Positions 1 through 57,406 of a stretch of 57,406 bases of DNA are shown here, in pieces (the stretch's first letter is position 1; the number at the start of each line of letters is the position of its first letter). The stretch is taken from NCBI GenBank assembly GCA_025362795.1, contig JANYFE010000011.1, positions 1-57,406 of the forward strand, written 5' to 3'. Under the pieces are notes generated by a model. The model made no database searches. It worked only from the letters and a program-made list of their open reading frames with translations, and was not told where the DNA came from. The translations under genes were made by a program, and so were the position numbers. This DNA comes from Rhodobacterales bacterium. Lineage in GTDB: Bacteria; Pseudomonadota; Alphaproteobacteria; Rhodobacterales; Rhodobacteraceae.

Positions 1-265
1 CCCCGGTAATCTCCAAAATCGGCAGCGCATCCATATCGGCGCGCAAGCCAATGGTCGGACCGGAAGCGGACCCGTTGATGATCGCAACAATCCCCGTCTT
101 GGCGATGCCGGGATAGATCTCATCCACCCCAATCTCCACCAGCCGCGCCTGAATGAAGGCCGACGTGTTCACGCAGTCAAAGGAAAGCTCGGGGTACTGG
201 TGAAGATGCCTCCGCCAGCCCTTCATTTCCTCGGCATAAGCGGCGATACGATTGAGGACGGGCAT
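1..265 (-). CDS. M20-family amidohydrolase (HipO-like), N-terminal part only
   Basis: Leftward gene whose start lies at 265 and whose remainder runs off the window edge; only about 88 residues are visible. The protein begins MPVLNRIAAYAEEMKG and carries RRHLHQYPELSFD and GLRADMDALPI, the two N-terminal signatures of M20 peptidases/amidohydrolases of the hippurate hydrolase and N-acyl-amino-acid deacylase group, which use a di-metal centre in the cytosol. The Asp pair of RADMD belongs to the metal-binding region. A GGAG sequence sits 8 bases before the ATG on the leftward strand. The gene diverges from mazG with about 54 bases between starts. The substrate cannot be predicted from this fragment; family confidence is high. 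Confidence 0.85.
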   Translation of the reverse strand, partial: MPVLNRIAAYAEEMKGWRRHLHQYPELSFDCVNTSAFIQARLVEIGVDEIYPGIAKTGIVAIINGSASGPTIGLRADMDALPILEITG

Positions 266-319
266 GGCAGACTCCAGTTTGCTGGCCTTTGATCAAATCT
301 GAAAATGAAGGTCGCCGCA

Positions 320-1141
320 ATGCCTGACGCCGCCTCCGACACGCTTGTGACCGATCCCGATGGCGGGATGAACCGGCTGCTTGAGATCATGCGCCGGCTG
401 CGCGACCCGGTGGCGGGCTGCCCCTGGGATGTCGCGCAGGGCTTTGCCAGTATCGCGCCCTATACGGTGGAAGAAGCCCATGAGGTGGCCGATGTGATCG
501 CGCGGCAGGCCTGGGGCGAGTTGCCGGGCGAGTTGGGCGATCTGCTGCTGCAGGTGGTGTTCCATGCCCAGATGGCCGAGGAAGCCGGGCTGTTTGGGTT
601 TGACGATGTGGTCCGATCGATCGGCGAAAAGATGCTGGCGCGGCATCCGCATGTGTTTGGGGCCGAAAGCCGCGACAAGACGCCCGATCAGCAGACGGTG
701 GACTGGGAACGGATCAAGGCTGCGGAACGCGGTTCGGCCAGAGTGCTGGACGGCGTGGCGCTGGGGTTGCCTGCCCTGAGCCGGGCGGTGAAACTGCAAA
801 AGCGGGCGGCACGGGTCGGCTTTGACTGGCCTTCGACCGACGAAGTTCTGGCCAAGATTCAGGAGGAAGTCGCCGAACTGGTGGAGGCCCGCACCAGCCT
901 GACTGAGACAGAGGTGACGGAAGAATTTGGCGACCTGCTGTTTGTCATGGCCAATCTTGCGCGACATTTGAAGATCGATCCCGAAGCCGCGTTGCGCGCC
1001 GCAAATGGCAAGTTCACCCGCCGGTTCGGTCGGATCGAGGACTGGCTGGCAGAAGGCGGACGCAACCCTGACCAAAGCGATCTGGCCGAGATGGACGCTT
1101 TGTGGAACCGCGCCAAAGCCGAAGAAAAAGGCCTTAGGTAG
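320..1141 (+). CDS. mazG: Nucleoside triphosphate pyrophosphohydrolase MazG
   Basis: Cytosolic house-cleaning enzyme hydrolysing (d)NTPs to NMP and pyrophosphate. The 273-residue protein has the two tandem MazG all-alpha domains. The first contains GCPWD (residues 33-37), the metal-binding EEAHE (51-55) and ELGD (71-74). The second contains EEVAELVEA and EEFGDLLF near residues 188-215. HPHVFG between them is also typical. An in-frame ATG at 305 would add five residues, but 320 is preferred because a GAAGG ribosome binding site lies 8 bases upstream of it and none precedes 305. Family members begin close to the MNRLLEIM segment at residue 17. Divergent from the M20 gene. Nothing is unusual; confidence is high. 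Confidence 0.93.
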   Translation: MPDAASDTLVTDPDGGMNRLLEIMRRLRDPVAGCPWDVAQGFASIAPYTVEEAHEVADVIARQAWGELPGELGDLLLQVVFHAQMAEEAGLFGFDDVVRSIGEKMLARHPHVFGAESRDKTPDQQTVDWERIKAAERGSARVLDGVALGLPALSRAVKLQKRAARVGFDWPSTDEVLAKIQEEVAELVEARTSLTETEVTEEFGDLLFVMANLARHLKIDPEAALRAANGKFTRRFGRIEDWLAEGGRNPDQSDLAEMDALWNRAKAEEKGLR

Positions 1142-1206
1142 CCGTCCATCCGCCCCGAAAAGCCTGGCGATGCACGACAGCCAAGCTGCAGAGAACGGTC
1201 CCCGTC

Positions 1207-1235
1207 TTGACCTTTCTGCGGTTTAACGCTTTACC
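1207..1235 (+). promoter_or_regulatory. Possible promoter of the iron-binding protein gene
   Basis: TTGACC at 1207-1212 and TTTACC at 1230-1235 are separated by 17 bases. The -35 is a good match to the sigma-70 consensus and the -10 a weak one. It lies directly upstream of an inverted repeat CGGGA-N5-TCCCG (1235-1249), which could be an operator. Assignment is by pattern only. Confidence 0.35.
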
Positions 1236-1245
1236 GGGAGAAATT

Positions 1246-1264
1246 CCCGACTAAAGGAGTCAAC
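1246..1264 (+). promoter_or_regulatory. Candidate iron-responsive operator overlapping the ribosome binding site
   Basis: CCCGACT-N5-AGTCAAC forms an imperfect palindrome with a perfect GACT/AGTC core (1249-1252 and 1258-1261). It overlaps the AAGGAG ribosome binding site (1254-1259) of the downstream ferric-binding protein. From memory it resembles the Iron-Rhodo-box proposed for IscR-type control in Rhodobacterales. That resemblance is unchecked. Confidence 0.4.
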
Positions 1265-1265
1265 C

Positions 1266-2261
1266 ATGATCCGGCTTGCCCTTCTGGCTGCTGTGCTGAC
1301 CGGCCCCGCGCTGGCGGACGAGGTGAACATCTATTCGCACCGCCAGCCCGAACTGATCCAGCCGCTGTTGGACCAGTTCACTGCCGAGACCGGAATCACG
1401 GTCAACGTCGCCTTTGTCGATCAGGGCATGGCCGAGCGGTTGAAGGCCGAGGGCGACCGGTCGCCGGCTGATCTGATCCTGACGGTGGACATTGGCCGCC
1501 TGATGGAACTGGTCAATGCCGGGGTGACGCAACCTGTGGTGTCAGATGTGCTGACGGCGGACATTCCGGCGGCCTTCCGCGACCCCGGCAACCAGTGGTT
1601 TGGGCTGACCAGCCGGGCGCGGGTGGTTTATTCGGACAAAGCGCGGGTCAAACCGGGTGAGATCACGACTTATGAAGATCTGGCCGACCCCAAATGGCAG
1701 GGCCGGATCTGCATGCGGTCGGGCCTGTCGGACTATAATGTCGCGCTGACAGCGGCTTACCTTTTGCACCACACAACGGACGAAACCAAAGCCTGGCTGA
1801 CGGCGCTGAAGGGCAACCTGGCGCACCGGCCGACCGGCGTTGACCGCGATCAGGCCAAGTCGATCTGGGCCGGTGAGTGTGATATCGCCATCGGCAACAC
1901 CTATTACATCGGCCAGATGCTGAGTGATCCGGTTGACCGGGACTATGCCGAAGCGTTGCGGATTGACTTCCCCGTGTTCGCGGGCGGCGGCACCCATCTG
2001 AACATCTCTGGCATCGCGATGACCAAAGCGGCACCCGACCGGGCAGCGGCGCTGAAGCTGATGGAATGGCTGACGACGGATGAGGCGCAGAAGATTTATG
2101 CCGAAACCAACCACGAATTCCCGATCAAGCCGGGTGTGGCGCGGTCGGCGTTGGTGCAAAGCTGGGGCAACTTCACACCCGACCCGGTCAGTCTGGCCGA
2201 TATTGCCAAACAGCGGCCAGCCGCGGTCAAGCTGATGGAAGAGGTCGATTTCGACGGCTGA
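1266..2261 (+). CDS. Periplasmic Fe(3+) ABC transporter substrate-binding protein
   Basis: Secreted 331-residue binding protein of the FbpA/FutA/IdiA class (family 1 extracellular solute-binding proteins), which captures ferric iron in the periplasm for an ABC importer. Residues 1-17 (MIRLALLAAVLTGPALA) look like a cleavable signal peptide before DEVNIYSHRQPELIQ, the usual first strand of the family. NTYYIG in the second half matches the paired tyrosines that coordinate iron in FbpA-type proteins. KIYAETNHEFPIKPGV near the C-terminus is also characteristic. A strong AAGGAG lies 6 bases before the ATG. No permease or ATPase gene adjoins it, so the membrane components must be encoded elsewhere. 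Iron is the most likely ligand by family. Confidence 0.88.
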   Translation: MIRLALLAAVLTGPALADEVNIYSHRQPELIQPLLDQFTAETGITVNVAFVDQGMAERLKAEGDRSPADLILTVDIGRLMELVNAGVTQPVVSDVLTADIPAAFRDPGNQWFGLTSRARVVYSDKARVKPGEITTYEDLADPKWQGRICMRSGLSDYNVALTAAYLLHHTTDETKAWLTALKGNLAHRPTGVDRDQAKSIWAGECDIAIGNTYYIGQMLSDPVDRDYAEALRIDFPVFAGGGTHLNISGIAMTKAAPDRAAALKLMEWLTTDEAQKIYAETNHEFPIKPGVARSALVQSWGNFTPDPVSLADIAKQRPAAVKLMEEVDFDG

Positions 2262-2329
2262 TTTGAACCTGCGCGGCATGGACAATCCTGTGGCGATGCC
2301 GTTTTCTGCCCGTAAACAGGAGACAGCCC

Positions 2330-3271
2330 ATGACCCCGCGCAAGATCATCATCGACACTGACCCCGGCCAGGACGACGCCTTTGCCATTCTGCTGGCTTT
2401 GGGCAGCCCCGAGGATGTCGACGTTTTGGGGATCACCGCCGTCGCCGGCAATGTGCCGCTGAACTGGACCGAGCGGAATGCGCGGATTGTCTGTGAACTG
2501 GCAGGCAGGGCCGATATCAAGGTCTATGCCGGTTGTGACAGACCGCTGAAACGCAAACTGGTCACGGCGGAACATGTGCATGGCAAGACCGGTCTGGACG
2601 GCCCGGTGATGGTGGAGCCGACCATGGCCCTGCAACCGGGTCACGCGGTGGATTTCATCATCGACACGCTGCGCCGCGAACCGGCGGGAACCGTGACGCT
2701 GTGCCCGCTGGGGCCGCTGACCAACATCGCCACGGCATTTCAGAAAGCCCCGGATGTGGTGGAGCGCATTCAACAGATCGTCCTGATGGGCGGCGGCTGT
2801 TTTGAAGGCGGCAACATCACGCCCGTGGCCGAGTTCAATATTTTCGTGGACCCGGAAGCGGCGGATATCGTGTTCCGCGCCGGGGTGCCGCTGGTGGTGA
2901 TGCCGCTGGATGTGACGCATAAGGCGCTGACCACCAAAGCCCGGGTCGCGGCATTTCGGGCCTTGGGCACCAATGTTGGTCGGGTCGCGGCGGAATGGGC
3001 GGATTTCTTTGAGCGGTTCGACAAGGAGAAGTACGGCAGCGAGGGCGCGCCGCTGCACGACCCTTGCGTGATCGCCTGGCTGATCCGGCCAGAGTTGTTC
3101 ACCGGACGGCGGGTCAATGTGACGGTGGAGGTGCAGTCGGAACTGACAATGGGTCAGACCGTGACCGATTGGTGGGGCGTCACGGACCGGGCCCCGAACG
3201 CGTTGTTCATGGGCGGAATTGACGCGGACGGCTTCTTTGCGCTGCTGACCGAACGGTTGGGACGGCTGTGA
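2330..3271 (+). CDS. Inosine-uridine preferring nucleoside hydrolase
   Basis: Cytosolic enzyme of 313 residues that cleaves the N-glycosidic bond of ribonucleosides to free base plus ribose in nucleoside salvage. The N-terminus IIIDTDPGQDDAFAI (residues 6-20) contains the DTDPGxDD aspartate cluster that binds the catalytic calcium. CPLGPLTNIA, GNITPVAEFNIFVDPEAA and the C-terminal LHDPCVIAWL (active-site Asp/His region) complete the family pattern. It follows the iron-binding protein by 68 bases on the same strand, but the functions are unrelated and co-transcription is not certain. A hairpin element directly after the stop probably terminates it. Exact nucleoside preference is not predictable. 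Confidence 0.92.
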   Translation: MTPRKIIIDTDPGQDDAFAILLALGSPEDVDVLGITAVAGNVPLNWTERNARIVCELAGRADIKVYAGCDRPLKRKLVTAEHVHGKTGLDGPVMVEPTMALQPGHAVDFIIDTLRREPAGTVTLCPLGPLTNIATAFQKAPDVVERIQQIVLMGGGCFEGGNITPVAEFNIFVDPEAADIVFRAGVPLVVMPLDVTHKALTTKARVAAFRALGTNVGRVAAEWADFFERFDKEKYGSEGAPLHDPCVIAWLIRPELFTGRRVNVTVEVQSELTMGQTVTDWWGVTDRAPNALFMGGIDADGFFALLTERLGRL

Positions 3272-3273
3272 GG

Positions 3274-3316
3274 AAGGCCGGGGGTTTCACACCCCCGGAC
3301 CCCCGTGGGATATTTA
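3274..3316 (+). repeat. Dispersed hairpin repeat, copy 1 (probable terminator)
   Basis: A perfect 7-bp stem CCGGGGG / CCCCCGG (3278-3284 and 3292-3298) with loop TTTCACA is followed by ACCCCCGTGGGATATTTA. The 43-base unit recurs with one mismatch at 4467-4509, in reverse orientation as a variant at 11757-11793, and in degenerate form at 40794-40842. Here it lies between two convergent genes and can serve as a terminator. Confidence 0.8.
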
Positions 3317-3333
3317 GGAACAGATGAAAGGGG

Positions 3334-4449
3334 TCAGGTGGCGTTCAGCGCCGCCTCTATCGCGTCCCACAACGGGTCCAGCGGTTCGCAGCCGACTGAC
3401 AGCCGGATGAAACCGGGGGCCACCGGATCACCCCAGCGGGCACGGCGTTCGCCAGCGGTATGGGTGCCGCCAAAGCTGGTGGTTTGCGCGATATAGGGAC
3501 AGGCGGCGAGAAAGGCCTCGGCCCGGGCTTCGTCTTCCAGCGTGAAGGTCAAGAGAAAACCAAAGCCGGACATTTGCTTCAGGGCAAGGGTGTGAGACGG
3601 GTCATTGGGCAGACCGGGATAGCGCAGCGCCGTGATGCGGGGATGCGCGGCAAGCCGTTGCGCGATGGCTTCGGCCGATCGGCACATGCGATCAAGACGC
3701 ACCTCCAGCGTTTCGATGCCGCGGTGGACCAGCCACGCCTCGAACGCGCCGGGCACCGCACCCGAGATGCGGCGCCAATCGCGGATGCGTTGGATCAGCG
3801 CAGGGTCGCGGCCCGCGACATGGCCGAACAGGACGTCGGAATGGCCCGCCGGCGCCTTGGTATCGGCAGCAACCACGAGGTCGGCGCCAAGGTCGAGCGG
3901 GCGTTGCAGGAGCGGCGTCATGGTGGTGTTGTCGACGATCAGCCTGGCACCGGCGGCATGGGCGCGGGTGGCGATGAGGGCGATATCGCACAGGTCAAGA
4001 CCGGGATTGGAGGGGGTTTCGAGATAGACCACGGCGGACCCGGTCAGGTCATATGCCGCCATTTCCAGCGTCGGAACCTCGATGATCTGAATGCCAAGCG
4101 GTTTCAGGAATTCGGTGCCCAGCACGCGGGTGACATAATAGCCATCCGATGGGATGATCAGGCGGTCACCGGTTTTGAGAATGGCAAACAGGGCGGCGGA
4201 GATCGCGGCCATGCCAGAGGGAAAGCTGACGCAGGGCGCATCTTCGAGAATCGCCAGCTGTTGCTCCAGCTCCTCCCAGGTGGGGGTGGACATCCGGCCA
4301 TAGGCAAAGGGGGCGCCTACGACCTCTGGCAGGTGATAGGTTGTGGCAGAGATTATGCCAGGGGCCACCGGATCGCCTTTCTGCAGGCGATGGGCGCGGT
4401 GGTGCAAGAGGTCGGCAAAGCGGCGCTGCGGGTCGGTGTTGCGGATCAT
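3334..4449 (-). CDS. Cys/Met metabolism PLP-dependent enzyme (cystathionine gamma-lyase/synthase family)
   Basis: A 371-residue fold-type I PLP enzyme of the cystathionine gamma-synthase, beta-lyase and gamma-lyase family. YGRMSTPTWEELEQQLAILE, FPSGMAAISAAL (the phosphate-binding turn) and LETPSNPG are standard. The Schiff-base lysine is in ADTKAPAGHSDVLFG, a variant of the usual TKYxxGHSD in which the residues after Lys are altered. The C-terminal SFGGTHTAGERR and RLSVGCE also fit. It is last in the leftward cluster, 111 bases after the beta-hydroxyacid dehydrogenase, with hairpin copies on both sides. A sulfur-amino-acid role is known for the family; a role in handling an intermediate of the amine cluster is inference. 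Specific reaction unassigned. Confidence 0.85.
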   Translation of the reverse strand: MIRNTDPQRRFADLLHHRAHRLQKGDPVAPGIISATTYHLPEVVGAPFAYGRMSTPTWEELEQQLAILEDAPCVSFPSGMAAISAALFAILKTGDRLIIPSDGYYVTRVLGTEFLKPLGIQIIEVPTLEMAAYDLTGSAVVYLETPSNPGLDLCDIALIATRAHAAGARLIVDNTTMTPLLQRPLDLGADLVVAADTKAPAGHSDVLFGHVAGRDPALIQRIRDWRRISGAVPGAFEAWLVHRGIETLEVRLDRMCRSAEAIAQRLAAHPRITALRYPGLPNDPSHTLALKQMSGFGFLLTFTLEDEARAEAFLAACPYIAQTTSFGGTHTAGERRARWGDPVAPGFIRLSVGCEPLDPLWDAIEAALNAT

Positions 4450-4466
4450 GGGCGGCTCCTGTCGGC

Positions 4467-4509
4467 AAGGCCGGGGGTTTCACACCCCCGGACCCCCGTG
4501 GAATATTTA
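4467..4509 (+). repeat. Dispersed hairpin repeat, copy 2
   Basis: Nearly identical to copy 1 (one substitution in the tail). The stem CCGGGGG / CCCCCGG is at 4471-4477 and 4485-4491. It lies in the gap between two leftward genes of the amine cluster, so it may be an intercistronic hairpin rather than a true end. Confidence 0.8.
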
Positions 4510-4560
4510 TGAACAGGCGAATTGCAAAGGGGAAGCGGGATTGGTGGCGGCGGGTTTGGT

Positions 4561-5460
4561 CTATTCCAGCCGTGCCGGAAAGCCCGGGGCCCGCAGGTCG
4601 GTGCCCAGCACATCTTCGAGCAGCTTGACGATCTGGGTGCTTTGCGCCGCTCCACCATAGGCGGCACGGCCCTTCATGAAGGTCTGGTGCGTCAGAGAGG
4701 CCAGGTCCAGGGGCACGCCATATTCGCGGCCGAAACCCATCGCAAAGCCCAGATCTTTCAGCGCGAGATCCATCGAGAAGGCGATGTCATACGACCCGTT
4801 CAGGATCAGCTGTCCCTCGGTTTCATGGACGAAAGAGCTGCCGGAGGAGGCGGCGATGGCTTCCCACGCCGTCTTCAAATCCAGACCGCCGCGCTTGGCC
4901 AGCATCAAAGCCTCGCCATCCGCCACCAGATGGATGAAGGCCAGCATGTTGGTGATGACCTTGATGACCGCAGCGGAGCCCAGCGGGCCCATGTGGAAAA
5001 TCTTGTGGCCCATCGCCTGCAAGGCCAGGCGGTGCAGATCATAAAGCGTCTGCGGCCCACCCACCAGCACGGTGATCTCGCCCCGCGCCGCCAGATGAAC
5101 GCCGCCGGTCACCGGCGCCTCGAGCAGGTGCACATCGACCTGTTCAGCCAAGCCGCCCAAGCGCAGGATATCATCGCGGCCAAGGGTCGAATTCTCGATC
5201 CAGGTCGCGCCGGGTTTCAGCGCGGACAGCACCTCGGCCAGCACGCGCTCTGAGACGGCGGGCGATGGCAGGCAGGTGAAGATGTGATCGACCTGCCCCG
5301 CCACGTCGGCGGCAGAGCTGCCGACCTTTGCCCCCATCGCCCGGTGCCGTTCGGCCAGCGCCGGGTCGCGGTCATAGACGGTCAGATCAAAGCCGCCCCG
5401 GATCAGGCTGGCCGCCAGATGGCCGCCGAGATTGCCCAGGCCGATATACCCGTATTTCAT
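4561..5460 (-). CDS. NAD(P)-binding beta-hydroxyacid dehydrogenase (3-hydroxyisobutyrate dehydrogenase family)
   Basis: A 299-residue cytosolic dehydrogenase. The N-terminal Rossmann motif is YIGLGNLGGHLA (residues 4-15). LLEAPVTGG (about 116-124) is the substrate-binding signature. AAVIKVITNML carries the catalytic lysine in the usual Kx3N context. Members oxidise 3-hydroxyisobutyrate, tartronate semialdehyde or similar beta-hydroxyacids; the substrate here is open. Its ATG overlaps the stop of the upstream aldehyde dehydrogenase by 4 bases, implying translational coupling. An alcohol-to-semialdehyde-to-acid pair with that enzyme is plausible. Part of the leftward LysR-linked cluster. Family confidence is high, role is inferred. 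Confidence 0.9.
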   Translation of the reverse strand: MKYGYIGLGNLGGHLAASLIRGGFDLTVYDRDPALAERHRAMGAKVGSSAADVAGQVDHIFTCLPSPAVSERVLAEVLSALKPGATWIENSTLGRDDILRLGGLAEQVDVHLLEAPVTGGVHLAARGEITVLVGGPQTLYDLHRLALQAMGHKIFHMGPLGSAAVIKVITNMLAFIHLVADGEALMLAKRGGLDLKTAWEAIAASSGSSFVHETEGQLILNGSYDIAFSMDLALKDLGFAMGFGREYGVPLDLASLTHQTFMKGRAAYGGAAQSTQIVKLLEDVLGTDLRAPGFPARLE

Positions 5461-6887
5461 GCGCTATATCCCACTATGCCTTTGACCTCACAGAAGTCGT
5501 GGATGCCCCAGTCCGCATATTCGCGGCCATTGCCGGATTGTTTGTAACCGCCGAAGGGCGCGAATGTGTCCCAGGCGGGGTAGTTGAGGTTGACGGTTCC
5601 GGCGCGCAGTTTGCGGGCGACAGGAATGGCTTCGGCGACCGGGCCGGAGACATAGGCGGCCAGGCCATAAGGGCTGTCGTTGGCAGAGGCGACGGCCTGA
5701 TCCACCGTGTCATAGGGCAGGATCACCAGCACCGGGCCAAAGATTTCCTCGCGCGCCACCGTCATATCGTCGGTCACGCCGCCAAAGATCGTGGGTTTGG
5801 CAAACCAGCCACGGTTCAGGCCGGCCGGACGACCAAGGCCGCCTGTGACCAGAACGGCGCCCTCGGCGATGCCGGACTGAATAAGGTGCTGCACCTTGTC
5901 GAACTGCGCTTTGGAGATCAGCGGCCCCATCGTGGTGCTTTCGGCCTGCGGATCGCCGGGGACGGCAGCCTCGGCGGTGGCGCGGGCGACGGCCAAAGCC
6001 TCGTCATGGCGGTTGCGCGGCACGAACATCCGGGTCGGCGCGTCGCAGCTTTGCCCGGTATTGCCAAAGCAGCCCTCGACCCCGCCCTTGACCGCTGCAG
6101 CCAAATCGGCGGACGGCAGGATGATGTTGGCCGATTTGCCGCCCAGTTCCTGCGCCACGCGTTTGACGGTGGGGGCCGCTGCCGCAGCCACCGCCGTGCC
6201 CGCCCGGGTCGAGCCGGTAAAGCTGACCATATCGACCTGCGGATGCGACGCCATGCGGGCCCCCACATCCAGCCCGGTTCCGTTGACCAGGTTGAACACG
6301 CCGGGCGGCACACCTGCGGCATGGCAGACCTCGGCAAACAGAATGCCCGACAAGGGCGCAATTTCGGATGGTTTCAGAACCATTGTGCAACCGGCGATCA
6401 GGGCGGGCGCAACCTTGCAGGCAATCTGGTTCATCGGCCAGTTCCACGGCGTGATCAGGGCGCAGACACCGATGCCTTCGTGAATGATACGCGTGGTGCC
6501 GCGGTCATATTCCCAAGCCATGTCCTGGGCGGCCTTGATCGTGCTTTCGATATGGACCTGGCCCGCCCAGACTTGCGCCTCGCGCGCCCAGGTTATCGGC
6601 GCACCCATTTCGGTGCTCATCGCCTGGGCGAAATCTTCGGCGCGGGAATTATAGATCGCCAGCACGCGCTGGACCAAGGCGATGCGGTCTGCCACCGGCC
6701 AAGCCGTGTAGGCATCAAAGGCGGCGCGGGCGGCGGAAACAGCCCGGTCCACATCCGCCGCATTGCCCAAGGCAACCTCTGCCACAGTTTCCTCGGTGGC
6801 GGGATTCTCGACACCCATACGGGTCTGGGAGAATGGCGCAACCCAGCTGCCGTTGATGTAAAACTTTAGGATGTTCGCAGAGGTCAT
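5457..6887 (-). CDS. NAD(P)-dependent aldehyde dehydrogenase
   Basis: A 476-residue member of the aldehyde dehydrogenase superfamily, oxidising an aldehyde to the acid in the cytosol. Conserved elements in order: ITPWNWPMNQ (oxyanion Asn), VLKPSE, FTGSTRAG (cofactor loop), the general base Glu in QELGGKSANI, the catalytic Cys in FGNTGQSCDAPTR, EEIFGPVLVI and FGGYKQSGNGRE. Length is normal for soluble ALDHs. It starts 7 bases after the stop of the MttB-family gene and overlaps the next gene by 4 bases, so it is firmly within the operon. A betaine-aldehyde, semialdehyde or formaldehyde-related substrate is possible, but none is established by sequence. Confidence 0.93.
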   Translation of the reverse strand: MTSANILKFYINGSWVAPFSQTRMGVENPATEETVAEVALGNAADVDRAVSAARAAFDAYTAWPVADRIALVQRVLAIYNSRAEDFAQAMSTEMGAPITWAREAQVWAGQVHIESTIKAAQDMAWEYDRGTTRIIHEGIGVCALITPWNWPMNQIACKVAPALIAGCTMVLKPSEIAPLSGILFAEVCHAAGVPPGVFNLVNGTGLDVGARMASHPQVDMVSFTGSTRAGTAVAAAAAPTVKRVAQELGGKSANIILPSADLAAAVKGGVEGCFGNTGQSCDAPTRMFVPRNRHDEALAVARATAEAAVPGDPQAESTTMGPLISKAQFDKVQHLIQSGIAEGAVLVTGGLGRPAGLNRGWFAKPTIFGGVTDDMTVAREEIFGPVLVILPYDTVDQAVASANDSPYGLAAYVSGPVAEAIPVARKLRAGTVNLNYPAWDTFAPFGGYKQSGNGREYADWGIHDFCEVKGIVGYSA

Positions 6888-6894
6888 TGTTATC

Positions 6895-8457
6895 TCACTT
6901 GAAATGGATGTTGTAAGTCGCGCGGATCGCTGCGTCGATTTCTGGGTCGATCTGTCTACCAGCCTTGCTAAGGATCAAATTCTTGCGCTGGATTGCCTTA
7001 TCCAGCAGCAAGGGCTTGCCGGCCTCGTTCCATTCCTTGGGGCTCATCCGGTTGCCGACTGCCGGGTAGATGTATTCGGTCTGCATCAGTTTAAGCGTCT
7101 GGTCCGACCCAAGGTAGTGGCCCGGCCCGCCAAGGCAAACCTCTTTCATCGCCTCGATCGACGTGCTGTCTTCGGTGACCTCGATGCCCCGGACGCAGCG
7201 CATCGCCTGCCCCAGCAGATCGTCACCCAGAATCAGGCTTTCCATGCAGAACCCCAAAAGCGAGGCGTGCATGCCGACTGCTTCGTAACACATGTTCAGG
7301 CCGGAAAGGCCCGCCAGCGTGTTGGTGATGCCCTGCTCCCATCCCGCCTGCATGTCGGGCAGTTTGCTGTCGGAGATGCCAGAGGCGGCACCGCCAGGCA
7401 GGTTGTAAAAACGATGCATCTGGGCGCAACCCGCGGTCAGCAGCGCCTGTTCTGCCGAACCGCCAGACATGGCGCCGGTGCGCAGGTCAGACACGAAAGG
7501 CCAGGTGCCGAAAATGCAGGTGGCGCCGGGTTTGATCGCATTGGCATAAACCACACCAGCCAGGCATTCGGCCATTGCCTGCACGATGGTCAGAGCGATC
7601 GGCGCGGGTGCTGTGGCGCCGGCCTGCCCCGCCGACAACAGCAGCATCGGCATGCCAGCGCGGATGCACGCCTCCATCGTGATGCAGCTTTCTTCGGCGA
7701 ACTTCATCGGCGGGACAACGAAGCAGTTGGAATTGCTGACGAAGGGCCGCTCGCGCCATTTGTCCTCGCCGCCCGCGACCATGTGCAAAAGGTCAAAGCA
7801 GCCCTGCACATGCGACGGATCGCTGAACGAGGTGCCGACGTGTTTCTTGGTGCCGGACAGGCAGCCATACAGGGTGTTGATGTCCATGTCGAAATTGTCG
7901 ACCACATCACGGCAGACCATCGTGCGCTGATAGAAGTGGATGTTGTCGAGGTTTTCAACCAGCCGGGCGGCGTCATACAGGTCTTGCGCGGTGCTTTCGC
8001 GGTAGTCCAACGTGATCGGGTCAACGATATGCACCGCAGCGCCCGCCGTGCCGTAGTGGACGTTGGTGCCGGTCAGATGCAGGTCGTATTTCGGATCGCG
8101 GCCAAAAAGCGTGATGTCGCGGGCGGCGATGTTCAGCATGTCTTCGACGAGCGCACGCGGGAAACGGATGCGCCCGTCATCGCCCTGAATGGCCCCGGCA
8201 TTGGTCAGCAGTTCAACGCCGGAGGGTGGAGCTTGCGACAGGCCGATGACCTCCAAAGCCTCCAGTGCGCTGGCGTGGATTTTGGCGATACCGGCGTCGG
8301 TCAGTGGTTTGTATTGGCCGCCCTTCATGCCGCCCCGCACCGGGCGCAGGTTTTCGGCCAAAGGTGCTGACCGGACCGCCACCCGGTTCGCCCGCCCGCC
8401 GCTGCGCCGGTTGCGCGCGGGTTCACAGGCCTCGCCGATCACATCAATATCGCTCAT
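6895..8457 (-). CDS. Trimethylamine methyltransferase (MttB) family protein, non-pyrrolysine
   Basis: A 520-residue member of the MttB superfamily, TIM-barrel methyltransferases that move a methyl group from a quaternary or tertiary amine to a corrinoid protein. Seen: RPVRGGMKGGQYKPLTD near the N-terminus, HYGTAGAAVHIVD, a central PGATCIFGTWPFVSDLRTG and a C-terminal LGGPGHYLGSDQTLKLMQTE. All codons are sense; there is no in-frame amber codon, so this is a non-pyrrolysine homologue, the group that includes the glycine betaine methyltransferase MtgB. The start at 8457 is chosen because an AAGGAA ribosome binding site precedes it; a TTG at 8475 would be poorer. No corrinoid protein or methylcorrinoid:folate transferase lies in the window. 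The substrate is unknown. Confidence 0.88.
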   Translation of the reverse strand: MSDIDVIGEACEPARNRRSGGRANRVAVRSAPLAENLRPVRGGMKGGQYKPLTDAGIAKIHASALEALEVIGLSQAPPSGVELLTNAGAIQGDDGRIRFPRALVEDMLNIAARDITLFGRDPKYDLHLTGTNVHYGTAGAAVHIVDPITLDYRESTAQDLYDAARLVENLDNIHFYQRTMVCRDVVDNFDMDINTLYGCLSGTKKHVGTSFSDPSHVQGCFDLLHMVAGGEDKWRERPFVSNSNCFVVPPMKFAEESCITMEACIRAGMPMLLLSAGQAGATAPAPIALTIVQAMAECLAGVVYANAIKPGATCIFGTWPFVSDLRTGAMSGGSAEQALLTAGCAQMHRFYNLPGGAASGISDSKLPDMQAGWEQGITNTLAGLSGLNMCYEAVGMHASLLGFCMESLILGDDLLGQAMRCVRGIEVTEDSTSIEAMKEVCLGGPGHYLGSDQTLKLMQTEYIYPAVGNRMSPKEWNEAGKPLLLDKAIQRKNLILSKAGRQIDPEIDAAIRATYNIHFK

Positions 8458-8471
8458 CTTCGGCTTCCTTT

Positions 8472-9299
8472 TCAAACGGTGGGGCGTGCTGCGCCCTTGC
8501 GCAGCATCGAATCAATTTCATTGCCAGAGGCGGCATCCAGCAGCGGGGCAAAGCTGCCCTGATCCAGCATGGCGCTGACACTGTCGCGAATCGCGGCATG
8601 GGTCAGCCGCGCGATCTGGCTGCCAAGCGAGATGCGCCTGACGCCCATGGCGGCAAGTTCGGGGACAGTCAGATTGCGGAGCGGGCCAGCCACCAGCGCA
8701 TTGACCGGATTCGTGACCGAAGCCAGCACCCGCGCCAGTTCGGCCCTGCCCGGAGGAACCGGCAGGTAAAGCAGGTCAGCACCTGCGGATTCAAAGGCTT
8801 GCAGGCGGCGGATGCCTTCGGCCAGATCGTAACTGCCGTTCATCACCCCATCGGCACGGGCGCAGAGGATAAACGGGCGACCCAAGGCCCGGGCGGCAGC
8901 GGTGGCGGCCTTGATGCGTTCAACCGCCAGATCAAAGCCATAGGCCGGTGCGCCGGCGGTTTGGATCGTATCCTCGATGGAACACCCCGAAAGGCCCGCT
9001 TCGGCGGCAAGTTGGATGGTTTCGGCGACGGTATCAGGATCATCGCCAAAGCCGTTCTCGAAATCGCCGCTGACCGGCAGATCGGTGGCGGCGACCAGCG
9101 CCTCGGCATGGGCCAGCGCCTCATCCCGCGTCACCTGCATATCCGCGCGACCCAGTGTAAAGGCATGCGCGGCGGAGGAGGTGGCGAGCGCCCTCGCCCC
9201 CAAAGCCGCCATCATCCGGGCGGAGCCCGCGTCCCACGGGTTCGGGATCACGAAACAGCCGGACTGGTGCAGGTCGTGAAAGACATCGTGCCGTGTCAT
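8472..9299 (-). CDS. Isocitrate lyase / PEP mutase superfamily protein
   Basis: A 275-residue beta-barrel enzyme of the PEP mutase/isocitrate lyase superfamily, which makes or breaks C-C or C-P bonds of alpha-keto acids with Mg2+. Visible: FVIPNPWDAGSARMMAALG (residues 16-34), ATSSAAHAFTLG, VSGDFENGFGDDPDTVAETI, where the Asp and Glu contribute to metal binding, and the active-site IED of GCSIEDTIQ. RADGVMNGSYDLAEGIRRL follows. The KKCGH motif of true isocitrate lyases is absent, so it is a lyase or oxaloacetate-decarboxylase-like member. Its start overlaps the upstream oxidase stop by 4 bases. Why it sits in an amine cluster is unclear. Confidence 0.87.
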   Translation of the reverse strand: MTRHDVFHDLHQSGCFVIPNPWDAGSARMMAALGARALATSSAAHAFTLGRADMQVTRDEALAHAEALVAATDLPVSGDFENGFGDDPDTVAETIQLAAEAGLSGCSIEDTIQTAGAPAYGFDLAVERIKAATAAARALGRPFILCARADGVMNGSYDLAEGIRRLQAFESAGADLLYLPVPPGRAELARVLASVTNPVNALVAGPLRNLTVPELAAMGVRRISLGSQIARLTHAAIRDSVSAMLDQGSFAPLLDAASGNEIDSMLRKGAARPTV

Positions 9300-11734
9300 G
9301 CGCGCACCCGTTCGGATTTGGGGTCATACATCGGGGCGATGGAGGCCACGGCCTCGTGCCGCACCCCCGCCACCTCGATCTCATAGCGCGACGATAGCAC
9401 ATCCGCCTCGGATTCGCCCGAGCATGGCACATAGCCAAGCCCGATCGCCCCGCCAAGGTGATGGCCGTAGTTGCCCGAAGTCACCGGGCCCACGATCTTG
9501 CCATCCCGCACCACAGCCTCGTTGTGGAACAACAGCGGATCAGGGTCGGTCAGGCGGAACTGCACAAGGCGGCGGTTCAGGCCCTGCTCCTGTTTGCGCA
9601 AGACCGCATCGCGGCCAATGAAATCGGGTTTTTTGGTGCGGACGGCAAAGCCCAGACCCGCCTCCAGCACATGATCTTCATCCGTGATGTCATGGCCAAA
9701 GTGGCGATAGGCCTTCTCGATCCGGCACGAATCCAGCGTGTGCAGCCCGCACAGTTTCAGACCCATATTGGCGGCTTCCAAGGCTTCGAAAACATGCGCC
9801 GTCTGGTCGGTGGAGACATACAATTCCCACCCCAATTCACCGACATAGGTGACGCGATGCGCGCGTGCCAGCCCCATACCAATCTCGATTTCCCGCGCCG
9901 TCCCAAAGGGATGCGCTGCGTTGCTAAAGTCGGCTGGGCTCACCGCCTGCAACAGTTCCCGCGACTTCGGCCCCATGACGCACAGCACCGATTCCGCCGC
10001 CGTGACATCGGTGATCACGGCGAAAGCGTGACCTACATGCCGCCGCAACCACGCCAGATCGCGCTGCAAGGTCGCCCCCGGCACCACCAGCAGATACGCC
10101 GTCTCCGACAGGCGGGTGGCGGTCAGATCGCTTTCAATACCACCGCGCGGGTTGAGCATCTGGGTATAGACCACGCGGCCAGTCGCCACATCCATCTGGT
10201 TGCCGCACAGCCGGTTCAGGAAAGCGCAGGCGTCGCGTCCCTCGATGCGGATCTTGCCGAACGAGGTCATGTCGAACAGGCCAACACCCGTGCGCACAGC
10301 GATATGTTCGGCGCGCTGATTTTCGAACCAGTTCTGGCGTTTCCAGCTGTAGCGATACTGCCGCTCTTGCCCGGGATTTGCGAACCAGTTGGCGCGTTCC
10401 CAGCCTGCCATCTCGCCAAAGACGGCCCCACGATCGGCCAGATGCTGATGCAAAGGCGATCGCCTGATGCCCCGCGCGGTTTCGACCTGACGGTAGGGGA
10501 AGTGGTCGGCATAAAGCAGGCCCAGCGTTTCGCTGACCCGTTCTTTCAGGTATTTGCGGTTGCGCTGGAACGGTTGGGCGCGGCGGATATCGACCTCCCA
10601 CAGATCGAACGGGGCTTCGCCTTCGGTGATCCAATGCGCCAGCGCCATGCCCGCGCCACCCGAGCCGGCAATGCCGACCGAGTTATAGCCGGCCGCAATC
10701 CAGTAGCCGCCCAGTTCCGGTGCCTCGCCCAGATAATAACGGTCATCGGGGGTGAAACTTTCAGGACCGTTGAAGAAGGTGTGGATGCCCGCGGTTTGAA
10801 ACAGCGGCAACCGGTTCATCGCATGTTCGAGGATCGGCTGGAAATGGTCCCAGTCTTCCGGCAGCGTGTCGAACATGAAATCTTCGCGGATGCCATCCAT
10901 GCCCCAGGGTTTCGCCTTGGGCTCGAACGCGCCGACCATCATCTTGCCCGCGTCGGATTTGTAATAGGCGCATTCATCCGGCACGCGCAGCACCGGCAAG
11001 TGGCCAAGGCCGGGGATCGGTTCGGTGATCAGGTAGAAATGCTCGCAGGCGTGCAGCGGCAAGGTGACGCCCGACGCCTCAGCCAGATCGCGGCCCCACA
11101 TCCCACCGCAGTTGATGACGACATCGGTGGCAATATGGCCGGGCTCGCCGCCCACCACGTAATCCACCCCGGTCACGCGGCCATTCGCGCGAGTGACACC
11201 CGTGACCTTGGTATGCTCGAATATCTGGGCGCCGCGCATCCGGGCCCCCTTGGCCAAGGCCATCGCGATGTTGGCCGGGTCGCATTGGCCATCCAGCGGC
11301 AGATGAACCGCGCCCACGACATCGCCGATTTCCAGATGCGGATACATCTGTTTCGCTTCGATCGGGCTGATTTCCCGGACATCGACGTCGAAGATGCGAG
11401 CGACGGTTGCCTGACGCAGCAACTCCTCATGCCGGGCCTCGGTCAAAGCGACAGAGATCGAACCGACCTGACGCATCCCCGTCTCGACTCCGGTTTCCGC
11501 CGCCAACTTGACGTAAAGATCGGCGGAATACTTGGCGAGGCGGGTCATGTTGGCCGACCCGCGCAACTGCCCGATCAGCCCCGCCGCATGCCAGGTGGTG
11601 CCCGAAGTCAGCTGTTTACGCTCCAGCAGAACCACGTCGGTCCAGCCCGCGCGGGCCAGATGATAGGCTACCGAACAGCCGGAGACGCCCCCACCGATGA
11701 TCACCGCCCGCGCCTGTTTCGGAACCTCAGCCAT
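9296..11734 (-). CDS. DMGDH/SARDH-family FAD-dependent oxidase with folate-binding GcvT-like domain (paralogue B)
   Basis: An 812-residue fusion. An N-terminal DAO-type FAD domain (VIIGGGVSGCSVAYHLARAG, residues 11-30, and TTWHAAG, whose His is the covalent flavin site in dimethylglycine dehydrogenase) occupies about residues 1-420. A C-terminal GcvT-like tetrahydrofolate domain (ERANWFANPGQERQY, GVGLFDMTSFGKIRIEG, YVGELGWELYV, LGYV) fills the rest. Known relatives oxidatively demethylate dimethylglycine or sarcosine and deliver the carbon to folate as methylene-THF. It is second in the leftward cluster after a related 813-residue paralogue, with a hairpin in the 63-base gap, and overlaps the PEP-mutase-like gene by 4 bases. 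The exact amine is unassigned. Confidence 0.9.
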   Translation of the reverse strand: MAEVPKQARAVIIGGGVSGCSVAYHLARAGWTDVVLLERKQLTSGTTWHAAGLIGQLRGSANMTRLAKYSADLYVKLAAETGVETGMRQVGSISVALTEARHEELLRQATVARIFDVDVREISPIEAKQMYPHLEIGDVVGAVHLPLDGQCDPANIAMALAKGARMRGAQIFEHTKVTGVTRANGRVTGVDYVVGGEPGHIATDVVINCGGMWGRDLAEASGVTLPLHACEHFYLITEPIPGLGHLPVLRVPDECAYYKSDAGKMMVGAFEPKAKPWGMDGIREDFMFDTLPEDWDHFQPILEHAMNRLPLFQTAGIHTFFNGPESFTPDDRYYLGEAPELGGYWIAAGYNSVGIAGSGGAGMALAHWITEGEAPFDLWEVDIRRAQPFQRNRKYLKERVSETLGLLYADHFPYRQVETARGIRRSPLHQHLADRGAVFGEMAGWERANWFANPGQERQYRYSWKRQNWFENQRAEHIAVRTGVGLFDMTSFGKIRIEGRDACAFLNRLCGNQMDVATGRVVYTQMLNPRGGIESDLTATRLSETAYLLVVPGATLQRDLAWLRRHVGHAFAVITDVTAAESVLCVMGPKSRELLQAVSPADFSNAAHPFGTAREIEIGMGLARAHRVTYVGELGWELYVSTDQTAHVFEALEAANMGLKLCGLHTLDSCRIEKAYRHFGHDITDEDHVLEAGLGFAVRTKKPDFIGRDAVLRKQEQGLNRRLVQFRLTDPDPLLFHNEAVVRDGKIVGPVTSGNYGHHLGGAIGLGYVPCSGESEADVLSSRYEIEVAGVRHEAVASIAPMYDPKSERVRA

Positions 11735-11756
11735 TTTCTACCCTATCATCTGTCCA

Positions 11757-11793
11757 TAAATATCCCGGGGGTCCGGGGGCCGGCCCCCGGCTT
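11757..11793 (-). repeat. Dispersed hairpin repeat, copy 3 (reverse orientation)
   Basis: On the leftward strand it reads AAGCCGGGGG, a CCGG loop, CCCCCGG and then ACCCCCGGGATATTTA. The core at 11773-11790 is a perfect 18-base palindrome. It sits in the gap between the two DMGDH-like genes, inside the operon, and could give partial termination or protect an mRNA end. Confidence 0.75.
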
Positions 11794-11797
11794 GCTG

Positions 11798-14239
11798 TCA
11801 AGCACGGATGCGTTCGTTTTTCGCGTCCCACAACGGCGCATCGGCTTGCACCACAGCAGGATAGCGGGTGCCGAAGATTTCAACCTCAACCTTCGTGCCC
11901 GGCTGGTTGACCTCGGATTTCAGCATGCCCAGTCCGATGCAGGCCTGCACCCGGTGGCCATAATAGCCCGAGGTGAGTTCGCCGACCACGCGGCCTTCAT
12001 GCCAGATTGTCGACATATAGGGCGGATCCTGATCGCCAGCGTCGATCACCAGCGTGCAGAACCGTTTGGTGACGCCCGCCTGCTTTTCGGCAGCCAGCGC
12101 CGCCTTGCCCTTGAAGTCAGGTTTGGTCCAGTCCACGAACCGTTCCAGCCCGCCTTGCAGGACGGTATAATCGGTCGAAAGATCGCCCTTCCACGCCCGG
12201 TAGCCCTTTTCAATGCGCAGCGAATTCAGCGCGAACATGCCAAAGGGTTTCAACCCCATCGGCATTCCTGCGGCCACTACAGCGTCCCAGACACTGGGCG
12301 TATCGGCAAGGCGTGAATGGATTTCCCAACCCAGTTCGCCCGCAAAGGACACCCGGAACAGGTGGACTTCGGCCCCGGCGATGGTCGCGGTCTGGAAGGT
12401 CAGCCAGGGCCGGGTCAGGTCGGCTTCGGTAACTTGTGCCAGAATGGTGCGGGACGCAGGCCCGGTCAGAATGTGACAGGACCACGCATCGGTGCCCTCG
12501 CTCAGCGTCAGATGGGCGGGCAGGGTTTTCAGCAGCCATTCGCGGTCATGCGATTGAGCGGTCGCAGCGGTGATCAGCAGAACCTCATCCTCCGCCAGCC
12601 GCGCCACCGACATTTCGGTCACGATGCGGCCTTTGTCGTCGGCGAAATAGGCGAGGCCAAGGCGTCCGACCGGGGGGATTTTCCCGGTGATCTGGCGCGA
12701 TAGCCACTCCACCGTTCCCGCGCCAAAGATGCGGTAGCGCGAGAAACCGGGCAGGTCGAGGATGCCTGCGGCGTCGCGGACGGCTTCGCATTCCGCTTGA
12801 ACCGCCGCGAACCATGGTCCCTTGCGGTCCCATGTCTGTTGGGCGGCCTCGGATATGTCATCGCCGGGCCGGGCATACCACAGCGCGCGTTCCCACCCAT
12901 TATAGGGACCGAACTGCGCGCTAAGGGCAGATGTCCGCATGTGGACGGCGCTCAATTTCTTGCCCCGCCCCTCGGGCCAGGCGTGGTGGGGGAATTGCAT
13001 GGCATATTCGTGGCCGTAAACCTCCATCCCCTTGGTCACACAATAGGCCGGGTCTTCAAACCCGGTGAAACGGCGCGGGTCGCAGGACCACATGTCCCAT
13101 TCGGTAGCACCCTGCGTTACCCATTCCGCCAGCACCTTGCCTGCACCACCCGCCTGACAGATGCCGAAGGTGAACACGCAAGCCTCGAACGCATTGGGCA
13201 CGCCGGGCATCGGGCCGATCAGCGGATTGCCATCGGGGGTATAGGGGATCGGGCCGTTGATCACCTTGGTCAGGGCGGCTTTTTCCAAAAGCGGCACGCG
13301 GGCCATCGCATCACCGATGTACCACTCAAGGCGTTCCAGATCGTCGGGGAACAGCTGGAACGAAAAATCCTGCGGAAAAGGATCATCCGGCGTCGCCCAA
13401 TGCGCCCGGCAATTCGACTCATACGGGCCAAGGTTGAAACCGTTCTTTTCCTGCCGCAGATAGTAGGAACTGTCGACGTCACGCAGCAGCGGCAGTTTGT
13501 GGCCAACCTCTTTCGACCAGCCTTCCAGTTCGGGAATTGTGTCAAATAGCATGTACTGATGGCTCATCACCATCATCGGCAGGTCGCGTCCGAACCACTT
13601 GCCGACCTCGCGGGCGTAATAACCGGCGGCGTTGACCACGATTTCGCACCGGATATCGCCTTTGGGCGTGGACACCACCCAGTCGTCACCGTCGCGCCGC
13701 ACGCCAGTGGCCGGACAAAACCGCTCGATCCGCGCGCCCAGCTGGCGGGCGCCTTTGGCAAGGGCCTGGGTCAGTTGGGCCGGGTCGATGTCGCCATCGT
13801 AGGGATCATACAAGGCCCCCGTCAGGTCGTGAATCTCAAGGAACGGATAGCGGGATCTGATCTCGTCAGGGGCAAGAAGCGTCAGGTCCATGCCCTGATA
13901 GTGGCCCATGCCCACGACGCGCTGAAACTCTTGCAGCCGCTCTTTGGTATGGGCCAGTCGCAGCGACCCTGTGACGTGGTAATTCATCGGGTAATCGACC
14001 GCAGCACCCAAGCCGCGATACAGACCGGCCGAATAGCGCTGCATGTTCATGATCGACCAGGAGGACGAAAATGTCGGCACGTTGCCCGCCGCGTGCCAGG
14101 TCGAGCCGGCCGTCAACTCATTCTTTTCCAAGAGCACGCAATCGGTCCAGCCGGCCTTCGCCAGATGGTAGAGGCTGGACGCACCAACCGCACCGCCACC
14201 AATGATCACCACACGGGCGGTTGAGGGAAAATCGGCCAT
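11798..14239 (-). CDS. DMGDH/SARDH-family FAD-dependent oxidase with folate-binding GcvT-like domain (paralogue A)
   Basis: An 813-residue protein with the same two-part architecture as its neighbour. The FAD domain has VVIIGGGAVGASSLYHLAKA at residues 10-29 and STWHAAG with the likely covalent-FAD histidine. The GcvT-like half has WERALWYARPGDD, GILDLPGFSRYRIFG, SFAGELGWEIHS and SGYYGHRVQACIGLG. Two longer starts exist upstream in frame; 14239 is chosen because GGAG lies 7 bases before it and the protein then begins MADFPSTARVV like the paralogue. It is the first gene of the leftward operon, behind a good promoter at 14264-14292 and a LysR box. A stepwise demethylation role with paralogue B is inferred. 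Confidence 0.9.
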   Translation of the reverse strand: MADFPSTARVVIIGGGAVGASSLYHLAKAGWTDCVLLEKNELTAGSTWHAAGNVPTFSSSWSIMNMQRYSAGLYRGLGAAVDYPMNYHVTGSLRLAHTKERLQEFQRVVGMGHYQGMDLTLLAPDEIRSRYPFLEIHDLTGALYDPYDGDIDPAQLTQALAKGARQLGARIERFCPATGVRRDGDDWVVSTPKGDIRCEIVVNAAGYYAREVGKWFGRDLPMMVMSHQYMLFDTIPELEGWSKEVGHKLPLLRDVDSSYYLRQEKNGFNLGPYESNCRAHWATPDDPFPQDFSFQLFPDDLERLEWYIGDAMARVPLLEKAALTKVINGPIPYTPDGNPLIGPMPGVPNAFEACVFTFGICQAGGAGKVLAEWVTQGATEWDMWSCDPRRFTGFEDPAYCVTKGMEVYGHEYAMQFPHHAWPEGRGKKLSAVHMRTSALSAQFGPYNGWERALWYARPGDDISEAAQQTWDRKGPWFAAVQAECEAVRDAAGILDLPGFSRYRIFGAGTVEWLSRQITGKIPPVGRLGLAYFADDKGRIVTEMSVARLAEDEVLLITAATAQSHDREWLLKTLPAHLTLSEGTDAWSCHILTGPASRTILAQVTEADLTRPWLTFQTATIAGAEVHLFRVSFAGELGWEIHSRLADTPSVWDAVVAAGMPMGLKPFGMFALNSLRIEKGYRAWKGDLSTDYTVLQGGLERFVDWTKPDFKGKAALAAEKQAGVTKRFCTLVIDAGDQDPPYMSTIWHEGRVVGELTSGYYGHRVQACIGLGMLKSEVNQPGTKVEVEIFGTRYPAVVQADAPLWDAKNERIRA

Positions 14240-14263
14240 GACGTACTCCGTTCGGTCGCGCGG

Positions 14264-14292
14264 AGTATCCGCTGCGGACGAGACGCTTTCAA
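14264..14292 (-). promoter_or_regulatory. Sigma-70 promoter of the amine-cluster operon
   Basis: On the leftward strand TTGAAA (14292-14287) and GATACT (14269-14264) are separated by exactly 17 bases, with five and four of six consensus matches. Transcription would start near 14257, leaving a leader of about 18 bases before the ATG at 14239. Confidence 0.6.
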
Positions 14293-14313
14293 TTCGCCAA
14301 TTCATGCGCTATT

Positions 14314-14330
14314 GATCGAGGAAAACGATC
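14314..14330. promoter_or_regulatory. LysR-type operator (T-N11-A inverted repeat)
   Basis: GATCG-N7-CGATC is a perfect 5-bp inverted repeat containing T-N11-A (14316 to 14328), the LysR recognition pattern. Its centre at 14322 is about 65 bases upstream of the predicted start of the leftward operon, the canonical LysR position. It is 12-28 bases before the LysR start codon, which also suits autoregulation. Confidence 0.6.
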
Positions 14331-14341
14331 AGGGGTGCCGT

Positions 14342-15193
14342 ATGCAGATTGAGCTTCTTGACACTTTTCTGGACCTTATCGAAACGCGCAGCTTTCACCG
14401 CACGGCGGAACGGCTGCATATCACCCAATCCACCGTCTCGGCCCGCGTCATGGCGCTGGAGCAGGCGGTGGGTGGGCGGCTGTTCACCCGCAGCCGCGCC
14501 GGCACCAACCTGTCCACCGAGGGGCTGAAGTTCGAGGTGCATGCCCGTGCCCTGCGCCATGCCTGGACCGAGGCACAGCGGGCGGTGGCACCATCGGGTA
14601 ACGCGGCTGTCAGTTTGCGGATCGGCATTCAGAATGACCTTGCCGCCGGGCAAATTGGCGAATGGGTGTCGAACTTTCGTCGAAGCCTGCCGGAATGCGC
14701 GTTTTACATCGAGCCGGATTATTCCGCGCAGATGTGCAAGGACATCGACCGTGGCGCGCTGGATTTTGCGGTGGTCTATTCGCCGCAAGCCCTGCCCGAC
14801 CTGCACATCGCCTCTGTGGGCGAGGTGCGCTATCGCCTGATCAGCGGAGATGGCGCGGCGCGGTCTGACCTTAGTCCATTGCGCTATATCAGGGGCAGCT
14901 ATTCGGCGGCGTTTGACGAGGCGCATCGGCAGATCATGCCAGAGTTTTCAGCGGCGCTGCTGGCTGCGGGCCAGAATGCAGCCGTTGCGGGGTTGCTTGC
15001 CACGATGGGGGGGGCGGGCTTTGTGCTGGAGGAAACCGCGCAAGCGCTGATTGCAGGCGGCACCTTCAAGGCGGTCGAAGATGTCGAGGCGATCAATCAG
15101 CCGATTTATGCCGTGATGCACAACCGGCACCGCACGTCGCGCATGCACCGCAGGTTGACGCGCATCGTTTCGCGGCGTCTGGGCACCAGCTAG
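14342..15193 (+). CDS. LysR-family transcriptional regulator
   Basis: A 283-residue regulator. The N-terminal winged helix-turn-helix is typical: LLDTFLDLIETRSFHRTAE, RLHITQSTVSARVMALEQ, GGRLFTRSRAGTNLSTEG (residues about 5-65). It is followed by a periplasmic-binding-like effector domain (SLRIGIQNDLAAGQIGEWV onward). Start 14342 (MQIELLDTF) matches the normal LysR N-terminus; an in-frame TTG at 14312 would add ten residues and lies inside the operator, so it is rejected. It diverges from the DMGDH/MttB cluster across about 100 bases holding a T-N11-A palindrome and the operon promoter. It is therefore the likely activator of that cluster, with an amine or its breakdown product as effector (inference). 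Confidence 0.92.
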   Translation: MQIELLDTFLDLIETRSFHRTAERLHITQSTVSARVMALEQAVGGRLFTRSRAGTNLSTEGLKFEVHARALRHAWTEAQRAVAPSGNAAVSLRIGIQNDLAAGQIGEWVSNFRRSLPECAFYIEPDYSAQMCKDIDRGALDFAVVYSPQALPDLHIASVGEVRYRLISGDGAARSDLSPLRYIRGSYSAAFDEAHRQIMPEFSAALLAAGQNAAVAGLLATMGGAGFVLEETAQALIAGGTFKAVEDVEAINQPIYAVMHNRHRTSRMHRRLTRIVSRRLGTS

Positions 15194-15282
15194 GCGGGAA
15201 TTGCGCGATTTTCCCACAAAAGAAGTGACTTTCGCGCGATTTCTTGCAGAGTTGCGAAAAACGAGAAACGAGCAGTTTCCAG

Positions 15283-16437
15283 ATGCCAAAGGACGAATTT
15301 TGCAGCGGGCGGCGGGTGCCGCGCTTGCAGACAGGAGAGCCGGTCACCGTGGTTGATCAGGCCCTGGTGCTGCCGCGCACTGGCAAGGGGGCCTTTGCCG
15401 TGGTGGACAGCAACGGCGCGCCTGTGGTGGACGCCGTCAGTTTCCGCAAGGATGGGCTGGAGTGCAGCGACTTTATCGACCGCAGCACCCCGCGAAAGCT
15501 GCGCCACCATGCCGGGCGCTATCTGTATGCCGGGGATTACTGGTCGCATTTCGGGCATTTCATTTTTGAATCCCTTGCCCGGCTATGGGCGCTGGACTTG
15601 CTGCAGGATCGGCTGGACGGCATCGTATTTCTTGTGCCCCGGCGGGGCGCGAAGGACGGTTTGCGCGCGGACAGTCTGCAAGCGCGCATTTTGGCGATGC
15701 TGGGGATCGACCTGCCGGTGTTGCTGATTTCGGAACCGTCGAGTTTCGAGCAGCTTTACGTGCCGCGTCAGGGATGTGGGATGGGCGGCATGGCGGCCGG
15801 CACACCGTCACACCGGCGATTCCTGCAAGATCGCCTGCGCAATGTGGCACCGAAACCGGGGGTAGAGCGGGTCTATCTGACACGGTCGGGTTACGGACTG
15901 CGGCGCGGCGGCATCTTCGGCGAAGGGTTTCTGGAGCAGAACCTGAAGGCGCAGGGATATGTCATCTACAGCCCCGAACAGGCCCCGATCGAGGACCAGA
16001 TCGCTACCTATCTGGGGGCGCGGCAGATCGTGGCCCCGGACAGTTCTGCGCTGCATCTGTTCGGCTTTGTTGCAAAGCCCGAGCAGGACCTGGCCATCGT
16101 GCTGCGCCGCAAGACCGGGGCGAAGGATTTGCTACCGCAGATTACCGGCTTTACGGGCCGCAAGCCGTTGGTTTTGGATTGCATCACCCGCACATTGAGC
16201 CGCGACAATGCCCGCATGGCGAGTTGGGGCCAATTCGCCGATCTCGATTTTGACGCTTTGGGACAAGGGCTGGCGGCGGCGGGGTTCATTGACCCAACCT
16301 TGTGGAACGGACTGAGCGACTGGCGGCGCGACAGATTCCGGCGCAACTACGAGGCGCGGCTGGATTGCAAGCTGCAGGTCGCTACAACCGAGTTTGCAGA
16401 CGATAGCCCGGCACATGGGCCAGACGCACCCATGTGA
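15283..16437 (+). CDS. Glycosyltransferase family 61 (DUF563-type) protein
   Basis: A 384-residue protein with the GT61/DUF563 pattern seen in bacterial capsule or exopolysaccharide genes. GDYWSHFGHFIFESLARLW lies near residue 85, RVYLTRSGYGLRRGG in the middle, and ARQIVAPDSSALHLFGF forms the nucleotide-sugar-binding-like segment. No signal peptide or membrane helix is seen, so it should be cytosolic. Start choice is uncertain: ATG 15283 lacks a strong ribosome binding site, while a GTG at 15352 has AGGAGA upstream. There are no other polysaccharide genes nearby; it is an orphan between a LysR gene and the hut locus. Its 3' end overlaps convergent hutC by 56 bases. Acceptor and donor are unknown. 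Confidence 0.75.
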   Translation: MPKDEFCSGRRVPRLQTGEPVTVVDQALVLPRTGKGAFAVVDSNGAPVVDAVSFRKDGLECSDFIDRSTPRKLRHHAGRYLYAGDYWSHFGHFIFESLARLWALDLLQDRLDGIVFLVPRRGAKDGLRADSLQARILAMLGIDLPVLLISEPSSFEQLYVPRQGCGMGGMAAGTPSHRRFLQDRLRNVAPKPGVERVYLTRSGYGLRRGGIFGEGFLEQNLKAQGYVIYSPEQAPIEDQIATYLGARQIVAPDSSALHLFGFVAKPEQDLAIVLRRKTGAKDLLPQITGFTGRKPLVLDCITRTLSRDNARMASWGQFADLDFDALGQGLAAAGFIDPTLWNGLSDWRRDRFRRNYEARLDCKLQVATTEFADDSPAHGPDAPM

Positions 16438-17068
16438 TGGGCGCATCGGGGCCCCAGGTGCAGCGTTCGGTGATGAACAGCGCCGCGCCTTCGGCAACCG
16501 AGAGCGCCGCTGCCTCGGATGTGCTGGCGGGTTCGGCGGAAAACGCAATATCCCCGGTGGCAAAAGTGACATGCGCGACCAGCCATTCATTGGCACTGAT
16601 TTCGCTAAAATCCGGCAAGGGCTGCGGCGCGGCGGCGGGGTTCAGCCAGCGATCTTCCAGCACATAGGCGCGGCCATCGGCCAGATGCAGGGTTTGCAAG
16701 TGCAGCAGCGGGGTCGCCGCTGCCAGCTGCAACCGGGCGGCTACCGCTATGGGGGGCACTCCGGTGGTCTGCAGCAGAAGTCGGAAGGCGTGAACCTGCC
16801 CGTGCGCCGCAACCTCCTGACGGATCACCGGAATATCCAGGGTCGCCTTGCGCACGGGAAGCATGGCCACCCGCGTGCCCGCCTTGCGTTTGCGTTCCAA
16901 CATGCCGGTTTGCGCCAGTTCCCGCAATGCCCGGTTGACCGTGGCACGGGCACAATCGAATTCCAGCGCCAGGGCTTCTTCGGTCGGGATGACCGCGCCG
17001 GGGGGCCAGCGGCGGGTGCGGATGCGGGTCAGCACCTCTGCCCGAATCTCTTCCCACCCCTGTGGCAT
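16382..17068 (-). CDS. hutC: Histidine utilisation repressor HutC (GntR family)
   Basis: A 228-residue GntR/HutC-subfamily repressor. The winged HTH covers residues 1-65 (IPTEEALALEFDCARATVNRAL is the recognition region, GMLERKRKAGTRVA the wing), and a UTRA effector domain fills the C-terminal two thirds (YVLEDRWLN; the terminal TWVRLAHVPGYRL). In characterised systems urocanate is the inducer that releases HutC from DNA. Its ATG overlaps the hutF stop by one base (TGATG), so the two are co-translated. It should bind the two sites in the hutF-hutI spacer, giving autoregulation. The 3' end overlaps the convergent glycosyltransferase by 56 bases. Confidence 0.9.
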   Translation of the reverse strand: MPQGWEEIRAEVLTRIRTRRWPPGAVIPTEEALALEFDCARATVNRALRELAQTGMLERKRKAGTRVAMLPVRKATLDIPVIRQEVAAHGQVHAFRLLLQTTGVPPIAVAARLQLAAATPLLHLQTLHLADGRAYVLEDRWLNPAAAPQPLPDFSEISANEWLVAHVTFATGDIAFSAEPASTSEAAALSVAEGAALFITERCTWGPDAPITWVRLAHVPGYRLQTRL

Positions 17069-18420
17069 CAGAGATCTGCCCGCAGCCGGGTCATCGCCGC
17101 ACGGTACCGTGCCATGATCCCTTCCCGCGCCACATGCTTGCCGCCGGTCACGATGGGCCGACCGGCGGACCAGACGGCGGACACCATCCGGTCATCTCCG
17201 GCGAATATGTAGGTGTCCAGGATCGTATCCCCCTTTGACGCCGCCAAGTCCGGCCCAGAGCAATCCAGCGCCATCAGATCAGCCCATTGGCCCGGTGCAA
17301 TGGTCCCCGAGGTGCGCGCCGCTGCCTGCGCCCCGCCTTTGCAAGCCTCCTCATACAGCAGCCGGCCCGTCGAACGCCCCGGTTCGGCCAGCACCGCCCG
17401 GCTTTTGAGGCCAAGCCGCTGCGAGTATTCCAGCAGTCGCAGCTCTTCTGACACTGCGATCCGCACGTTGCTGTCGGAACCCACACCAAAGCGGCCACCT
17501 GCCGAGAGGAACCTTGGGCCATCGAAAATTCCGTCGCCCAGATTGGCTTCGGTGATCGGGCACAGGCCCGCCACCGCGCCGGACCGGGCGAGCGTTTCCG
17601 TCTCATCTGGCGTCATCTGTGTGGCGTGGATCAGGCACCAGCGGCCATCCAACGGCTGATGCGACAGAAGCCAGTCGACCGGGCGCTGTCCTGTCGCCGC
17701 CTGAATCTCGGTTACTTCGGCAACTTGTTCGGCCACATGGATATGGATCGGCGCATCCGGGGCCAAACTTGCCGCCAAAGCCAAACTTTCGGCACTGACA
17801 GCCCGCAGGGAATGCGGCGCGACACCCAGAACCGTATCGGCCGGCAATCCGGACAGCGCGACCTTAGCCCCCTGCCACAAGCGTTCAAACCGATCCATAT
17901 CATTGCCAAACCGCAGCTGCCCGGAGGCCAGCACACGCCCGTCGCAGCCGCCCCGTTCATACAGAACTGGCAGATGGGTCAGCCCCAATCCGGTCTGTGC
18001 CGCCGCCGCCGCTATCTGCGCCGACATTTCGGCAAGGTTGCCATAAGTTTGCCCGCCCGGCGCATGGTGCAGATAGTGGAACTCTGCGACCGCCGCATAG
18101 CCCGCCTCGGCCATCTCCATCATCACCATCGCCGCGATGGCCTGCACATCGTCAGGGGTCAGGCGTTCCAGAAAGCGGTACATCAGCGTCCGCCACGTCC
18201 AGAACGAGTCCTGACCACTTCCGCGCTTTTCGGTCAGCCCTGCCATCGCGCGCTGAAAGGTGTGGGAATGCAGGTTGACCGGCGCGGGCAGCAGGCAATC
18301 TAACTGCTGTTTCGCGGGAATGCCGGTTTCGACCGAGGCGATGCGGCCGTCTGCAATCGTGACCCGAACATCGCTTGCCCAGCCACCGGGAAGAAGCGCA
18401 GTTGTGGCGTTCAGGATCAT
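17068..18420 (-). CDS. hutF: Formimidoylglutamate deiminase HutF
   Basis: A 450-residue amidohydrolase-superfamily enzyme converting N-formimidoyl-L-glutamate to N-formyl-L-glutamate and ammonia, step four of the five-step histidine pathway. [17 protein letters not shown] (residues 46-62) holds the HxH metal site. [23 protein letters not shown] and GVGSDSN supply the remaining His/Glu/Asp ligands and catalytic residues. Length matches characterised HutF. It is first in the leftward hutFC transcript and diverges from hutI. A HutF route normally ends with HutG deformylase, but no hutG gene lies in this locus. Confidence 0.95.
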
Positions 18421-18430
18421 GGCATTCCCC

Positions 18431-18459
18431 TTGACTCAGTTATTATGTGCAGACATATT
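18431..18459 (+). promoter_or_regulatory. Promoter of hutI-hutH-hutU
   Basis: TTGACT (18431-18436) and CATATT (18454-18459) with a 17-base spacer; transcription would begin near 18466. HutC-like site 1 lies across the spacer and -10, so a bound repressor would block polymerase. Confidence 0.55.
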
Positions 18460-18467
18460 AGCGTCAA
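18439..18467 (-). promoter_or_regulatory. Promoter of hutF-hutC, face to face with the hutI promoter
   Basis: On the leftward strand TTGACG (18467-18462) and AATAAC (18444-18439) are separated by 17 bases. It occupies almost the same DNA as the rightward promoter and contains the same operator, so both arms would be repressed together. Confidence 0.5.
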
Positions 18468-18478
18468 GTGCAGACATA
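18444..18478. promoter_or_regulatory. Two HutC-like operators, 21 bp apart
   Basis: Site 1 is TATGT-GCAG-ACATA (18444-18457), a perfect inverted repeat of the GntR/HutC GT-N4-AC type. Site 2 is AAGT-GCAG-ACATA (18466-18478), with the same GCAGACATA core and an imperfect left arm. The GCAG centres are exactly 21 bp apart, two helical turns, placing both on one DNA face. Confidence 0.65.
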
Positions 18479-18489
18479 AGGCAAGGCTC

Positions 18490-19680
18490 ATGTCGATTCT
18501 CCTGGTCAATCTTACGCTCGCCACGATGGCCGACGGCTACGGCCTGATCCCGGACGGCGCGGTGGTCATCGAGGGAGACCGCATTGCGTGGGTCGGTCCC
18601 CGCGCCGAGTTGCACCATGACCTTCCCGCGACCGATCTGGGGGGCCGACTTGTCACCCCTGCCCTGATCGACTGCCACAGCCATATCGTCTTTGGAGGCG
18701 ACCGAGCGGCTGAATTCGAGATGCGGCTGAACGGTGCGACCTATGAGGACGTTGCGCGGGCGGGCGGCGGCATTCTGTCCACTGTCGCGGCCACCCGTGC
18801 GGCGTCGGAGGACGACCTGCTGGCCTCTGCCCTTGCCCGCGCCGATCAGATCATCGCCGGCGGTGCCGCGACGATCGAGGTGAAATCGGGCTATGGGCTG
18901 ACCGTGGCGGACGAGTTGAAAATGCTGCGGGTGGCCCGGCGGATTGGCCAGCTGCGGCGCGTCGACATTCGCACCACCCATCTTGCGGCCCACGCCACCC
19001 CCGCCGAGTACAAAGGCCGCGCCGATGACTACATCACCGATGTCGTCCTGCCGTCACTGCAAGCCGCTGGTGCCGAGGGTCTGATCGACGCCGTCGATGC
19101 GTTTTGCGAAGGTATCGCCTTTTCCCCAACGCAGGTGGAGCGACTATTCATGGCGGCCCGAGCCCTTGGCCTGCCGGTAAAACTTCACGCCGAACAACTG
19201 TCCGACCTTAAAGGCGCGGTTCTGGCGGCCCGGTTCAACGCCCTTTCTGCGGATCACCTGGAATATCTTGCGCAAGACGGTGTCGAGGCCATGGCCCGTG
19301 CGGGCACAGTGGCGGTCATCCTGCCCGGTGCCTTCTACACGCTGCGCGAAACCCGGATGCCGCCGATTTCCGCCTTGCGTGCCGCGGGCGTTCCGATGGC
19401 GCTGGCGACAGATTGCAACCCGGGATCTTCGCCGCTTACCTCATTGACCCTGACCATGAACATGGCCTGCACCCTGTTCCGCATGACGCCGCTGGAGGCG
19501 TTGCAAGGCACCACGACCCACGCCGCCCGGGCTTTGGGTCTGAGCGACCGGGGCCGCATCGCGCCTGGACTGCGGGCCGATCTTGCAATCTGGGATGCGC
19601 GCCACCCCGCCGAACTCAGCTACCGCATCGGGGCAACCCCCCTGCACAACCGCATTTTTGGAGGCCGATTTGACGCCTGA
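18490..19680 (+). CDS. hutI: Imidazolonepropionase HutI
   Basis: A 396-residue metal-dependent amidohydrolase that opens the ring of 4-imidazolone-5-propionate to N-formimidoyl-glutamate, the third step of histidine breakdown. Metal and substrate motifs: [16 protein letters not shown] (about 56-71), [37 protein letters not shown] and [11 protein letters not shown]. The start at 18490 gives [10 protein letters not shown], preceded by TAAGG at a spacing of 8; an upstream frame extension runs through the operators and is rejected. Its last bases overlap the hutH start by 11 nucleotides. Confidence 0.95.
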
Positions 19681-21202
19681 AGTCCTGATACCTGGCCAGA
19701 CCACGCTCACGCAATTGGAGCGTCTGTATCGAGGTGAAGCGCCGGCCACGCTCGCCGCCTCTGCCCGCCCGGCGATAGAGGCGGCGGCGGCTTGCATCGC
19801 CAAGGCTGCGGCGGGCGGTGACGCGGTCTACGGTGTCAACACCGGGTTTGGCAAACTCGCCAGCTTGAAGATCGCCGCGAAAGACACCGCGACGTTGCAG
19901 CGCAACCTGATCCTGTCGCATTGCTGCGGTGTCGGCGACCCAATGCCGCGCCGGGTTGTCCGGCTTATGATGGCGCTGAAACTGTTGTCGGTGGGGCGCG
20001 GCGCGTCGGGCGTTCGCTGGGAGATTGTGGCGCTGCTGGAAGCCATGCTGGCCTATGGCGTGACGCCGGTGATCCCGGCACAAGGGTCAGTCGGCGCGTC
20101 GGGCGATCTTGCCCCCTTGGCCCATATGGCGGCAGCGATGATCGGATCGGGCGAGGCCGAGTATAAAGGTCAGGTGATGAGTGGCGCGGAAGCCCTTGGC
20201 AAGGCGGGGCTTTCGCCCGTTGTCCTTGGCCCGAAGGAAGGCTTGGCACTGATCAACGGCACCCAGTTTTCCACCGCATACGCCTTGGTCGGACTGTTTG
20301 ACGGCTGGAATGCCGCGCAAACGGCGCTGGTCACTTCGGCGATGTCCACCGATGCCATCATGGGTTCCACTGCGCCGTTGCACCCCGAAATTCACGCATT
20401 GCGCGGTCATGCCGGGCAGATCGAGGCCGCGGGTGTCATGCGAGACCTGCTTGACGGTTCGGTGATCCGCGAAAGTCACCGGACGGGCGATACCCGCGTG
20501 CAAGACCCATATTGCATCCGCTGTCAGCCGCAGGTGACCGGGGCGGCGATGGATGTGTTGCGCATGGCGGCCCGGACGCTTGAGATTGAGGCCAATGCCG
20601 CCACCGACAATCCGCTGGTGCTGGTTGGCGCGGATCTGATCGTTTCTGGTGGTAACTTTCACGCGGAACCCGTTGGATTTGCAGCCGATATGATCGCAAT
20701 GGCCCTGTCGGAAATCGGGGCGATCGCACAGCGCCGGGTGGCGTTGATGGTTGATCCGGTCCTGTCGTTCGATTTGCCTGCGTTTCTGACCCCGCGTCCG
20801 GGCCTGAATTCCGGCCTGATGATCGCCGAAGTCACCACGGCGGCGTTGATGAGCGAAAACAAGCACCTTGCCCATCCGACCGTGATCGATTCCACTCCAA
20901 CCTCTGCCAATCAGGAAGATCACGTCAGCATGGCCGCGCATGGCGCACGGCGTTTGTCGCGGATGATCGAAAACCTGAATGTGATCTTGGGGGTCGAGGC
21001 GATTTGTGCGGCGCAAGGCATTGATTTTCGTGCACCTTTGTCAACATCAGCCCCGTTGCGGCGCGTCGTGGCGCGTCTGCGCGAAGAGGTCGCCACCATG
21101 GGCGACGACCGCTATCTCGCCCCCGATCTTGCCGTCGCCACCCTTCTGATCGGGTCCGGCAAACTGGCTGCAGCCGCCCAAATCCAACTTCCCATCCTGT
21201 GA
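19670..21202 (+). CDS. hutH: Histidine ammonia-lyase HutH (TTG start)
   Basis: A 510-residue enzyme that deaminates L-histidine to urocanate, the first step of the pathway. The electrophilic MIO cofactor forms from Ala-Ser-Gly at residues 143-145 within [15 protein letters not shown]. The catalytic tyrosine is in [12 protein letters not shown], and [10 protein letters not shown] and FHAEPVGF are conserved. The start is a TTG inside the end of hutI: GGAGG at 19660-19664 sits 5 bases before it and the next residues [12 protein letters not shown] fit the HutH N-terminus. An upstream ATG at 19583 would give a long extension overlapping hutI and is not supported. Strong coupling to hutI. Confidence 0.94.
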
Positions 21203-21210
21203 GGTCTGAC

Positions 21211-22893
21211 ATGAATTCCCGTCACAACATGCGCGATGTCTATCCGGCGACCGGTTCGACGATCACCGCGAAAAGCTGGATGACCGAAGCACCAATGCGG
21301 ATGCTGATGAACAACCTGCACCCGGATGTCGCGGAAAACCCGCACGAATTGGTGGTGTATGGCGGCATCGGGCGCGCCGCGCGGACCTGGGAGGATTTCG
21401 ACAAGATCGTCGCCACGCTGAAAACACTGGAGGATGACGAGACGCTGCTGGTGCAGTCCGGCAAACCGGTCGGAGTGTTTCGCACGCACAAGGACGCACC
21501 ACGGGTGTTGATTGCCAACAGCAATCTTGTGCCGCATTGGGCGACCTGGGATCACTTCAACGAGCTGGATAAGAAGGGTCTGGCGATGTACGGCCAGATG
21601 ACCGCCGGATCGTGGATTTACATTGGAACTCAAGGTATTGTGCAGGGAACCTATGAAACGTTCGCTGAAGCGGGGCGGCAGCATTACAATGGCAATCTAA
21701 CCGGAAAGTGGATTTTGACGGGTGGATTGGGCGGTATGGGCGGCGCACAACCCTTGGCGGCAGTCATGGCCGGCGCGTGCTGTCTGGCGGTGGAATGTGA
21801 CGAAACTCGGATAGATTTTCGCATAAGAACAAGATACTTGGACGCGAAAGCTAAGACGTTGGATGAGGCACTGGCACTGATTGACGCATGGACTGCCAAG
21901 GGCGAGGCAAAATCGGTCGGGCTGTTGGGCAATGCGGCGGACGTGTTCCCAGAACTTTGCGCCCGGATGAAAGCGGGCGGGCATCGGCCCGATATCGTGA
22001 CTGACCAAACATCGGCCCACGACCCATTGCATGGCTATCTGCCGCTGGGGTGGAGCGTGGCCGAGTGGCGCGCCAAGCAGGAAACTGCGCCAAAAGAGGT
22101 TGAAAAGGCCGCGCGGGCGGCGATGAAAATCCATGTCTTAGCGATGGTCGATTTCTGGAATGCCGGGGTGCCGACGCTGGATTATGGCAATAATATCCGT
22201 CAGATCGCCAAGGAAGAAGGACTGGAAAACGCCTTTGCCTTCCCCGGTTTCGTGCCCGCCTATATCCGACCGCTGTTTTGCCGGGGCATCGGGCCGTTCC
22301 GTTGGGCGGCGTTGTCGGGCGATCCTGCGGATATTCACGCAACGGATGCGGCGATGAAGCGGCTGTTTCCGGACAATGCCCATCTTCACCGCTGGTTGGA
22401 TATGGCCGCCGAACGGATTGCATTCCAAGGACTGCCGGCGCGAATTTGCTGGATCGGGCTAGGGGAGCGGCATAAGGCGGGGTTGATGTTCAACGAGATG
22501 GTGCGGACCGGGGAGTTGAAGGCGCCGGTCGTCATCGGGCGGGATCATCTGGATTCCGGCTCGGTCGCCAGCCCCAACCGCGAGACGGAAGCGATGAAGG
22601 ATGGGTCGGATGCGGTGTCGGACTGGCCGCTTTTGAACGCCCTGCTGAATACCGCCTCGGGGGCGACATGGGTTTCGCTGCACCATGGCGGCGGGGTTGG
22701 CATGGGGTTCAGCCAGCATTCAGGCATGGTGATCTGCGCGGATGGCAGCGACGATGCGGCGCGGCGCATCGCCAACGTGCTGTGGAACGACCCTGCGACC
22801 GGCGTCATGCGCCATGCCGACGCGGGCTATGACGTAGCACTTGATCATGCCCGGGAACACGGCCTGAGGTTACCCGGCATCCTGGGCAATTGA
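21211..22893 (+). CDS. hutU: Urocanate hydratase HutU
   Basis: A 560-residue NAD+-dependent hydratase (urocanase) converting urocanate to imidazolonepropionate, the second step. The N-terminus [42 protein letters not shown] (NAD-binding glycine-rich stretch), [14 protein letters not shown], the active-site Cys in [10 protein letters not shown] and the terminal [15 protein letters not shown] are diagnostic. Length is typical. TGAGG lies 6 bases before the ATG at 21211, only 8 bases after the hutH stop. In related hut operons a hutG gene often sits near here; none is present. Base composition dips slightly around 21.6-21.9 kb without breaking the frame. Confidence 0.96.
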
Positions 22894-22938
22894 ACGCACG
22901 CGGCAAAATACGTAACCCGCACCAAACAGGATGATACC

Positions 22939-23595
22939 ATGCACTATGCCCCCGGCGTCGACCGCTGCCCGCTGCGCTATTCGCCGTTCAAGTCCTGCAC
23001 CGTGCCCCGCCCGATCGGCTGGATTTCCACCATCGACCGCGCCGGTCAGGCCAATCTTGCACCTTACAGCCAGTGGCAGAACCTGAGCTTTGATCCGCCT
23101 ATGGTCATGTTCGCGGCCAACCAGTATTCGGATGGTCGGCGCAAGCATTCCGTGCTGAATGCCGAAACCAGCGGTTGGTTTGTCTGGAACATGGCGACTT
23201 ACGCGCTGCGCGAGGCGGTCAACATTTCGTCCATGGAATGGCCTGACGGGGTGGACGAATTTGAAAAGGCCGGGGTAACCAAGGCCAGTTGCGTCGATGC
23301 CCCCGCCCCTCGGGTCGCCGAAAGCCCGGCGCATTTCGAATGCAGATACCTGTCGACCCACCGGTTGGCGGGCCGTTCCAGCCATGGCTGGGTGGATGTG
23401 GTCTATGGCGAGGTCATGCGCATCCATGTCAAGGACGAGGTGATCACCCCCGACGGAAAGTTGGACATCAAGGCCATCCGCCCCCTCGCCCGGCTTGGCT
23501 ATTACGATTACACCTCGGTCACCGAAGTGTTCGAAATGCGCATTCCAGGCGCGTCCGGCTCTGCGGCGGACGGGCTCGAAGGCAAGGCGGGCTGA
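22939..23595 (+). CDS. Flavin reductase-like FMN-binding split-barrel protein
   Basis: A 218-residue cytosolic protein of the flavin reductase-like (split beta-barrel, DIM6/NTAB) family. SCTVPRPIGWISTIDRAGQ (residues 20-38) and NLAPYSQWQNLSFDPPMVMF are the FMN-binding signatures, followed by DIKAIRPLARLGYYDYTSV near the C-terminus. Such proteins bind FMN and supply reduced flavin to partner oxygenases, or act as oxidoreductases. It follows hutU by 45 bases on the same strand and ends at a strong palindromic terminator, so it probably belongs to the hut transcript. No histidine-pathway reaction explains it, and no partner oxygenase is nearby. Confidence 0.85.
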   Translation: MHYAPGVDRCPLRYSPFKSCTVPRPIGWISTIDRAGQANLAPYSQWQNLSFDPPMVMFAANQYSDGRRKHSVLNAETSGWFVWNMATYALREAVNISSMEWPDGVDEFEKAGVTKASCVDAPAPRVAESPAHFECRYLSTHRLAGRSSHGWVDVVYGEVMRIHVKDEVITPDGKLDIKAIRPLARLGYYDYTSVTEVFEMRIPGASGSAADGLEGKAG

Positions 23596-23602
23596 AGACT
23601 TG

Positions 23603-23624
23603 CGGGATCGGCGCGCCGATCCCG
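23603..23624. terminator. Bidirectional palindromic terminator
   Basis: A perfect 22-base GC-rich palindrome centred on GGCGCGCC lies in the 35-base gap between two convergent genes. There is no U-run. It is the natural end of the hutIHU-flavin reductase transcript and of the PHP gene. Confidence 0.6.
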
Positions 23625-23630
23625 GTCACA

Positions 23631-24578
23631 TCACGCGGGGATCGGCAGCGCCCCGGTCCAGATCGGGTTGGACCACGCCCTTTTGCCGGCGGCGTCAATC
23701 ACCGCGGCCCGGACCCAGGGCGAGTTGTTCAGCCGTTCCAATGGCACCGCGCCCCGCGTCAGGGAATGGCCATGCACAGCTTTTGCCCCGGTGCCCCAGC
23801 CGATGGCGATGATGGAGGACACGGCAGAGCATTCCACGACCAGATGGCCATCCTCGATGCGGACATCGCGCAGTTCGGGGCCTTGGGTGGAATAGAAATT
23901 CCCGGCTTTCAGCGCCGCAAGCAACGCCTCCGGCTCATTGGCCCCGGCCTTCACCATCACCCAACCGCCGAAATGGTCGGGTTCGGAAAAATGGGCGTCG
24001 TCGGTTGCGATCATTGACAGATCACGGCCCTCTGTCAGCAGAAGATCGGCAATGGCAAAACCATCTGGGCGGTCGCAGCCCGTTGCACAACCGTGGTTAT
24101 AGACCTCGACCGCATGGGCGCTGGTGATGCTGCGGGCGTCGTCGAGCGTCAGGCCAGACCATTGCGGATGAGCGATGGCGACAAAAGCGCCGGCGGCTAC
24201 GGCGCGGGCGGCCAGTTCCGGTCCGGATTCCTGATCCTTTTCCGGGCGGAAACCGGGCGAGTTTGACGGCGCGAAATCGGGCGGCAAACCGACTGCCAGC
24301 AGGTGCCACAACTCGCCATTGGCCATGGCGCCGGAGTGGAGTTCCGCACCCAGAATGGTTGTGAAGCTGGTGGTCCGCATCGGTTTGGTGTCAACGATGG
24401 GATAGCCGAATAGTCCGACGAAATGGTCGGTGAGGGCCAGGAAATCATACCCCTCTGCCCGGTAGCGGCGGCACACCTCTTCGGGGTCCAGCACACCATC
24501 AGAGCGGGTGGAATGGGTGTGCAGGTTGCCGCGCCAAAAGCGACCGGGGGCGGAGAAGGTAGAAAGGCGGTTGGTCAT
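23631..24578 (-). CDS. PHP-domain metal-dependent phosphoesterase
   Basis: A 315-residue protein of the polymerase-and-histidinol-phosphatase superfamily. The first metal motif is NLHTHSTRSDGVLDPEEV (residues 18-35). LALTDHF (about 47-53), the ILGAELHSG loop, FVAIAHPQWSGL, HAVEVYNHG and ATDDAHF supply the other His/Asp ligands of the trinuclear site. It has no signal peptide. Relatives hydrolyse phosphoesters such as nucleoside 3',5'-bisphosphates or oligonucleotides. The C-terminal 80 residues (STQGPELRDVRIEDGHLVV onward) form a beta-rich extension found in one PHP subgroup. The gene stands alone, convergent to the hut operon. Substrate unknown. Confidence 0.85.
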   Translation of the reverse strand: MTNRLSTFSAPGRFWRGNLHTHSTRSDGVLDPEEVCRRYRAEGYDFLALTDHFVGLFGYPIVDTKPMRTTSFTTILGAELHSGAMANGELWHLLAVGLPPDFAPSNSPGFRPEKDQESGPELAARAVAAGAFVAIAHPQWSGLTLDDARSITSAHAVEVYNHGCATGCDRPDGFAIADLLLTEGRDLSMIATDDAHFSEPDHFGGWVMVKAGANEPEALLAALKAGNFYSTQGPELRDVRIEDGHLVVECSAVSSIIAIGWGTGAKAVHGHSLTRGAVPLERLNNSPWVRAAVIDAAGKRAWSNPIWTGALPIPA

Positions 24579-24779
24579 GTCGGATCCATTCGGCTGGGAC
24601 GCTCAGCTGTGTAAATAAGTTGGCAAAGATTTTGGCGCAATATGGTGGGGACTGGGAGTTGATCCAGTTTCTGAATGCGCAACGGTTTGCCTGTTTCTGG
24701 GGCATAGTTTCCCACTGCCTTCAAATTGCCGCAAATCGTTGCTGAACTGGCATCAAAAATGAGCGCGAAAGGCGTAATC

Positions 24780-24890
24780 ATGAGTGTCACGGAGACTTTG
24801 GCCATTACGCTGCTGGTAACGGGCAGCATCAGTTTCTACATTCTGCTGCAGGCCGCCATCGACGTCTTGCGGCACCGCGGCGAACACTGA
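24780..24890 (+). CDS. Small single-pass membrane protein, 36 residues
   Basis: The frame encodes MSVTETLAITLLVTGSISFY and then ILLQAAIDVLRHRGEH. Residues 6-26 form one hydrophobic helix, followed by a short basic tail. AAAGG lies 7 bases before the ATG. The gene occupies the otherwise empty spacer between the leftward PHP and SDR genes and stops 3 bases before the SDR stop codon. No family is recognised. Organisation (ribosome binding site, membrane helix, positive-inside tail) supports a real gene, but coding cannot be proven from 36 codons. Confidence 0.45.
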   Translation: MSVTETLAITLLVTGSISFYILLQAAIDVLRHRGEH

Positions 24891-24893
24891 GGG

Positions 24894-25628
24894 TCAACCG
24901 CGCCCGATATAGGGCATGTCGCGGGCCATGATTGTCATGAACGGCACGTTGACCGACAAGGGCAGACTTGCCATGTGCAGGACCGCCGCTGCCACCTCTG
25001 CCACGTCGATCGTCGGCTCTACCCGGATCGTGCCATCGGCCTGCTGCACGCCCTTGGTTTGCGCCCGGGCCATGTCGGTGAGTGCGTTGCCGATGTCGAT
25101 CTGACCGCAGGCAATATTGAAGGCGCGGCCATCGAGGCCCAGACTGCGGGTCAGGCCGGTGACGGCGTGTTTCGACATGGTATAGGGCGTCGAGCCGGGG
25201 CGCGGCACGTAAGCCGAGATCGACCCATTGTTGATGATGCGCCCGCCCTGCGGCTGCTGGCGGCGCATCTGACCAAAGGCGGCACGGGCACACAGGAACA
25301 TGCCGGTGATGTTGACATTGCTGACCGCCAACCAGTCTTCGAGCGAAATTTCGTCGATCGGCGCCGATTTGGCGGACATTCCGGCGTTGTTGAACAGCGC
25401 GTCCAACTGGCCCCACAGGCTGGCAGCTTTGGCAAAAGCGGAACCGACCTCAGCGGGCTGGGTCACGTCGCAGGGCAGAACCAGAGCGGCGGGGTTGCCT
25501 GCCGCAGTTTCGCCAATGGCTTCGCTGCGGCGGCCGATCAACCCGACATTCCAGCCTGCCGCAAGGAAGGCCTGAGCGGTGGCGCGGCCTATACCGGAGC
25601 CGGCACCGGTGATCACGATGGTTTTCAT
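24894..25628 (-). CDS. Short-chain dehydrogenase/reductase
   Basis: A 244-residue classical SDR using NAD(P)(H). The Rossmann motif is TGAGSGIG (residues 7-14), followed by CDVTQP, NNAGMSA and the catalytic triad Ser of INNGSISAY with YTMSK. The C-terminal portion (VNVPFMTIMARDMPYIGRG) is less conserved, as in most SDRs, so the substrate cannot be inferred. The ATG at 25628 is the only sensible start (MKTIVITGAG). It is transcribed alone, with a small membrane ORF converging on its 3' end and the CorA-type gene upstream on the same strand, 64 bases away. Confidence 0.92.
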   Translation of the reverse strand: MKTIVITGAGSGIGRATAQAFLAAGWNVGLIGRRSEAIGETAAGNPAALVLPCDVTQPAEVGSAFAKAASLWGQLDALFNNAGMSAKSAPIDEISLEDWLAVSNVNITGMFLCARAAFGQMRRQQPQGGRIINNGSISAYVPRPGSTPYTMSKHAVTGLTRSLGLDGRAFNIACGQIDIGNALTDMARAQTKGVQQADGTIRVEPTIDVAEVAAAVLHMASLPLSVNVPFMTIMARDMPYIGRG

Positions 25629-25692
25629 TCAGGCCTCGCTTGATGCGTTGACGAAGGTTGGGTAGCAGGAAAAATGCAATAAAGTCCGTATT

Positions 25693-26658
25693 TTACAACC
25701 ATTTCTTCCATTTGAAAAACAGGTAGGTCGCGGCGGCAGAGGCGACCATCAGCGCGAGTGCCATCGGATAACCCAAAGTCCAGACCAGTTCCGGCATCAA
25801 CCGAAAATTCATGCCGTAGATCGAGGCGATTAGGGTCGGTGGCAAGAACAGCACCGCGACCACCGACACGATGCGGACAGTGGTGTTCTGCGCCAGATTG
25901 ATCATGCCAAGGGTCGCGTCGGTTGCCTGAGCTACGCGGTTGGACAGGTAGTCGCCATGCACTTCCAGCGAATTGACGTCACGCAGCAAGCCTTTGACCG
26001 AGGGGCGCAGGGCCTCTGCCACGCCATGTTCTTCGAGGGTCAGCAGAAAAAATCCCAAGGCGCGTTCCAGCGTCAGCAGAGACAGACGGCAATGCGACAC
26101 CAGATCCCCCTGACGCCCGGCAGTTTCCAGCGCGGATTGCAGCAGCGCATTGCTGGGCCCGGCAGGCCCGGTGGGCGAAAAGACCTGACGTGTGACAAGG
26201 TCGAGTGCGCGGCCGCCGCCTTCCATAAGGTCGGCGAGACGGCCAATGACCTCTTCCATCAGGCCCAGAAAGACACGTTCGGGCCGGTCGCAGCCAAGAC
26301 CCACTTTGTCGGCGCGCGTGGCGTAGGTTTCAAACGGGCGCGGGGTGTGGTGGCGCACGGTGATCAGGCGTTGCGGACCAAGGATGAAGGTTACGGGGCC
26401 GGTAATCGGGGTTCTGCCATCGGGCAGGCCGGGGACCATGACGGTCATGTAATCAAACCCGGCCTCTCGGTAGAGGCGGGCGGAAATCTCGATCTCTTCC
26501 ATGTCTGCCAGCGTCGGGATTTCAGGGATAAGACCCTTGCAGCGCTGTTCTTCGTCGGGTTCTGGCTTGCACAGATCGATCCAGATCGCCTGGTTCAAGG
26601 GTTCGTCTGGGCCAAGCTGGGTCAGCTTGCCGTGGTCGTTGCGATAGGCAAACAGCAT
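25693..26658 (-). CDS. corA: CorA-family magnesium/divalent cation transporter
   Basis: A 321-residue inner-membrane channel of the CorA/ZntB superfamily. A long soluble N-terminal funnel domain is followed by two C-terminal helices (VRIVSVVAVLFLPPTLIASI and PMALALMVASAAATYLFF) separated by the selectivity signature YGMNF-x2-MPEL. The tail FKWKKWL is basic, as in CorA. Start 26658 (MLFAYRNDHGK) is chosen because family members begin here and AGGTG lies just upstream; a longer frame to 26772 runs into the divergent promoter region. Mg2+, Co2+ or Ni2+ import is known for the family; the full YGMNF-MPEL favours CorA over ZntB. Confidence 0.9.
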   Translation of the reverse strand: MLFAYRNDHGKLTQLGPDEPLNQAIWIDLCKPEPDEEQRCKGLIPEIPTLADMEEIEISARLYREAGFDYMTVMVPGLPDGRTPITGPVTFILGPQRLITVRHHTPRPFETYATRADKVGLGCDRPERVFLGLMEEVIGRLADLMEGGGRALDLVTRQVFSPTGPAGPSNALLQSALETAGRQGDLVSHCRLSLLTLERALGFFLLTLEEHGVAEALRPSVKGLLRDVNSLEVHGDYLSNRVAQATDATLGMINLAQNTTVRIVSVVAVLFLPPTLIASIYGMNFRLMPELVWTLGYPMALALMVASAAATYLFFKWKKWL

Positions 26659-26785
26659 CGGGCACCTGCGGAAAATCCTTGGACACTGCCTAACCCACGA
26701 ATTCAAACAGTCCAAGCCGCCTTGCGCGTCACGCTGGACAAAACGCCGGTTAGACGCCAAACCCGAAAGCAAGCGGGAGGTTTAC

Positions 26786-27457
26786 GTGGCGATTGACCTG
26801 GTGATCTTTGATTGTGACGGCGTGCTGATCGACAGCGAGATCATTTCGGCCCAGATGCTGGTGGGGGAACTTGCCGGGTTTGGCGTGAAGATCGACCTGG
26901 ATTACGTGGCGCGACACTTTCTTGGGCGGAGCTATCCTACGGTCATGGCGCAGATCCGGCGCGAGTTCGGTCTGGACTTGCCGCCGGAGTTTGAGGATCA
27001 GTATCGTGCGCGGCTGATGGCGGCATTCGAGACGGGGTTGCAGATCATGCCGCATGTTAAGGGGGTCATCGACACGCTGGCCCTGCCCTTCTGCGTTGCC
27101 ACGTCGTCCAGTCCGGCGCGTGCGCAACGTTCCTTGCAGATGGTGGGGTTGGGCCATCTGGCGGGGGACCGGCTGTATACGGCGACGATGGTGGCCAATG
27201 GCAAGCCCGCGCCGGACTTGTTTCTGTTGTGCGCCAAAAGTCTGGGTGCGGACGCGGCGCGCTGTTTGGTGATCGAGGACAGTCTGAACGGCATTCGCGC
27301 GGCCAAGGCGGCGAAGATGCCGGTCTGGCGGTTTGTCGGCGGGTCGCATCTGGTGGGGCGGGCGTTCAGCGAGCCGGATGACGCCATGCCGGACCTGCGT
27401 TTTGCCTCGTTTGCGGAATTCTATGATCTCGACCCCGATTTGCGGAGACTTTCATGA
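26786..27457 (+). CDS. HAD-superfamily hydrolase of the polyol locus (SmoC-like)
   Basis: A 223-residue haloacid-dehalogenase-type phosphatase (beta-phosphoglucomutase-like subgroup). Motif I is IFDCDGVLIDSE (residues 7-18), motif II the serines of VATSSSPARA, motif III the Lys of NGKPAPDLFL, and motif IV IEDSLNG. The cap domain lies between I and II. The start is a GTG at 26786 with a strong GGGAGG 5 bases upstream. The stop overlaps the SorC-type regulator by 4 bases (ATGA). Its place at the head of the smo/mtl locus matches what I recall of smoC in Rhodobacter sphaeroides. A sugar-phosphate substrate is likely but unproven. Confidence 0.87.
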   Translation: MAIDLVIFDCDGVLIDSEIISAQMLVGELAGFGVKIDLDYVARHFLGRSYPTVMAQIRREFGLDLPPEFEDQYRARLMAAFETGLQIMPHVKGVIDTLALPFCVATSSSPARAQRSLQMVGLGHLAGDRLYTATMVANGKPAPDLFLLCAKSLGADAARCLVIEDSLNGIRAAKAAKMPVWRFVGGSHLVGRAFSEPDDAMPDLRFASFAEFYDLDPDLRRLS

Positions 27458-28410
27458 ACCGGATCGACAGTGAGCCGTCCTTGCACGACGAAGCGGCGCG
27501 GGCGGGGTGGTTGTATTACGTCGGAGGTATGACGCAGGACCAGATTGCGGCGGAACTGGGCGTGTCGCGGCAACGGGCGCAGCGGCTGGTCAGCCGAGCT
27601 ATGGCGGAAGGGCTGATACAAGTACGGCTGGCGCATCCGTTGGCAACCTGTTTGCAACTTGAAGCGGAGCTGACCCGGGCCTTTGGCCTCGTGCGGTGTC
27701 GGGTTGCGCCGAGGCTCGGGTCCGGAGGCGATTCGGCGCGCGCCACCGCCGCCGTGGCGGCCGAATTGCTTGAAAGCTATCTGGCCACCGCCAAACCGCT
27801 GACCATTGCACTTGGCACCGGACGGTCGCTGAGCGCGATGGCGGCGGAACTGCAGACCCAGAAGGTAGAACGGCACCGCATTGTCAGTTTGATCGGCAAC
27901 ATTTCACCGGATGGATCGGCCACATTCTTCGACGTCGTGCCACGGGTGGCCGACAAGATTCATGCGCCGTATTACCCGATGCTGGTGCCCGTGGTTTCGG
28001 CCAGCGTGGAAGAACGCGCGCTGTTCCAGACGCTGCGCCCGGTGCAGATGGCCTATGCGCTGGCCAAGGCTGCCGATGTCTCGTTTGTTGGCGTCGGGCA
28101 GATGGGGGCCGACGCGCCTATCTATCAGGATGGGTTCATGACGTTGGAAGAACTGAAGAATTTGCAAGCCAAGGGTGCAACGGGTGAAATCGTCGGCTGT
28201 ATCTATGACCGGCAGGGTCACTATATCACAACGCCGCTGACCGATGCGCGGGGCGGCGTTCGGATCGAGCCGGGCGGCAGTGCCCCAGTGATCGGCGTGG
28301 CAGCGGGGCTGAGCAAGGTTCAGGCCATACACGCGGCGCTGACCGGGCGTATCCTGACCGGTCTTGTGACCGATGAACCGACAGCAATTGCTATCTTGCA
28401 GCATTCGTAA
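27454..28410 (+). CDS. SorC/DeoR-type sugar-binding transcriptional regulator (MtlR-like)
   Basis: A 318-residue regulator of the SorC family. The N-terminal helix-turn-helix is GGMTQDQIAAELGVSRQRAQ (residues 24-43). The rest is the NagB/RpiA-like sugar-phosphate-binding domain, with IALGTGRSLSAMAAEL, SLIGNISPDGSATFFDVVPR, SFVGVGQMGADAP and GVAAGLSKVQAI. It is coupled to the HAD gene by a 4-base overlap and lies directly upstream of the polyol ABC transporter genes, whose leader contains a 9-bp inverted repeat. It is therefore the likely controller of polyol uptake, with a polyol or a phosphorylated sugar as effector (inference). Confidence 0.88.
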   Translation: MNRIDSEPSLHDEAARAGWLYYVGGMTQDQIAAELGVSRQRAQRLVSRAMAEGLIQVRLAHPLATCLQLEAELTRAFGLVRCRVAPRLGSGGDSARATAAVAAELLESYLATAKPLTIALGTGRSLSAMAAELQTQKVERHRIVSLIGNISPDGSATFFDVVPRVADKIHAPYYPMLVPVVSASVEERALFQTLRPVQMAYALAKAADVSFVGVGQMGADAPIYQDGFMTLEELKNLQAKGATGEIVGCIYDRQGHYITTPLTDARGGVRIEPGGSAPVIGVAAGLSKVQAIHAALTGRILTGLVTDEPTAIAILQHS

Positions 28411-28457
28411 GGATGCAGATGAGGCGAAAGAAAGGCTTGACGACTCGCATCAGGATG

Positions 28458-28490
28458 TGAGCAATTACCCATCAAGCGATGAATTGCTCA
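28458..28490. promoter_or_regulatory. Candidate operator upstream of smoE
   Basis: TGAGCAATT (28458-28466) and AATTGCTCA (28482-28490) form a perfect 9-bp inverted repeat with a 15-base spacer, 25 bases before the smoE start. TTGACG at 28437-28442 could be the -35 of the promoter, with the operator across the -10/+1 area; no convincing -10 is seen. The SorC-type regulator next door is the expected binder. Confidence 0.5.
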
Positions 28491-28514
28491 AGTCGCTTTC
28501 CAGGGAGGATACAT

Positions 28515-29827
28515 ATGACACTGACGCTTCGCGCGCTTCTTGGCGCGTCGGCTCTGCTTGCCTTGACGGGTTTTGCACAGGCCGAAACGACCGAGATCAC
28601 TGTCGCCACCGTCAACAACGGCGACATGGTCCGAATGCAAGGGCTGATGGACGATTTCTATGCCAAACACCCCGACATCCATGTCAACTGGGTGACTTTG
28701 GAAGAAAACGTGCTGCGCCAGAAAGTGACGACGGACATCGCCACCAAGGGTGGCCAGTTCGACGTTCTGACGATCGGCACCTATGAAGTGCCGATTTGGG
28801 GCAAGCAAGGCTGGCTCGTCAGCCTGAACGACCTGCCTGCCGACTACGACAAAGCCGACTTGCTGCCCGCGATCGCCGGTGGCCTGACGGTAGACGGCAA
28901 CCTGTACGCTTCGCCGTTCTATGGTGAATCGTCGATGGTCATGTACCGCAAGGACCTGATGGACGCCGCCGGGATGAAAATGCCGGACGCACCGACCTGA
29001 CCGACATCGAGGCTGCCGCCAAGGCGATGACCGACAAGTCGAAAGAACAGTATGGCATCTGTCTGCGTGGCAAGGCTGGCTGGGGCGAAAACATGGCCTT
29101 CCTGACCGCCATGTCGAACTCGTTTGGCGCCAAGTGGTTTGACATGGATTGGAAGCCCCAGTTCGATCAGAAGCCCTGGGCGGATACGCTGGCCTTCTAT
29201 TTGAACCTGATGAACAACTACGGTCCTCCGGGCGCGTCGAACAACGGCTTCAACGAAAACCTCGCGCTGTTCCAGCAAGGCCATTGCGGCATGTGGATTG
29301 ACGCGACGGTTGCCGCTTCGTTCGTGACGGGCAAAGACTCGACCGTAGCCGACAAGGTTGCATTCGCTCTGGCCCCAGACAACGGGCTCGGCAAGCGCGG
29401 CAACTGGCTGTGGGCCTGGTCTCTGGCCATCCCGGCTGGTTCTGCCAAGGTGGATGCTGCAAAGACATTCATCAACTGGGCGACCAACAAGGACTACGCG
29501 GCGCTGGTCGCGTCCAAAGAAGGCTGGGCCAACGTTCCCCCGGGCACGCGGAGCTCGCTCTATGCGAACCCGGAATACCAGAAGGTTCCATTTGCCAAGA
29601 TGACGCTGGACAGCATCAACTCGGCCGACCCGACCAAACCGACGGTTGACCCGGTGCCCTACACTGGCGTGCAGTTCGTCGCCATCCCGGAGTTTGCGGG
29701 TATTGCGACGGAAACGGGCCAGCAGTTCTCGGCGGCTCTGGCCGGCACGATTTCAGCGGCGGACGCCCTGAAAGCGGCGCAGGATCTGACCACGACCGCG
29801 ATGACCAAAGCCGGCTACATCAAGTAA
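28515..29827 (+). pseudogene. smoE: Polyol ABC transporter substrate-binding protein, broken by a one-base deletion
   Basis: Family 1 extracellular solute-binding protein for sorbitol/mannitol. Signal peptide residues 1-23 (cleavage after FAQA) precede ETTEITVATVNNGDM. The first frame ends at a TGA (28998-29000) after MKMPDAPT. The second frame resumes immediately with TDIEAAAKAMTDKSKEQYG and continues to 29827 (FLTAMSNSFGAKWFDMDWK, QFVAIPEFAGIATETGQQF). Adding one G after 28999 turns TGA-CC into TGG-ACC and gives one uninterrupted 437-residue protein with Trp at the junction. The lesion is therefore a single missing base, either a true mutation or an assembly error. GGGAGG lies 6 bases before the ATG at 28515. 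The permeases, ATPase and dehydrogenases downstream are intact. Confidence 0.88.
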
Positions 29828-29836
29828 CTGGCGAAG

Positions 29837-29869
29837 GGCGGGGCCGCATCTCCCAAGGGCGGCCCCGCC
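29837..29869 (+). terminator. Intercistronic hairpin after smoE
   Basis: A perfect 11-bp GC stem (29837-29847 with 29859-29869) and an 11-base loop, followed by a pyrimidine-rich CTGTCTTTCCTGCTCC. It begins ten bases after the smoE stop, inside the operon. It is either a partial terminator or a 3' stabiliser that raises binding-protein mRNA over permease mRNA, as in other ABC operons. Confidence 0.65.
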
Positions 29870-29973
29870 TGTCTTTCCTGCTCCATCCCTGCGCGTGAAC
29901 ATAAGTCGGGCCAAAAGCGGCCCCTGCCCCGCGCAATCCCATTTATCGCAAGTCTAGCCGAGGGAGGTTTAGA

Positions 29974-30846
29974 ATGGCCACTCAGCACAGCCGCGCAGCC
30001 GCACGTTTAATGGTGGCACCGTCGGTGATCCTACTGTTTTTGTGGATGATCGTGCCGCTGGTCACGACAATCTATTTCAGCTTCCTCAACTACAACCTTC
30101 TCGACCCGACCAAGGGCGGTTGGGCCGGATTTTCCAACTACTATTACTTTCTGACCGACCCGTCTTTCATAGCGTCCGTCCTGCACACGCTTGCCATCGT
30201 GCTGGGGGTTCTGTTCATCACGGTGATCGGGGGCATCCTGCTGGCGTTGCTGATGAACATGGATTTCTGGGGTCAGGGCGTGGTGCGCGTTCTGGTGATT
30301 GCGCCGTTCTTTGTCATGCCCACCGTGTCAGCGTTGGTGTGGAAGAACATGTTCATGAACCCGGTGAACGGCATGTTTGCCCATATCGCCAAGGGTCTGG
30401 GCCTGCAGCCCTTTGACTTTCTGTCGCAAGCACCACTGCTGTCGATCATCGGCATCGTGGCCTGGCAATGGCTGCCGTTTGCGACGCTCATCCTGCTCAC
30501 GTCGCTGCAATCGCTGGACGGCGAACAGCAGGAAGCGGCCGAGATGGACGGCGCAAGCTGGTTGAGCCGGTTCTACTATCTGACAGTTCCGCATCTGACG
30601 CGGGCGGTCACGGTGGTCATCTTGATCCAGACCATCTTCCTGCTGTCGGTTTTTGCCGAGATTTTCGTGACGACCAGCGGCGGCCCTGGCACGGCGACCA
30701 CCACCATCACCTATCTCGTCTACATCCAGTCTCTGGTGAAATACGACGTGGGCGGCGGGTCGGCCGGCGGGATTGTCGCGGTCATTCTGGCCAATATCGT
30801 AGCGATCTTCGTGATGCGAATGATCGGCAAGAACCTGGACGCGTGA
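29974..30846 (+). CDS. smoF: Polyol ABC transporter permease SmoF
   Basis: A 290-residue inner-membrane permease of the MalF-type carbohydrate class with six predicted helices. MVAPSVILLFLWMIVPLVTT is the first, and NIVAIFVMRMIGKNL ends the last. The cytoplasmic EAA loop that docks on the ATPase is EQQEAAEMDGASWLSRFYYL (about residues 188-207). It is preceded by GGGAGG and follows smoE after a hairpin-bearing spacer of 146 bases. It forms the channel with SmoG. Polyol specificity follows from the adjoining sorbitol and mannitol dehydrogenases and the order known in Rhodobacter. Confidence 0.93.
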   Translation: MATQHSRAAARLMVAPSVILLFLWMIVPLVTTIYFSFLNYNLLDPTKGGWAGFSNYYYFLTDPSFIASVLHTLAIVLGVLFITVIGGILLALLMNMDFWGQGVVRVLVIAPFFVMPTVSALVWKNMFMNPVNGMFAHIAKGLGLQPFDFLSQAPLLSIIGIVAWQWLPFATLILLTSLQSLDGEQQEAAEMDGASWLSRFYYLTVPHLTRAVTVVILIQTIFLLSVFAEIFVTTSGGPGTATTTITYLVYIQSLVKYDVGGGSAGGIVAVILANIVAIFVMRMIGKNLDA

Positions 30847-30853
30847 GGGTATC

Positions 30854-31684
30854 ATGGCTCGTAGCACAACAAAAACCAGCAAGTCACTTGTGACCATCGC
30901 GGCCTGGACGATCGGGTTTCTGATCTTCTTCCCGATCCTGTGGATTGTCCTGATGAGTTTCCACACCGAAGGCGATGCGATCAAATCACCGTTCCAAATG
31001 CTCGCCTCGAAATGGACGTTCGAGTCCTATGAAGCGGTGCAGACGCAGCGCGGCTATGGCAAGTTCTTCATGAACTCTGTCGTGATCTCGGTCGGGTCGA
31101 CCGTGTTTGCACTGATCATCGGCATTCCGGCGGCGTGGTCGATGGCTTTCGTACCGGGCAAAAAGACCAAGGACGTGCTGATGTGGATGCTGTCCACCAA
31201 GATGATGCCGGCGGTCGGCGTGTTGATCCCGATGTATCTTGGGTTCAAGAATCTGGGGTTGCTGGACACCCGCACCGGGTTGGTTGCGATCATGACTTTG
31301 ATCAACCTGCCCTTGGTCATCTGGATGCTGTACACCTATTTCAAGGAAATCCCCGGTGAAATCCTGGAGGCGGCCCGGATGGATGGGGCGACTTTGTGGT
31401 CGGAGATTTTCTATGTCCTGACGCCGATGGCCATTCCCGGCATCGCCTCGACCCTGCTTTTGAACGTCATTCTGGCCTGGAACGAGGCATTCTGGACCTT
31501 GCAGTTGACCACGCAGGCGGCGGCACCCCTGACGCAGTTCATCGCCAGCTTTTCGGCACCAGAGGGACTGTTTTACGCGAAACTATCGGCGGCCTCGACC
31601 ATGGCCATCGCACCAATTCTGATCATGGGCTGGTTCAGCCAGAAACAACTGGTCCGCGGACTGACCTTCGGCGCGGTTAAGTGA
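30854..31684 (+). CDS. smoG: Polyol ABC transporter permease SmoG
   Basis: A 276-residue MalG-type permease with six membrane segments, beginning [20 protein letters not shown] at residues 15-34. The EAA loop is [20 protein letters not shown] (about 175-194), preceded by the typical [19 protein letters not shown]. It starts 7 bases after smoF, with GAGGG just upstream, and ends 7 bases before smoK. It pairs with SmoF as the transmembrane half of the polyol importer. The C-terminus GLTFGAVK is typical of the family, indicating an intact protein. Confidence 0.93.
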
Positions 31685-31691
31685 GGAAATC

Positions 31692-32690
31692 ATGGGCAAG
31701 ATCGTTCTTAAATCGGTACGCAAATCCTTTGGCGATGTGGATGTCATCCCCTCGGTCGACCTGACCATCGACAACGGCGATTTCGTCGTATTCGTCGGGC
31801 CGTCGGGTTGCGGAAAGTCCACCTTGCTGCGGCTGATTGCCGGGCTGGAGGATACCACGTCGGGTATCATCGAGATTGATGGCAAGGATGCAACCAGCCT
31901 GCCGCCCGCCAAGCGCGGCCTGGCAATGGTGTTCCAGTCCTATGCGCTTTATCCCCATATGACCGTGCGCAAGAACATCATGTTCCCGCTGAAGATGGCG
32001 GGGATGGAGATTGGCGAGGCAACCAAACGGGCAGACGAAGCCGCCAAGGTGCTGAACCTGACCAACTATATGGAACGCAAACCCGGCCAGCTGTCGGGTG
32101 GCCAGCGCCAACGGGTCGCCATTGGCCGCGCCATCGTGCGCGAACCGGCGGCGTTTCTGTTCGACGAACCTTTGTCGAACCTTGACGCTGCCCTGCGTGT
32201 CAACATGCGGCAGGAGATCACCGAACTGCACCAGCAGCTGAAAACCACGATGATCTATGTCACGCATGATCAGGTGGAAGCCATGACGATGGCCGACAAG
32301 ATCGTGGTGCTGAACGCGGGCCGGATCGAACAGGTGGGCAGCCCGATGGTGCTGTACGAACACCCGGCGAATACGTTTGTCGCGGGCTTTATCGGCAGCC
32401 CGAAGATGAACCTGATCACCGGCGCGGAGGCTTCAAAGCTGGGGGCCACCACCATTGGCATTCGTCCCGAACATCTGGACGTTGTCAGCGAAGGCGGCTG
32501 GACCGGCGTGGTCGGGCTGTCCGAACATCTGGGGTCGGATACGTTCCTCAAGGTCTCGACCGATGCGGTTGGCACCATCAACGTCCGCGCCGGGGGCGAA
32601 GTGCAGCTGCGGCATGGCGACAAGATCCGGCTAGCCCCCCAGCCCAGCAAAATCCACCGGTTTGGCGCCGACGGGAAAGCAATGGCATGA
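31692..32690 (+). CDS. smoK: Polyol ABC transporter ATP-binding protein SmoK
   Basis: A 332-residue ATPase of the MalK/UgpC class that powers the SmoFG importer. Walker [10 protein letters not shown] (residues 36-44), Q-loop [14 protein letters not shown], signature [14 protein letters not shown] (134-147), Walker [13 protein letters not shown] and H-loop VTHDQVEA are all intact. The C-terminal 95 residues form the TOBE/OB regulatory domain ([11 protein letters not shown]). GAGGAA precedes the start. The stop overlaps the smoS ATG by 4 bases, coupling import to the first oxidation step. No defect is visible, so loss of transport would come only from smoE. Confidence 0.95.
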
Positions 32691-33457
32691 GGCTCAAGGG
32701 CAAAACCGCGCTGATCACCGGTGCGGCACGCGGGATCGGCTTTGAATTTGCGCGGGCTTATATTGCCGAGGGCGCGACGGTCACGCTGGCCGATGTCAAC
32801 GCGGTTGCCCTGAACAAAGCGGTGGCCGAACTGGGTCCGAAGTCGCGGTCCGTGGTGATGGACGTGACCGATCAAAGCGCGATCGACGCCGGGTTTGCGG
32901 CGGCAATTGCCGATATGGGCAAGCTGGACATCCTGATCAACAACGCGGCCCTGTTCGACGCCTGCCCTTTTGCCGATATCACCCGTGCGAGCTATGACAA
33001 GCTGTTCGCGGTCAATGTCGCGGGCACGATGTTCTGCATGCAGGCGGCGGCCCGCCACATGATTGCACGTGGTCAGGGCGGCCGTATCATCAATATGGCA
33101 AGTCAGGCCGGACGGCGAGGTGAAGGTCTGGTTGCGGTGTATTGCGCGACCAAGGCGGCAGTCATCAGCCTGACCCAATCGGCGGCTTTGAATTTGATTG
33201 CCCACAAGATAAACGTCAACGCCATCGCCCCCGGTGTCGTCGATGGGGCCCATTGGGACCATGTTGACGCGCTTTTCGCCAAATACGAGGGGCGGCCGTT
33301 GGGGGAGAAAAAGCGCCTTGTGGGTGCCGGGGTGCCGTATGGGCGGATGGGCACCGCAGATGATTTGACCGGCATGGCGATTTTCCTTGCCACGCCAGAA
33401 GCGGAATACATCGTCGCGCAGACCTTTGGGGTCGACGGCGGGCAATGGATGGCCTGA
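32687..33457 (+). CDS. smoS: Sorbitol (L-iditol 2-) dehydrogenase SmoS, SDR family
   Basis: A 256-residue SDR that oxidises sorbitol (D-glucitol) to D-fructose with NAD+. The Rossmann motif TGAARGIG is at residues 11-18 and NNAA at 85-88. The catalytic triad Ser139 ([11 protein letters not shown]), Tyr152 and Lys156 (YCATK) falls at the same positions I recall for the structurally known R. sphaeroides sorbitol dehydrogenase, and long stretches such as [20 protein letters not shown] closely resemble it. The start overlaps smoK by 4 bases, and mtlK begins one base after the stop region. Some members also take galactitol or L-iditol. Confidence 0.93.
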
Positions 33458-33458
33458 G

Positions 33459-34895
33459 ATGACAAACACAGTTTCCCTACCCGCCTATGACCGCGCCACC
33501 CTGAAGCCGGGTATCGTGCACATCGGCCTTGGCAACTTTCACCGCGCACATATGGCGGTCTATCTGGACGACCTTTTCGCCCTAGGGACTGATCACGACT
33601 GGGCCATTCTTGGGGCGGGTGTGCGGGCGGGCGATGCGCGGATGCGCGACGCCATGCTGGCCCAAGACTGCCTGTCGACGGTCATCGAACTGGACCCCTC
33701 CGGGCGGTCGGCGCGACGGGTCGGCGCGATGACTGGCTTCATCGAGGTGCAGGCGGACAATGCCGCCCTGATCGCCGCCATGTCAGACCCTGCGATCCGG
33801 ATCGTGTCATTGACGGTCACTGAGGGCGGCTACTACGTCGATGCCGCAACGGGTCAGTTTGACTCGAAAGCTGCCGACATTGTGGCGGATGCCGCCGATC
33901 CCTCCCGGCCCGGCACCGCTTTTGGCGCGATCCTTGCAGCGTTGCGTGTGCGCAAGGCTGCCGGGGTTGCGCCCTTTACCGTGATGTCTTGCGACAACCT
34001 GCCGGGAAATGGGCTTGTAACGGAGGCGGCTGTCGTGGGTCTGGCGCGGCTGTCTGACCCCGCATTTGCCGACTGGATCAAGGCCAAAGTCGCCTTTCCG
34101 AATGGCATGGTTGACCGTATCACGCCGGCCACCGGACCACGCGAACGGGCGATGGCGGCAGAGTTCGGGCTTGGTGCTGACCCGGTGCCGGTGACCTGCG
34201 AGCCGTTCCGGCAATGGGTGCTGGAGGACAAGTTTCCATCAGGCCGCCCCGCGCTGGAAAAGGTCGGCGTGACATTCACCGATGACGTCCATGTGTTCGA
34301 GACGATGAAAATCCGCATCCTGAACGGGGGGCACGCGATCATCGCCTATCCGGGCGGGTTGAAGGGCATCGAGTATGTCCACGAAGACATGCAAGATGCG
34401 ACGATCAAGGCATTTCTGGATGCGGTCCAGACGCGGGAGATTTTGCCGATCGTCCCGCCCGTCCCCGGCTTGGTGCTGACCGATTACAAGACCAAGATCA
34501 TCGAACGGTTCTCGAACCCTGACGTGGCCGATACCGTGCGGCGATTGGCGCTGGACGGGTCGAACCGCCAGCCGAAGTTCATCATCCCGTCGATCCGGGA
34601 TGCGCTGGCGGCGGGGGGGAAGGCAGAGGGCCTGACTTTGCTGTCGGCGATGTGGTGCCGCTATTGTTTTGGCACAGACGAACATGGGTCGGTGATCGCG
34701 CCGAATGATCCGAACTGGGACCATTTGCAGGCAAAGGCGACGGCCGCCAAGGTAGATCCGGCGCAGTGGATCGGCATGACCGAGATTTACGGCGATCTGG
34801 CTGCGGACACCGGCTTTGCGGACCGGTTTGCCGAGGCGCTGGGGTTTGTATGGGCGCATGGCGTGCAGGCGGCAATGGTGCGGTACATCGGGTAA
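33459..34895 (+). CDS. mtlK: Mannitol 2-dehydrogenase MtlK
   Basis: A 478-residue polyol-specific long-chain dehydrogenase that oxidises D-mannitol to D-fructose (and often D-arabitol to D-xylulose) with NAD+. IVHIGLGNFHRAHMAVYLDD (residues 19-38) is the nucleotide-binding start. VMSCDNLPGNG, PNGMVDRITP and the catalytic KIRILNGGH, with the Lys-x4-Asn-x2-His arrangement, define the family. The start at 33459 follows the smoS stop by one base; a longer frame into smoS is rejected. It is the last gene of the operon in this window. The kinase genes that follow it in some relatives are absent. Confidence 0.94.
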   Translation: MTNTVSLPAYDRATLKPGIVHIGLGNFHRAHMAVYLDDLFALGTDHDWAILGAGVRAGDARMRDAMLAQDCLSTVIELDPSGRSARRVGAMTGFIEVQADNAALIAAMSDPAIRIVSLTVTEGGYYVDAATGQFDSKAADIVADAADPSRPGTAFGAILAALRVRKAAGVAPFTVMSCDNLPGNGLVTEAAVVGLARLSDPAFADWIKAKVAFPNGMVDRITPATGPRERAMAAEFGLGADPVPVTCEPFRQWVLEDKFPSGRPALEKVGVTFTDDVHVFETMKIRILNGGHAIIAYPGGLKGIEYVHEDMQDATIKAFLDAVQTREILPIVPPVPGLVLTDYKTKIIERFSNPDVADTVRRLALDGSNRQPKFIIPSIRDALAAGGKAEGLTLLSAMWCRYCFGTDEHGSVIAPNDPNWDHLQAKATAAKVDPAQWIGMTEIYGDLAADTGFADRFAEALGFVWAHGVQAAMVRYIG

Positions 34896-34934
34896 GGGTG
34901 ACACCGGCAGGGCACCTGTGGCCCCAAATGGCGC

Positions 34935-36023
34935 TTACGGGCGGCTGATCCGGCCACCTCCTACAGCTGCGGCGACCCCTGTGGTTCCCGGCGCGGAGGT
35001 TGGCAGGCCACCCGCGACACGGACCGCCAGATAGGCGAAGGCCTGCGCTTCCAGCATGTCGCCGTTCAAGCCGGCGGCTTCGACCGGTTCGACATGGGAG
35101 GTCAGTCGGCGGGTGAGTTCATCCATCAGTGCGGCGTTATGGCGACCGCCACCTGTCACGAGGAGGCGGTTGACCGGGGTTGGAAAATGCTCGGCCCCTC
35201 TGGCGACAGCGGCGGCGGCGGCAGCGGTCAGGGTGGCGGCGGCATCGGCGTCCGACAGATGCGAGACCTGTTGAAGCAGCGCGTGGAAATCGTTGCGATC
35301 CAGGGACTTTGGCGGGATCTTGTGGAAGAAGGATAGGGACAGGAAGCGGTTGATCACGCCCGCATCGACCTTGCCGGTCCGGGCAAGTGCGCCACCTTCA
35401 TCCTGCATCTGGCCGCGCCGGGCCTGCATCAGATCATTAACCGGGGCGTTGGCGGGGCCGGTGTCAAAGGCGAGGAGTGCGCCTGGGGTTTCAGGGGCCG
35501 GGACACGAGGATCGACCCAAGTCACGTTGCCGACGCCACCAAGATTCAGAATGGCGAGCGGCTCGGCTGCACCGATGAACCGGGCACAGGCGTGGTGAAA
35601 AAAAGGGGCGAGCGGTGCGCCCTGCCCGCCCAGTTCGACATCGGTGCTGCGAAAATCCCAGACCGTCTTGAGGCCCAAGGCTTCGGCCAGCAATGCGCCA
35701 TTGCCGGCCTGATGGGTTCCGCGACCGCCCGGGTCGTGGGCGAGGGTCTGGCCGTGGAAGCCTACCAGTTCCGCGCCGGCAAAGCGGCTGAGCAATTCGA
35801 CATGCGCGAGTTCGACCACCTCGGCAGCCTCGGCCACCTCCGGATCACCATGCCAGCGGCCAAGCGCGGCACGGAGCGTGGTGCGTTCGGCCTCGGAATA
35901 GGGGCGGTAGGCGTGCGGGCCGAATTCGTGGATACGATGGCCGTCGGTCAGGACCATGGCGGCATCGACGCCGTCCAGTGACGTCCCCGACATCGACCCC
36001 AAGGCCCAGATCGGTCCCTGCAT
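34935..36023 (-). CDS. anmK: Anhydro-N-acetylmuramic acid kinase AnmK
   Basis: A 362-residue sugar kinase of the ASKHA fold that opens and phosphorylates 1,6-anhydro-MurNAc to MurNAc-6-phosphate in cell-wall recycling. [16 protein letters not shown] (residues 9-24) is the ATP-binding signature. [34 protein letters not shown] and [13 protein letters not shown] follow in the expected order. The start at 36023 (MQGPIWALG) has a purine-rich GGGGGAAGAG before it; the longer frame to 36047 is less likely. Divergent from tyrS with only about 60 bases between starts, the arrangement common in Rhodobacteraceae. Confidence 0.93.
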
Positions 36024-36083
36024 GCTCTTCCCCCCGCTGTGCGGCAACGCTATACGACAGCCACCTTAAAGCACGGTGTCCCC

Positions 36084-37337
36084 ATGACCTACCATCCGAA
36101 ATCAGAGTTCCTGCGCGTGATGACCGAGCGCGGCTTTGTCGCTGATTGCACTGACTATCAGGCGCTGGACGAGGCTTTTCTGGTGGGGGTGGTTCCAGGC
36201 TACATCGGTTTTGATGCGACAGCGACCAGTTTGCATGTGGGAAGCCTTATCCAGATTATGATGCTGCGTTGGTTGCAAAAATGCGGGGGCAAGCCGATCG
36301 TTCTGATGGGTGGTGGCACCACGAAAGTCGGCGATCCGTCGTTTCGGGCGGATGAGCGGCCATTGCTGACCAATGCGCAGATCGACGATAATATCGCGGG
36401 GATCAAACGGGCGTTCGAGCCTTATGTGCGGTTTGGCGAGGGGCCAACTGATGCAGTGATGACGAACAACGCGCTGTGGTTGGACGACCTTAATTACCTC
36501 GGGTTTTTGCGCGACATCGGGCGGCACTTTTCAATCAACCGGATGCTGTCGTTTGATTCCGTTAAGTCGCGGCTGGATCGGGAACAATCGCTGTCTTTCC
36601 TGGAATTCAACTACATGATCCTGCAAGCCTATGATTTTCTTGAGCTGCACCGGCGTTATGGGTGCCTCATGCAGATGGGCGGGTCGGATCAATGGGGCAA
36701 TATCGTCAACGGCGTCGATCTGACGCGGCGGGTTGTCGACCATGAGGTGTTTGGGCTGACAACGCCGCTGCTGACGACTTCGGACGGCAAGAAGATGGGC
36801 AAGTCGGCATCAGGCGCAGTTTGGCTAAATGCGGATTTGCTGAGCCCCTATGAGTTCTGGCAGTTCTGGCGGAACACGACAGATGCCGACGTCGGCAAGT
36901 TTCTAAAGCTGTACAGCGAATTGCCGGTCGACGAATGCAACCGGCTTGGGGCGCTGGCGGGGGCAGAGATCAACCTTGCGAAGATCGTATTGGCGAATGA
37001 GGTAACAACCCTTTTGCATGGCGCAGAGGCTGCGATAGCCGCGGAATCGACCGCGTTCGAGGTTTTCCAGAAAGGCGGCGTGGGAGACGATTTGCCGACG
37101 CTGGCCTTGTCGCCCGCCGAGATTGGCGACGGCATTACGGTGGCGCAGTTGTTCGTGCGGGCCGGCCTTGCGGCGACGGGCAAGGACGCCAAGCGGTTGA
37201 TCCTTGATGGCGGCGCACGGTTGAACGACGAGATCGTTCTGGATGCCGGGCAGCGTGTTGGTGCTGGCGAGTTGGCCGAGCCTTTGAAGCTTACCGCCGG
37301 TAAAAAGCGTCATGCGCTGGTGGTGTTGGCGGGGTAA
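36084..37337 (+). CDS. tyrS: Tyrosyl-tRNA synthetase
   Basis: A 417-residue class I aminoacyl-tRNA synthetase charging tRNA-Tyr. The HIGH-like HVGS is at residues 51-54, in [17 protein letters not shown]. The tyrosine-binding YMILQAYDF and [12 protein letters not shown] follow. The KMSKS-like loop is KMGKS at 237-241. A C-terminal S4 RNA-binding domain covers about 350-417 ([20 protein letters not shown]). Start 36084 ([10 protein letters not shown]) is chosen over an upstream GC-rich extension at 36039, which lies in the divergent promoter region. The ribosome binding site is weak. Essential housekeeping gene, intact. Confidence 0.96.
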
Positions 37338-37347
37338 GCCTGCGGTT

Positions 37348-38370
37348 TCAAACCGGGGTCGGATTGCGGGCGAAACCAGACTGGTGCCAGTAGGGATAGG
37401 GCAAGGCGGGGCGGCTGGCTTTGTCCAGCGCAGCGAATTGGTCGGGGGTTAGCGTCCAGCCAAGGGCGCCGAAGTTTTCGCGCAGCTGGGTTTCGGTGCG
37501 GGCACCGATGATGACTGTGGCGACGGTCGGCCGCGACAGCACCCAGTTGAGGGCGATCTGCGGGACGGTTTTGCCGGTATCTGCCGCAATGGCGTCCAGC
37601 ACGTCCATCACCGCATACAGTCGGTCATCGCTGACCGGTGGGGCGGAGTCGCCGTTCTGAACGGCGCGGCTGGTGTGATCGATGGGATGGCTGCGGCGAT
37701 ACCTGCCGGACAGGCGACCCCAGCCCAGCGGACTCCAGACCACGGTGCCGATATTCTGGTCGAGCGCGAGCGGCATCAGTTCCCATTCGTAATCGCGGCC
37801 AAGCAGGGAATAGTAGGCTTGATGGGCGACGTGGCGGACCAGCCTCTCGCGGTCTGACACCGCCAGTGATTTCATCAGGTGCCAACCCGAAAAGTTGGAG
37901 CAGCCGATGTAGCGGATTTTGCCTGCGGTCACGAGGTCGTCAAGGCTGCGCAGGGTTTCTTCTTGCGGTGTAAGGGCGTCGAACCCGTGAAGCTGGAACA
38001 GATCGATGTAGTCGGTATTCAGGCGTTTCAATGCCGCCTCGACGGCTCTGATCAGGGCAAAGCGTGACGAGCCGACATCATTGGGGCCCTGGCCGTGGCG
38101 AAAGGTGGCCTTGGTCGAGATCAGAACCTTGTCGCGGCGACCTTTGATGGCGGCCCCCAGAATGGATTCGGCCGTGCCGCCGGAATAGACATCGGCACTG
38201 TCAAACATGGTCAGGCCCGCCTCGAGGCAAACATCGACGAGGCGGATGGCTCCGACGACGTCGGTATTGCCCCAGGGTTTGAACAAATCATTGCCACCGC
38301 CGAAAGTCCCGGTGCCGAGCGTCAAGGCGGGAACCATCAGGCCGGACTGGCCGAGGCGGCGGTATTCCAT
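37348..38370 (-). CDS. Aldo/keto reductase
   Basis: A 340-residue NADPH-dependent aldo-keto reductase with a TIM-barrel fold. The catalytic tetrad is visible as Asp and Tyr in MFDSADVYSGG, Lys in VLISTKATF and His in DLFQLHGFDA. The cofactor tail is VATVIIGARTETQL with WTLTPDQFAALDKAS. It resembles the AKR group reducing small aldehydes and ketones; the substrate is unknown. It ends 11 bases after the convergent tyrS stop and follows the periplasmic cyclophilin gene by 48 bases on the same strand. No link to that neighbour is evident. Confidence 0.92.
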   Translation of the reverse strand: MEYRRLGQSGLMVPALTLGTGTFGGGNDLFKPWGNTDVVGAIRLVDVCLEAGLTMFDSADVYSGGTAESILGAAIKGRRDKVLISTKATFRHGQGPNDVGSSRFALIRAVEAALKRLNTDYIDLFQLHGFDALTPQEETLRSLDDLVTAGKIRYIGCSNFSGWHLMKSLAVSDRERLVRHVAHQAYYSLLGRDYEWELMPLALDQNIGTVVWSPLGWGRLSGRYRRSHPIDHTSRAVQNGDSAPPVSDDRLYAVMDVLDAIAADTGKTVPQIALNWVLSRPTVATVIIGARTETQLRENFGALGWTLTPDQFAALDKASRPALPYPYWHQSGFARNPTPV

Positions 38371-38418
38371 GATATTCTCCGGGTGGATGGGCCCGCCGGA
38401 GTGCGGCGAGCCAGAGTG

Positions 38419-38982
38419 CTACTCTTGCACGGTCACTTTGGTCATCACGTCAGGGTCGGTCACTTCGCCGCCCTGGCCTTCGCCCTTTTTGATCGCGTCG
38501 ACCACCTCCATTCCTTTGATCACCTTGCCAACGACCGTGTACTGGCCGTTCAGGAAATCACCGGGGGCGAACATGATGAAGAACTGGCTGTTGGCGCTGT
38601 CCGGATCCTGGGCGCGGGCCATGCCGACGATGCCGCGTTCAAAAGGCACAGCGGAAAATTCGGCCGGGACATTGGGCAGGGTCGAGCCCCCCATACCGGC
38701 CATCGAGGTGTCGCCACCCTTTTTGCCGTATTGCACGTCCCCGGTTTGCGCCATGAAACCGTCGATGACACGGTGAAAGACCACGTTGTCATAGGCACCT
38801 GATTTGGCGAGTGCCACGATCTGAGCCACGTGTTTCGGCGCGATATCGGGATTCAGGTCGATGACGATTTCGCCATTGGCTGCGCCGGACACCTCTATGA
38901 CGAGGTTCGGCCCCGGACCGTCGCCTTCGGCGAACGCGGGTGTGGCGAGCAATAGGGCGGCGGCGAGGGCTTTAAACAACAT
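38419..38982 (-). CDS. Periplasmic cyclophilin-type peptidyl-prolyl cis-trans isomerase
   Basis: A 187-residue cyclophilin with an N-terminal signal peptide ([18 protein letters not shown]) directing it to the periplasm, where it should speed proline isomerisation in folding envelope proteins. The cyclophilin core is [50 protein letters not shown] and GQYTVVGKVIKGMEVVDAI, with the catalytic Arg in FHRVI. A glycine-rich insert (GKKGGDTSMAGMGG) replaces the usual loop. The start overlaps the preceding cytosolic cyclophilin gene by 11 bases, so the two are translated together. Confidence 0.93.
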   Translation of the reverse strand: MLFKALAAALLLATPAFAEGDGPGPNLVIEVSGAANGEIVIDLNPDIAPKHVAQIVALAKSGAYDNVVFHRVIDGFMAQTGDVQYGKKGGDTSMAGMGGSTLPNVPAEFSAVPFERGIVGMARAQDPDSANSQFFIMFAPGDFLNGQYTVVGKVIKGMEVVDAIKKGEGQGGEVTDPDVMTKVTVQE

Positions 38983-39481
38983 CGACTGCCACCCGGACTG
39001 TGATCATGCGATCAGGATTGGCAGGCGGTTCGCCTTTGGTGATGGCATCGACAAATTCCATGCCAGACAGCACGCGTCCATAGACGGTGTACTGCCGGTT
39101 CAAGAAGTGGTTGTCCTTGAAATTGATGAAGAACTGGCTGTTGGCGGAATTGGGGTTGGACGAGCGGGCCGCACCGATGGTGCCGCGGTCGTGCGGAATG
39201 CCGGAAAACTCGGCCGGAACGTCCGGGTGTTGGGAACCGCCGGTGCCGGCACGGCGCAGGTTGAAACCGTTTTCCATATTGCCATTTTCGACATCGCCGG
39301 TCTGGGCCATGAAGCCGTCGATCACGCGGTGAAAGCAGACATTGTCATAGGCCTTGGCCCGGGCCAGGGTCTTCATCCGCTCGACATGCAGGGGGGCTAT
39401 CTCCGGCAGAAGGGCGATCAGCACCTCGCCATCCTTCAGTGTAACGATGATGGTATTCTCAGGGTCTTTGATCTCGGCCAT
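38972..39481 (-). CDS. Cytosolic cyclophilin-type peptidyl-prolyl cis-trans isomerase
   Basis: A 169-residue PpiB-like cyclophilin without signal peptide. Start 39481 ([20 protein letters not shown]) has AAAGGAG 8 bases upstream on the leftward strand; a long in-frame extension to 39760 is antisense to pgk and rejected. Core motifs are [51 protein letters not shown] and [18 protein letters not shown]. It is the first gene of a two-cyclophilin pair, the second being the secreted form. It diverges from pgk with about 110 bases between starts. Confidence 0.94.
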
Positions 39482-39590
39482 CGTAGAGGCTCCTTTAATG
39501 CGATTGGCGCGGAAACTAACGGTGCCAAGCCCGAAGGGGAAGGGCAGAGTGTTGACGAAACGTGCGGTTGGGCGGAAAGAGGGGCAAATC

Positions 39591-40781
39591 ATGGGGAAAA
39601 GCATGGCCTGGAAAACGATGGACGATGTGGTGCTGGCAGGCAAGGTTGTGCTGGTGCGCGTGGATATCAATGTGCCGATGGACGGGGGCGTGGTGACCGA
39701 CACCACGCGGATCGACAAGATCGTGCCGACCATCCGGGATATTCTGGCACGCGGCGGCAAAGTGGTGTTGCTGGCGCACTATGGCCGTCCCAAGGGCAAG
39801 CCCGTCGCAGAGATGAGCCTGCGGCTGGTGCAGCACGCATTGGAAGCCGCGCTGGCGCGGGGCGTCACGTTTATGGAACGCCCAAGCCGTGCGGCCATCG
39901 ACGCGCTGCCTCAGGATTCGGTTGTGCTGGCTGAGAACACCCGCTTCTCGCCAATGGAAGAAGCAAACGATCCGCAGATGTCACAGTTTCTGGCTAGTCT
40001 GGGTGACGTGTTCTGCAACGACGCGTTTTCCGCAGCCCATCGCGCGCACGCCTCGACTGAGGGCGTGGCAAAGCTGCTGCCGAATTTCGCGGGACGCCTA
40101 ATGGAAGAAGAACTGCGCGCGTTGGAGGCGGCTTTAGGCGCACCAGCGCGCCCCGTGGTGGCGGTGGTCGGCGGCGCCAAAGTATCGACCAAGCTGGAGT
40201 TGTTGGGCAATCTGGTGAGTAAGGTGGATCATCTGGTGATCGGCGGCGGCATGGCGAACACGTTTCTGGTGGCGCAAGGTGTCGAAGTTGGCAAATCGCT
40301 GGCCGAGCGGGATATGGCACCGACCGCGCTGGAAATTCTGGCAAAGGCCAAGAGTGCGGGCTGTGTGATCCATTTGCCAGTCGACGTGGTGGTGGCGCGG
40401 GAGTTCAAGGCCGGTGCAGATAATTCCACCGTCAAGGCCGGCGCGTGTCCGGCGGATGCCATGATCCTCGATGCGGGTCCGGCGACGGTGGCGGAAATTG
40501 TGAAGGTGTTCGAGGCGTGCAAGACGCTGATCTGGAACGGGCCATTGGGGGCGTTCGAGATTGCGCCGTTTGACAAGGCCACGGTTGCAGCAGCACGGGC
40601 GGCGGCGCGGCTGACCAAGGCGGGCAAGCTGATATCGGTGGCAGGCGGCGGCGATACGGTAGCGGCGCTGAATCAAGCCGGGGCGGCAGACGATTTCACC
40701 TTTATTTCGACCGCCGGCGGCGCGTTTCTGGAGTGGATGGAGGGCAAGACATTGCCGGGTGTGGCCGCGCTGATGGGGTGA
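39591..40781 (+). CDS. pgk: Phosphoglycerate kinase
   Basis: A 396-residue glycolytic and Calvin-cycle kinase interconverting 1,3-bisphosphoglycerate and 3-phosphoglycerate with [20 protein letters not shown] near residue 20 is the substrate signature. Further conserved parts are [65 protein letters not shown] and the glycine-rich [15 protein letters not shown]. Start 39591 has an AGAGGGG before it; a second Met at residue 5 is an alternative start. The length of about 396 is standard. Stand-alone gene, divergent from the cyclophilin pair. Confidence 0.96.
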
Positions 40782-40793
40782 GGCCGCGATAGG

Positions 40794-40842
40794 GGCTGGC
40801 CGCTGGCGGTTTTACACCCGCACACCCCAGGGTGGTATTCAT
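40794..40842 (+). repeat. Dispersed hairpin repeat, degenerate copy 4
   Basis: After pgk the sequence GGCGGTTTTACACCCGC, followed by ACACCCCAGGGTGGTATT, resembles the hairpin and tail of copies 1-3, but the stem is reduced to GCGG/CCGC (40806-40809 and 40818-40821). It lies between convergent genes and may be a decayed terminator. Confidence 0.45.
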
Positions 40843-40860
40843 CGACAGAAATGCTGCAGG

Positions 40861-41622
40861 TCAGGAGCGGCCCGTAAGTGCTTGCCACAGGAGCCTGCCG
40901 CGCTTGGCGAATTCGGACAGCGCCATGCGGCCTTCGGCCACGGCCATCGGGTCGGATTGGACTTGTTTGAGCAGCGGTTCGGCCTGCCAGGCCGCAAGGA
41001 AGGCTGGCCGCCCTGTCCCGATCAGGCGGCGGTGACGGCGGGCAGTGGCGATGCAACGTAGGCCGTCGGTGGCAAGTTGGCGGACAGCCTCGGGGCGGCC
41101 ATCGACCAAGGGGCGGCGGCCCCTCGCCTCCAGATCGGGGACGGCGCGAAGGTAATTGGCGAGGCCGGTGGCCCAGCCCAAGGCGCGGGCCATCGGTTCG
41201 GCATCGTCGGGGGCCCCCAGAGCGCGGGCGGCAAGCCACATCAGGCCGCCACCGGTGTCGTCGAGATAGGTGTCAAAGGCGGCGCGGTCGGTGAAGGCGT
41301 CGGTGTAGATGTCCCACTGGCGGGCGGCGGGGAGCCGGTCCAGCACGGCGATGGGTAGTTCGGATTGATGGATCAGGGCATGCAGCGGGCCCGCGACTTC
41401 ATGGGCGCGGGGAGTGCTTTCAGCCAACACGTCGCGCCACCATTGCAGGCGCATTTCGGCGATCATCGGCTCCTTTGTCACCCAAGGCGCGCGGGCGACT
41501 TCGAGGTTGAAGGCGTAAAGCGGCCATAGTTTGGCGCGGGCGGCAGGAGGGGCCGCCATGACGGCGGCAAAGCGGTCCGGATCGCCGCGTTCGACAAGGG
41601 CAGCGCAGGCCTCGATGGTCAT
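40861..41622 (-). CDS. Squalene/phytoene synthase-family protein (NDUFAF6-like)
   Basis: A 253-residue all-alpha protein of the squalene/phytoene synthase superfamily. The stretch RFAAVMAAPPAARAKLWPLY, ARAPWVTKEPMIAEMRLQWW and ATGLANYLRAVPDLEARGRR resembles the NDUFAF6-like subgroup, linked in mitochondria to respiratory complex I assembly, more than carotenoid enzymes. The usual DxxxD prenyl-diphosphate motifs are not evident, so a biosynthetic phytoene synthase role is unlikely. The start at 41622 overlaps the lipoprotein stop by 4 bases. It is last in the leftward run beginning with cysS and cimA. Confidence 0.82.
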   Translation of the reverse strand: MTIEACAALVERGDPDRFAAVMAAPPAARAKLWPLYAFNLEVARAPWVTKEPMIAEMRLQWWRDVLAESTPRAHEVAGPLHALIHQSELPIAVLDRLPAARQWDIYTDAFTDRAAFDTYLDDTGGGLMWLAARALGAPDDAEPMARALGWATGLANYLRAVPDLEARGRRPLVDGRPEAVRQLATDGLRCIATARRHRRLIGTGRPAFLAAWQAEPLLKQVQSDPMAVAEGRMALSEFAKRGRLLWQALTGRS

Positions 41623-42053
41623 TTCGACGCAAGAGACGCCAGCACATGGTCGGTCAGGGCGGTTACGGCGAAATCGGGGCAACTGGTGGCGACCTGATCG
41701 AACCCGGCAATCGGCGGCACGGCACGAACGGAATCGCTGCCATAATCCATGCAGACGTCGGGGTGCGGTTTCATCGCCGCAATGGTCTGGCGACCTTCAG
41801 CGGCGATCACGGCGGCGGCGGCGGCAAAAGCGTCGGGTGAGCCTTGCGTAACAGTGTGCAGGGGTTTCCCCCCGGCTGTGGCACTGTCCTGAACAATCGT
41901 GCCATCCGCGTAGATCCGGGTCGCGTTGCTGCCGAACATCGAGCCACCCGAAGCCACTTCGATCATCGCGGTTCCGGACGGCGGTGTGTAAATCACCGGG
42001 GTTGTTTCGCAGGCGGCCAGCAGGAGCAATGGGGCAATGGGGCGCAGATTCAT
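41619..42053 (-). CDS. Small lipoprotein of unknown function
   Basis: A 144-residue protein with a short signal peptide and lipobox LLLAAC (Cys at residue 15), so it should be lipid-anchored in the envelope. The mature part (ETTPVIYTPPSGTAMIEVAS, then ADGTIVQDSATAG and MKPHPDVCMDYGSDSVRAV) contains two later cysteines that might form a disulfide. I do not recognise a named family. Its start overlaps the cimA stop by 4 bases and its stop overlaps the NDUFAF6-like gene start by 4 bases, so it is translationally coupled on both sides. Function unknown. Confidence 0.75.
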   Translation of the reverse strand: MNLRPIAPLLLLAACETTPVIYTPPSGTAMIEVASGGSMFGSNATRIYADGTIVQDSATAGGKPLHTVTQGSPDAFAAAAAVIAAEGRQTIAAMKPHPDVCMDYGSDSVRAVPPIAGFDQVATSCPDFAVTALTDHVLASLASK

Positions 42054-43654
42054 GGCATTTCCTTTACATCGCGGACCAGTTTCCAGGTGATCGCATCCAA
42101 GAGTGCCTCGAAACTGGCGTCGACAATGTTGGCGGACACCCCGACGGTGGACCAGCGGTGACCGTCGGCATCTTCTGAGTCAATGATAACGCGGGTGACG
42201 GCTTCGGTGCCGCCCTGGGTGATGCGGACCTTGAAATCGACGAGGTGGAGGTCGTCGATCACGGCTTGATAGGGGCCAAGGTCGCGGGCAAGCGCTTTGC
42301 TGAGGGCGTTGATGGGGCCGCGATCATTTCCGGCGTCATCCATCGAATCGCTGACGGAAAGCATTGTTTGTGTGCCGATCTTCACCTCGACGACCGCTTC
42401 GGACAGCGGTTTGCCGCCCCGGCGTTCGACGGTGACGCGGTAGCGCAGCACTTGGAAATAGCTGGGCAGCAGGCCAAGTTCGCGGCGGGCCAGCAGTTCA
42501 AAGCTGGCTTGGGCCCCGTCATAGGCATAGCCGATGTCCTCGCGGTCCTTGACAACTTCGAGGATGCGGCCGAGGCGGGGATCGTTGTTTGGCACGTAGA
42601 TGCCCGCGGCTTGCAGCCGGGCGCGCAGGTTGGATTGACCCGCCTGATTGCTCATCGGGATCACGCGGGCATTGCCGACCAGCGCTGGGTCGATGTGTTC
42701 ATAAGTTACGGGGTTTTTCAGGATCGCGCTGGCGTGAAGGCCGGATTTATGGGCGAAAGCGCTGGCCCCGATGTAGGGGGCGGACCGCAGCGGCACGCGG
42801 TTCAGGATATCATCCAGCATCCGGCTGTCTTTCAGCAGGCCCTTCAACGCGGTGGGTGTCACGCCGGTGTCAAACCGGCTGGCGAAGGGTTCTTTCAGCA
42901 GCAAGGTGGGGATCAGGGTGGTCAGGTTGGCGTTGCCACACCGCTCACCCAGGCCATTCAGAGTGCCCTGAATCTGGCGCACGCCAGCCTCGACGGCGGC
43001 CAAGGAGTTGGCGACGGCATTGCCGGTGTCGTCGTGGCAGTGGATGCCGAGTTTGTCACCCGCGATGCCAGCGGCGATCACTTCTGTAACGACGCGGTGG
43101 ATTTCACTGGGCAGCGTGCCGCCGTTGGTGTCGCACAGCACGATCCAGCGGGCACCGGCATCATGGGCGGCGCGGAGGCAGGATAGCGCGTAGGCGGGAT
43201 TGGCGCGGTAGCCGTCGAAGAAATGCTCGGCGTCGAACAGGGCTTCGCGGGATTGGGCGACGACATGGGCGAAGGACGTGCGGATGGCGTCGAGGTTTTC
43301 TTGCAGGGTGATGCCGAGAGCGGCGGTGACGTGGAATTCGTGGGTTTTGCCAACCAGACAAACGGCGGGGGTGTTGGCGTTCAGGACGGCGGCGAGGACA
43401 TCGTCGTTTTCCGCGCTGCGGCCCGCGCGTTTGGTCATGCCGAAGGCGGTCATGGTGGCGTTTGTGGCGGGCGGGGCGGCGAAGAACTCTGAGTCCGTCG
43501 GGTTGGCACCGGGCCAGCCGCCTTCGATGTAATCGACGCCCAGGGCGTCGAGCGCATGGGCGATCTGGAGTTTCTCAGGCGTGGAGAACTGGACGCCCTG
43601 GGTCTGCTGACCATCGCGCAGGGTGGTGTCGAAGAGGTAGAGGCGGGATTTCAT
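42050..43654 (-). CDS. cimA: Citramalate synthase CimA
   Basis: A 534-residue enzyme of the isopropylmalate/homocitrate synthase family that condenses pyruvate and acetyl-CoA to (R)-citramalate for a threonine-independent isoleucine route. The catalytic domain begins LYLFDTTLRDGQQTQGVQFS (residues 5-24) with the metal-binding Asp. GIHCHDDTGNAVANSLAAVE and GTLNGLGERCGNANL follow. HKSGLHASAIL marks the linker, and a C-terminal LeuA-type allosteric domain starts near residue 415. The length and VDYIEGGWPGANPTD favour CimA over LeuA. It lies 57 bases after cysS, with a long AT palindrome between, and overlaps the lipoprotein gene by 4 bases. Confidence 0.93.
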   Translation of the reverse strand: MKSRLYLFDTTLRDGQQTQGVQFSTPEKLQIAHALDALGVDYIEGGWPGANPTDSEFFAAPPATNATMTAFGMTKRAGRSAENDDVLAAVLNANTPAVCLVGKTHEFHVTAALGITLQENLDAIRTSFAHVVAQSREALFDAEHFFDGYRANPAYALSCLRAAHDAGARWIVLCDTNGGTLPSEIHRVVTEVIAAGIAGDKLGIHCHDDTGNAVANSLAAVEAGVRQIQGTLNGLGERCGNANLTTLIPTLLLKEPFASRFDTGVTPTALKGLLKDSRMLDDILNRVPLRSAPYIGASAFAHKSGLHASAILKNPVTYEHIDPALVGNARVIPMSNQAGQSNLRARLQAAGIYVPNNDPRLGRILEVVKDREDIGYAYDGAQASFELLARRELGLLPSYFQVLRYRVTVERRGGKPLSEAVVEVKIGTQTMLSVSDSMDDAGNDRGPINALSKALARDLGPYQAVIDDLHLVDFKVRITQGGTEAVTRVIIDSEDADGHRWSTVGVSANIVDASFEALLDAITWKLVRDVKEMP

Positions 43655-43674
43655 GTCATCGGCTCCCGGGGGCC

Positions 43675-43700
43675 GAAAAATTTTCGTACGAAAATTTTTC
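43675..43700. terminator. Perfect 26-base AT-rich palindrome between cysS and cimA
   Basis: The left half reads GAAAAATTTTCGT and the right half is its exact complement. TTTT and GGCC follow on the right and GGCC precedes on the left. On either strand it forms a 12-13 bp stem with an A-run before and a T-run after it, the layout of an intrinsic terminator. A shorter cousin lies after fabH at 54283-54301. Confidence 0.65.
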
Positions 43701-43711
43701 TTTTGGCCGGG

Positions 43712-45187
43712 TCATTTGAGGGCCTCTAGTGCTGCAATGTCCATTTCTGGCCCCGGTAAAAGTTCGACAAGGTCTTTGCTAATGCGAACTTCAACACCTC
43801 CTTTGATCAGCGCCGACCGTAGCGCATCGAATTTTGTAAAATCCTTGGTCTCTTTGGCTTGGGTGCGCAGATGACTCAATCGCGCGGCATAGAGGGACAG
43901 ATCGTTAGCGGCGCGCGAGTTTGCCCACCAAGCTATTTCAGTCATCGATAGCAACCCAAGCAGACCGGCGGTACGCTTGAGTTCCGCAACCACCGCAACC
44001 TGACTATCATTTTCCGCGCTCCTCTGCCCTTCTGGGCGAATGTTGCGAGCCTGCTGGATAAACTCGGTAAGAGCCAGAGAAGTATTCAGATCGTCGGACA
44101 GCGCGTCCACCACTTTTTTGTTCGGCAGCAAATCGCCATCAAATGGGATTTCGCCGACGATAGAATATAGCCAATCGAGGGTTTTCAATGCCTGTCGGGT
44201 TTTCTCCGCAGTCCAATCCATCGGACGTCGGTAATGGGTCTGCAAGAAAACGAGCCGGATCACCTCACCCGGGACGCCCATTTTGTCACCCGGGACACCG
44301 CTGAAAAGCAAATCCCGCACCGTAAAGAAATTGCCTAGGCTCTTGGACATCTTCTTGCCCTCGACCTGCAACATCTCGTTGTGCATCCAGACATTGGCAA
44401 AGCCCTCCCCCGGATGCGCGCAGGCGCTTTGGGCGATTTCGTTTTCGTGGTGGGGGAATTGCAGGTCCAAGCCGCCGCCGTGGATGTCGAAATGCGCCCC
44501 CAGCAGTTCATAACTCATCGCAGAGCATTCGATATGCCAGCCGGGGCGGCCCTTGCCCCAAGGAGACTGCCAACCCGGCAGGTCGGCGTCAGAGGGTTTC
44601 CAGAGGACGAAATCCATTGGGTATTCCTTGAAGGGGGCAACCTCGACCCGCGCACCGGCGATCATGTCGTCGATGGAACGGCCTGATAGCGCACCATATT
44701 CCTTGTAGGATCGGACGCGGAACAGGACGTGGCCCTGCCGTTCGTAGGCATGGCCGGAGGCGATCAGGGCTTGAATCATCGTCACCATTTGGGGGACGAA
44801 TTCGGTGGCGCGGGGTTCCTGATCGGGGCGCAACGCTCCCAAAGCGTCCATGTCGGCGTGATACCAGCCGATGGTTTCCTCGGTCCGTTCGCGGATCAGC
44901 GCCTCTAGCGAACGGGGGTCGCCTGCGGCTTTGCGGGCCTGGGCGGTGGCGTTGATCTTGTCGTCCACATCCGTAAAATTGCGGGCATAGGTGACATGAT
45001 CCGTGCCATAGACATGGCGTAGCAGGCGGTAGAGCACGTCGAACACCACGACCGGGCGCGCGTTGCCGAGATGGGCGCGGTCATAGACGGTGGGGCCGCA
45101 GACATACATCCGCACGTTGGTCGCATCGATCGGGGTGAACACCTCTTTCTTGCGGGTCTTTGTGTTATGCAGCTTGATCGCGACCAT
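43712..45187 (-). CDS. cysS: Cysteinyl-tRNA synthetase
   Basis: A 491-residue class I synthetase charging tRNA-Cys. HIGH-like HLGN is at residues 39-42 in [20 protein letters not shown] and KMSKS at 279-283. The zinc ligands Cys30, Cys221 (WHIECSAMS), His246 and Glu250 (FPHHENEI) are all present. Start 45187 ([14 protein letters not shown]) is preferred; an upstream frame to 45313 encodes no conserved sequence. The C-terminal 200 residues, including the anticodon-binding helical bundle, are visibly less GC-rich than the rest of the gene, but the frame is unbroken and length is normal. Confidence 0.96.
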
Positions 45188-45405
45188 CGTTTCAGACCTT
45201 TTCAGCAGGCAAGCGGGTGCCGCCGCGGGTCTAGCAACTTCGTTCGTTTTAGGGAACAGAAGAACGCCCGCGCGACCTGTGTCAGCGGGTAATGCAGCAG
45301 AATATGGCGGCATTCATCTTCATAGCGGTGTTCTAGACGAAATTCGGCCCCCTGCCTAGTCTGTCGATTGCCGGCCCAAGCCGACGCGCCCGGGCAGGTT
45401 TGCGG

Positions 45406-46023
45406 TCAATTGCCCGGCCGGGTGAAGGTGCCGCGGTTGTCAGGACCGACACCCAGCCAAGCCTGAATTGTTTGCGCGACATGTGCGATGATCATGCTTT
45501 TCTGGGTCTGGCCGTTCAGGCGCGCCGCAGCCATCTGCGCCCCAGACAAGGCGGGCAGGTCGGCCTCGATATGGGTCGGGCCGCTGAGGACAGCACCGGA
45601 GCGCGCGTCAACCGCCTGAATGTCGAACTGAATATTGTGAACCACGGCATCCGGAAGCTCGGTTTCTGCCTCGAAGGTCAGGGCGTGAAAGCGGCTGACG
45701 GTGGCTTGCAAAATCACACTGTGCGAACCGCGCAGTGCACGCGCGCCCGCCGCAATGGCGTCATGCATGATGACGGCAACTTGCTGATGGCGGTCGCCAG
45801 TGACAGGATCTTCGCGCCAGACGATATCGGCCTCGGGCACCAGGCTGTGAACTTCGGAAACGGTGAGGCTTTGCCGCTCGACCACGCGGACCGACGTGAT
45901 CCGCCATGTGTTTGTAACCGCTGGAGAAAGTTGTTGGGGAAATGCAGTCTGATAGACGCCGCCACAGGCCGCCAGCGGGGCGGCATAGGCCAACAGAAGA
46001 AACGAACGGCGCGACAGTGACAT
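45406..46023 (-). CDS. Predicted lipoprotein (DUF6778-like)
   Basis: A 205-residue envelope protein. It starts MSLSRRSFLLLAYAAPLAAC: two arginines, a hydrophobic stretch and a lipobox LAAC with the lipidated Cys at residue 20. The SRRSF start looks twin-arginine-like, which would be unusual for a lipoprotein, but one RR pair alone is weak evidence. The mature domain (NTWRITSVRVVERQSLTVSE, VAVIMHDAIAAGARALRG, GPTHIEADLPALSGAQMAAA) contains no catalytic motif I can name. From memory it fits a lipoprotein family seen across Rhodobacteraceae. Transcribed alone, downstream of nothing obvious. Function unknown. Confidence 0.75.
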   Translation of the reverse strand: MSLSRRSFLLLAYAAPLAACGGVYQTAFPQQLSPAVTNTWRITSVRVVERQSLTVSEVHSLVPEADIVWREDPVTGDRHQQVAVIMHDAIAAGARALRGSHSVILQATVSRFHALTFEAETELPDAVVHNIQFDIQAVDARSGAVLSGPTHIEADLPALSGAQMAAARLNGQTQKSMIIAHVAQTIQAWLGVGPDNRGTFTRPGN

Positions 46024-46193
46024 GGTGGCCCCCCTTGATCTAGCCTAGGCCGTGGCGGTGGATTGTGGCGGCTTTCCGACGGGTGCCGTGCAATTCGATA
46101 AGATCGTCCGCAGATGGACTCAGCGACGCCATTTGAACCTGCCACTGCTGTAAATCACTTGTGCGGTGCGGCGACTGGCGGCATTCTTGGGCA

Positions 46194-46541
46194 ATGACCC
46201 GCGCACTTGTGAATGCTTATGCCGCCTCGCTGCCCGGAGCTTCGGTTTCCGATCCGTGGGGCGGTGGGCATGATACGTGGAAGGTCGGCGGCAAGATGTT
46301 TGCCGGGGTCGGGGCAAGGGACGATCACGGGGTGGATGTGAAATGCCCCGATCCAGAGACGGCGCAGATGGTGATCGAGATGGGCCATGGGCTGCGGGCG
46401 AAGTATCTGCATGCCAGCTGGGTCACGGTGCCGTTCGGGCTGGTCGGGGATGATGAATTGCGGGAGCGGATTTTAACATCATATCAGCTGATTAGAGCCA
46501 AATTGCCACGGAAGGTTCAGGCTGGACTGGGCGCGGTCTGA
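46194..46541 (+). CDS. MmcQ/YjbR-family protein
   Basis: A 115-residue protein of the MmcQ/YjbR (CyaY-like fold) family, sometimes described as DNA-binding. TWKVGGKMFAGVGARDD, DVKCPDPETAQMVIE and YLHASWVTVPFG are the usual strands, and the terminal SYQLIRAKLPRK is typical. Start 46194 (MTRALVNAYAASLPGAS) is chosen, as the preceding codons in frame are not conserved. Its TGA shares one base with the ATG of the next gene, so the pair is coupled. No biochemical role is established for the family. Confidence 0.85.
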   Translation: MTRALVNAYAASLPGASVSDPWGGGHDTWKVGGKMFAGVGARDDHGVDVKCPDPETAQMVIEMGHGLRAKYLHASWVTVPFGLVGDDELRERILTSYQLIRAKLPRKVQAGLGAV

Positions 46542-47146
46542 TGCCACTGCAAAACCGGGTGTTGCCGTCGGGGGAAATTGTTGCTGACCCGGCACGCGGG
46601 ATGTTTACCGGCAACCGCGGTGTGCTGCATGACGATGCGCAACGTTTGAAAAGCGCCCGCTGGAAAGGCAAAGCGTGGATTTGCTGCGCTTTGCACTTCA
46701 AAGGCTGGCAGCGGCGTGTGATGACGCCCGGGACATGGACCGAGTTGTTTTTTCTGGATGAGGCGGTGGCACTGGCTGCCGGGCACCGGCCATGCGCATT
46801 GTGCCGGAGGGCCGAATACACAGCGTTTCGGTGGGCTTTTGGCGGGCTGACAGCGGTGGAAATGGATGCGGCGCTCCATCGTGCGCGGGTCGGGCGAGAT
46901 CGGCGGCAGCGGCGTTACTGGATTGAAACCAACTGCTTGCCAGACGGCGCTTACTTCCTCCATGAGGGCCAACCACATTTGATCCATCACCGGCAGGCGT
47001 ATCCCTATTCGCCCGGCGGTTATGCGGCACCAGTCAGCCTGCCGCGCGGCGTGGCACAGGTGTTGACGCCAGAGCCGACGGTGCAGGCACTGCGGGCGGG
47101 GTATTGCCCGGCGCTGCACCACACGGTGTCAGGCGCGGTCGCTTAG
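46541..47146 (+). CDS. Uncharacterised protein with Ada-like CxxC motif
   Basis: A 201-residue protein I cannot assign to a named family. It has few charged repeats, no signal peptide and no membrane helix. A central LAAGHRPCALCRRAEYTAF (about residues 80-98) resembles the GxRPCxxC zinc element of Ada-type metal-binding domains. Histidines are frequent (LHFKGWQRRV, EGQPHLIHHRQAYPYSPGGY), which could complete a metal site. It is coupled by a one-base overlap to the YjbR gene and overlaps uup by 18 bases at its 3' end. A nucleic-acid or metal-binding role is inference only. Confidence 0.75.
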   Translation: MPLQNRVLPSGEIVADPARGMFTGNRGVLHDDAQRLKSARWKGKAWICCALHFKGWQRRVMTPGTWTELFFLDEAVALAAGHRPCALCRRAEYTAFRWAFGGLTAVEMDAALHRARVGRDRRQRRYWIETNCLPDGAYFLHEGQPHLIHHRQAYPYSPGGYAAPVSLPRGVAQVLTPEPTVQALRAGYCPALHHTVSGAVA

Positions 47147-48934
47147 GGTTAGCCAGTCTGCCTCAGCTGCATCCAGTTGGGCCTGCCGGTCGGCCATACC
47201 TTCAGAGGCCTTGCGGAATTTGGCGGGGTCTTTGGTAAAAAGCTCCGGCGTTTCCAGATATTCGGCCAGCTTGCTGATTTCGGCTTCGAGACGGTCGATC
47301 AGTCCGGGCAGTGAATCGAAGCGTTTGCGCTCTGTGAAGGTGAGACCTTCGACGGATTTCTGCGCGGAAGTTCCCATTTTTGTGGCACTGCGTACAGACG
47401 GTTTTTCCAGCACTTCCAAGCCATTAGCGGTGCGCTGTGCCGCATAGTCAGACCAGCCGCCGGGGTAGACGGTGGCGTTGCCGTTGCCCTCCAGTGCAAT
47501 GGTCGACGTGGCGACGCGGTCGATGAAATCGCGGTCGTGGCTGACCAGCAGGACGGTGCCGTCATAGTCGCCAAGTATGTCTTGCAAGAGGTCCAGCGTT
47601 TCAACATCGAAGTCGTTGGTGGGTTCGTCGAGAATCAAGAGGTTGGACGGTCGGGCCATCAGTTTCGCCAGCAAAAGCCGGGCTTTTTCGCCGCCGGACA
47701 AGGACTTAACGGCGGCGCGGGCTTGGCGTTCGTCGAACAGAAAATCCTTGAGATAGGCGACGACATGTTTGGGGGTGCCGCGCACCATGACCTGATCGGA
47801 ATTGCCGGAGACGGCCATCGTGGGGTCGCCCGTCAGGTTGTCCCACAACGACATTTCGGGGTTCAGCTGGGCGCGGGTCTGATCGAAAATGGCGATGTCG
47901 AGGTTGGTGCCAAGCGTCACTTTGCCCTGATCCGGGGGCAGTTCACCGACCAGCATCTTAAGGAGCGTGGTCTTGCCGATGCCGTTGGGACCGACGAAAG
48001 CCACGCGGTCACCCCGCAGAACGCGTAGATCAAAATCCCTTATAATCAGCTTGTTATCAAAGGTCTTTGACAGACTCACCGCTTCGATCACGCGTTTGCC
48101 GGAGACAGTTTCTGACGACAGATCCAGCGCGGCGGTGCCCTGGCGGCGGATTTGGGAGCCGCGTTCGTCACGCAGGACGGCGAGGGCGCGGACGCGGCCC
48201 TGGTTGCGTTTGCGCCGCGCGGAGATGCCTTCGACGGCCCATTTGGCCTCGTGCTTGATCTTGCGGTCCAGCTTGTGGCGGGCGTCATCCTCTTCGGCCC
48301 AGACGGTGTCGCGCCAGTCTTCGAACCCATCAAATCCGGACTCGCGGCGGCGGACCTCGCCACGGTCGATCCAGAGTGTAGCCTTTGATAACGCTCGCAA
48401 AAATGCACGGTCATGCGAGATCAGGACAAAGGCGGTGCGGGTGTTGGACAACTGGTCCTCCAGCCATTCGATCGCCTGAATGTCGAGGTGGTTGGTCGGT
48501 TCGTCGAGCAGCATCAGTTCGGGCGCCTCTGCCATAAGTTTGGCAAGGGCGGCGCGGCGGCGTTCGCCACCCGAGGCGGTGGAAACCGGGGTTTCGGGGT
48601 CGAATTTCAGACCCTCTGCGGCCATCGGCACCTTGTAGGCTTCGTCCTCGGGCAGACGGGAGGCGGCGTAATCGCCCAGTGTCGCAAAGCCTGACAGGTC
48701 GGGATCCTGTTCCATATAGCCGACGGTGACACCGGGAGAGACGACCCTAATCCCATGATCTGCCTCGACAAGTCCGGCCATCACCTTCATCAGGGTGGAT
48801 TTTCCGGAGCCGTTGCGCCCGATCAGTGCGACCCGGTCACCGGGCTGCACGACAAGATCAAGGCCGGAAAACAGAGGGTTGCCGCCGAAGGTCAGCGAGA
48901 TTTGCGAAAGCTGGAGAAGGGGTGCGCGTGCCAT
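47129..48934 (-). CDS. uup: ABC-F family ATPase Uup
   Basis: A 601-residue soluble ABC-F protein acting on ribosomes or branched nucleic acids rather than in transport. Two ATPase domains: Walker A GRNGSGKST (about 38-46) with signature STASGGERRRAALAKLMAE and LDEPTNHLD; then GPNGIGKTT with SLSGGEKARLLLAKLMA and LDEPTNDFD. A charged inter-domain linker (DARHKLDRKIKHEAKWAVEG, then SARRKRNQGRVRAL) and a C-terminal coiled coil (LIDRLEAEISKLAEYLETPE) are Uup hallmarks. Its tail overlaps the convergent gene by 18 bases. Known relatives influence transposon precise excision and translation; the specific role here is not predictable. Confidence 0.92.
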   Translation of the reverse strand: MARAPLLQLSQISLTFGGNPLFSGLDLVVQPGDRVALIGRNGSGKSTLMKVMAGLVEADHGIRVVSPGVTVGYMEQDPDLSGFATLGDYAASRLPEDEAYKVPMAAEGLKFDPETPVSTASGGERRRAALAKLMAEAPELMLLDEPTNHLDIQAIEWLEDQLSNTRTAFVLISHDRAFLRALSKATLWIDRGEVRRRESGFDGFEDWRDTVWAEEDDARHKLDRKIKHEAKWAVEGISARRKRNQGRVRALAVLRDERGSQIRRQGTAALDLSSETVSGKRVIEAVSLSKTFDNKLIIRDFDLRVLRGDRVAFVGPNGIGKTTLLKMLVGELPPDQGKVTLGTNLDIAIFDQTRAQLNPEMSLWDNLTGDPTMAVSGNSDQVMVRGTPKHVVAYLKDFLFDERQARAAVKSLSGGEKARLLLAKLMARPSNLLILDEPTNDFDVETLDLLQDILGDYDGTVLLVSHDRDFIDRVATSTIALEGNGNATVYPGGWSDYAAQRTANGLEVLEKPSVRSATKMGTSAQKSVEGLTFTERKRFDSLPGLIDRLEAEISKLAEYLETPELFTKDPAKFRKASEGMADRQAQLDAAEADWLTLSDRA

Positions 48935-49080
48935 GATGGGGGCAGGTAAGGCGGGCGGCGCGGGAGGTCAACAGGTGGCGTGGGGCAAGACGACAACAAT
49001 GGTGCAGGGCGGTGTGGCGGAGGGTCCGGCGAATCGGGCGAAAACGCCGGTTAATGCTGGGGAATTGGGCGAAAAGGGCT

Positions 49081-49117
49081 GTCTTGCCGGCGTCTTTCAG
49101 CCGTCTTGCCGGCGTCT
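49081..49117. repeat. Short tandem direct repeat
   Basis: The 15-mer GTCTTGCCGGCGTCT occurs at 49081-49095 and again at 49103-49117, a 22-base period. It lies in the 232-base non-coding spacer between uup and olsB, which otherwise holds nothing recognisable. Confidence 0.6.
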
Positions 49118-49166
49118 CTACGATTTCCGGGGATTGCGGGGTTAATCGGGCGCACGCAACTTCGCG

Positions 49167-49925
49167 TCAAAGGAGCGATTCCGGTCCCTGCCAGCCCGCC
49201 AATGCGCGCAGGGCGCGGGCGCGGGCGGGCGGGATGGCGGTGATTTCCAGACCGGTGAAAACGTGGAGCGTGTGCAACTCGCGGTCGATGACGGCGTGGT
49301 CAGACACCCAAGCCCCCATCGCCAGATAGGTTTGCAAAAGGGCGGGCATGGCGGCGGGGTCAGGGGGGGCTGTCAGCCGGCGCAAATCAACCGTTTCGCG
49401 GGCCGTGGCGCGGGGGGACCAGATGGCGGGGCCGAGGTGTTTGTGGGCCAGATGGGACAAGGCGGCATGGTGGGGGGTCGGATCGGCCCCTGCAAAGCTG
49501 GAACAGCCGAACAGCAGCCGGGTGCCGCTGTCGTCCACCAGCCGGGTCAGGGCCGCCCAGGCGAGGCGCAGGATGTCGGGATCATGCCGGTCGGGATGCA
49601 GGCAGAAGCGTCCGAGTTCAAGGAGCGGCCCGGGGAAAGCGGCAAGGCTTGCGAGGTCGTAGAACTGCGCGGCATAGCTTTGGTCGATTCTGCGGCCATG
49701 GGTCAGCCGCAGGATGCGGCAGCACCCCATGAGGCGGGTCGTGGCGGTTTCGGTGATCAGCAGGTGCTGGCAGAGCGCGTCAAAGCGGTCGGAATCATGG
49801 CCCGTTTCCGCGGAAAGACCCCGGGCGGCGCGAAAGCTCAGATGGCGCAGGGCCTGTGCCGTGGCCAGCTCGTCCGCGGTCTGGGCAAGGCGGGCGGTAT
49901 AGGCGCCACGAGTCAGGGGCGGCAT
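49167..49925 (-). CDS. olsB: L-ornithine N(alpha)-acyltransferase OlsB
   Basis: A 252-residue GNAT-like acyltransferase that transfers a 3-hydroxyacyl group from ACP to ornithine, making lyso-ornithine lipid, the first step of ornithine-lipid synthesis at the inner membrane. [56 protein letters not shown] and [13 protein letters not shown] are typical of OlsB. The start at 49925 ([19 protein letters not shown]) is used because the in-frame extension upstream lies antisense to msrB and is not conserved in appearance. The partner OlsA is not in the window. No good ribosome binding site is evident. Confidence 0.87.
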
Positions 49926-50036
49926 GTGTGTCAGGATATCATTCCTTTGTGTGCAGGCTTGGCGCAGGCGCAGCACGGTCCTAAGTTTGGCGCGTGGTGG
50001 CGGGTTGCGCAAGCGGCGCGGCGGAGGAGAGCGGTT

Positions 50037-50420
50037 GTGTTGGAGAAATTTGTCAAAACCGATGCGGAATGGCGGGCGCAACTGGATGACCTTAGTTACC
50101 GGGTGACGCGCAAACACGGCACCGAACGGGCCTTCAGCCATGATGATTTCCCGAAAGGCCCGGGCACCTATGCGTGCATCTGCTGTGGCGCTGCCTTGTT
50201 CGGGCAGTCGACCAAGTTTGACAGCGGCACTGGCTGGCCGTCCTTTTACGCGCCGATTTCGCCCGAGACGGTGGACAGCAGCTTTTTCATGCGGCGCACC
50301 GAGGTGCATTGCAACCGCTGTGCCGCACATCTGGGGCATGTCTTTCCCGATGGCCCTGCCCCGACCGGGCTGCGCTATTGCATGAATGGCGTGGCATTGA
50401 AATTCGAACCGGCGGAGTAA
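50037..50420 (+). CDS. msrB: Peptide methionine (R)-S-oxide reductase MsrB (GTG start)
   Basis: A 127-residue repair enzyme reducing methionine-R-sulfoxide in proteins with thioredoxin. Zinc cysteines are paired as C47-x2-C50 and C92-x2-C95 ([13 protein letters not shown]). [10 protein letters not shown] shapes the substrate pocket, and the catalytic Cys115 lies in [12 protein letters not shown]. The start is GTG at 50037, 7 bases after GGAGGAG; a TTG one codon later is the only close alternative. The upstream open frame in this register is antisense to olsB and not part of the gene. Probable cytosolic location, as no signal peptide is present. Confidence 0.93.
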
Positions 50421-50429
50421 GACCGGGTG

Positions 50430-50447
50430 GGCGCAGTGCGCTGCGCC
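50430..50447 (+). terminator. Hairpin after msrB
   Basis: GGCGCAG (50430-50436) and CTGCGCC (50441-50447) form a perfect 7-bp stem with loop TGCG, 9 bases past the stop. It is followed by GGGTTTGG rather than a clean T-run. It lies between convergent msrB and bamE. A run of ten C at 50471-50480 lies just beyond. Confidence 0.55.
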
Positions 50448-50496
50448 GGGTTTGGCCTGTTACCGCCCCGCCCCCCCCCCATGGGCGCGGGTGGGG

Positions 50497-50979
50497 CTAT
50501 TTGAACAGGCTGTCAGAGTTCAGATGACCGATGTTGCCGAAGATCTGGGCCAGCACGCTTTTGCCTTTGATGTTGGTCGTCGTGATGCGGCGCGAAAGTG
50601 GCACGATCTGGCCGCGGTCCAGCCCGAATCGTTCGATGTTGGCAACGATGCCGTCGGGGGTGAAAGTGACGGCGACGACCTCTCGGCTGATTTCTTTGTC
50701 GGGTCGGGCACCGTAGCTTTCCCAACGGCTTTGGACGTAATACCAGCCTTCGTCGTTCAGAAGGCCCGAGGCGGACGGCCGGCCGATGGTGGCGGCCACG
50801 CTGTCGCGGGTGTCGCGGCCAACCACAAGCAGCGCAAGTTCATCGTCGGTGGGCACATAGCCGTGGTCGGAACGCAGGGGCGTGCAGGCTGCCAGCATCA
50901 GGGCCAGCACAACCAGACAACGCCCAAGCACCGAAAGGCCATGTTTTTGACCCCGCCCCTCTGCCACGCCTATCGTCAT
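50497..50979 (-). CDS. bamE: Outer-membrane assembly lipoprotein BamE (SmpA/OmlA)
   Basis: A 160-residue lipoprotein of the BAM complex that helps fold outer-membrane proteins. A signal peptide with lipobox LMLAAC (Cys at residue 32) is followed by the SmpA/OmlA domain: VVGRDTRDSVAATIGRPSAS, NDEGWYYVQSRWESYG and ISREVVAVTFTPDGIVANIE. The long n-region (MTIGVAEGRGQKHGLSVLGR) is unusual, and the ribosome binding site is weak, but no better start is seen. It diverges from yceD across about 210 bases, the usual arrangement in Rhodobacterales. Confidence 0.9.
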   Translation of the reverse strand: MTIGVAEGRGQKHGLSVLGRCLVVLALMLAACTPLRSDHGYVPTDDELALLVVGRDTRDSVAATIGRPSASGLLNDEGWYYVQSRWESYGARPDKEISREVVAVTFTPDGIVANIERFGLDRGQIVPLSRRITTTNIKGKSVLAQIFGNIGHLNSDSLFK

Positions 50980-51187
50980 CCTGCCCCTGCCCTGCCTGTC
51001 CGTCCCTGTTGCGGCCCGGAGGCCAGGGACGCGGTGCCGGTCCGAGCATGCGCCCGTTCCAACCGCCGCCGGGCCATTCTTTCTGGTCCCTGACGCTACG
51101 GATTACAGAAGGAAGGCCTGCGGATCAAGAAAGGAACGCTTGACGGCATTTGCCCTGCGGTTCAAAGCCGGCCCAAGGAGAGCGATC

Positions 51188-51769
51188 ATGTCGAAAAACC
51201 CTGAGCCCGCCGCGAAGATGCCGCCTGATCTGCCAAGTCTGCCCTTCCGGGTGGCGGCTATTGCCGGGCGGCGGTCGACCCATGTGCGCTTTGCGCCGGA
51301 TGCTACGGTGCGCATGGCGATTGCGGCGGCGCTGGATCTGCTGGCGCTGCCCGAATTGCATTTTGATGGCGAGATCACGCCGCATGGCAAGCGGGACCTG
51401 CAGCTGGTGGGCAAGCTGGTGGCGACGGTGGTGCAGCCCTGTTCGATCACGCTGGAGCCGGTGAAAACCCGGATCACCGAGCCGGTGCGGCGGCTGTATC
51501 TGGCGGATTACGTGGTGTCTGACGCCGATGAGGTCGAGATTCCCGAGGATGACACGATCGATCCGCTGCCCGAGGTGATTGACGCGGCGGCGGTGGTGAT
51601 CGAGGCCCTGGCGCTGGCGCTGCCGATGTATCCGCGCGCGCCGGGGGTCGAACTGGGCGAGGCGGTGTTTGCGCCGCCGGGCACCGAACCGCTGCGCGAG
51701 GCGGATTTGCGGCCGTTTGCCGGGCTGGCCGGTCTGGTGGCCAAGGCGCAGGGCGGCGACAAGACGTGA
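51188..51769 (+). CDS. yceD: YceD/DUF177-family protein
   Basis: A 193-residue member of the DUF177/YceD family, implicated by its relatives in 23S rRNA and large-subunit accumulation, and almost always encoded before rpmF. Seen: HVRFAPDATVRMAIAAALDL, GEITPHGKRDLQLVGKLVAT with QPCSITLEPV, and DEVEIPEDDTIDPLPEVIDA. The usual conserved CxxC is reduced to a single Cys in VVQPCSITLEPV. Start 51188 has AAGGAG 7 bases upstream; the in-frame codons from 51140 are rejected. Start of the yceD-rpmF-plsX-fabH block. Confidence 0.88.
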   Translation: MSKNPEPAAKMPPDLPSLPFRVAAIAGRRSTHVRFAPDATVRMAIAAALDLLALPELHFDGEITPHGKRDLQLVGKLVATVVQPCSITLEPVKTRITEPVRRLYLADYVVSDADEVEIPEDDTIDPLPEVIDAAAVVIEALALALPMYPRAPGVELGEAVFAPPGTEPLREADLRPFAGLAGLVAKAQGGDKT

Positions 51770-51793
51770 CGCGGCGGGGCGGCACAAAGGGGC

Positions 51794-51821
51794 TTGCGCG
51801 TGGCGCAAATCCCTCTATGTT
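51794..51821 (+). promoter_or_regulatory. Promoter of rpmF-plsX-fabH
   Basis: TTGCGC (51794-51799) and TATGTT (51816-51821) with a 16-base spacer, about 100 bases before the rpmF start. The elements match common alphaproteobacterial housekeeping promoters. Confidence 0.5.
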
Positions 51822-51923
51822 CCGCGCCTCATTCAGAGGCTGAAACCGGGCGGTGCCTGATCTGTTCGGCCTGAGAAAAGTGCTACGAAATCAGGGGCAT
51901 GTCCCCACAACTTTAGGTGTGAC

Positions 51924-52130
51924 ATGGCTGTCCCTCAGAATCGCACGACCTCTTCCAAGACCGGCATGCGTCAGTCGCATGACGCGCTTGTGGCCGCCAA
52001 TCCGGCAGAATGCCCGAATTGTGGCGAGTTGAAGCGCCCGCACCATGTGTGTGGCGCCTGTGGCCATTATGATGCCCGTGAAGTCGTGGCATCGGTCAAA
52101 GCGGCGGATCTTGACGAGGACGCGGCGTAA
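51924..52130 (+). CDS. rpmF: 50S ribosomal protein L32
   Basis: A 68-residue ribosomal protein of the large subunit. It begins [20 protein letters not shown], the standard L32 N-terminus. A zinc ribbon is formed by Cys30-x2-Cys33 and Cys43-x2-Cys46 (CPNC and CGAC). The C-terminus is acidic (AADLDEDAA), as in alphaproteobacterial L32. The zinc-binding form rather than the Cys-less paralogue. It lies 24 bases before plsX on the same strand, the conserved ribosome-lipid synthesis pairing. Confidence 0.96.
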
Positions 52131-52154
52131 GCCGCGCCATCAGGCCCCCGCCCG

Positions 52155-53303
52155 ATGGCCAGTGCGAGCGACAGCTCTTCTGCCCTAGAGCCAGCGCGAG
52201 CCGCACCGGATGCTGCCACACGTTTTGCAATTTCGGTTGACGCCATGGGTGGCGACCGTGGGCCGGCGGCAGTTGTCGCCGGCCTTGCCTTATGTGCCGA
52301 CACCATGCCGGATGCTGATTTCATCCTGCACGGCGATGAGGCCGAACTGGGCAAGCTGTTGGCCAAGCAGCGCGGCCTGATGGGGCGGGTGCTGTTGCGC
52401 CATGCCCCCCGCGTCGTGACCATGCAGGACAAGCCGGCACAGGTGATGCGGCATGGCGAGGGCACCTCGATGTGGTCGGCCATCGAATCGGTGCGCAACG
52501 GCGAGGCCAAGGTGGCGGTCAGTTGCGGCAACACCGGGGCGCTGATGGCGGTTGCCATGATCCGACTGCGCAAGCTGCCGGGGATCAACCGGCCCGCCAT
52601 CGCCTGCCTGTGGCCCTCGCGCAATCCGGGTGGGTTCAACCTGATGCTGGATGCCGGCGCTGACATCAAGGCCGATGCGGCCGACCTGCTGCAGTACGCG
52701 ATGATGGGGGCGTCCTATGCCCGCAACGGCATGGGAATGCGCCGCCCGCGCGTCGGCCTGCTGAATGTCGGCACCGAGGAGCACAAAGGCAGCGCCGAGT
52801 TGAAGCAGGCACATGAGCTGATCGGTGCGGCGGCGATGATGGGCGACTATGAATACATCGGCTATGTCGAGGGCGTCGATCTGCCGTCTGACCGGGTGGA
52901 TGTGATCGTGACCGACGGGTTCACCGGGAATGTCGCGTTGAAAACCGGTGAGGGCACCGCACGGTTGATCAGCGATTTTCTGAAAGATGCGTTCAACGCG
53001 ACGGTCCTGTCGAAGTTTGCCGCCGTTCTGGCGATGAATTCGCTGCGTCGGCTGCGCACCCGGATGGACCCGCGCCGGTCGAACGGCGGGGTTTTTCTGG
53101 GGCTGAACGGCATCGTCGTCAAATCGCATGGCTCGGCGGATGCGACCGGGGTGGAAGCCGCGATCGCGATGGCGTTTCAACTGGCCAAGTCGGGTTTTCG
53201 GGAGCGGTTGGCGGCACGGGTTGCGTCGGCGCTGCCTCAGGGGCAGAGTGCCACAACCGCAGAGCCGACGGCGACCGAGGCAGGAACAGGGCAACCGGAA
53301 TGA
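52155..53303 (+). CDS. plsX: Phosphate acyltransferase PlsX
   Basis: A 382-residue peripheral membrane enzyme converting acyl-ACP and phosphate to acyl-phosphate for phospholipid synthesis. FAISVDAMGGDRGPAAVVAG (residues 24-43), AVSCGNTGALMAVAMIRL, LLNVGTEEHKGS, VTDGFTGNVALKTGEGTA and GGVFLGLNGIVVKSHGSADA are diagnostic. The first 23 residues (SASDSSSALEPARAAPDAAT) are an Ala/Ser-rich extension beyond the usual start, so initiation might be at a later non-ATG codon, but ATG 52155 is the only ATG available. The stop overlaps fabH by 4 bases. The terminal 25 residues are Thr/Ala-rich and probably disordered. Confidence 0.95.
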   Translation: MASASDSSSALEPARAAPDAATRFAISVDAMGGDRGPAAVVAGLALCADTMPDADFILHGDEAELGKLLAKQRGLMGRVLLRHAPRVVTMQDKPAQVMRHGEGTSMWSAIESVRNGEAKVAVSCGNTGALMAVAMIRLRKLPGINRPAIACLWPSRNPGGFNLMLDAGADIKADAADLLQYAMMGASYARNGMGMRRPRVGLLNVGTEEHKGSAELKQAHELIGAAAMMGDYEYIGYVEGVDLPSDRVDVIVTDGFTGNVALKTGEGTARLISDFLKDAFNATVLSKFAAVLAMNSLRRLRTRMDPRRSNGGVFLGLNGIVVKSHGSADATGVEAAIAMAFQLAKSGFRERLAARVASALPQGQSATTAEPTATEAGTGQPE

Positions 53304-54271
53304 CATTGCGCGCCGTAGTGATCGGCGTCGGGCATTATCTGCCTGACCGGATCGTCCCGAATGCCGAACTGGAAACCCTGGTCGACACCACCGACGACTG
53401 GATTCGCAGCCGGTCCGGCATCGAGCGGCGGCATTTCGCGGCGGAAGGCCAGAACACCTCGGACCTTGCCACACGGGCAGCACAGGCAGCGCTGGCGGAT
53501 GCGGGGCTGGTGGCGGCGGATCTGGATGCGATCATCGTGGCGACCTCGACTGCCGATCTGACGTTCCCCTCGGTGGCGACGATGGTGCAGGGCAATCTGG
53601 CGATGCGCAACGGCTTTGCCTTTGACGTGCAGGCGGTCTGTGCCGGCTTTGTCTATGCACTGACCACGGCCAACGCGCTGATCCTGTCGGGGGCGGCGCA
53701 CCGGGTGCTGGTGATCGGGGCCGAAACGTTTTCAAAGCTGATGGACTGGTCGGATCGGTCGACCTGCGTGCTGTTCGGCGATGGCGCGGGGGCGTTGGTG
53801 CTGGAAGGCATCGAGCAGCCGGGCACATCGCTGGACCGGGGGATTCTGGCGGTGGATCTGCACAGCGACGGGCAGTTCAAAGACCTGCTGTATGTTGATG
53901 GCGGTGTGTCGACCGGGACGATTGGCCATCTGCGGATGCAGGGCAAAGAGGTTTTTCGGCATGCGGTCGAAAAGCTGGCCTCGACCGCGCATACCGCATT
54001 GGAGCGTGCCGGGCTGACGCCCGACGATGTGGCGTGGATCGTGCCGCATCAGGCCAATATCCGCATCATCGAAGGCACGGCGAAGCGGATGCAGGTGCCG
54101 ATGGAGCGGGTGGTGGTGACGGTGCAGGACCACGGCAACACATCGGCGGCGTCTATTCCGCTGGCTTTGTCGGTGGGCCGGGCGCGCGGCCAGATCAAGC
54201 CGGGCGACCTTTTGGTGACCGAAGCGATCGGCGGCGGGCTGGCCTGGGGTTCGGTCGTGCTGCGCTGGTAA
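53300..54271 (+). CDS. fabH: 3-oxoacyl-ACP synthase III
   Basis: A 323-residue ketoacyl synthase III that starts fatty-acid chains by condensing acetyl-CoA with malonyl-ACP. The catalytic triad Cys114 (DVQAVCAGF), His250 (IVPHQANIRII) and Asn280 (QDHGNTSAASI) is intact; DDWIRSRSGIERR and GDGAGALVLEG are conserved. ATG lies within the plsX stop (ATGA), so the pair is translationally coupled. An AT-rich hairpin follows 11 bases after the stop. Full normal length. Confidence 0.96.
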   Translation: MTLRAVVIGVGHYLPDRIVPNAELETLVDTTDDWIRSRSGIERRHFAAEGQNTSDLATRAAQAALADAGLVAADLDAIIVATSTADLTFPSVATMVQGNLAMRNGFAFDVQAVCAGFVYALTTANALILSGAAHRVLVIGAETFSKLMDWSDRSTCVLFGDGAGALVLEGIEQPGTSLDRGILAVDLHSDGQFKDLLYVDGGVSTGTIGHLRMQGKEVFRHAVEKLASTAHTALERAGLTPDDVAWIVPHQANIRIIEGTAKRMQVPMERVVVTVQDHGNTSAASIPLALSVGRARGQIKPGDLLVTEAIGGGLAWGSVVLRW

Positions 54272-54282
54272 GGGCGGCGCAC

Positions 54283-54301
54283 AATTTTTCTGCGAAAAAT
54301 T
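54283..54301 (+). terminator. AT-rich hairpin terminator after fabH
   Basis: AATTTTTC-TGC-GAAAAATT is a perfect 8-bp stem with a 3-base loop, beginning 11 bases after the fabH stop. It shares the GAAAAATT arm with the long palindrome at 43675-43700. Confidence 0.6.
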
Positions 54302-54374
54302 CGGAATTAGACTGGGGGCTGGCGGAGTGCTGCGCAAAGAATCTGCGCAAAGAACGCTTTCCAAGTCACTGTTA

Positions 54375-54403
54375 TTGACTCGCAATTTTATCCCGCGCAT
54401 CCT
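54375..54403 (+). promoter_or_regulatory. Possible promoter of ihfA
   Basis: TTGACT (54375-54380) with CATCCT (54398-54403) after 17 bases; the -10 is weak. It lies 25 bases before the ihfA start and downstream of the fabH terminator, so some promoter is required here. Confidence 0.35.
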
Positions 54404-54427
54404 GTTTGCAAAACGTGGGGGGATGAC

Positions 54428-54730
54428 ATGAGTGAAAAGACGCTGACGCGGATGGACCTGAGCGAATCGGTATTCCGTGAAGTTGGTCTGTCGCGCAACG
54501 AATCTGCGGCGCTGGTGGAACAAGTGCTGCAGCATGTCTCTGATGCGCTGGCCGCGGGTGAGACCGTCAAGATTTCATCATTTGGCACCTTTTCGCTGCG
54601 GTCCAAGACGGCGCGGGTCGGGCGCAATCCGAAAACGGGGGACGAGGTTCCGATCTCTCCGCGCCGGGTGCTGACGTTTCGGCCATCGCATCTGATGAAA
54701 GATCGCGTGGCGAAGGGCAAGAAGAAGTAA
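54428..54730 (+). CDS. ihfA: Integration host factor alpha subunit
   Basis: A 100-residue nucleoid protein that pairs with IhfB to bend DNA sharply. [20 protein letters not shown] is the N-terminal dimerisation helix. [20 protein letters not shown] (residues 44-63) forms the body, and [20 protein letters not shown] carries the proline arm that intercalates into DNA. A lysine-rich end (KGKKK) is typical of alphaproteobacterial IhfA. It precedes a MerR-family gene by 15 bases, the same pairing as in many Gram-negative bacteria. Confidence 0.95.
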
Positions 54731-54745
54731 GGAAGGAACGCGCGG

Positions 54746-55543
54746 ATGGACAAGTCGCCAGAAGCCTTCCGCACGATTTCCGAAGTGGCCGAGGCGCTGG
54801 AAACCCCGGCGCATGTGCTGCGGTTCTGGGAAAGCCGGTTTCCCCAGATCAGGCCGGTGAAGCGGGCGGGCGGGCGGCGGTATTACCGGCCTGCCGACGT
54901 GGCATTGCTGGGGGGAATCCGGCATTTGCTGCATGACGAGGGCATGACGATCCGGGGCGTGCAGAAGATCCTGCGCGAACAGGGTGTCCGCCATGTCGCC
55001 GCGATGGCCGGCGGGCCGGAGGTTGATTTCGACACCGAAGATCTGGTCGGGGCGGCGCCGGAGACCGACGCGGCAGAGCCTGAAGCGGCGGAAACCGCAC
55101 AGGTCGTGGCGCTGGAGTCTGCCCTGCGCCGGACAGCGGCACCGATTGCGCCATTTGCGCCTTTGGCGGAACTGCATGAATTGCGTCCGGGGGTGACAGC
55201 GGTGCAGGCGGAGGCGGCTGCGCCTGCACCGGTTCTGACGGTCGTGGCGGCCCCTGCCCCACCGACCGTGACGGAGGACGCGCCCGAAGCCCCGCATATC
55301 TGGGTGGATGCCGAACCGGAACTGGAACTGGAACTGGCTGCACCGGTGGCACTGTCCGCGGCAGGTCCGCAGGTGGTTCCGGTTGCACGGCAAACCGATC
55401 CTGCGCCACGGGGTCTGGCGGCCCGGTTGCGGGCCCTGCCAAGGCCGGTTTCGCCGGATGCTGCGGCCGGTCTGGCAGAGGTGCAGAGCCGCCTGGGCCT
55501 GTTGCACGCCCAGATGGCCGAAGCGTCGCGTTTGCGGCGATAG
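54746..55543 (+). CDS. MerR-family transcriptional regulator
   Basis: A 265-residue protein. The N-terminal MerR winged HTH covers residues 1-80: [60 protein letters not shown]. It is followed by [18 protein letters not shown]. From about residue 95 to 240 the chain is rich in Ala, Pro and Glu ([34 protein letters not shown]), with no recognisable effector fold, and it ends in a short helix ([19 protein letters not shown]). It follows ihfA closely and is probably co-transcribed. Target genes are unknown. Confidence 0.9.
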
Positions 55544-55610
55544 CCCTCGTTTGTCATGCACATATGCGCTTGCCCCGGCCCGGAATATCGCTATGTATCC
55601 GGCCATTCGT

Positions 55611-55688
55611 CGGGCCATAGCGCAGCCTGGTTAGCGCGTCCGTCTGGGGGGCGGGAGGTCGAGAGTTCAAATCTCTCTGGCCCGACCA
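55611..55688 (+). tRNA. tRNA-Pro (anticodon GGG)
   Basis: A full cloverleaf of 78 bases including an encoded CCA. The acceptor stem CGGGCCA pairs with TGGCCCG. The D arm is GCGC/GCGC, and the anticodon loop CTGGGGG has GGG at the anticodon position. The T arm is GAGAG-TTCAAAT-CTCTC, and discriminator A precedes CCA. All stems pair with only two G-U pairs in the anticodon stem. It reads the proline codon CCC (and CCU by wobble). A strong hairpin follows. Confidence 0.96.
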
Positions 55689-55695
55689 ATATCGA

Positions 55696-55730
55696 AACCG
55701 CCCGCTTGGCCGATGGCTTTGCGGGCGGTT
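55696..55730 (+). terminator. Terminator of tRNA-Pro
   Basis: AACCGCCCGC (55696-55705) and GCGGGCGGTT (55721-55730) form a perfect 10-bp stem with a 15-base loop, beginning 8 bases after the tRNA end and followed by CCGTTTGT. Confidence 0.7.
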
Positions 55731-55761
55731 CCGTTTGTGACTGCCGCTGTGGAGGACGCGC

Positions 55762-56844
55762 ATGATGCAACAGGGTGTCCTGCCGGCGCAGGCCTTGCGG
55801 GCGTTGATCGCAGCAGGGGCGATTGCCGCGAGCGCGGCGATTGAGGCGGCGCAGGTGCAGCCCGCCAGCCTTGATCTGCGGCTGGGGACGGTCGCCTACC
55901 GGGTGCGGGCGTCATTTCTGGCAGGGGCGGGTCGGACGGTGGCGGCGCGGCTGGACGAGTTCACCATGCACAAGGTGGATTTGACCGGTGGGGCGGTGCT
56001 AGAAAAGGGCTGCGTCTATCTGGTGCCGCTGATGGAGCGGCTGGCGTTGCCGCAGGGGTTGACGGCGGTGGCGAATGCCAAGTCGTCGACCGGGCGGCTG
56101 GATTTGCTGACGCGTACGATTGTCGATGGCGGTGTGGAGTTTGACCGGATTCCAGAGGGTTATGCCGGGCCGCTGTATGCCGAAGTTTGCCCGAGGTCGT
56201 TTTCGGTGCTGGTGCGGGCGGGACAAAGGCTGAACCAGATCCGGTTCCGGTCGGGGCATGCGGTTTTGAGCGATGCGGAACTGGTGGCGTTGCACCGGGC
56301 AGAGCCGCTGGTTTCGGGCGCTGCGATGATCTCGGAGGGGCTGGGGTTTTCGGTCGATCTGCGGCCAGCCTCGGGCGATCTGCTGGGCTACCGGGCCAAG
56401 CCGCATACCGGGGTGGTTGATCTGGACCGGATCGGCCATTATCCGACGCGGGAGTTCTGGGAGGAGGTCCGGGCGACCAATGGCCAGATCATCCTGGACC
56501 CCGGCGCGTTCTATATCCTTGTCAGCCGGGAAGCCGTGACGATCCCGCCGGATTATGCCGCCGAAATGGCCCCCTATCTGGCGATGGTCGGGGAATTCCG
56601 GGTGCATTACGCCGGGTTCTTTGACCCCGGCTTTGGCTATGCCGCGGCGGGCGGTGCGGGATCGCGCGGGGTGCTGGAGGTGCGCTGTCACGAGGCGCCG
56701 TTCGTGCTGGAACATGGGCAGGTCGTCGGGCGGCTGGTGTACGAACGCATGGCCGAAAGACCCGAAACGCTGTATGGTGTGGGGATCGCGTCGAACTATC
56801 AGGGTCAGGGGTTGAAGTTGGCCAAGCAGTTCAGACTGGATTAG
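55762..56844 (+). CDS. dcd: dCTP deaminase, double-length (tandem dUTPase-fold) type
   Basis: A 360-residue enzyme of the dCTP deaminase/dUTPase superfamily that supplies dUMP precursors. The first half has QPASLDLRLGTVAYRVRASF, NAKSSTGRLDLLTRTIVDGG, the catalytic-Glu region in GPLYAEVCPRSFSVLVRAGQ and LNQIRF. The second half repeats the pattern with PGAFYILVSREAVTIPPDYA, GEFRVHYAGFFDPGFGY and LEVRCHEAPFVLEHGQVVGR. Standard Dcd is about 190 residues, so this is an internally duplicated form found in Alphaproteobacteria. Start 55762 or the ATG one codon later. It ends 2 bases before the next gene. Confidence 0.87.
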   Translation: MMQQGVLPAQALRALIAAGAIAASAAIEAAQVQPASLDLRLGTVAYRVRASFLAGAGRTVAARLDEFTMHKVDLTGGAVLEKGCVYLVPLMERLALPQGLTAVANAKSSTGRLDLLTRTIVDGGVEFDRIPEGYAGPLYAEVCPRSFSVLVRAGQRLNQIRFRSGHAVLSDAELVALHRAEPLVSGAAMISEGLGFSVDLRPASGDLLGYRAKPHTGVVDLDRIGHYPTREFWEEVRATNGQIILDPGAFYILVSREAVTIPPDYAAEMAPYLAMVGEFRVHYAGFFDPGFGYAAAGGAGSRGVLEVRCHEAPFVLEHGQVVGRLVYERMAERPETLYGVGIASNYQGQGLKLAKQFRLD

Positions 56845-56846
56845 CC

Positions 56847-57291
56847 ATGCGCGGGCGGGCGGTGCTGTTTGCTCTGCTGGTCCTGAGCCAAGCGGCACAG
56901 GCGGATGCGCTTGCGTTCCAGATCCGCCCCTCTCGCAACCCGGACGATCTTGTGACCTGCCGGATCGAGCTGCGCACCGGGCAGATTGTCGCTATTGAAT
57001 ACAAAGGCGTCGGTGCGCCGCCCGGCCTGATCATGCGCTGGCCGGTGCGCAAGGACGAGGAAGCCGCCGTGCTGCACGCCTTGCAGGCGCTGATCAGTGG
57101 CGATTTGCCGGGGATGGACCCCTATAAGACCCGGGTGCCGCCGCCGCCCTATGTGATGGTCACGTGGTCCGCCACGGTCAACGAACGCTTGCAGACCGGG
57201 CTCTATCTGCAAACCGGGCTGGACCTGCCGCCGGTTCTGGCCGGGTTGATTGGTACCGTGCTGCCGGGCGGCCCGTGTTACGGGCAGCTTA
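56847..57291 (+). CDS. Predicted secreted protein, 3' end apparently cut by an insertion sequence
   Basis: The frame begins MRGRAVLFALLVLSQAAQAD, a clear signal peptide, and continues [20 protein letters not shown], then QTGLYLQTGLDLPPVLAGLI and VLPGGPCYGQL. It contains no recognisable domain. The frame stays open to the window end, but from about 57292 the DNA resembles the left end of a transposable element, so the native C-terminus is not seen. It starts 2 bases after the dcd stop and is probably co-transcribed with it. Function unknown. Confidence 0.6.
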
Positions 57292-57406
57292 GAGCGTGTT
57301 GCGGCCATTTCGATTCTGGATTCCCAAGAGTTCGGATTTGTGATTCCCTCTGCATATGGCAGATGTTGGGGGTCATTGATGGGCAAGCCACTTCCTATGG
57401 AGCTTC
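57292..57406 (+). mobile_element. Left end of an IS630-family-like insertion sequence
   Basis: The sequence from GAGCGTGTTGCGG onward departs from the composition of the preceding gene and leads into a transposase-like start at 57379. A TA dinucleotide sits immediately before it (57290-57291), as expected for IS630/Tc1-mariner elements, which insert at TA. The right end lies outside the window, so the inverted repeats cannot be compared. Confidence 0.6.
57379..57406 (+). CDS. IS630-family transposase, first codons only
   Basis: ATG at 57379 opens MGKPLPMEL, which matches the start of the helix-turn-helix domain of IS630-type transposases (M-x-KPLxMxLRERV in relatives, from memory). A GGGGG run lies about 8 bases upstream. 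Only nine residues are visible, so the assignment rests on this motif and the insertion context. Confidence 0.55.

Follow-up and report, generated by a model that had tools for sequence, protein, structure and literature searches.

To our knowledge, the MttB superfamily is widespread in aerobic bacteria and few of its members have an assigned substrate. The MtgB-MtgC-MtgD system of Desulfitobacterium hafniense and Ruegeria pomeroyi, which demethylates glycine betaine, likewise relies on a superfamily member without pyrrolysine, and its corrinoid partner need not be encoded alongside and may be shared with methionine synthesis (PMC12478193). It differs from the locus described here, where MttB, two DMGDH-type enzymes (DMGDH1 and DMGDH2) and amino-acid tail enzymes are encoded as a single run. 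In the same superfamily, MtpB, MtcB and MtyB of Eubacterium limosum have one named substrate each (proline betaine, carnitine and gamma-butyrobetaine, respectively), but these belong to anaerobic acetogen systems and are likened here by description. Dimethylglycine dehydrogenase/oxidase has the same four-domain order and WHAAG motif as DMGDH1 and DMGDH2, whereas the cluster holds two divergent paralogues (34% identity) beside MttB; we know of no DMGDH partners of MtpB, MtcB or MtyB.

On balance, and by a narrow preference, we read the cluster from its genes as an operon for the aerobic breakdown of a quaternary alpha-amino acid (betaine), with homoserine betaine as the leading candidate. A sequence-only reading of this DNA knew of no described pathway with this exact set of genes, and we agree, as no published description of the gene set or of homoserine betaine catabolism was found among the literature matches listed.

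Layout of the cluster

The window is a stretch of 57,406 nucleotides from a Rhodobacterales contig (JANYFE010000011.1). The list of open reading frames (ORFs) confirmed the seven leftward genes at 3334-14239 and the divergent LysR gene proposed in the sequence-only reading, and Pfam and NCBIfam profile matches bore out the families that it had named (Table 1). Overlaps of 4 bases lie at the DMGDH2/PEPM and ALDH/HIBADH-like junctions. A third, of 4 bases between PEPM and MttB, exists only with the MttB start at TTG 8475, and an ATG is present at 8457; because it hinges on this choice of start codon, we regard two overlaps as firm and the third as conditional. The other junctions are gaps of 63 bases (DMGDH1/DMGDH2), 7 bases (MttB/ALDH) and 111 bases (HIBADH-like/CGL-like), the last containing a dispersed repeat.

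As listed, the LysR frame begins at TTG 14312, but the ATG at 14342 is, judging from the sequence, the likelier true start. On the other side, family homology of DMGDH1 begins near 14239, and a longer ATG frame to 14305 extends beyond the family match. The intergenic region between the two starts is presumed to be regulatory; one promoter-like consensus lies on the minus strand within it (14292-14264), in a scan that over the whole region was uninformative (6 matches versus 3.0 expected, sd 1.5), as was that for terminators (8 versus 9.1 expected). None of the genes in the cluster itself was identified as a transporter.

Table 1. Features of the cluster, in order from the regulator leftwards
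Feature	Coordinates	Strand	Basis
Divergent LysR-type regulator	14342..15193	+	PF00126 and PF03466 above cut-off
Intergenic region between divergent starts	14240..14341	.	Sequence reading
DMGDH-type FAD/folate demethylase 1 (DMGDH1)	11798..14239	-	DAO + FAO_M + GCV_T + GCV_T_C
DMGDH-type FAD/folate demethylase 2 (DMGDH2)	9296..11734	-	Pfam domains; bits to 5l46 and 1pj5
PEP-mutase/isocitrate-lyase superfamily enzyme (PEPM)	8472..9299	-	PF13714
Non-pyrrolysine MttB-superfamily methyltransferase (MttB)	6895..8475	-	PF06253; alternative start 8457
NAD(P) aldehyde dehydrogenase (ALDH), betaine-aldehyde/aminobutyraldehyde type	5457..6887	-	PF00171
HIBADH-like beta-hydroxyacid dehydrogenase	4561..5460	-	PF03446 + PF14833
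CGL-like PLP enzyme, altered distal site (His330)	3334..4449	-	NF005758

A conserved core with a probable role in demethylation

The MttB product is a member of its superfamily (342.8 bits versus a cut-off of 25), and its frame of 526 codons is open under table 11 without an in-frame amber codon, which makes it of the non-pyrrolysine type. It is not a TMA methyltransferase MttB by TIGR02369 (325.9 versus an equivalog cut-off of 525). The predicted model (pLDDT 88.4) has the MttB/MtgB barrel fold, matching 7xcn, 9yce and 2qne with E below 1e-34 and TMt of 0.88-0.91; on MtgB (9yce) it superposes with a TMt of 0.91 and an rmsd of 2.3, yet with 28% identity in the structural alignment. The genome carries an MtgC-like corrinoid protein gene (PF02310 + PF02607) outside the cluster, and a gene of the homocysteine S-methyltransferase family lies close to it. 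In R. pomeroyi, a single MtgC is used for the demethylation of glycine betaine as well as for methionine synthesis (PMC12478193).

Both DMGDH-type proteins have the complete four-domain order of their family with the WHAAG motif, kept in relatives, whose histidine we take to be the covalent FAD site. DMGDH1 scores 570 bits to mitochondrial DMGDH (5l46) and 306 to dimethylglycine oxidase (1pj5), and DMGDH2 440 and 389, respectively; the nearest paralogue of DMGDH2 in its own genome, which has three more DMGDH-family genes, is 45% identical. Their substrate is likely a larger N-methyl amino acid.

The arrangement as a whole points to aerobic three-step N-demethylation, which we consider likely. 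First, the MttB-family enzyme would transfer an N-methyl group to the cob(I)alamin of the MtgC-like corrinoid protein, supplied in trans, which would hand it to tetrahydrofolate or homocysteine. The two DMGDH-type flavoenzymes would then oxidise the dimethyl and the monomethyl amine in turn, passing the carbon to tetrahydrofolate and leaving a primary amino acid. Gene content, its conservation, the predicted MttB fold and the corrinoid gene in the genome are what the analysis shows directly; we infer every reaction and substrate proposed here, as well as the direction of regulation.

Conservation was scored in the best 80 of 587 relatives found (77-91% identity in MttB), 60 of which have at least 7 kb upstream and 64 at least 4 kb downstream. 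Upstream, DMGDH1 and LysR were present in 60/60 and DMGDH2 in 59/60; downstream, the HIBADH-like gene was present in 63/64. The comparison of gene order that the sequence-only reading had called for came out divided: LysR, both DMGDHs and the HIBADH-like gene accompany MttB in 52 of the 54 close relatives with sufficient flanking DNA, and the exact seven-gene set in only four of the 54. Non-pyrrolysine MttB, two DMGDHs and LysR make up a conserved module, the arrangement to be expected if a quaternary amine is demethylated step by step. Because these relatives are the closest ones, the co-occurrence partly reflects shared descent; their outer flanks vary from locus to locus.

A wider sample within the class, comprising 60 regions in 53 genomes (40 in L113-L152 and 20 in L179-L198), offered a partial check on this, with a mixed outcome. 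Relatives of both DMGDHs lie near MttB, on its strand, in 21 regions (16 and 5, respectively), and among the other 39, nine have one and 30 none on that strand. Eleven of these 39 have MttB at 65-71% identity, counting the near-MttB region only (L114, L115, L116, L151, L183-L185, L187-L189 and L198, with the sequence of L188 ending directly after MttB), and six more have it at 56-62% (L191-L196). In favour of the demethylation reading, GbcA-like Rieske oxygenase genes adjoin MttB in L179 and L194; their scores are below the GbcA cut-off, and we read the products as a putative alternative first demethylation enzyme there. A glycine betaine ABC transporter is annotated near a 42% relative in Mesorhizobium. 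Gene calls in the relatives' regions came from a home-made codon-score script, and the plasmid gene tables are incomplete, lacking for example DMGDH2 of S. meliloti, for which tblastn and the script gave an open frame of 441 residues, 69% identical but not full-length; one comparison protein (L172), apparently in a wrong frame, was left out.

A variable tail and a possible homoserine skeleton

Here the sequence-only reading is not supported, for the seven genes do not form a single invariant pathway. ALDH was found in 49/64 relatives, the CGL-like gene in 32/64 and PEPM in 10/60, which rules PEPM out as a core enzyme and makes it a sporadic guest. Elsewhere the guests include an MDR dehydrogenase, a homocysteine S-methyltransferase family gene, a GMC oxidoreductase, a class I aminotransferase, a PLP decarboxylase and a Rieske oxygenase. 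Since the guest set varies, guests may serve different substrates across lineages. An apparent mutual exclusion of GMC and CGL (9 versus 25 loci, none with both, among 54) was dropped as evidence, as it comprises three independent pairs with a median sign-test p of 1.

Among the tail enzymes, the CGL-like protein exceeds the cut-off for cystathionine gamma-lyase (NF005758, 526.2 versus 440 bits) and keeps both Lys198, presumably the PLP lysine and present in 38/38 aligned rows, and Arg349, a conserved arginine that we take to be the carboxylate binder. At the distal site, however, THT is aligned with VES of 8sf4, so that the glutamate that we assume to be the distal-site residue of lyases and synthases is replaced by His330 in 38/38 rows, and we do not file the protein as a cystathionine lyase. 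Nor is it the housekeeping PLP gene; two other PF01053 members of the genome score higher (417 and 415 versus 277 bits), which makes it an extra copy. For PEPM, the best solved relative is 4lsb ("lyase/mutase"), but all five NCBIfam matches are below cut-off and it reads IEDT in place of the EDK or KKCG loop motifs, presumably the marks of PEP mutase and methylisocitrate lyase; a role in decarboxylation or retro-aldol cleavage of a 2-oxo acid is suggested. ALDH falls below the cut-off of each of the 25 NCBIfam models among the matches listed. The HIBADH-like protein, a superfamily member by Pfam only, counts tartronate semialdehyde reductase among its relatives, but does not qualify by NCBIfam profile as a 3-hydroxyisobutyrate or tartronate semialdehyde reductase, all nine matches being below cut-off (best 163.7 versus 350).

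We propose homoserine betaine because the guests, taken together, suit a C4 alpha-amino acid that carries a gamma-hydroxyl; the three PLP guests (CGL-like, class I aminotransferase and PLP decarboxylase) all come from amino-acid enzyme families. Homoserine betaine (N,N,N-trimethylhomoserine) is a salt-protecting compound in some cyanobacteria. The lineage-variable set would use up the freed amino acid, most likely homoserine, by several routes: the CGL-like enzyme might eliminate the gamma-substituent to give 2-oxobutyrate and ammonia, the HIBADH-like enzyme and aldehyde dehydrogenases might oxidise the gamma-hydroxyl towards aspartate, and an aminotransferase with the PEP-mutase-like enzyme, where present, might convert homoserine via 4-hydroxy-2-oxobutanoate. 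The tail genes are best fitted by a hydroxylated C4 amino-acid skeleton, as had been anticipated, and the formerly undefined substrate can be narrowed, short of proof, with homoserine betaine as the leading candidate. This assignment is tentative: it is a fit by parsimony, and both the dehydrogenases and the PLP enzymes come from broad families.

Competing substrates and implications

The probabilities of the alternatives and of the preferred reading overlap, because four of them (glycine betaine, carnitine, the DGTS head group and hercynine) presuppose the same class of mechanism with a different substrate. The best placed, though improbable, is glycine betaine, with MttB yielding dimethylglycine, the DMGDHs sarcosine and glycine, and the tail handling glycine-derived C2/C3 acids, the HIBADH-like enzyme acting as a tartronate semialdehyde reductase, a function found among its relatives. 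Mitochondrial DMGDH is the nearest solved protein to DMGDH1, core-only loci would be easily explained, and the GbcA-like Rieske oxygenase genes adjoin two MttB relatives. Against glycine betaine, five further MttB paralogues, 23-29% identical to this one, are encoded in the genome besides the three extra DMGDH-family genes, N-osmolytes, glycine betaine among them, raise two different MttB-family proteins in R. pomeroyi (SPO2108 and SPO2134), a gamma-lyase, GMC oxidoreductase and aldehyde dehydrogenase are superfluous for glycine, and no TPP enzyme such as glyoxylate carboligase was found among the cluster genes by Pfam.

Slightly less probable is carnitine, or another hydroxylated C4 betaine with the amine off the alpha carbon, whose demethylation to 4-amino-3-hydroxybutyrate would be followed by oxidation by the HIBADH-like enzyme and ALDH. 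The near-constant HIBADH-like gene is in keeping with it, as is a class III aminotransferase that adjoins the R. pomeroyi relative and fits an omega-amine, but that relative is merely 45% identical, and the PLP guests are from families mostly acting on alpha-amino acids.

We give about the same small weight to a demethylase core that merely lies next to unrelated catabolic genes, the tail having no role in betaine breakdown. On the MttB tree (55 rows), PEPM, ALDH, CGL and MDR change 7, 5, 8 and 10 times, and many core-bearing regions of the class lack any tail gene; yet two overlaps are firm, the HIBADH-like gene is nearly invariant in close relatives, and distant HIBADH and ALDH relatives (44-51%) recur with the same core, in different gene orders, in L127 and L181.

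Lower still stands the head group of DGTS, a glyceryl ether of trimethylhomoserine, which would be demethylated in the same way; its ether would then be cleaved by the CGL-like enzyme or, elsewhere among the lineages, following GMC/ALDH oxidation. A CGL fold with an altered distal site would suit gamma-elimination of a large oxygen leaving group, and three relatives carry GMC alongside an enzyme of the mandelate-racemase family. The conserved set, however, is without a lipase, a BtaA match is absent from the cluster's own genome, and BtaA is not associated with the MttB clade (3/42 genomes versus 38/385, with long matches, in the class sample); self-recycling of the lipid is thereby rejected, and lipid from outside stays as the rival. 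Least probable is demethylation of histidine betaine (hercynine) or ergothioneine to histidine for the hut genes that lie in the window past the LysR side, since HutF/HutC relatives, though present in 21/60 close-relative loci, are confined to that set (no frames so labelled in the 46 regions L107-L152) and unstable, their adjacency changing 12 times on the MttB tree, and HIBADH, ALDH, GMC and CGL-like would be left without explanation.

On the preferred reading, in which a quaternary alpha-amino acid is demethylated in three steps, MttB with two DMGDH-type enzymes provides a genetic handle on a full three-methyl removal route, and through the module methylated compounds are connected with the metabolism of folate and methionine. 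Homoserine betaine has been measured in reef and seagrass water, in a study that left its uptake by microbes untested (PMC13403184); should it be the substrate, the cluster would point to degraders of this compound, and the question of its degradation would be open to knockouts in culturable strains.

Gene content of the cluster

The cluster is a real, conserved catabolic module. The window comes from a 3.84-Mb draft genome, and ORF and Pfam/NCBIfam checks agree with the sequence-only reading, which had described seven leftward genes at 3334-14239 with a divergent LysR gene and assigned their families. Four-base overlaps are firm at DMGDH2/PEPM and ALDH/HIBADH-like, and a third hinges on a TTG start codon.

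Features in the window, with cluster gene families as in the sequence-only reading
Feature	Position	Strand	Description
DMGDH1	11798-14239	minus	DMGDH-type FAD/folate demethylase
DMGDH2	9296-11734	minus	DMGDH-type FAD/folate demethylase
PEPM	8472-9299	minus	PEP-mutase-superfamily enzyme
MttB	6895-8475	minus	non-pyrrolysine MttB-superfamily methyltransferase
ALDH	5457-6887	minus	aldehyde dehydrogenase
HIBADH-like	4561-5460	minus	beta-hydroxyacid dehydrogenase
CGL-like	3334-4449	minus	PLP enzyme
Glycosyltransferase	15244-16437		family 61 (PF04577)
hut genes	16382-22893
Repeat	3292-3315, 4485-4508		dispersed, intergenic
Hairpin	near 11764-11777		shorter, related to the repeat

The glycosyltransferase gene, which sits between the LysR gene and hut, matched nothing above 35% identity when 106 loci were searched. 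HutH and HutU were assigned by clustering with named frames of locus L068, and the hut genes presumably also include HutC and HutF. The intergenic repeat, CCCCCGGACCCCC-NNN-GGATATTT, has two window copies at up to 3 mismatches (0 in 100 shuffles) and 12 exact genome copies versus 0 for a reversed control; it is possibly a terminator or REP-like element.

A stable core and variable guests

One genome per species was scanned, giving 587 MttB relatives, of which the best 80 were retained (77-91% identical in MttB); the closest named relative among these was a metagenome bin labelled Pseudorhodobacter antarcticus (91%). Neighbours were counted using tblastn, home-made and rough gene calls, and clustering, with guest genes named by Pfam (MDR, homocysteine methyltransferase family, GMC, HyuA) or NCBIfam (mandelate-racemase type). 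Upstream, in loci with at least 7 kb, we found DMGDH1 in 60/60, DMGDH2 in 59/60, LysR in 60/60, HutF in 21/60, an MDR-type dehydrogenase in 15/60, PEPM in 10/60 and a homocysteine S-methyltransferase family gene in 2/60. Downstream, in loci with at least 4 kb, HIBADH-like was present in 63/64, ALDH in 49/64 and CGL-like in 32/64. A LysR-DMGDH1-DMGDH2-HIBADH-like core was found in 52 of the 54 loci with both flanks long enough, the exceptions being L075 (without DMGDH2) and L098 (without HIBADH-like); the same 54 loci held GMC oxidoreductase (9), HyuA-type (6) and mandelate-racemase type (3) genes. On a quick MttB tree of these loci plus the window, from which 26 short-flank loci were dropped, the fewest changes, a weak test, were 7 for PEPM, 5 for ALDH, 8 for CGL, 10 for MDR, 4 for GMC and 12 for HutF adjacency. 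The core is stable, the guests turn over, and the fixed seven-gene pathway proposed earlier was too strong a claim, as the exact set occurs in 4 of the 54 loci (L034, L063, L066 and L100). L066 belongs to the culturable Tabrizicola aquatica RCRI19, where LysR accompanies the full set; Gemmobacter aquatilis DSM 3857 and Rhodobacter sp. SW2, also culturable, carry the cluster minus CGL-like and PEPM.

MttB matches at E <1e-85 were found in 42 of 385 genomes sampled from the class, and in 29 of 398 from the phylum, all from the window's class in a sample whose share from other classes is not shown. We hand-picked 60 regions (40, later 20) from the search hits, several of them truncated by contig ends. 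They represent 53 genomes, and seven of these contributed a pair of regions because they carry two MttB copies. Both DMGDH relatives lie near MttB on the same strand in 16/40 and 5/20 regions; 9/60 have one DMGDH on the MttB strand and 30/60 none. Among the regions without both, MttB identity is 65-71% in 11 and 56-62% in another six. The DMGDH1-DMGDH2-MttB triad is therefore widespread, not universal. In L127 and L181, where HIBADH and ALDH share only 44-51% identity with the window's copies, these two types accompany the core in differing gene orders.

Arrangements around distant MttB relatives
Locus	MttB identity	Neighbours
L127		ALDH-HIBADH-regulator (assigned by clustering with L119)-DMGDH1-DMGDH2-MttB, then family-5 solute-binding protein (PF00496), three transporter-size frames
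L181		DMGDH1-DMGDH2-MttB-HIBADH-ALDH
L182		DMGDH1-HMT-DMGDH2-PEPM-MttB
L183, L184		aminotransferase and PEPM near MttB; no DMGDH
L188		aminotransferase and PLP decarboxylase before MttB
L179		DMGDH1, DMGDH2, small HXXEE-motif protein, GbcA-like Rieske oxygenase, MttB
S. meliloti pSymB	74%
R. pomeroyi megaplasmid	45%	MttB, class III aminotransferase, two FAD oxidoreductases, TPP enzyme
Leisingera	39-40%	Rieske-type oxygenase, MttB, mandelate-racemase family, GMC, 'cystathionine gamma-lyase', TPP enzyme
Mesorhizobium	42%	near glycine betaine ABC transporter

In L121 (1492-9423) and L122 (1012-8832), the DMGDH1-DMGDH2-MttB core comes after a second, distant MttB (27%) and a DAO-type oxidase (PF01266), possibly as a double demethylation operon; SelA and SelB genes lie 3' of the core in one genome (L122, 10879-14267). 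At least six loci (L182, L186, L190, L197, L065 and L067, the last Pfam-checked) have a homocysteine S-methyltransferase family gene (HMT) next to the DMGDH genes or separating them, and homocysteine may be a methyl acceptor in such variants.

Proposed demethylation machinery

Profile match and predicted fold both place MttB in its superfamily: a confident model (mean pLDDT 88.4, 30 rows) matches MttB 7xcn/7xcl and MtgB 9yce (9yce: rmsd 2.3, TMt 0.91). Its score falls under the NCBIfam equivalog cut-off for TMA methyltransferases. No corrinoid protein is encoded among the cluster's genes; elsewhere the genome encodes one small MtgC-like protein, with a homocysteine S-methyltransferase family gene nearby, and holds two Pterin_bind matches. 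In R. pomeroyi, an MtgC is required for methionine synthesis as well as for growth on glycine betaine (PMC12478193). Given this dual role, the MtgC-like gene and a cluster lacking one, we infer that MttB would use a shared MtgC-like corrinoid protein encoded elsewhere.

The WHAAG motif is kept in both DMGDH-type proteins (30 and 23 aligned rows including the window, at a 97% threshold, leaving out rows below 45% identity or 740 residues). Three further DMGDH-family genes occur in the genome, the nearest to DMGDH2 being 45% identical; therefore, the DMGDH1/DMGDH2 pair is extra.

Candidate substrates

The guest PLP enzymes near the core belong to amino-acid families (CGL-like, class I aminotransferase and PLP decarboxylase). 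A distal Glu is typical of cystathionine lyases and synthases, whereas CGL-like has a His aligned with that position of 8sf4; this His, Lys198 and Arg349 are each present in 38/38 rows, and the Leisingera copy has the same motif. HIBADH-like, ALDH and GMC likely oxidise hydroxyl or aldehyde groups. Structures related to HIBADH-like include 3cky and the pair 3pdu and 3pef, which we take to be Geobacter enzymes with succinic semialdehyde activity.

Considering these guests, homoserine betaine is the leading, though tentative, candidate for the substrate. In a synthetic pathway, transamination links homoserine and 4-hydroxy-2-oxobutanoate, and an aldolase links the latter to pyruvate and formaldehyde (PMC8879981); PEPM might act as such an enzyme. 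Core-only loci would be explained because homoserine is a housekeeping metabolite. BtaA showed no link with the MttB clade in the class sample of 385 genomes. Alternatively, each lineage could have acquired its guests to deal with a different betaine. The module is a novel combination of known parts.
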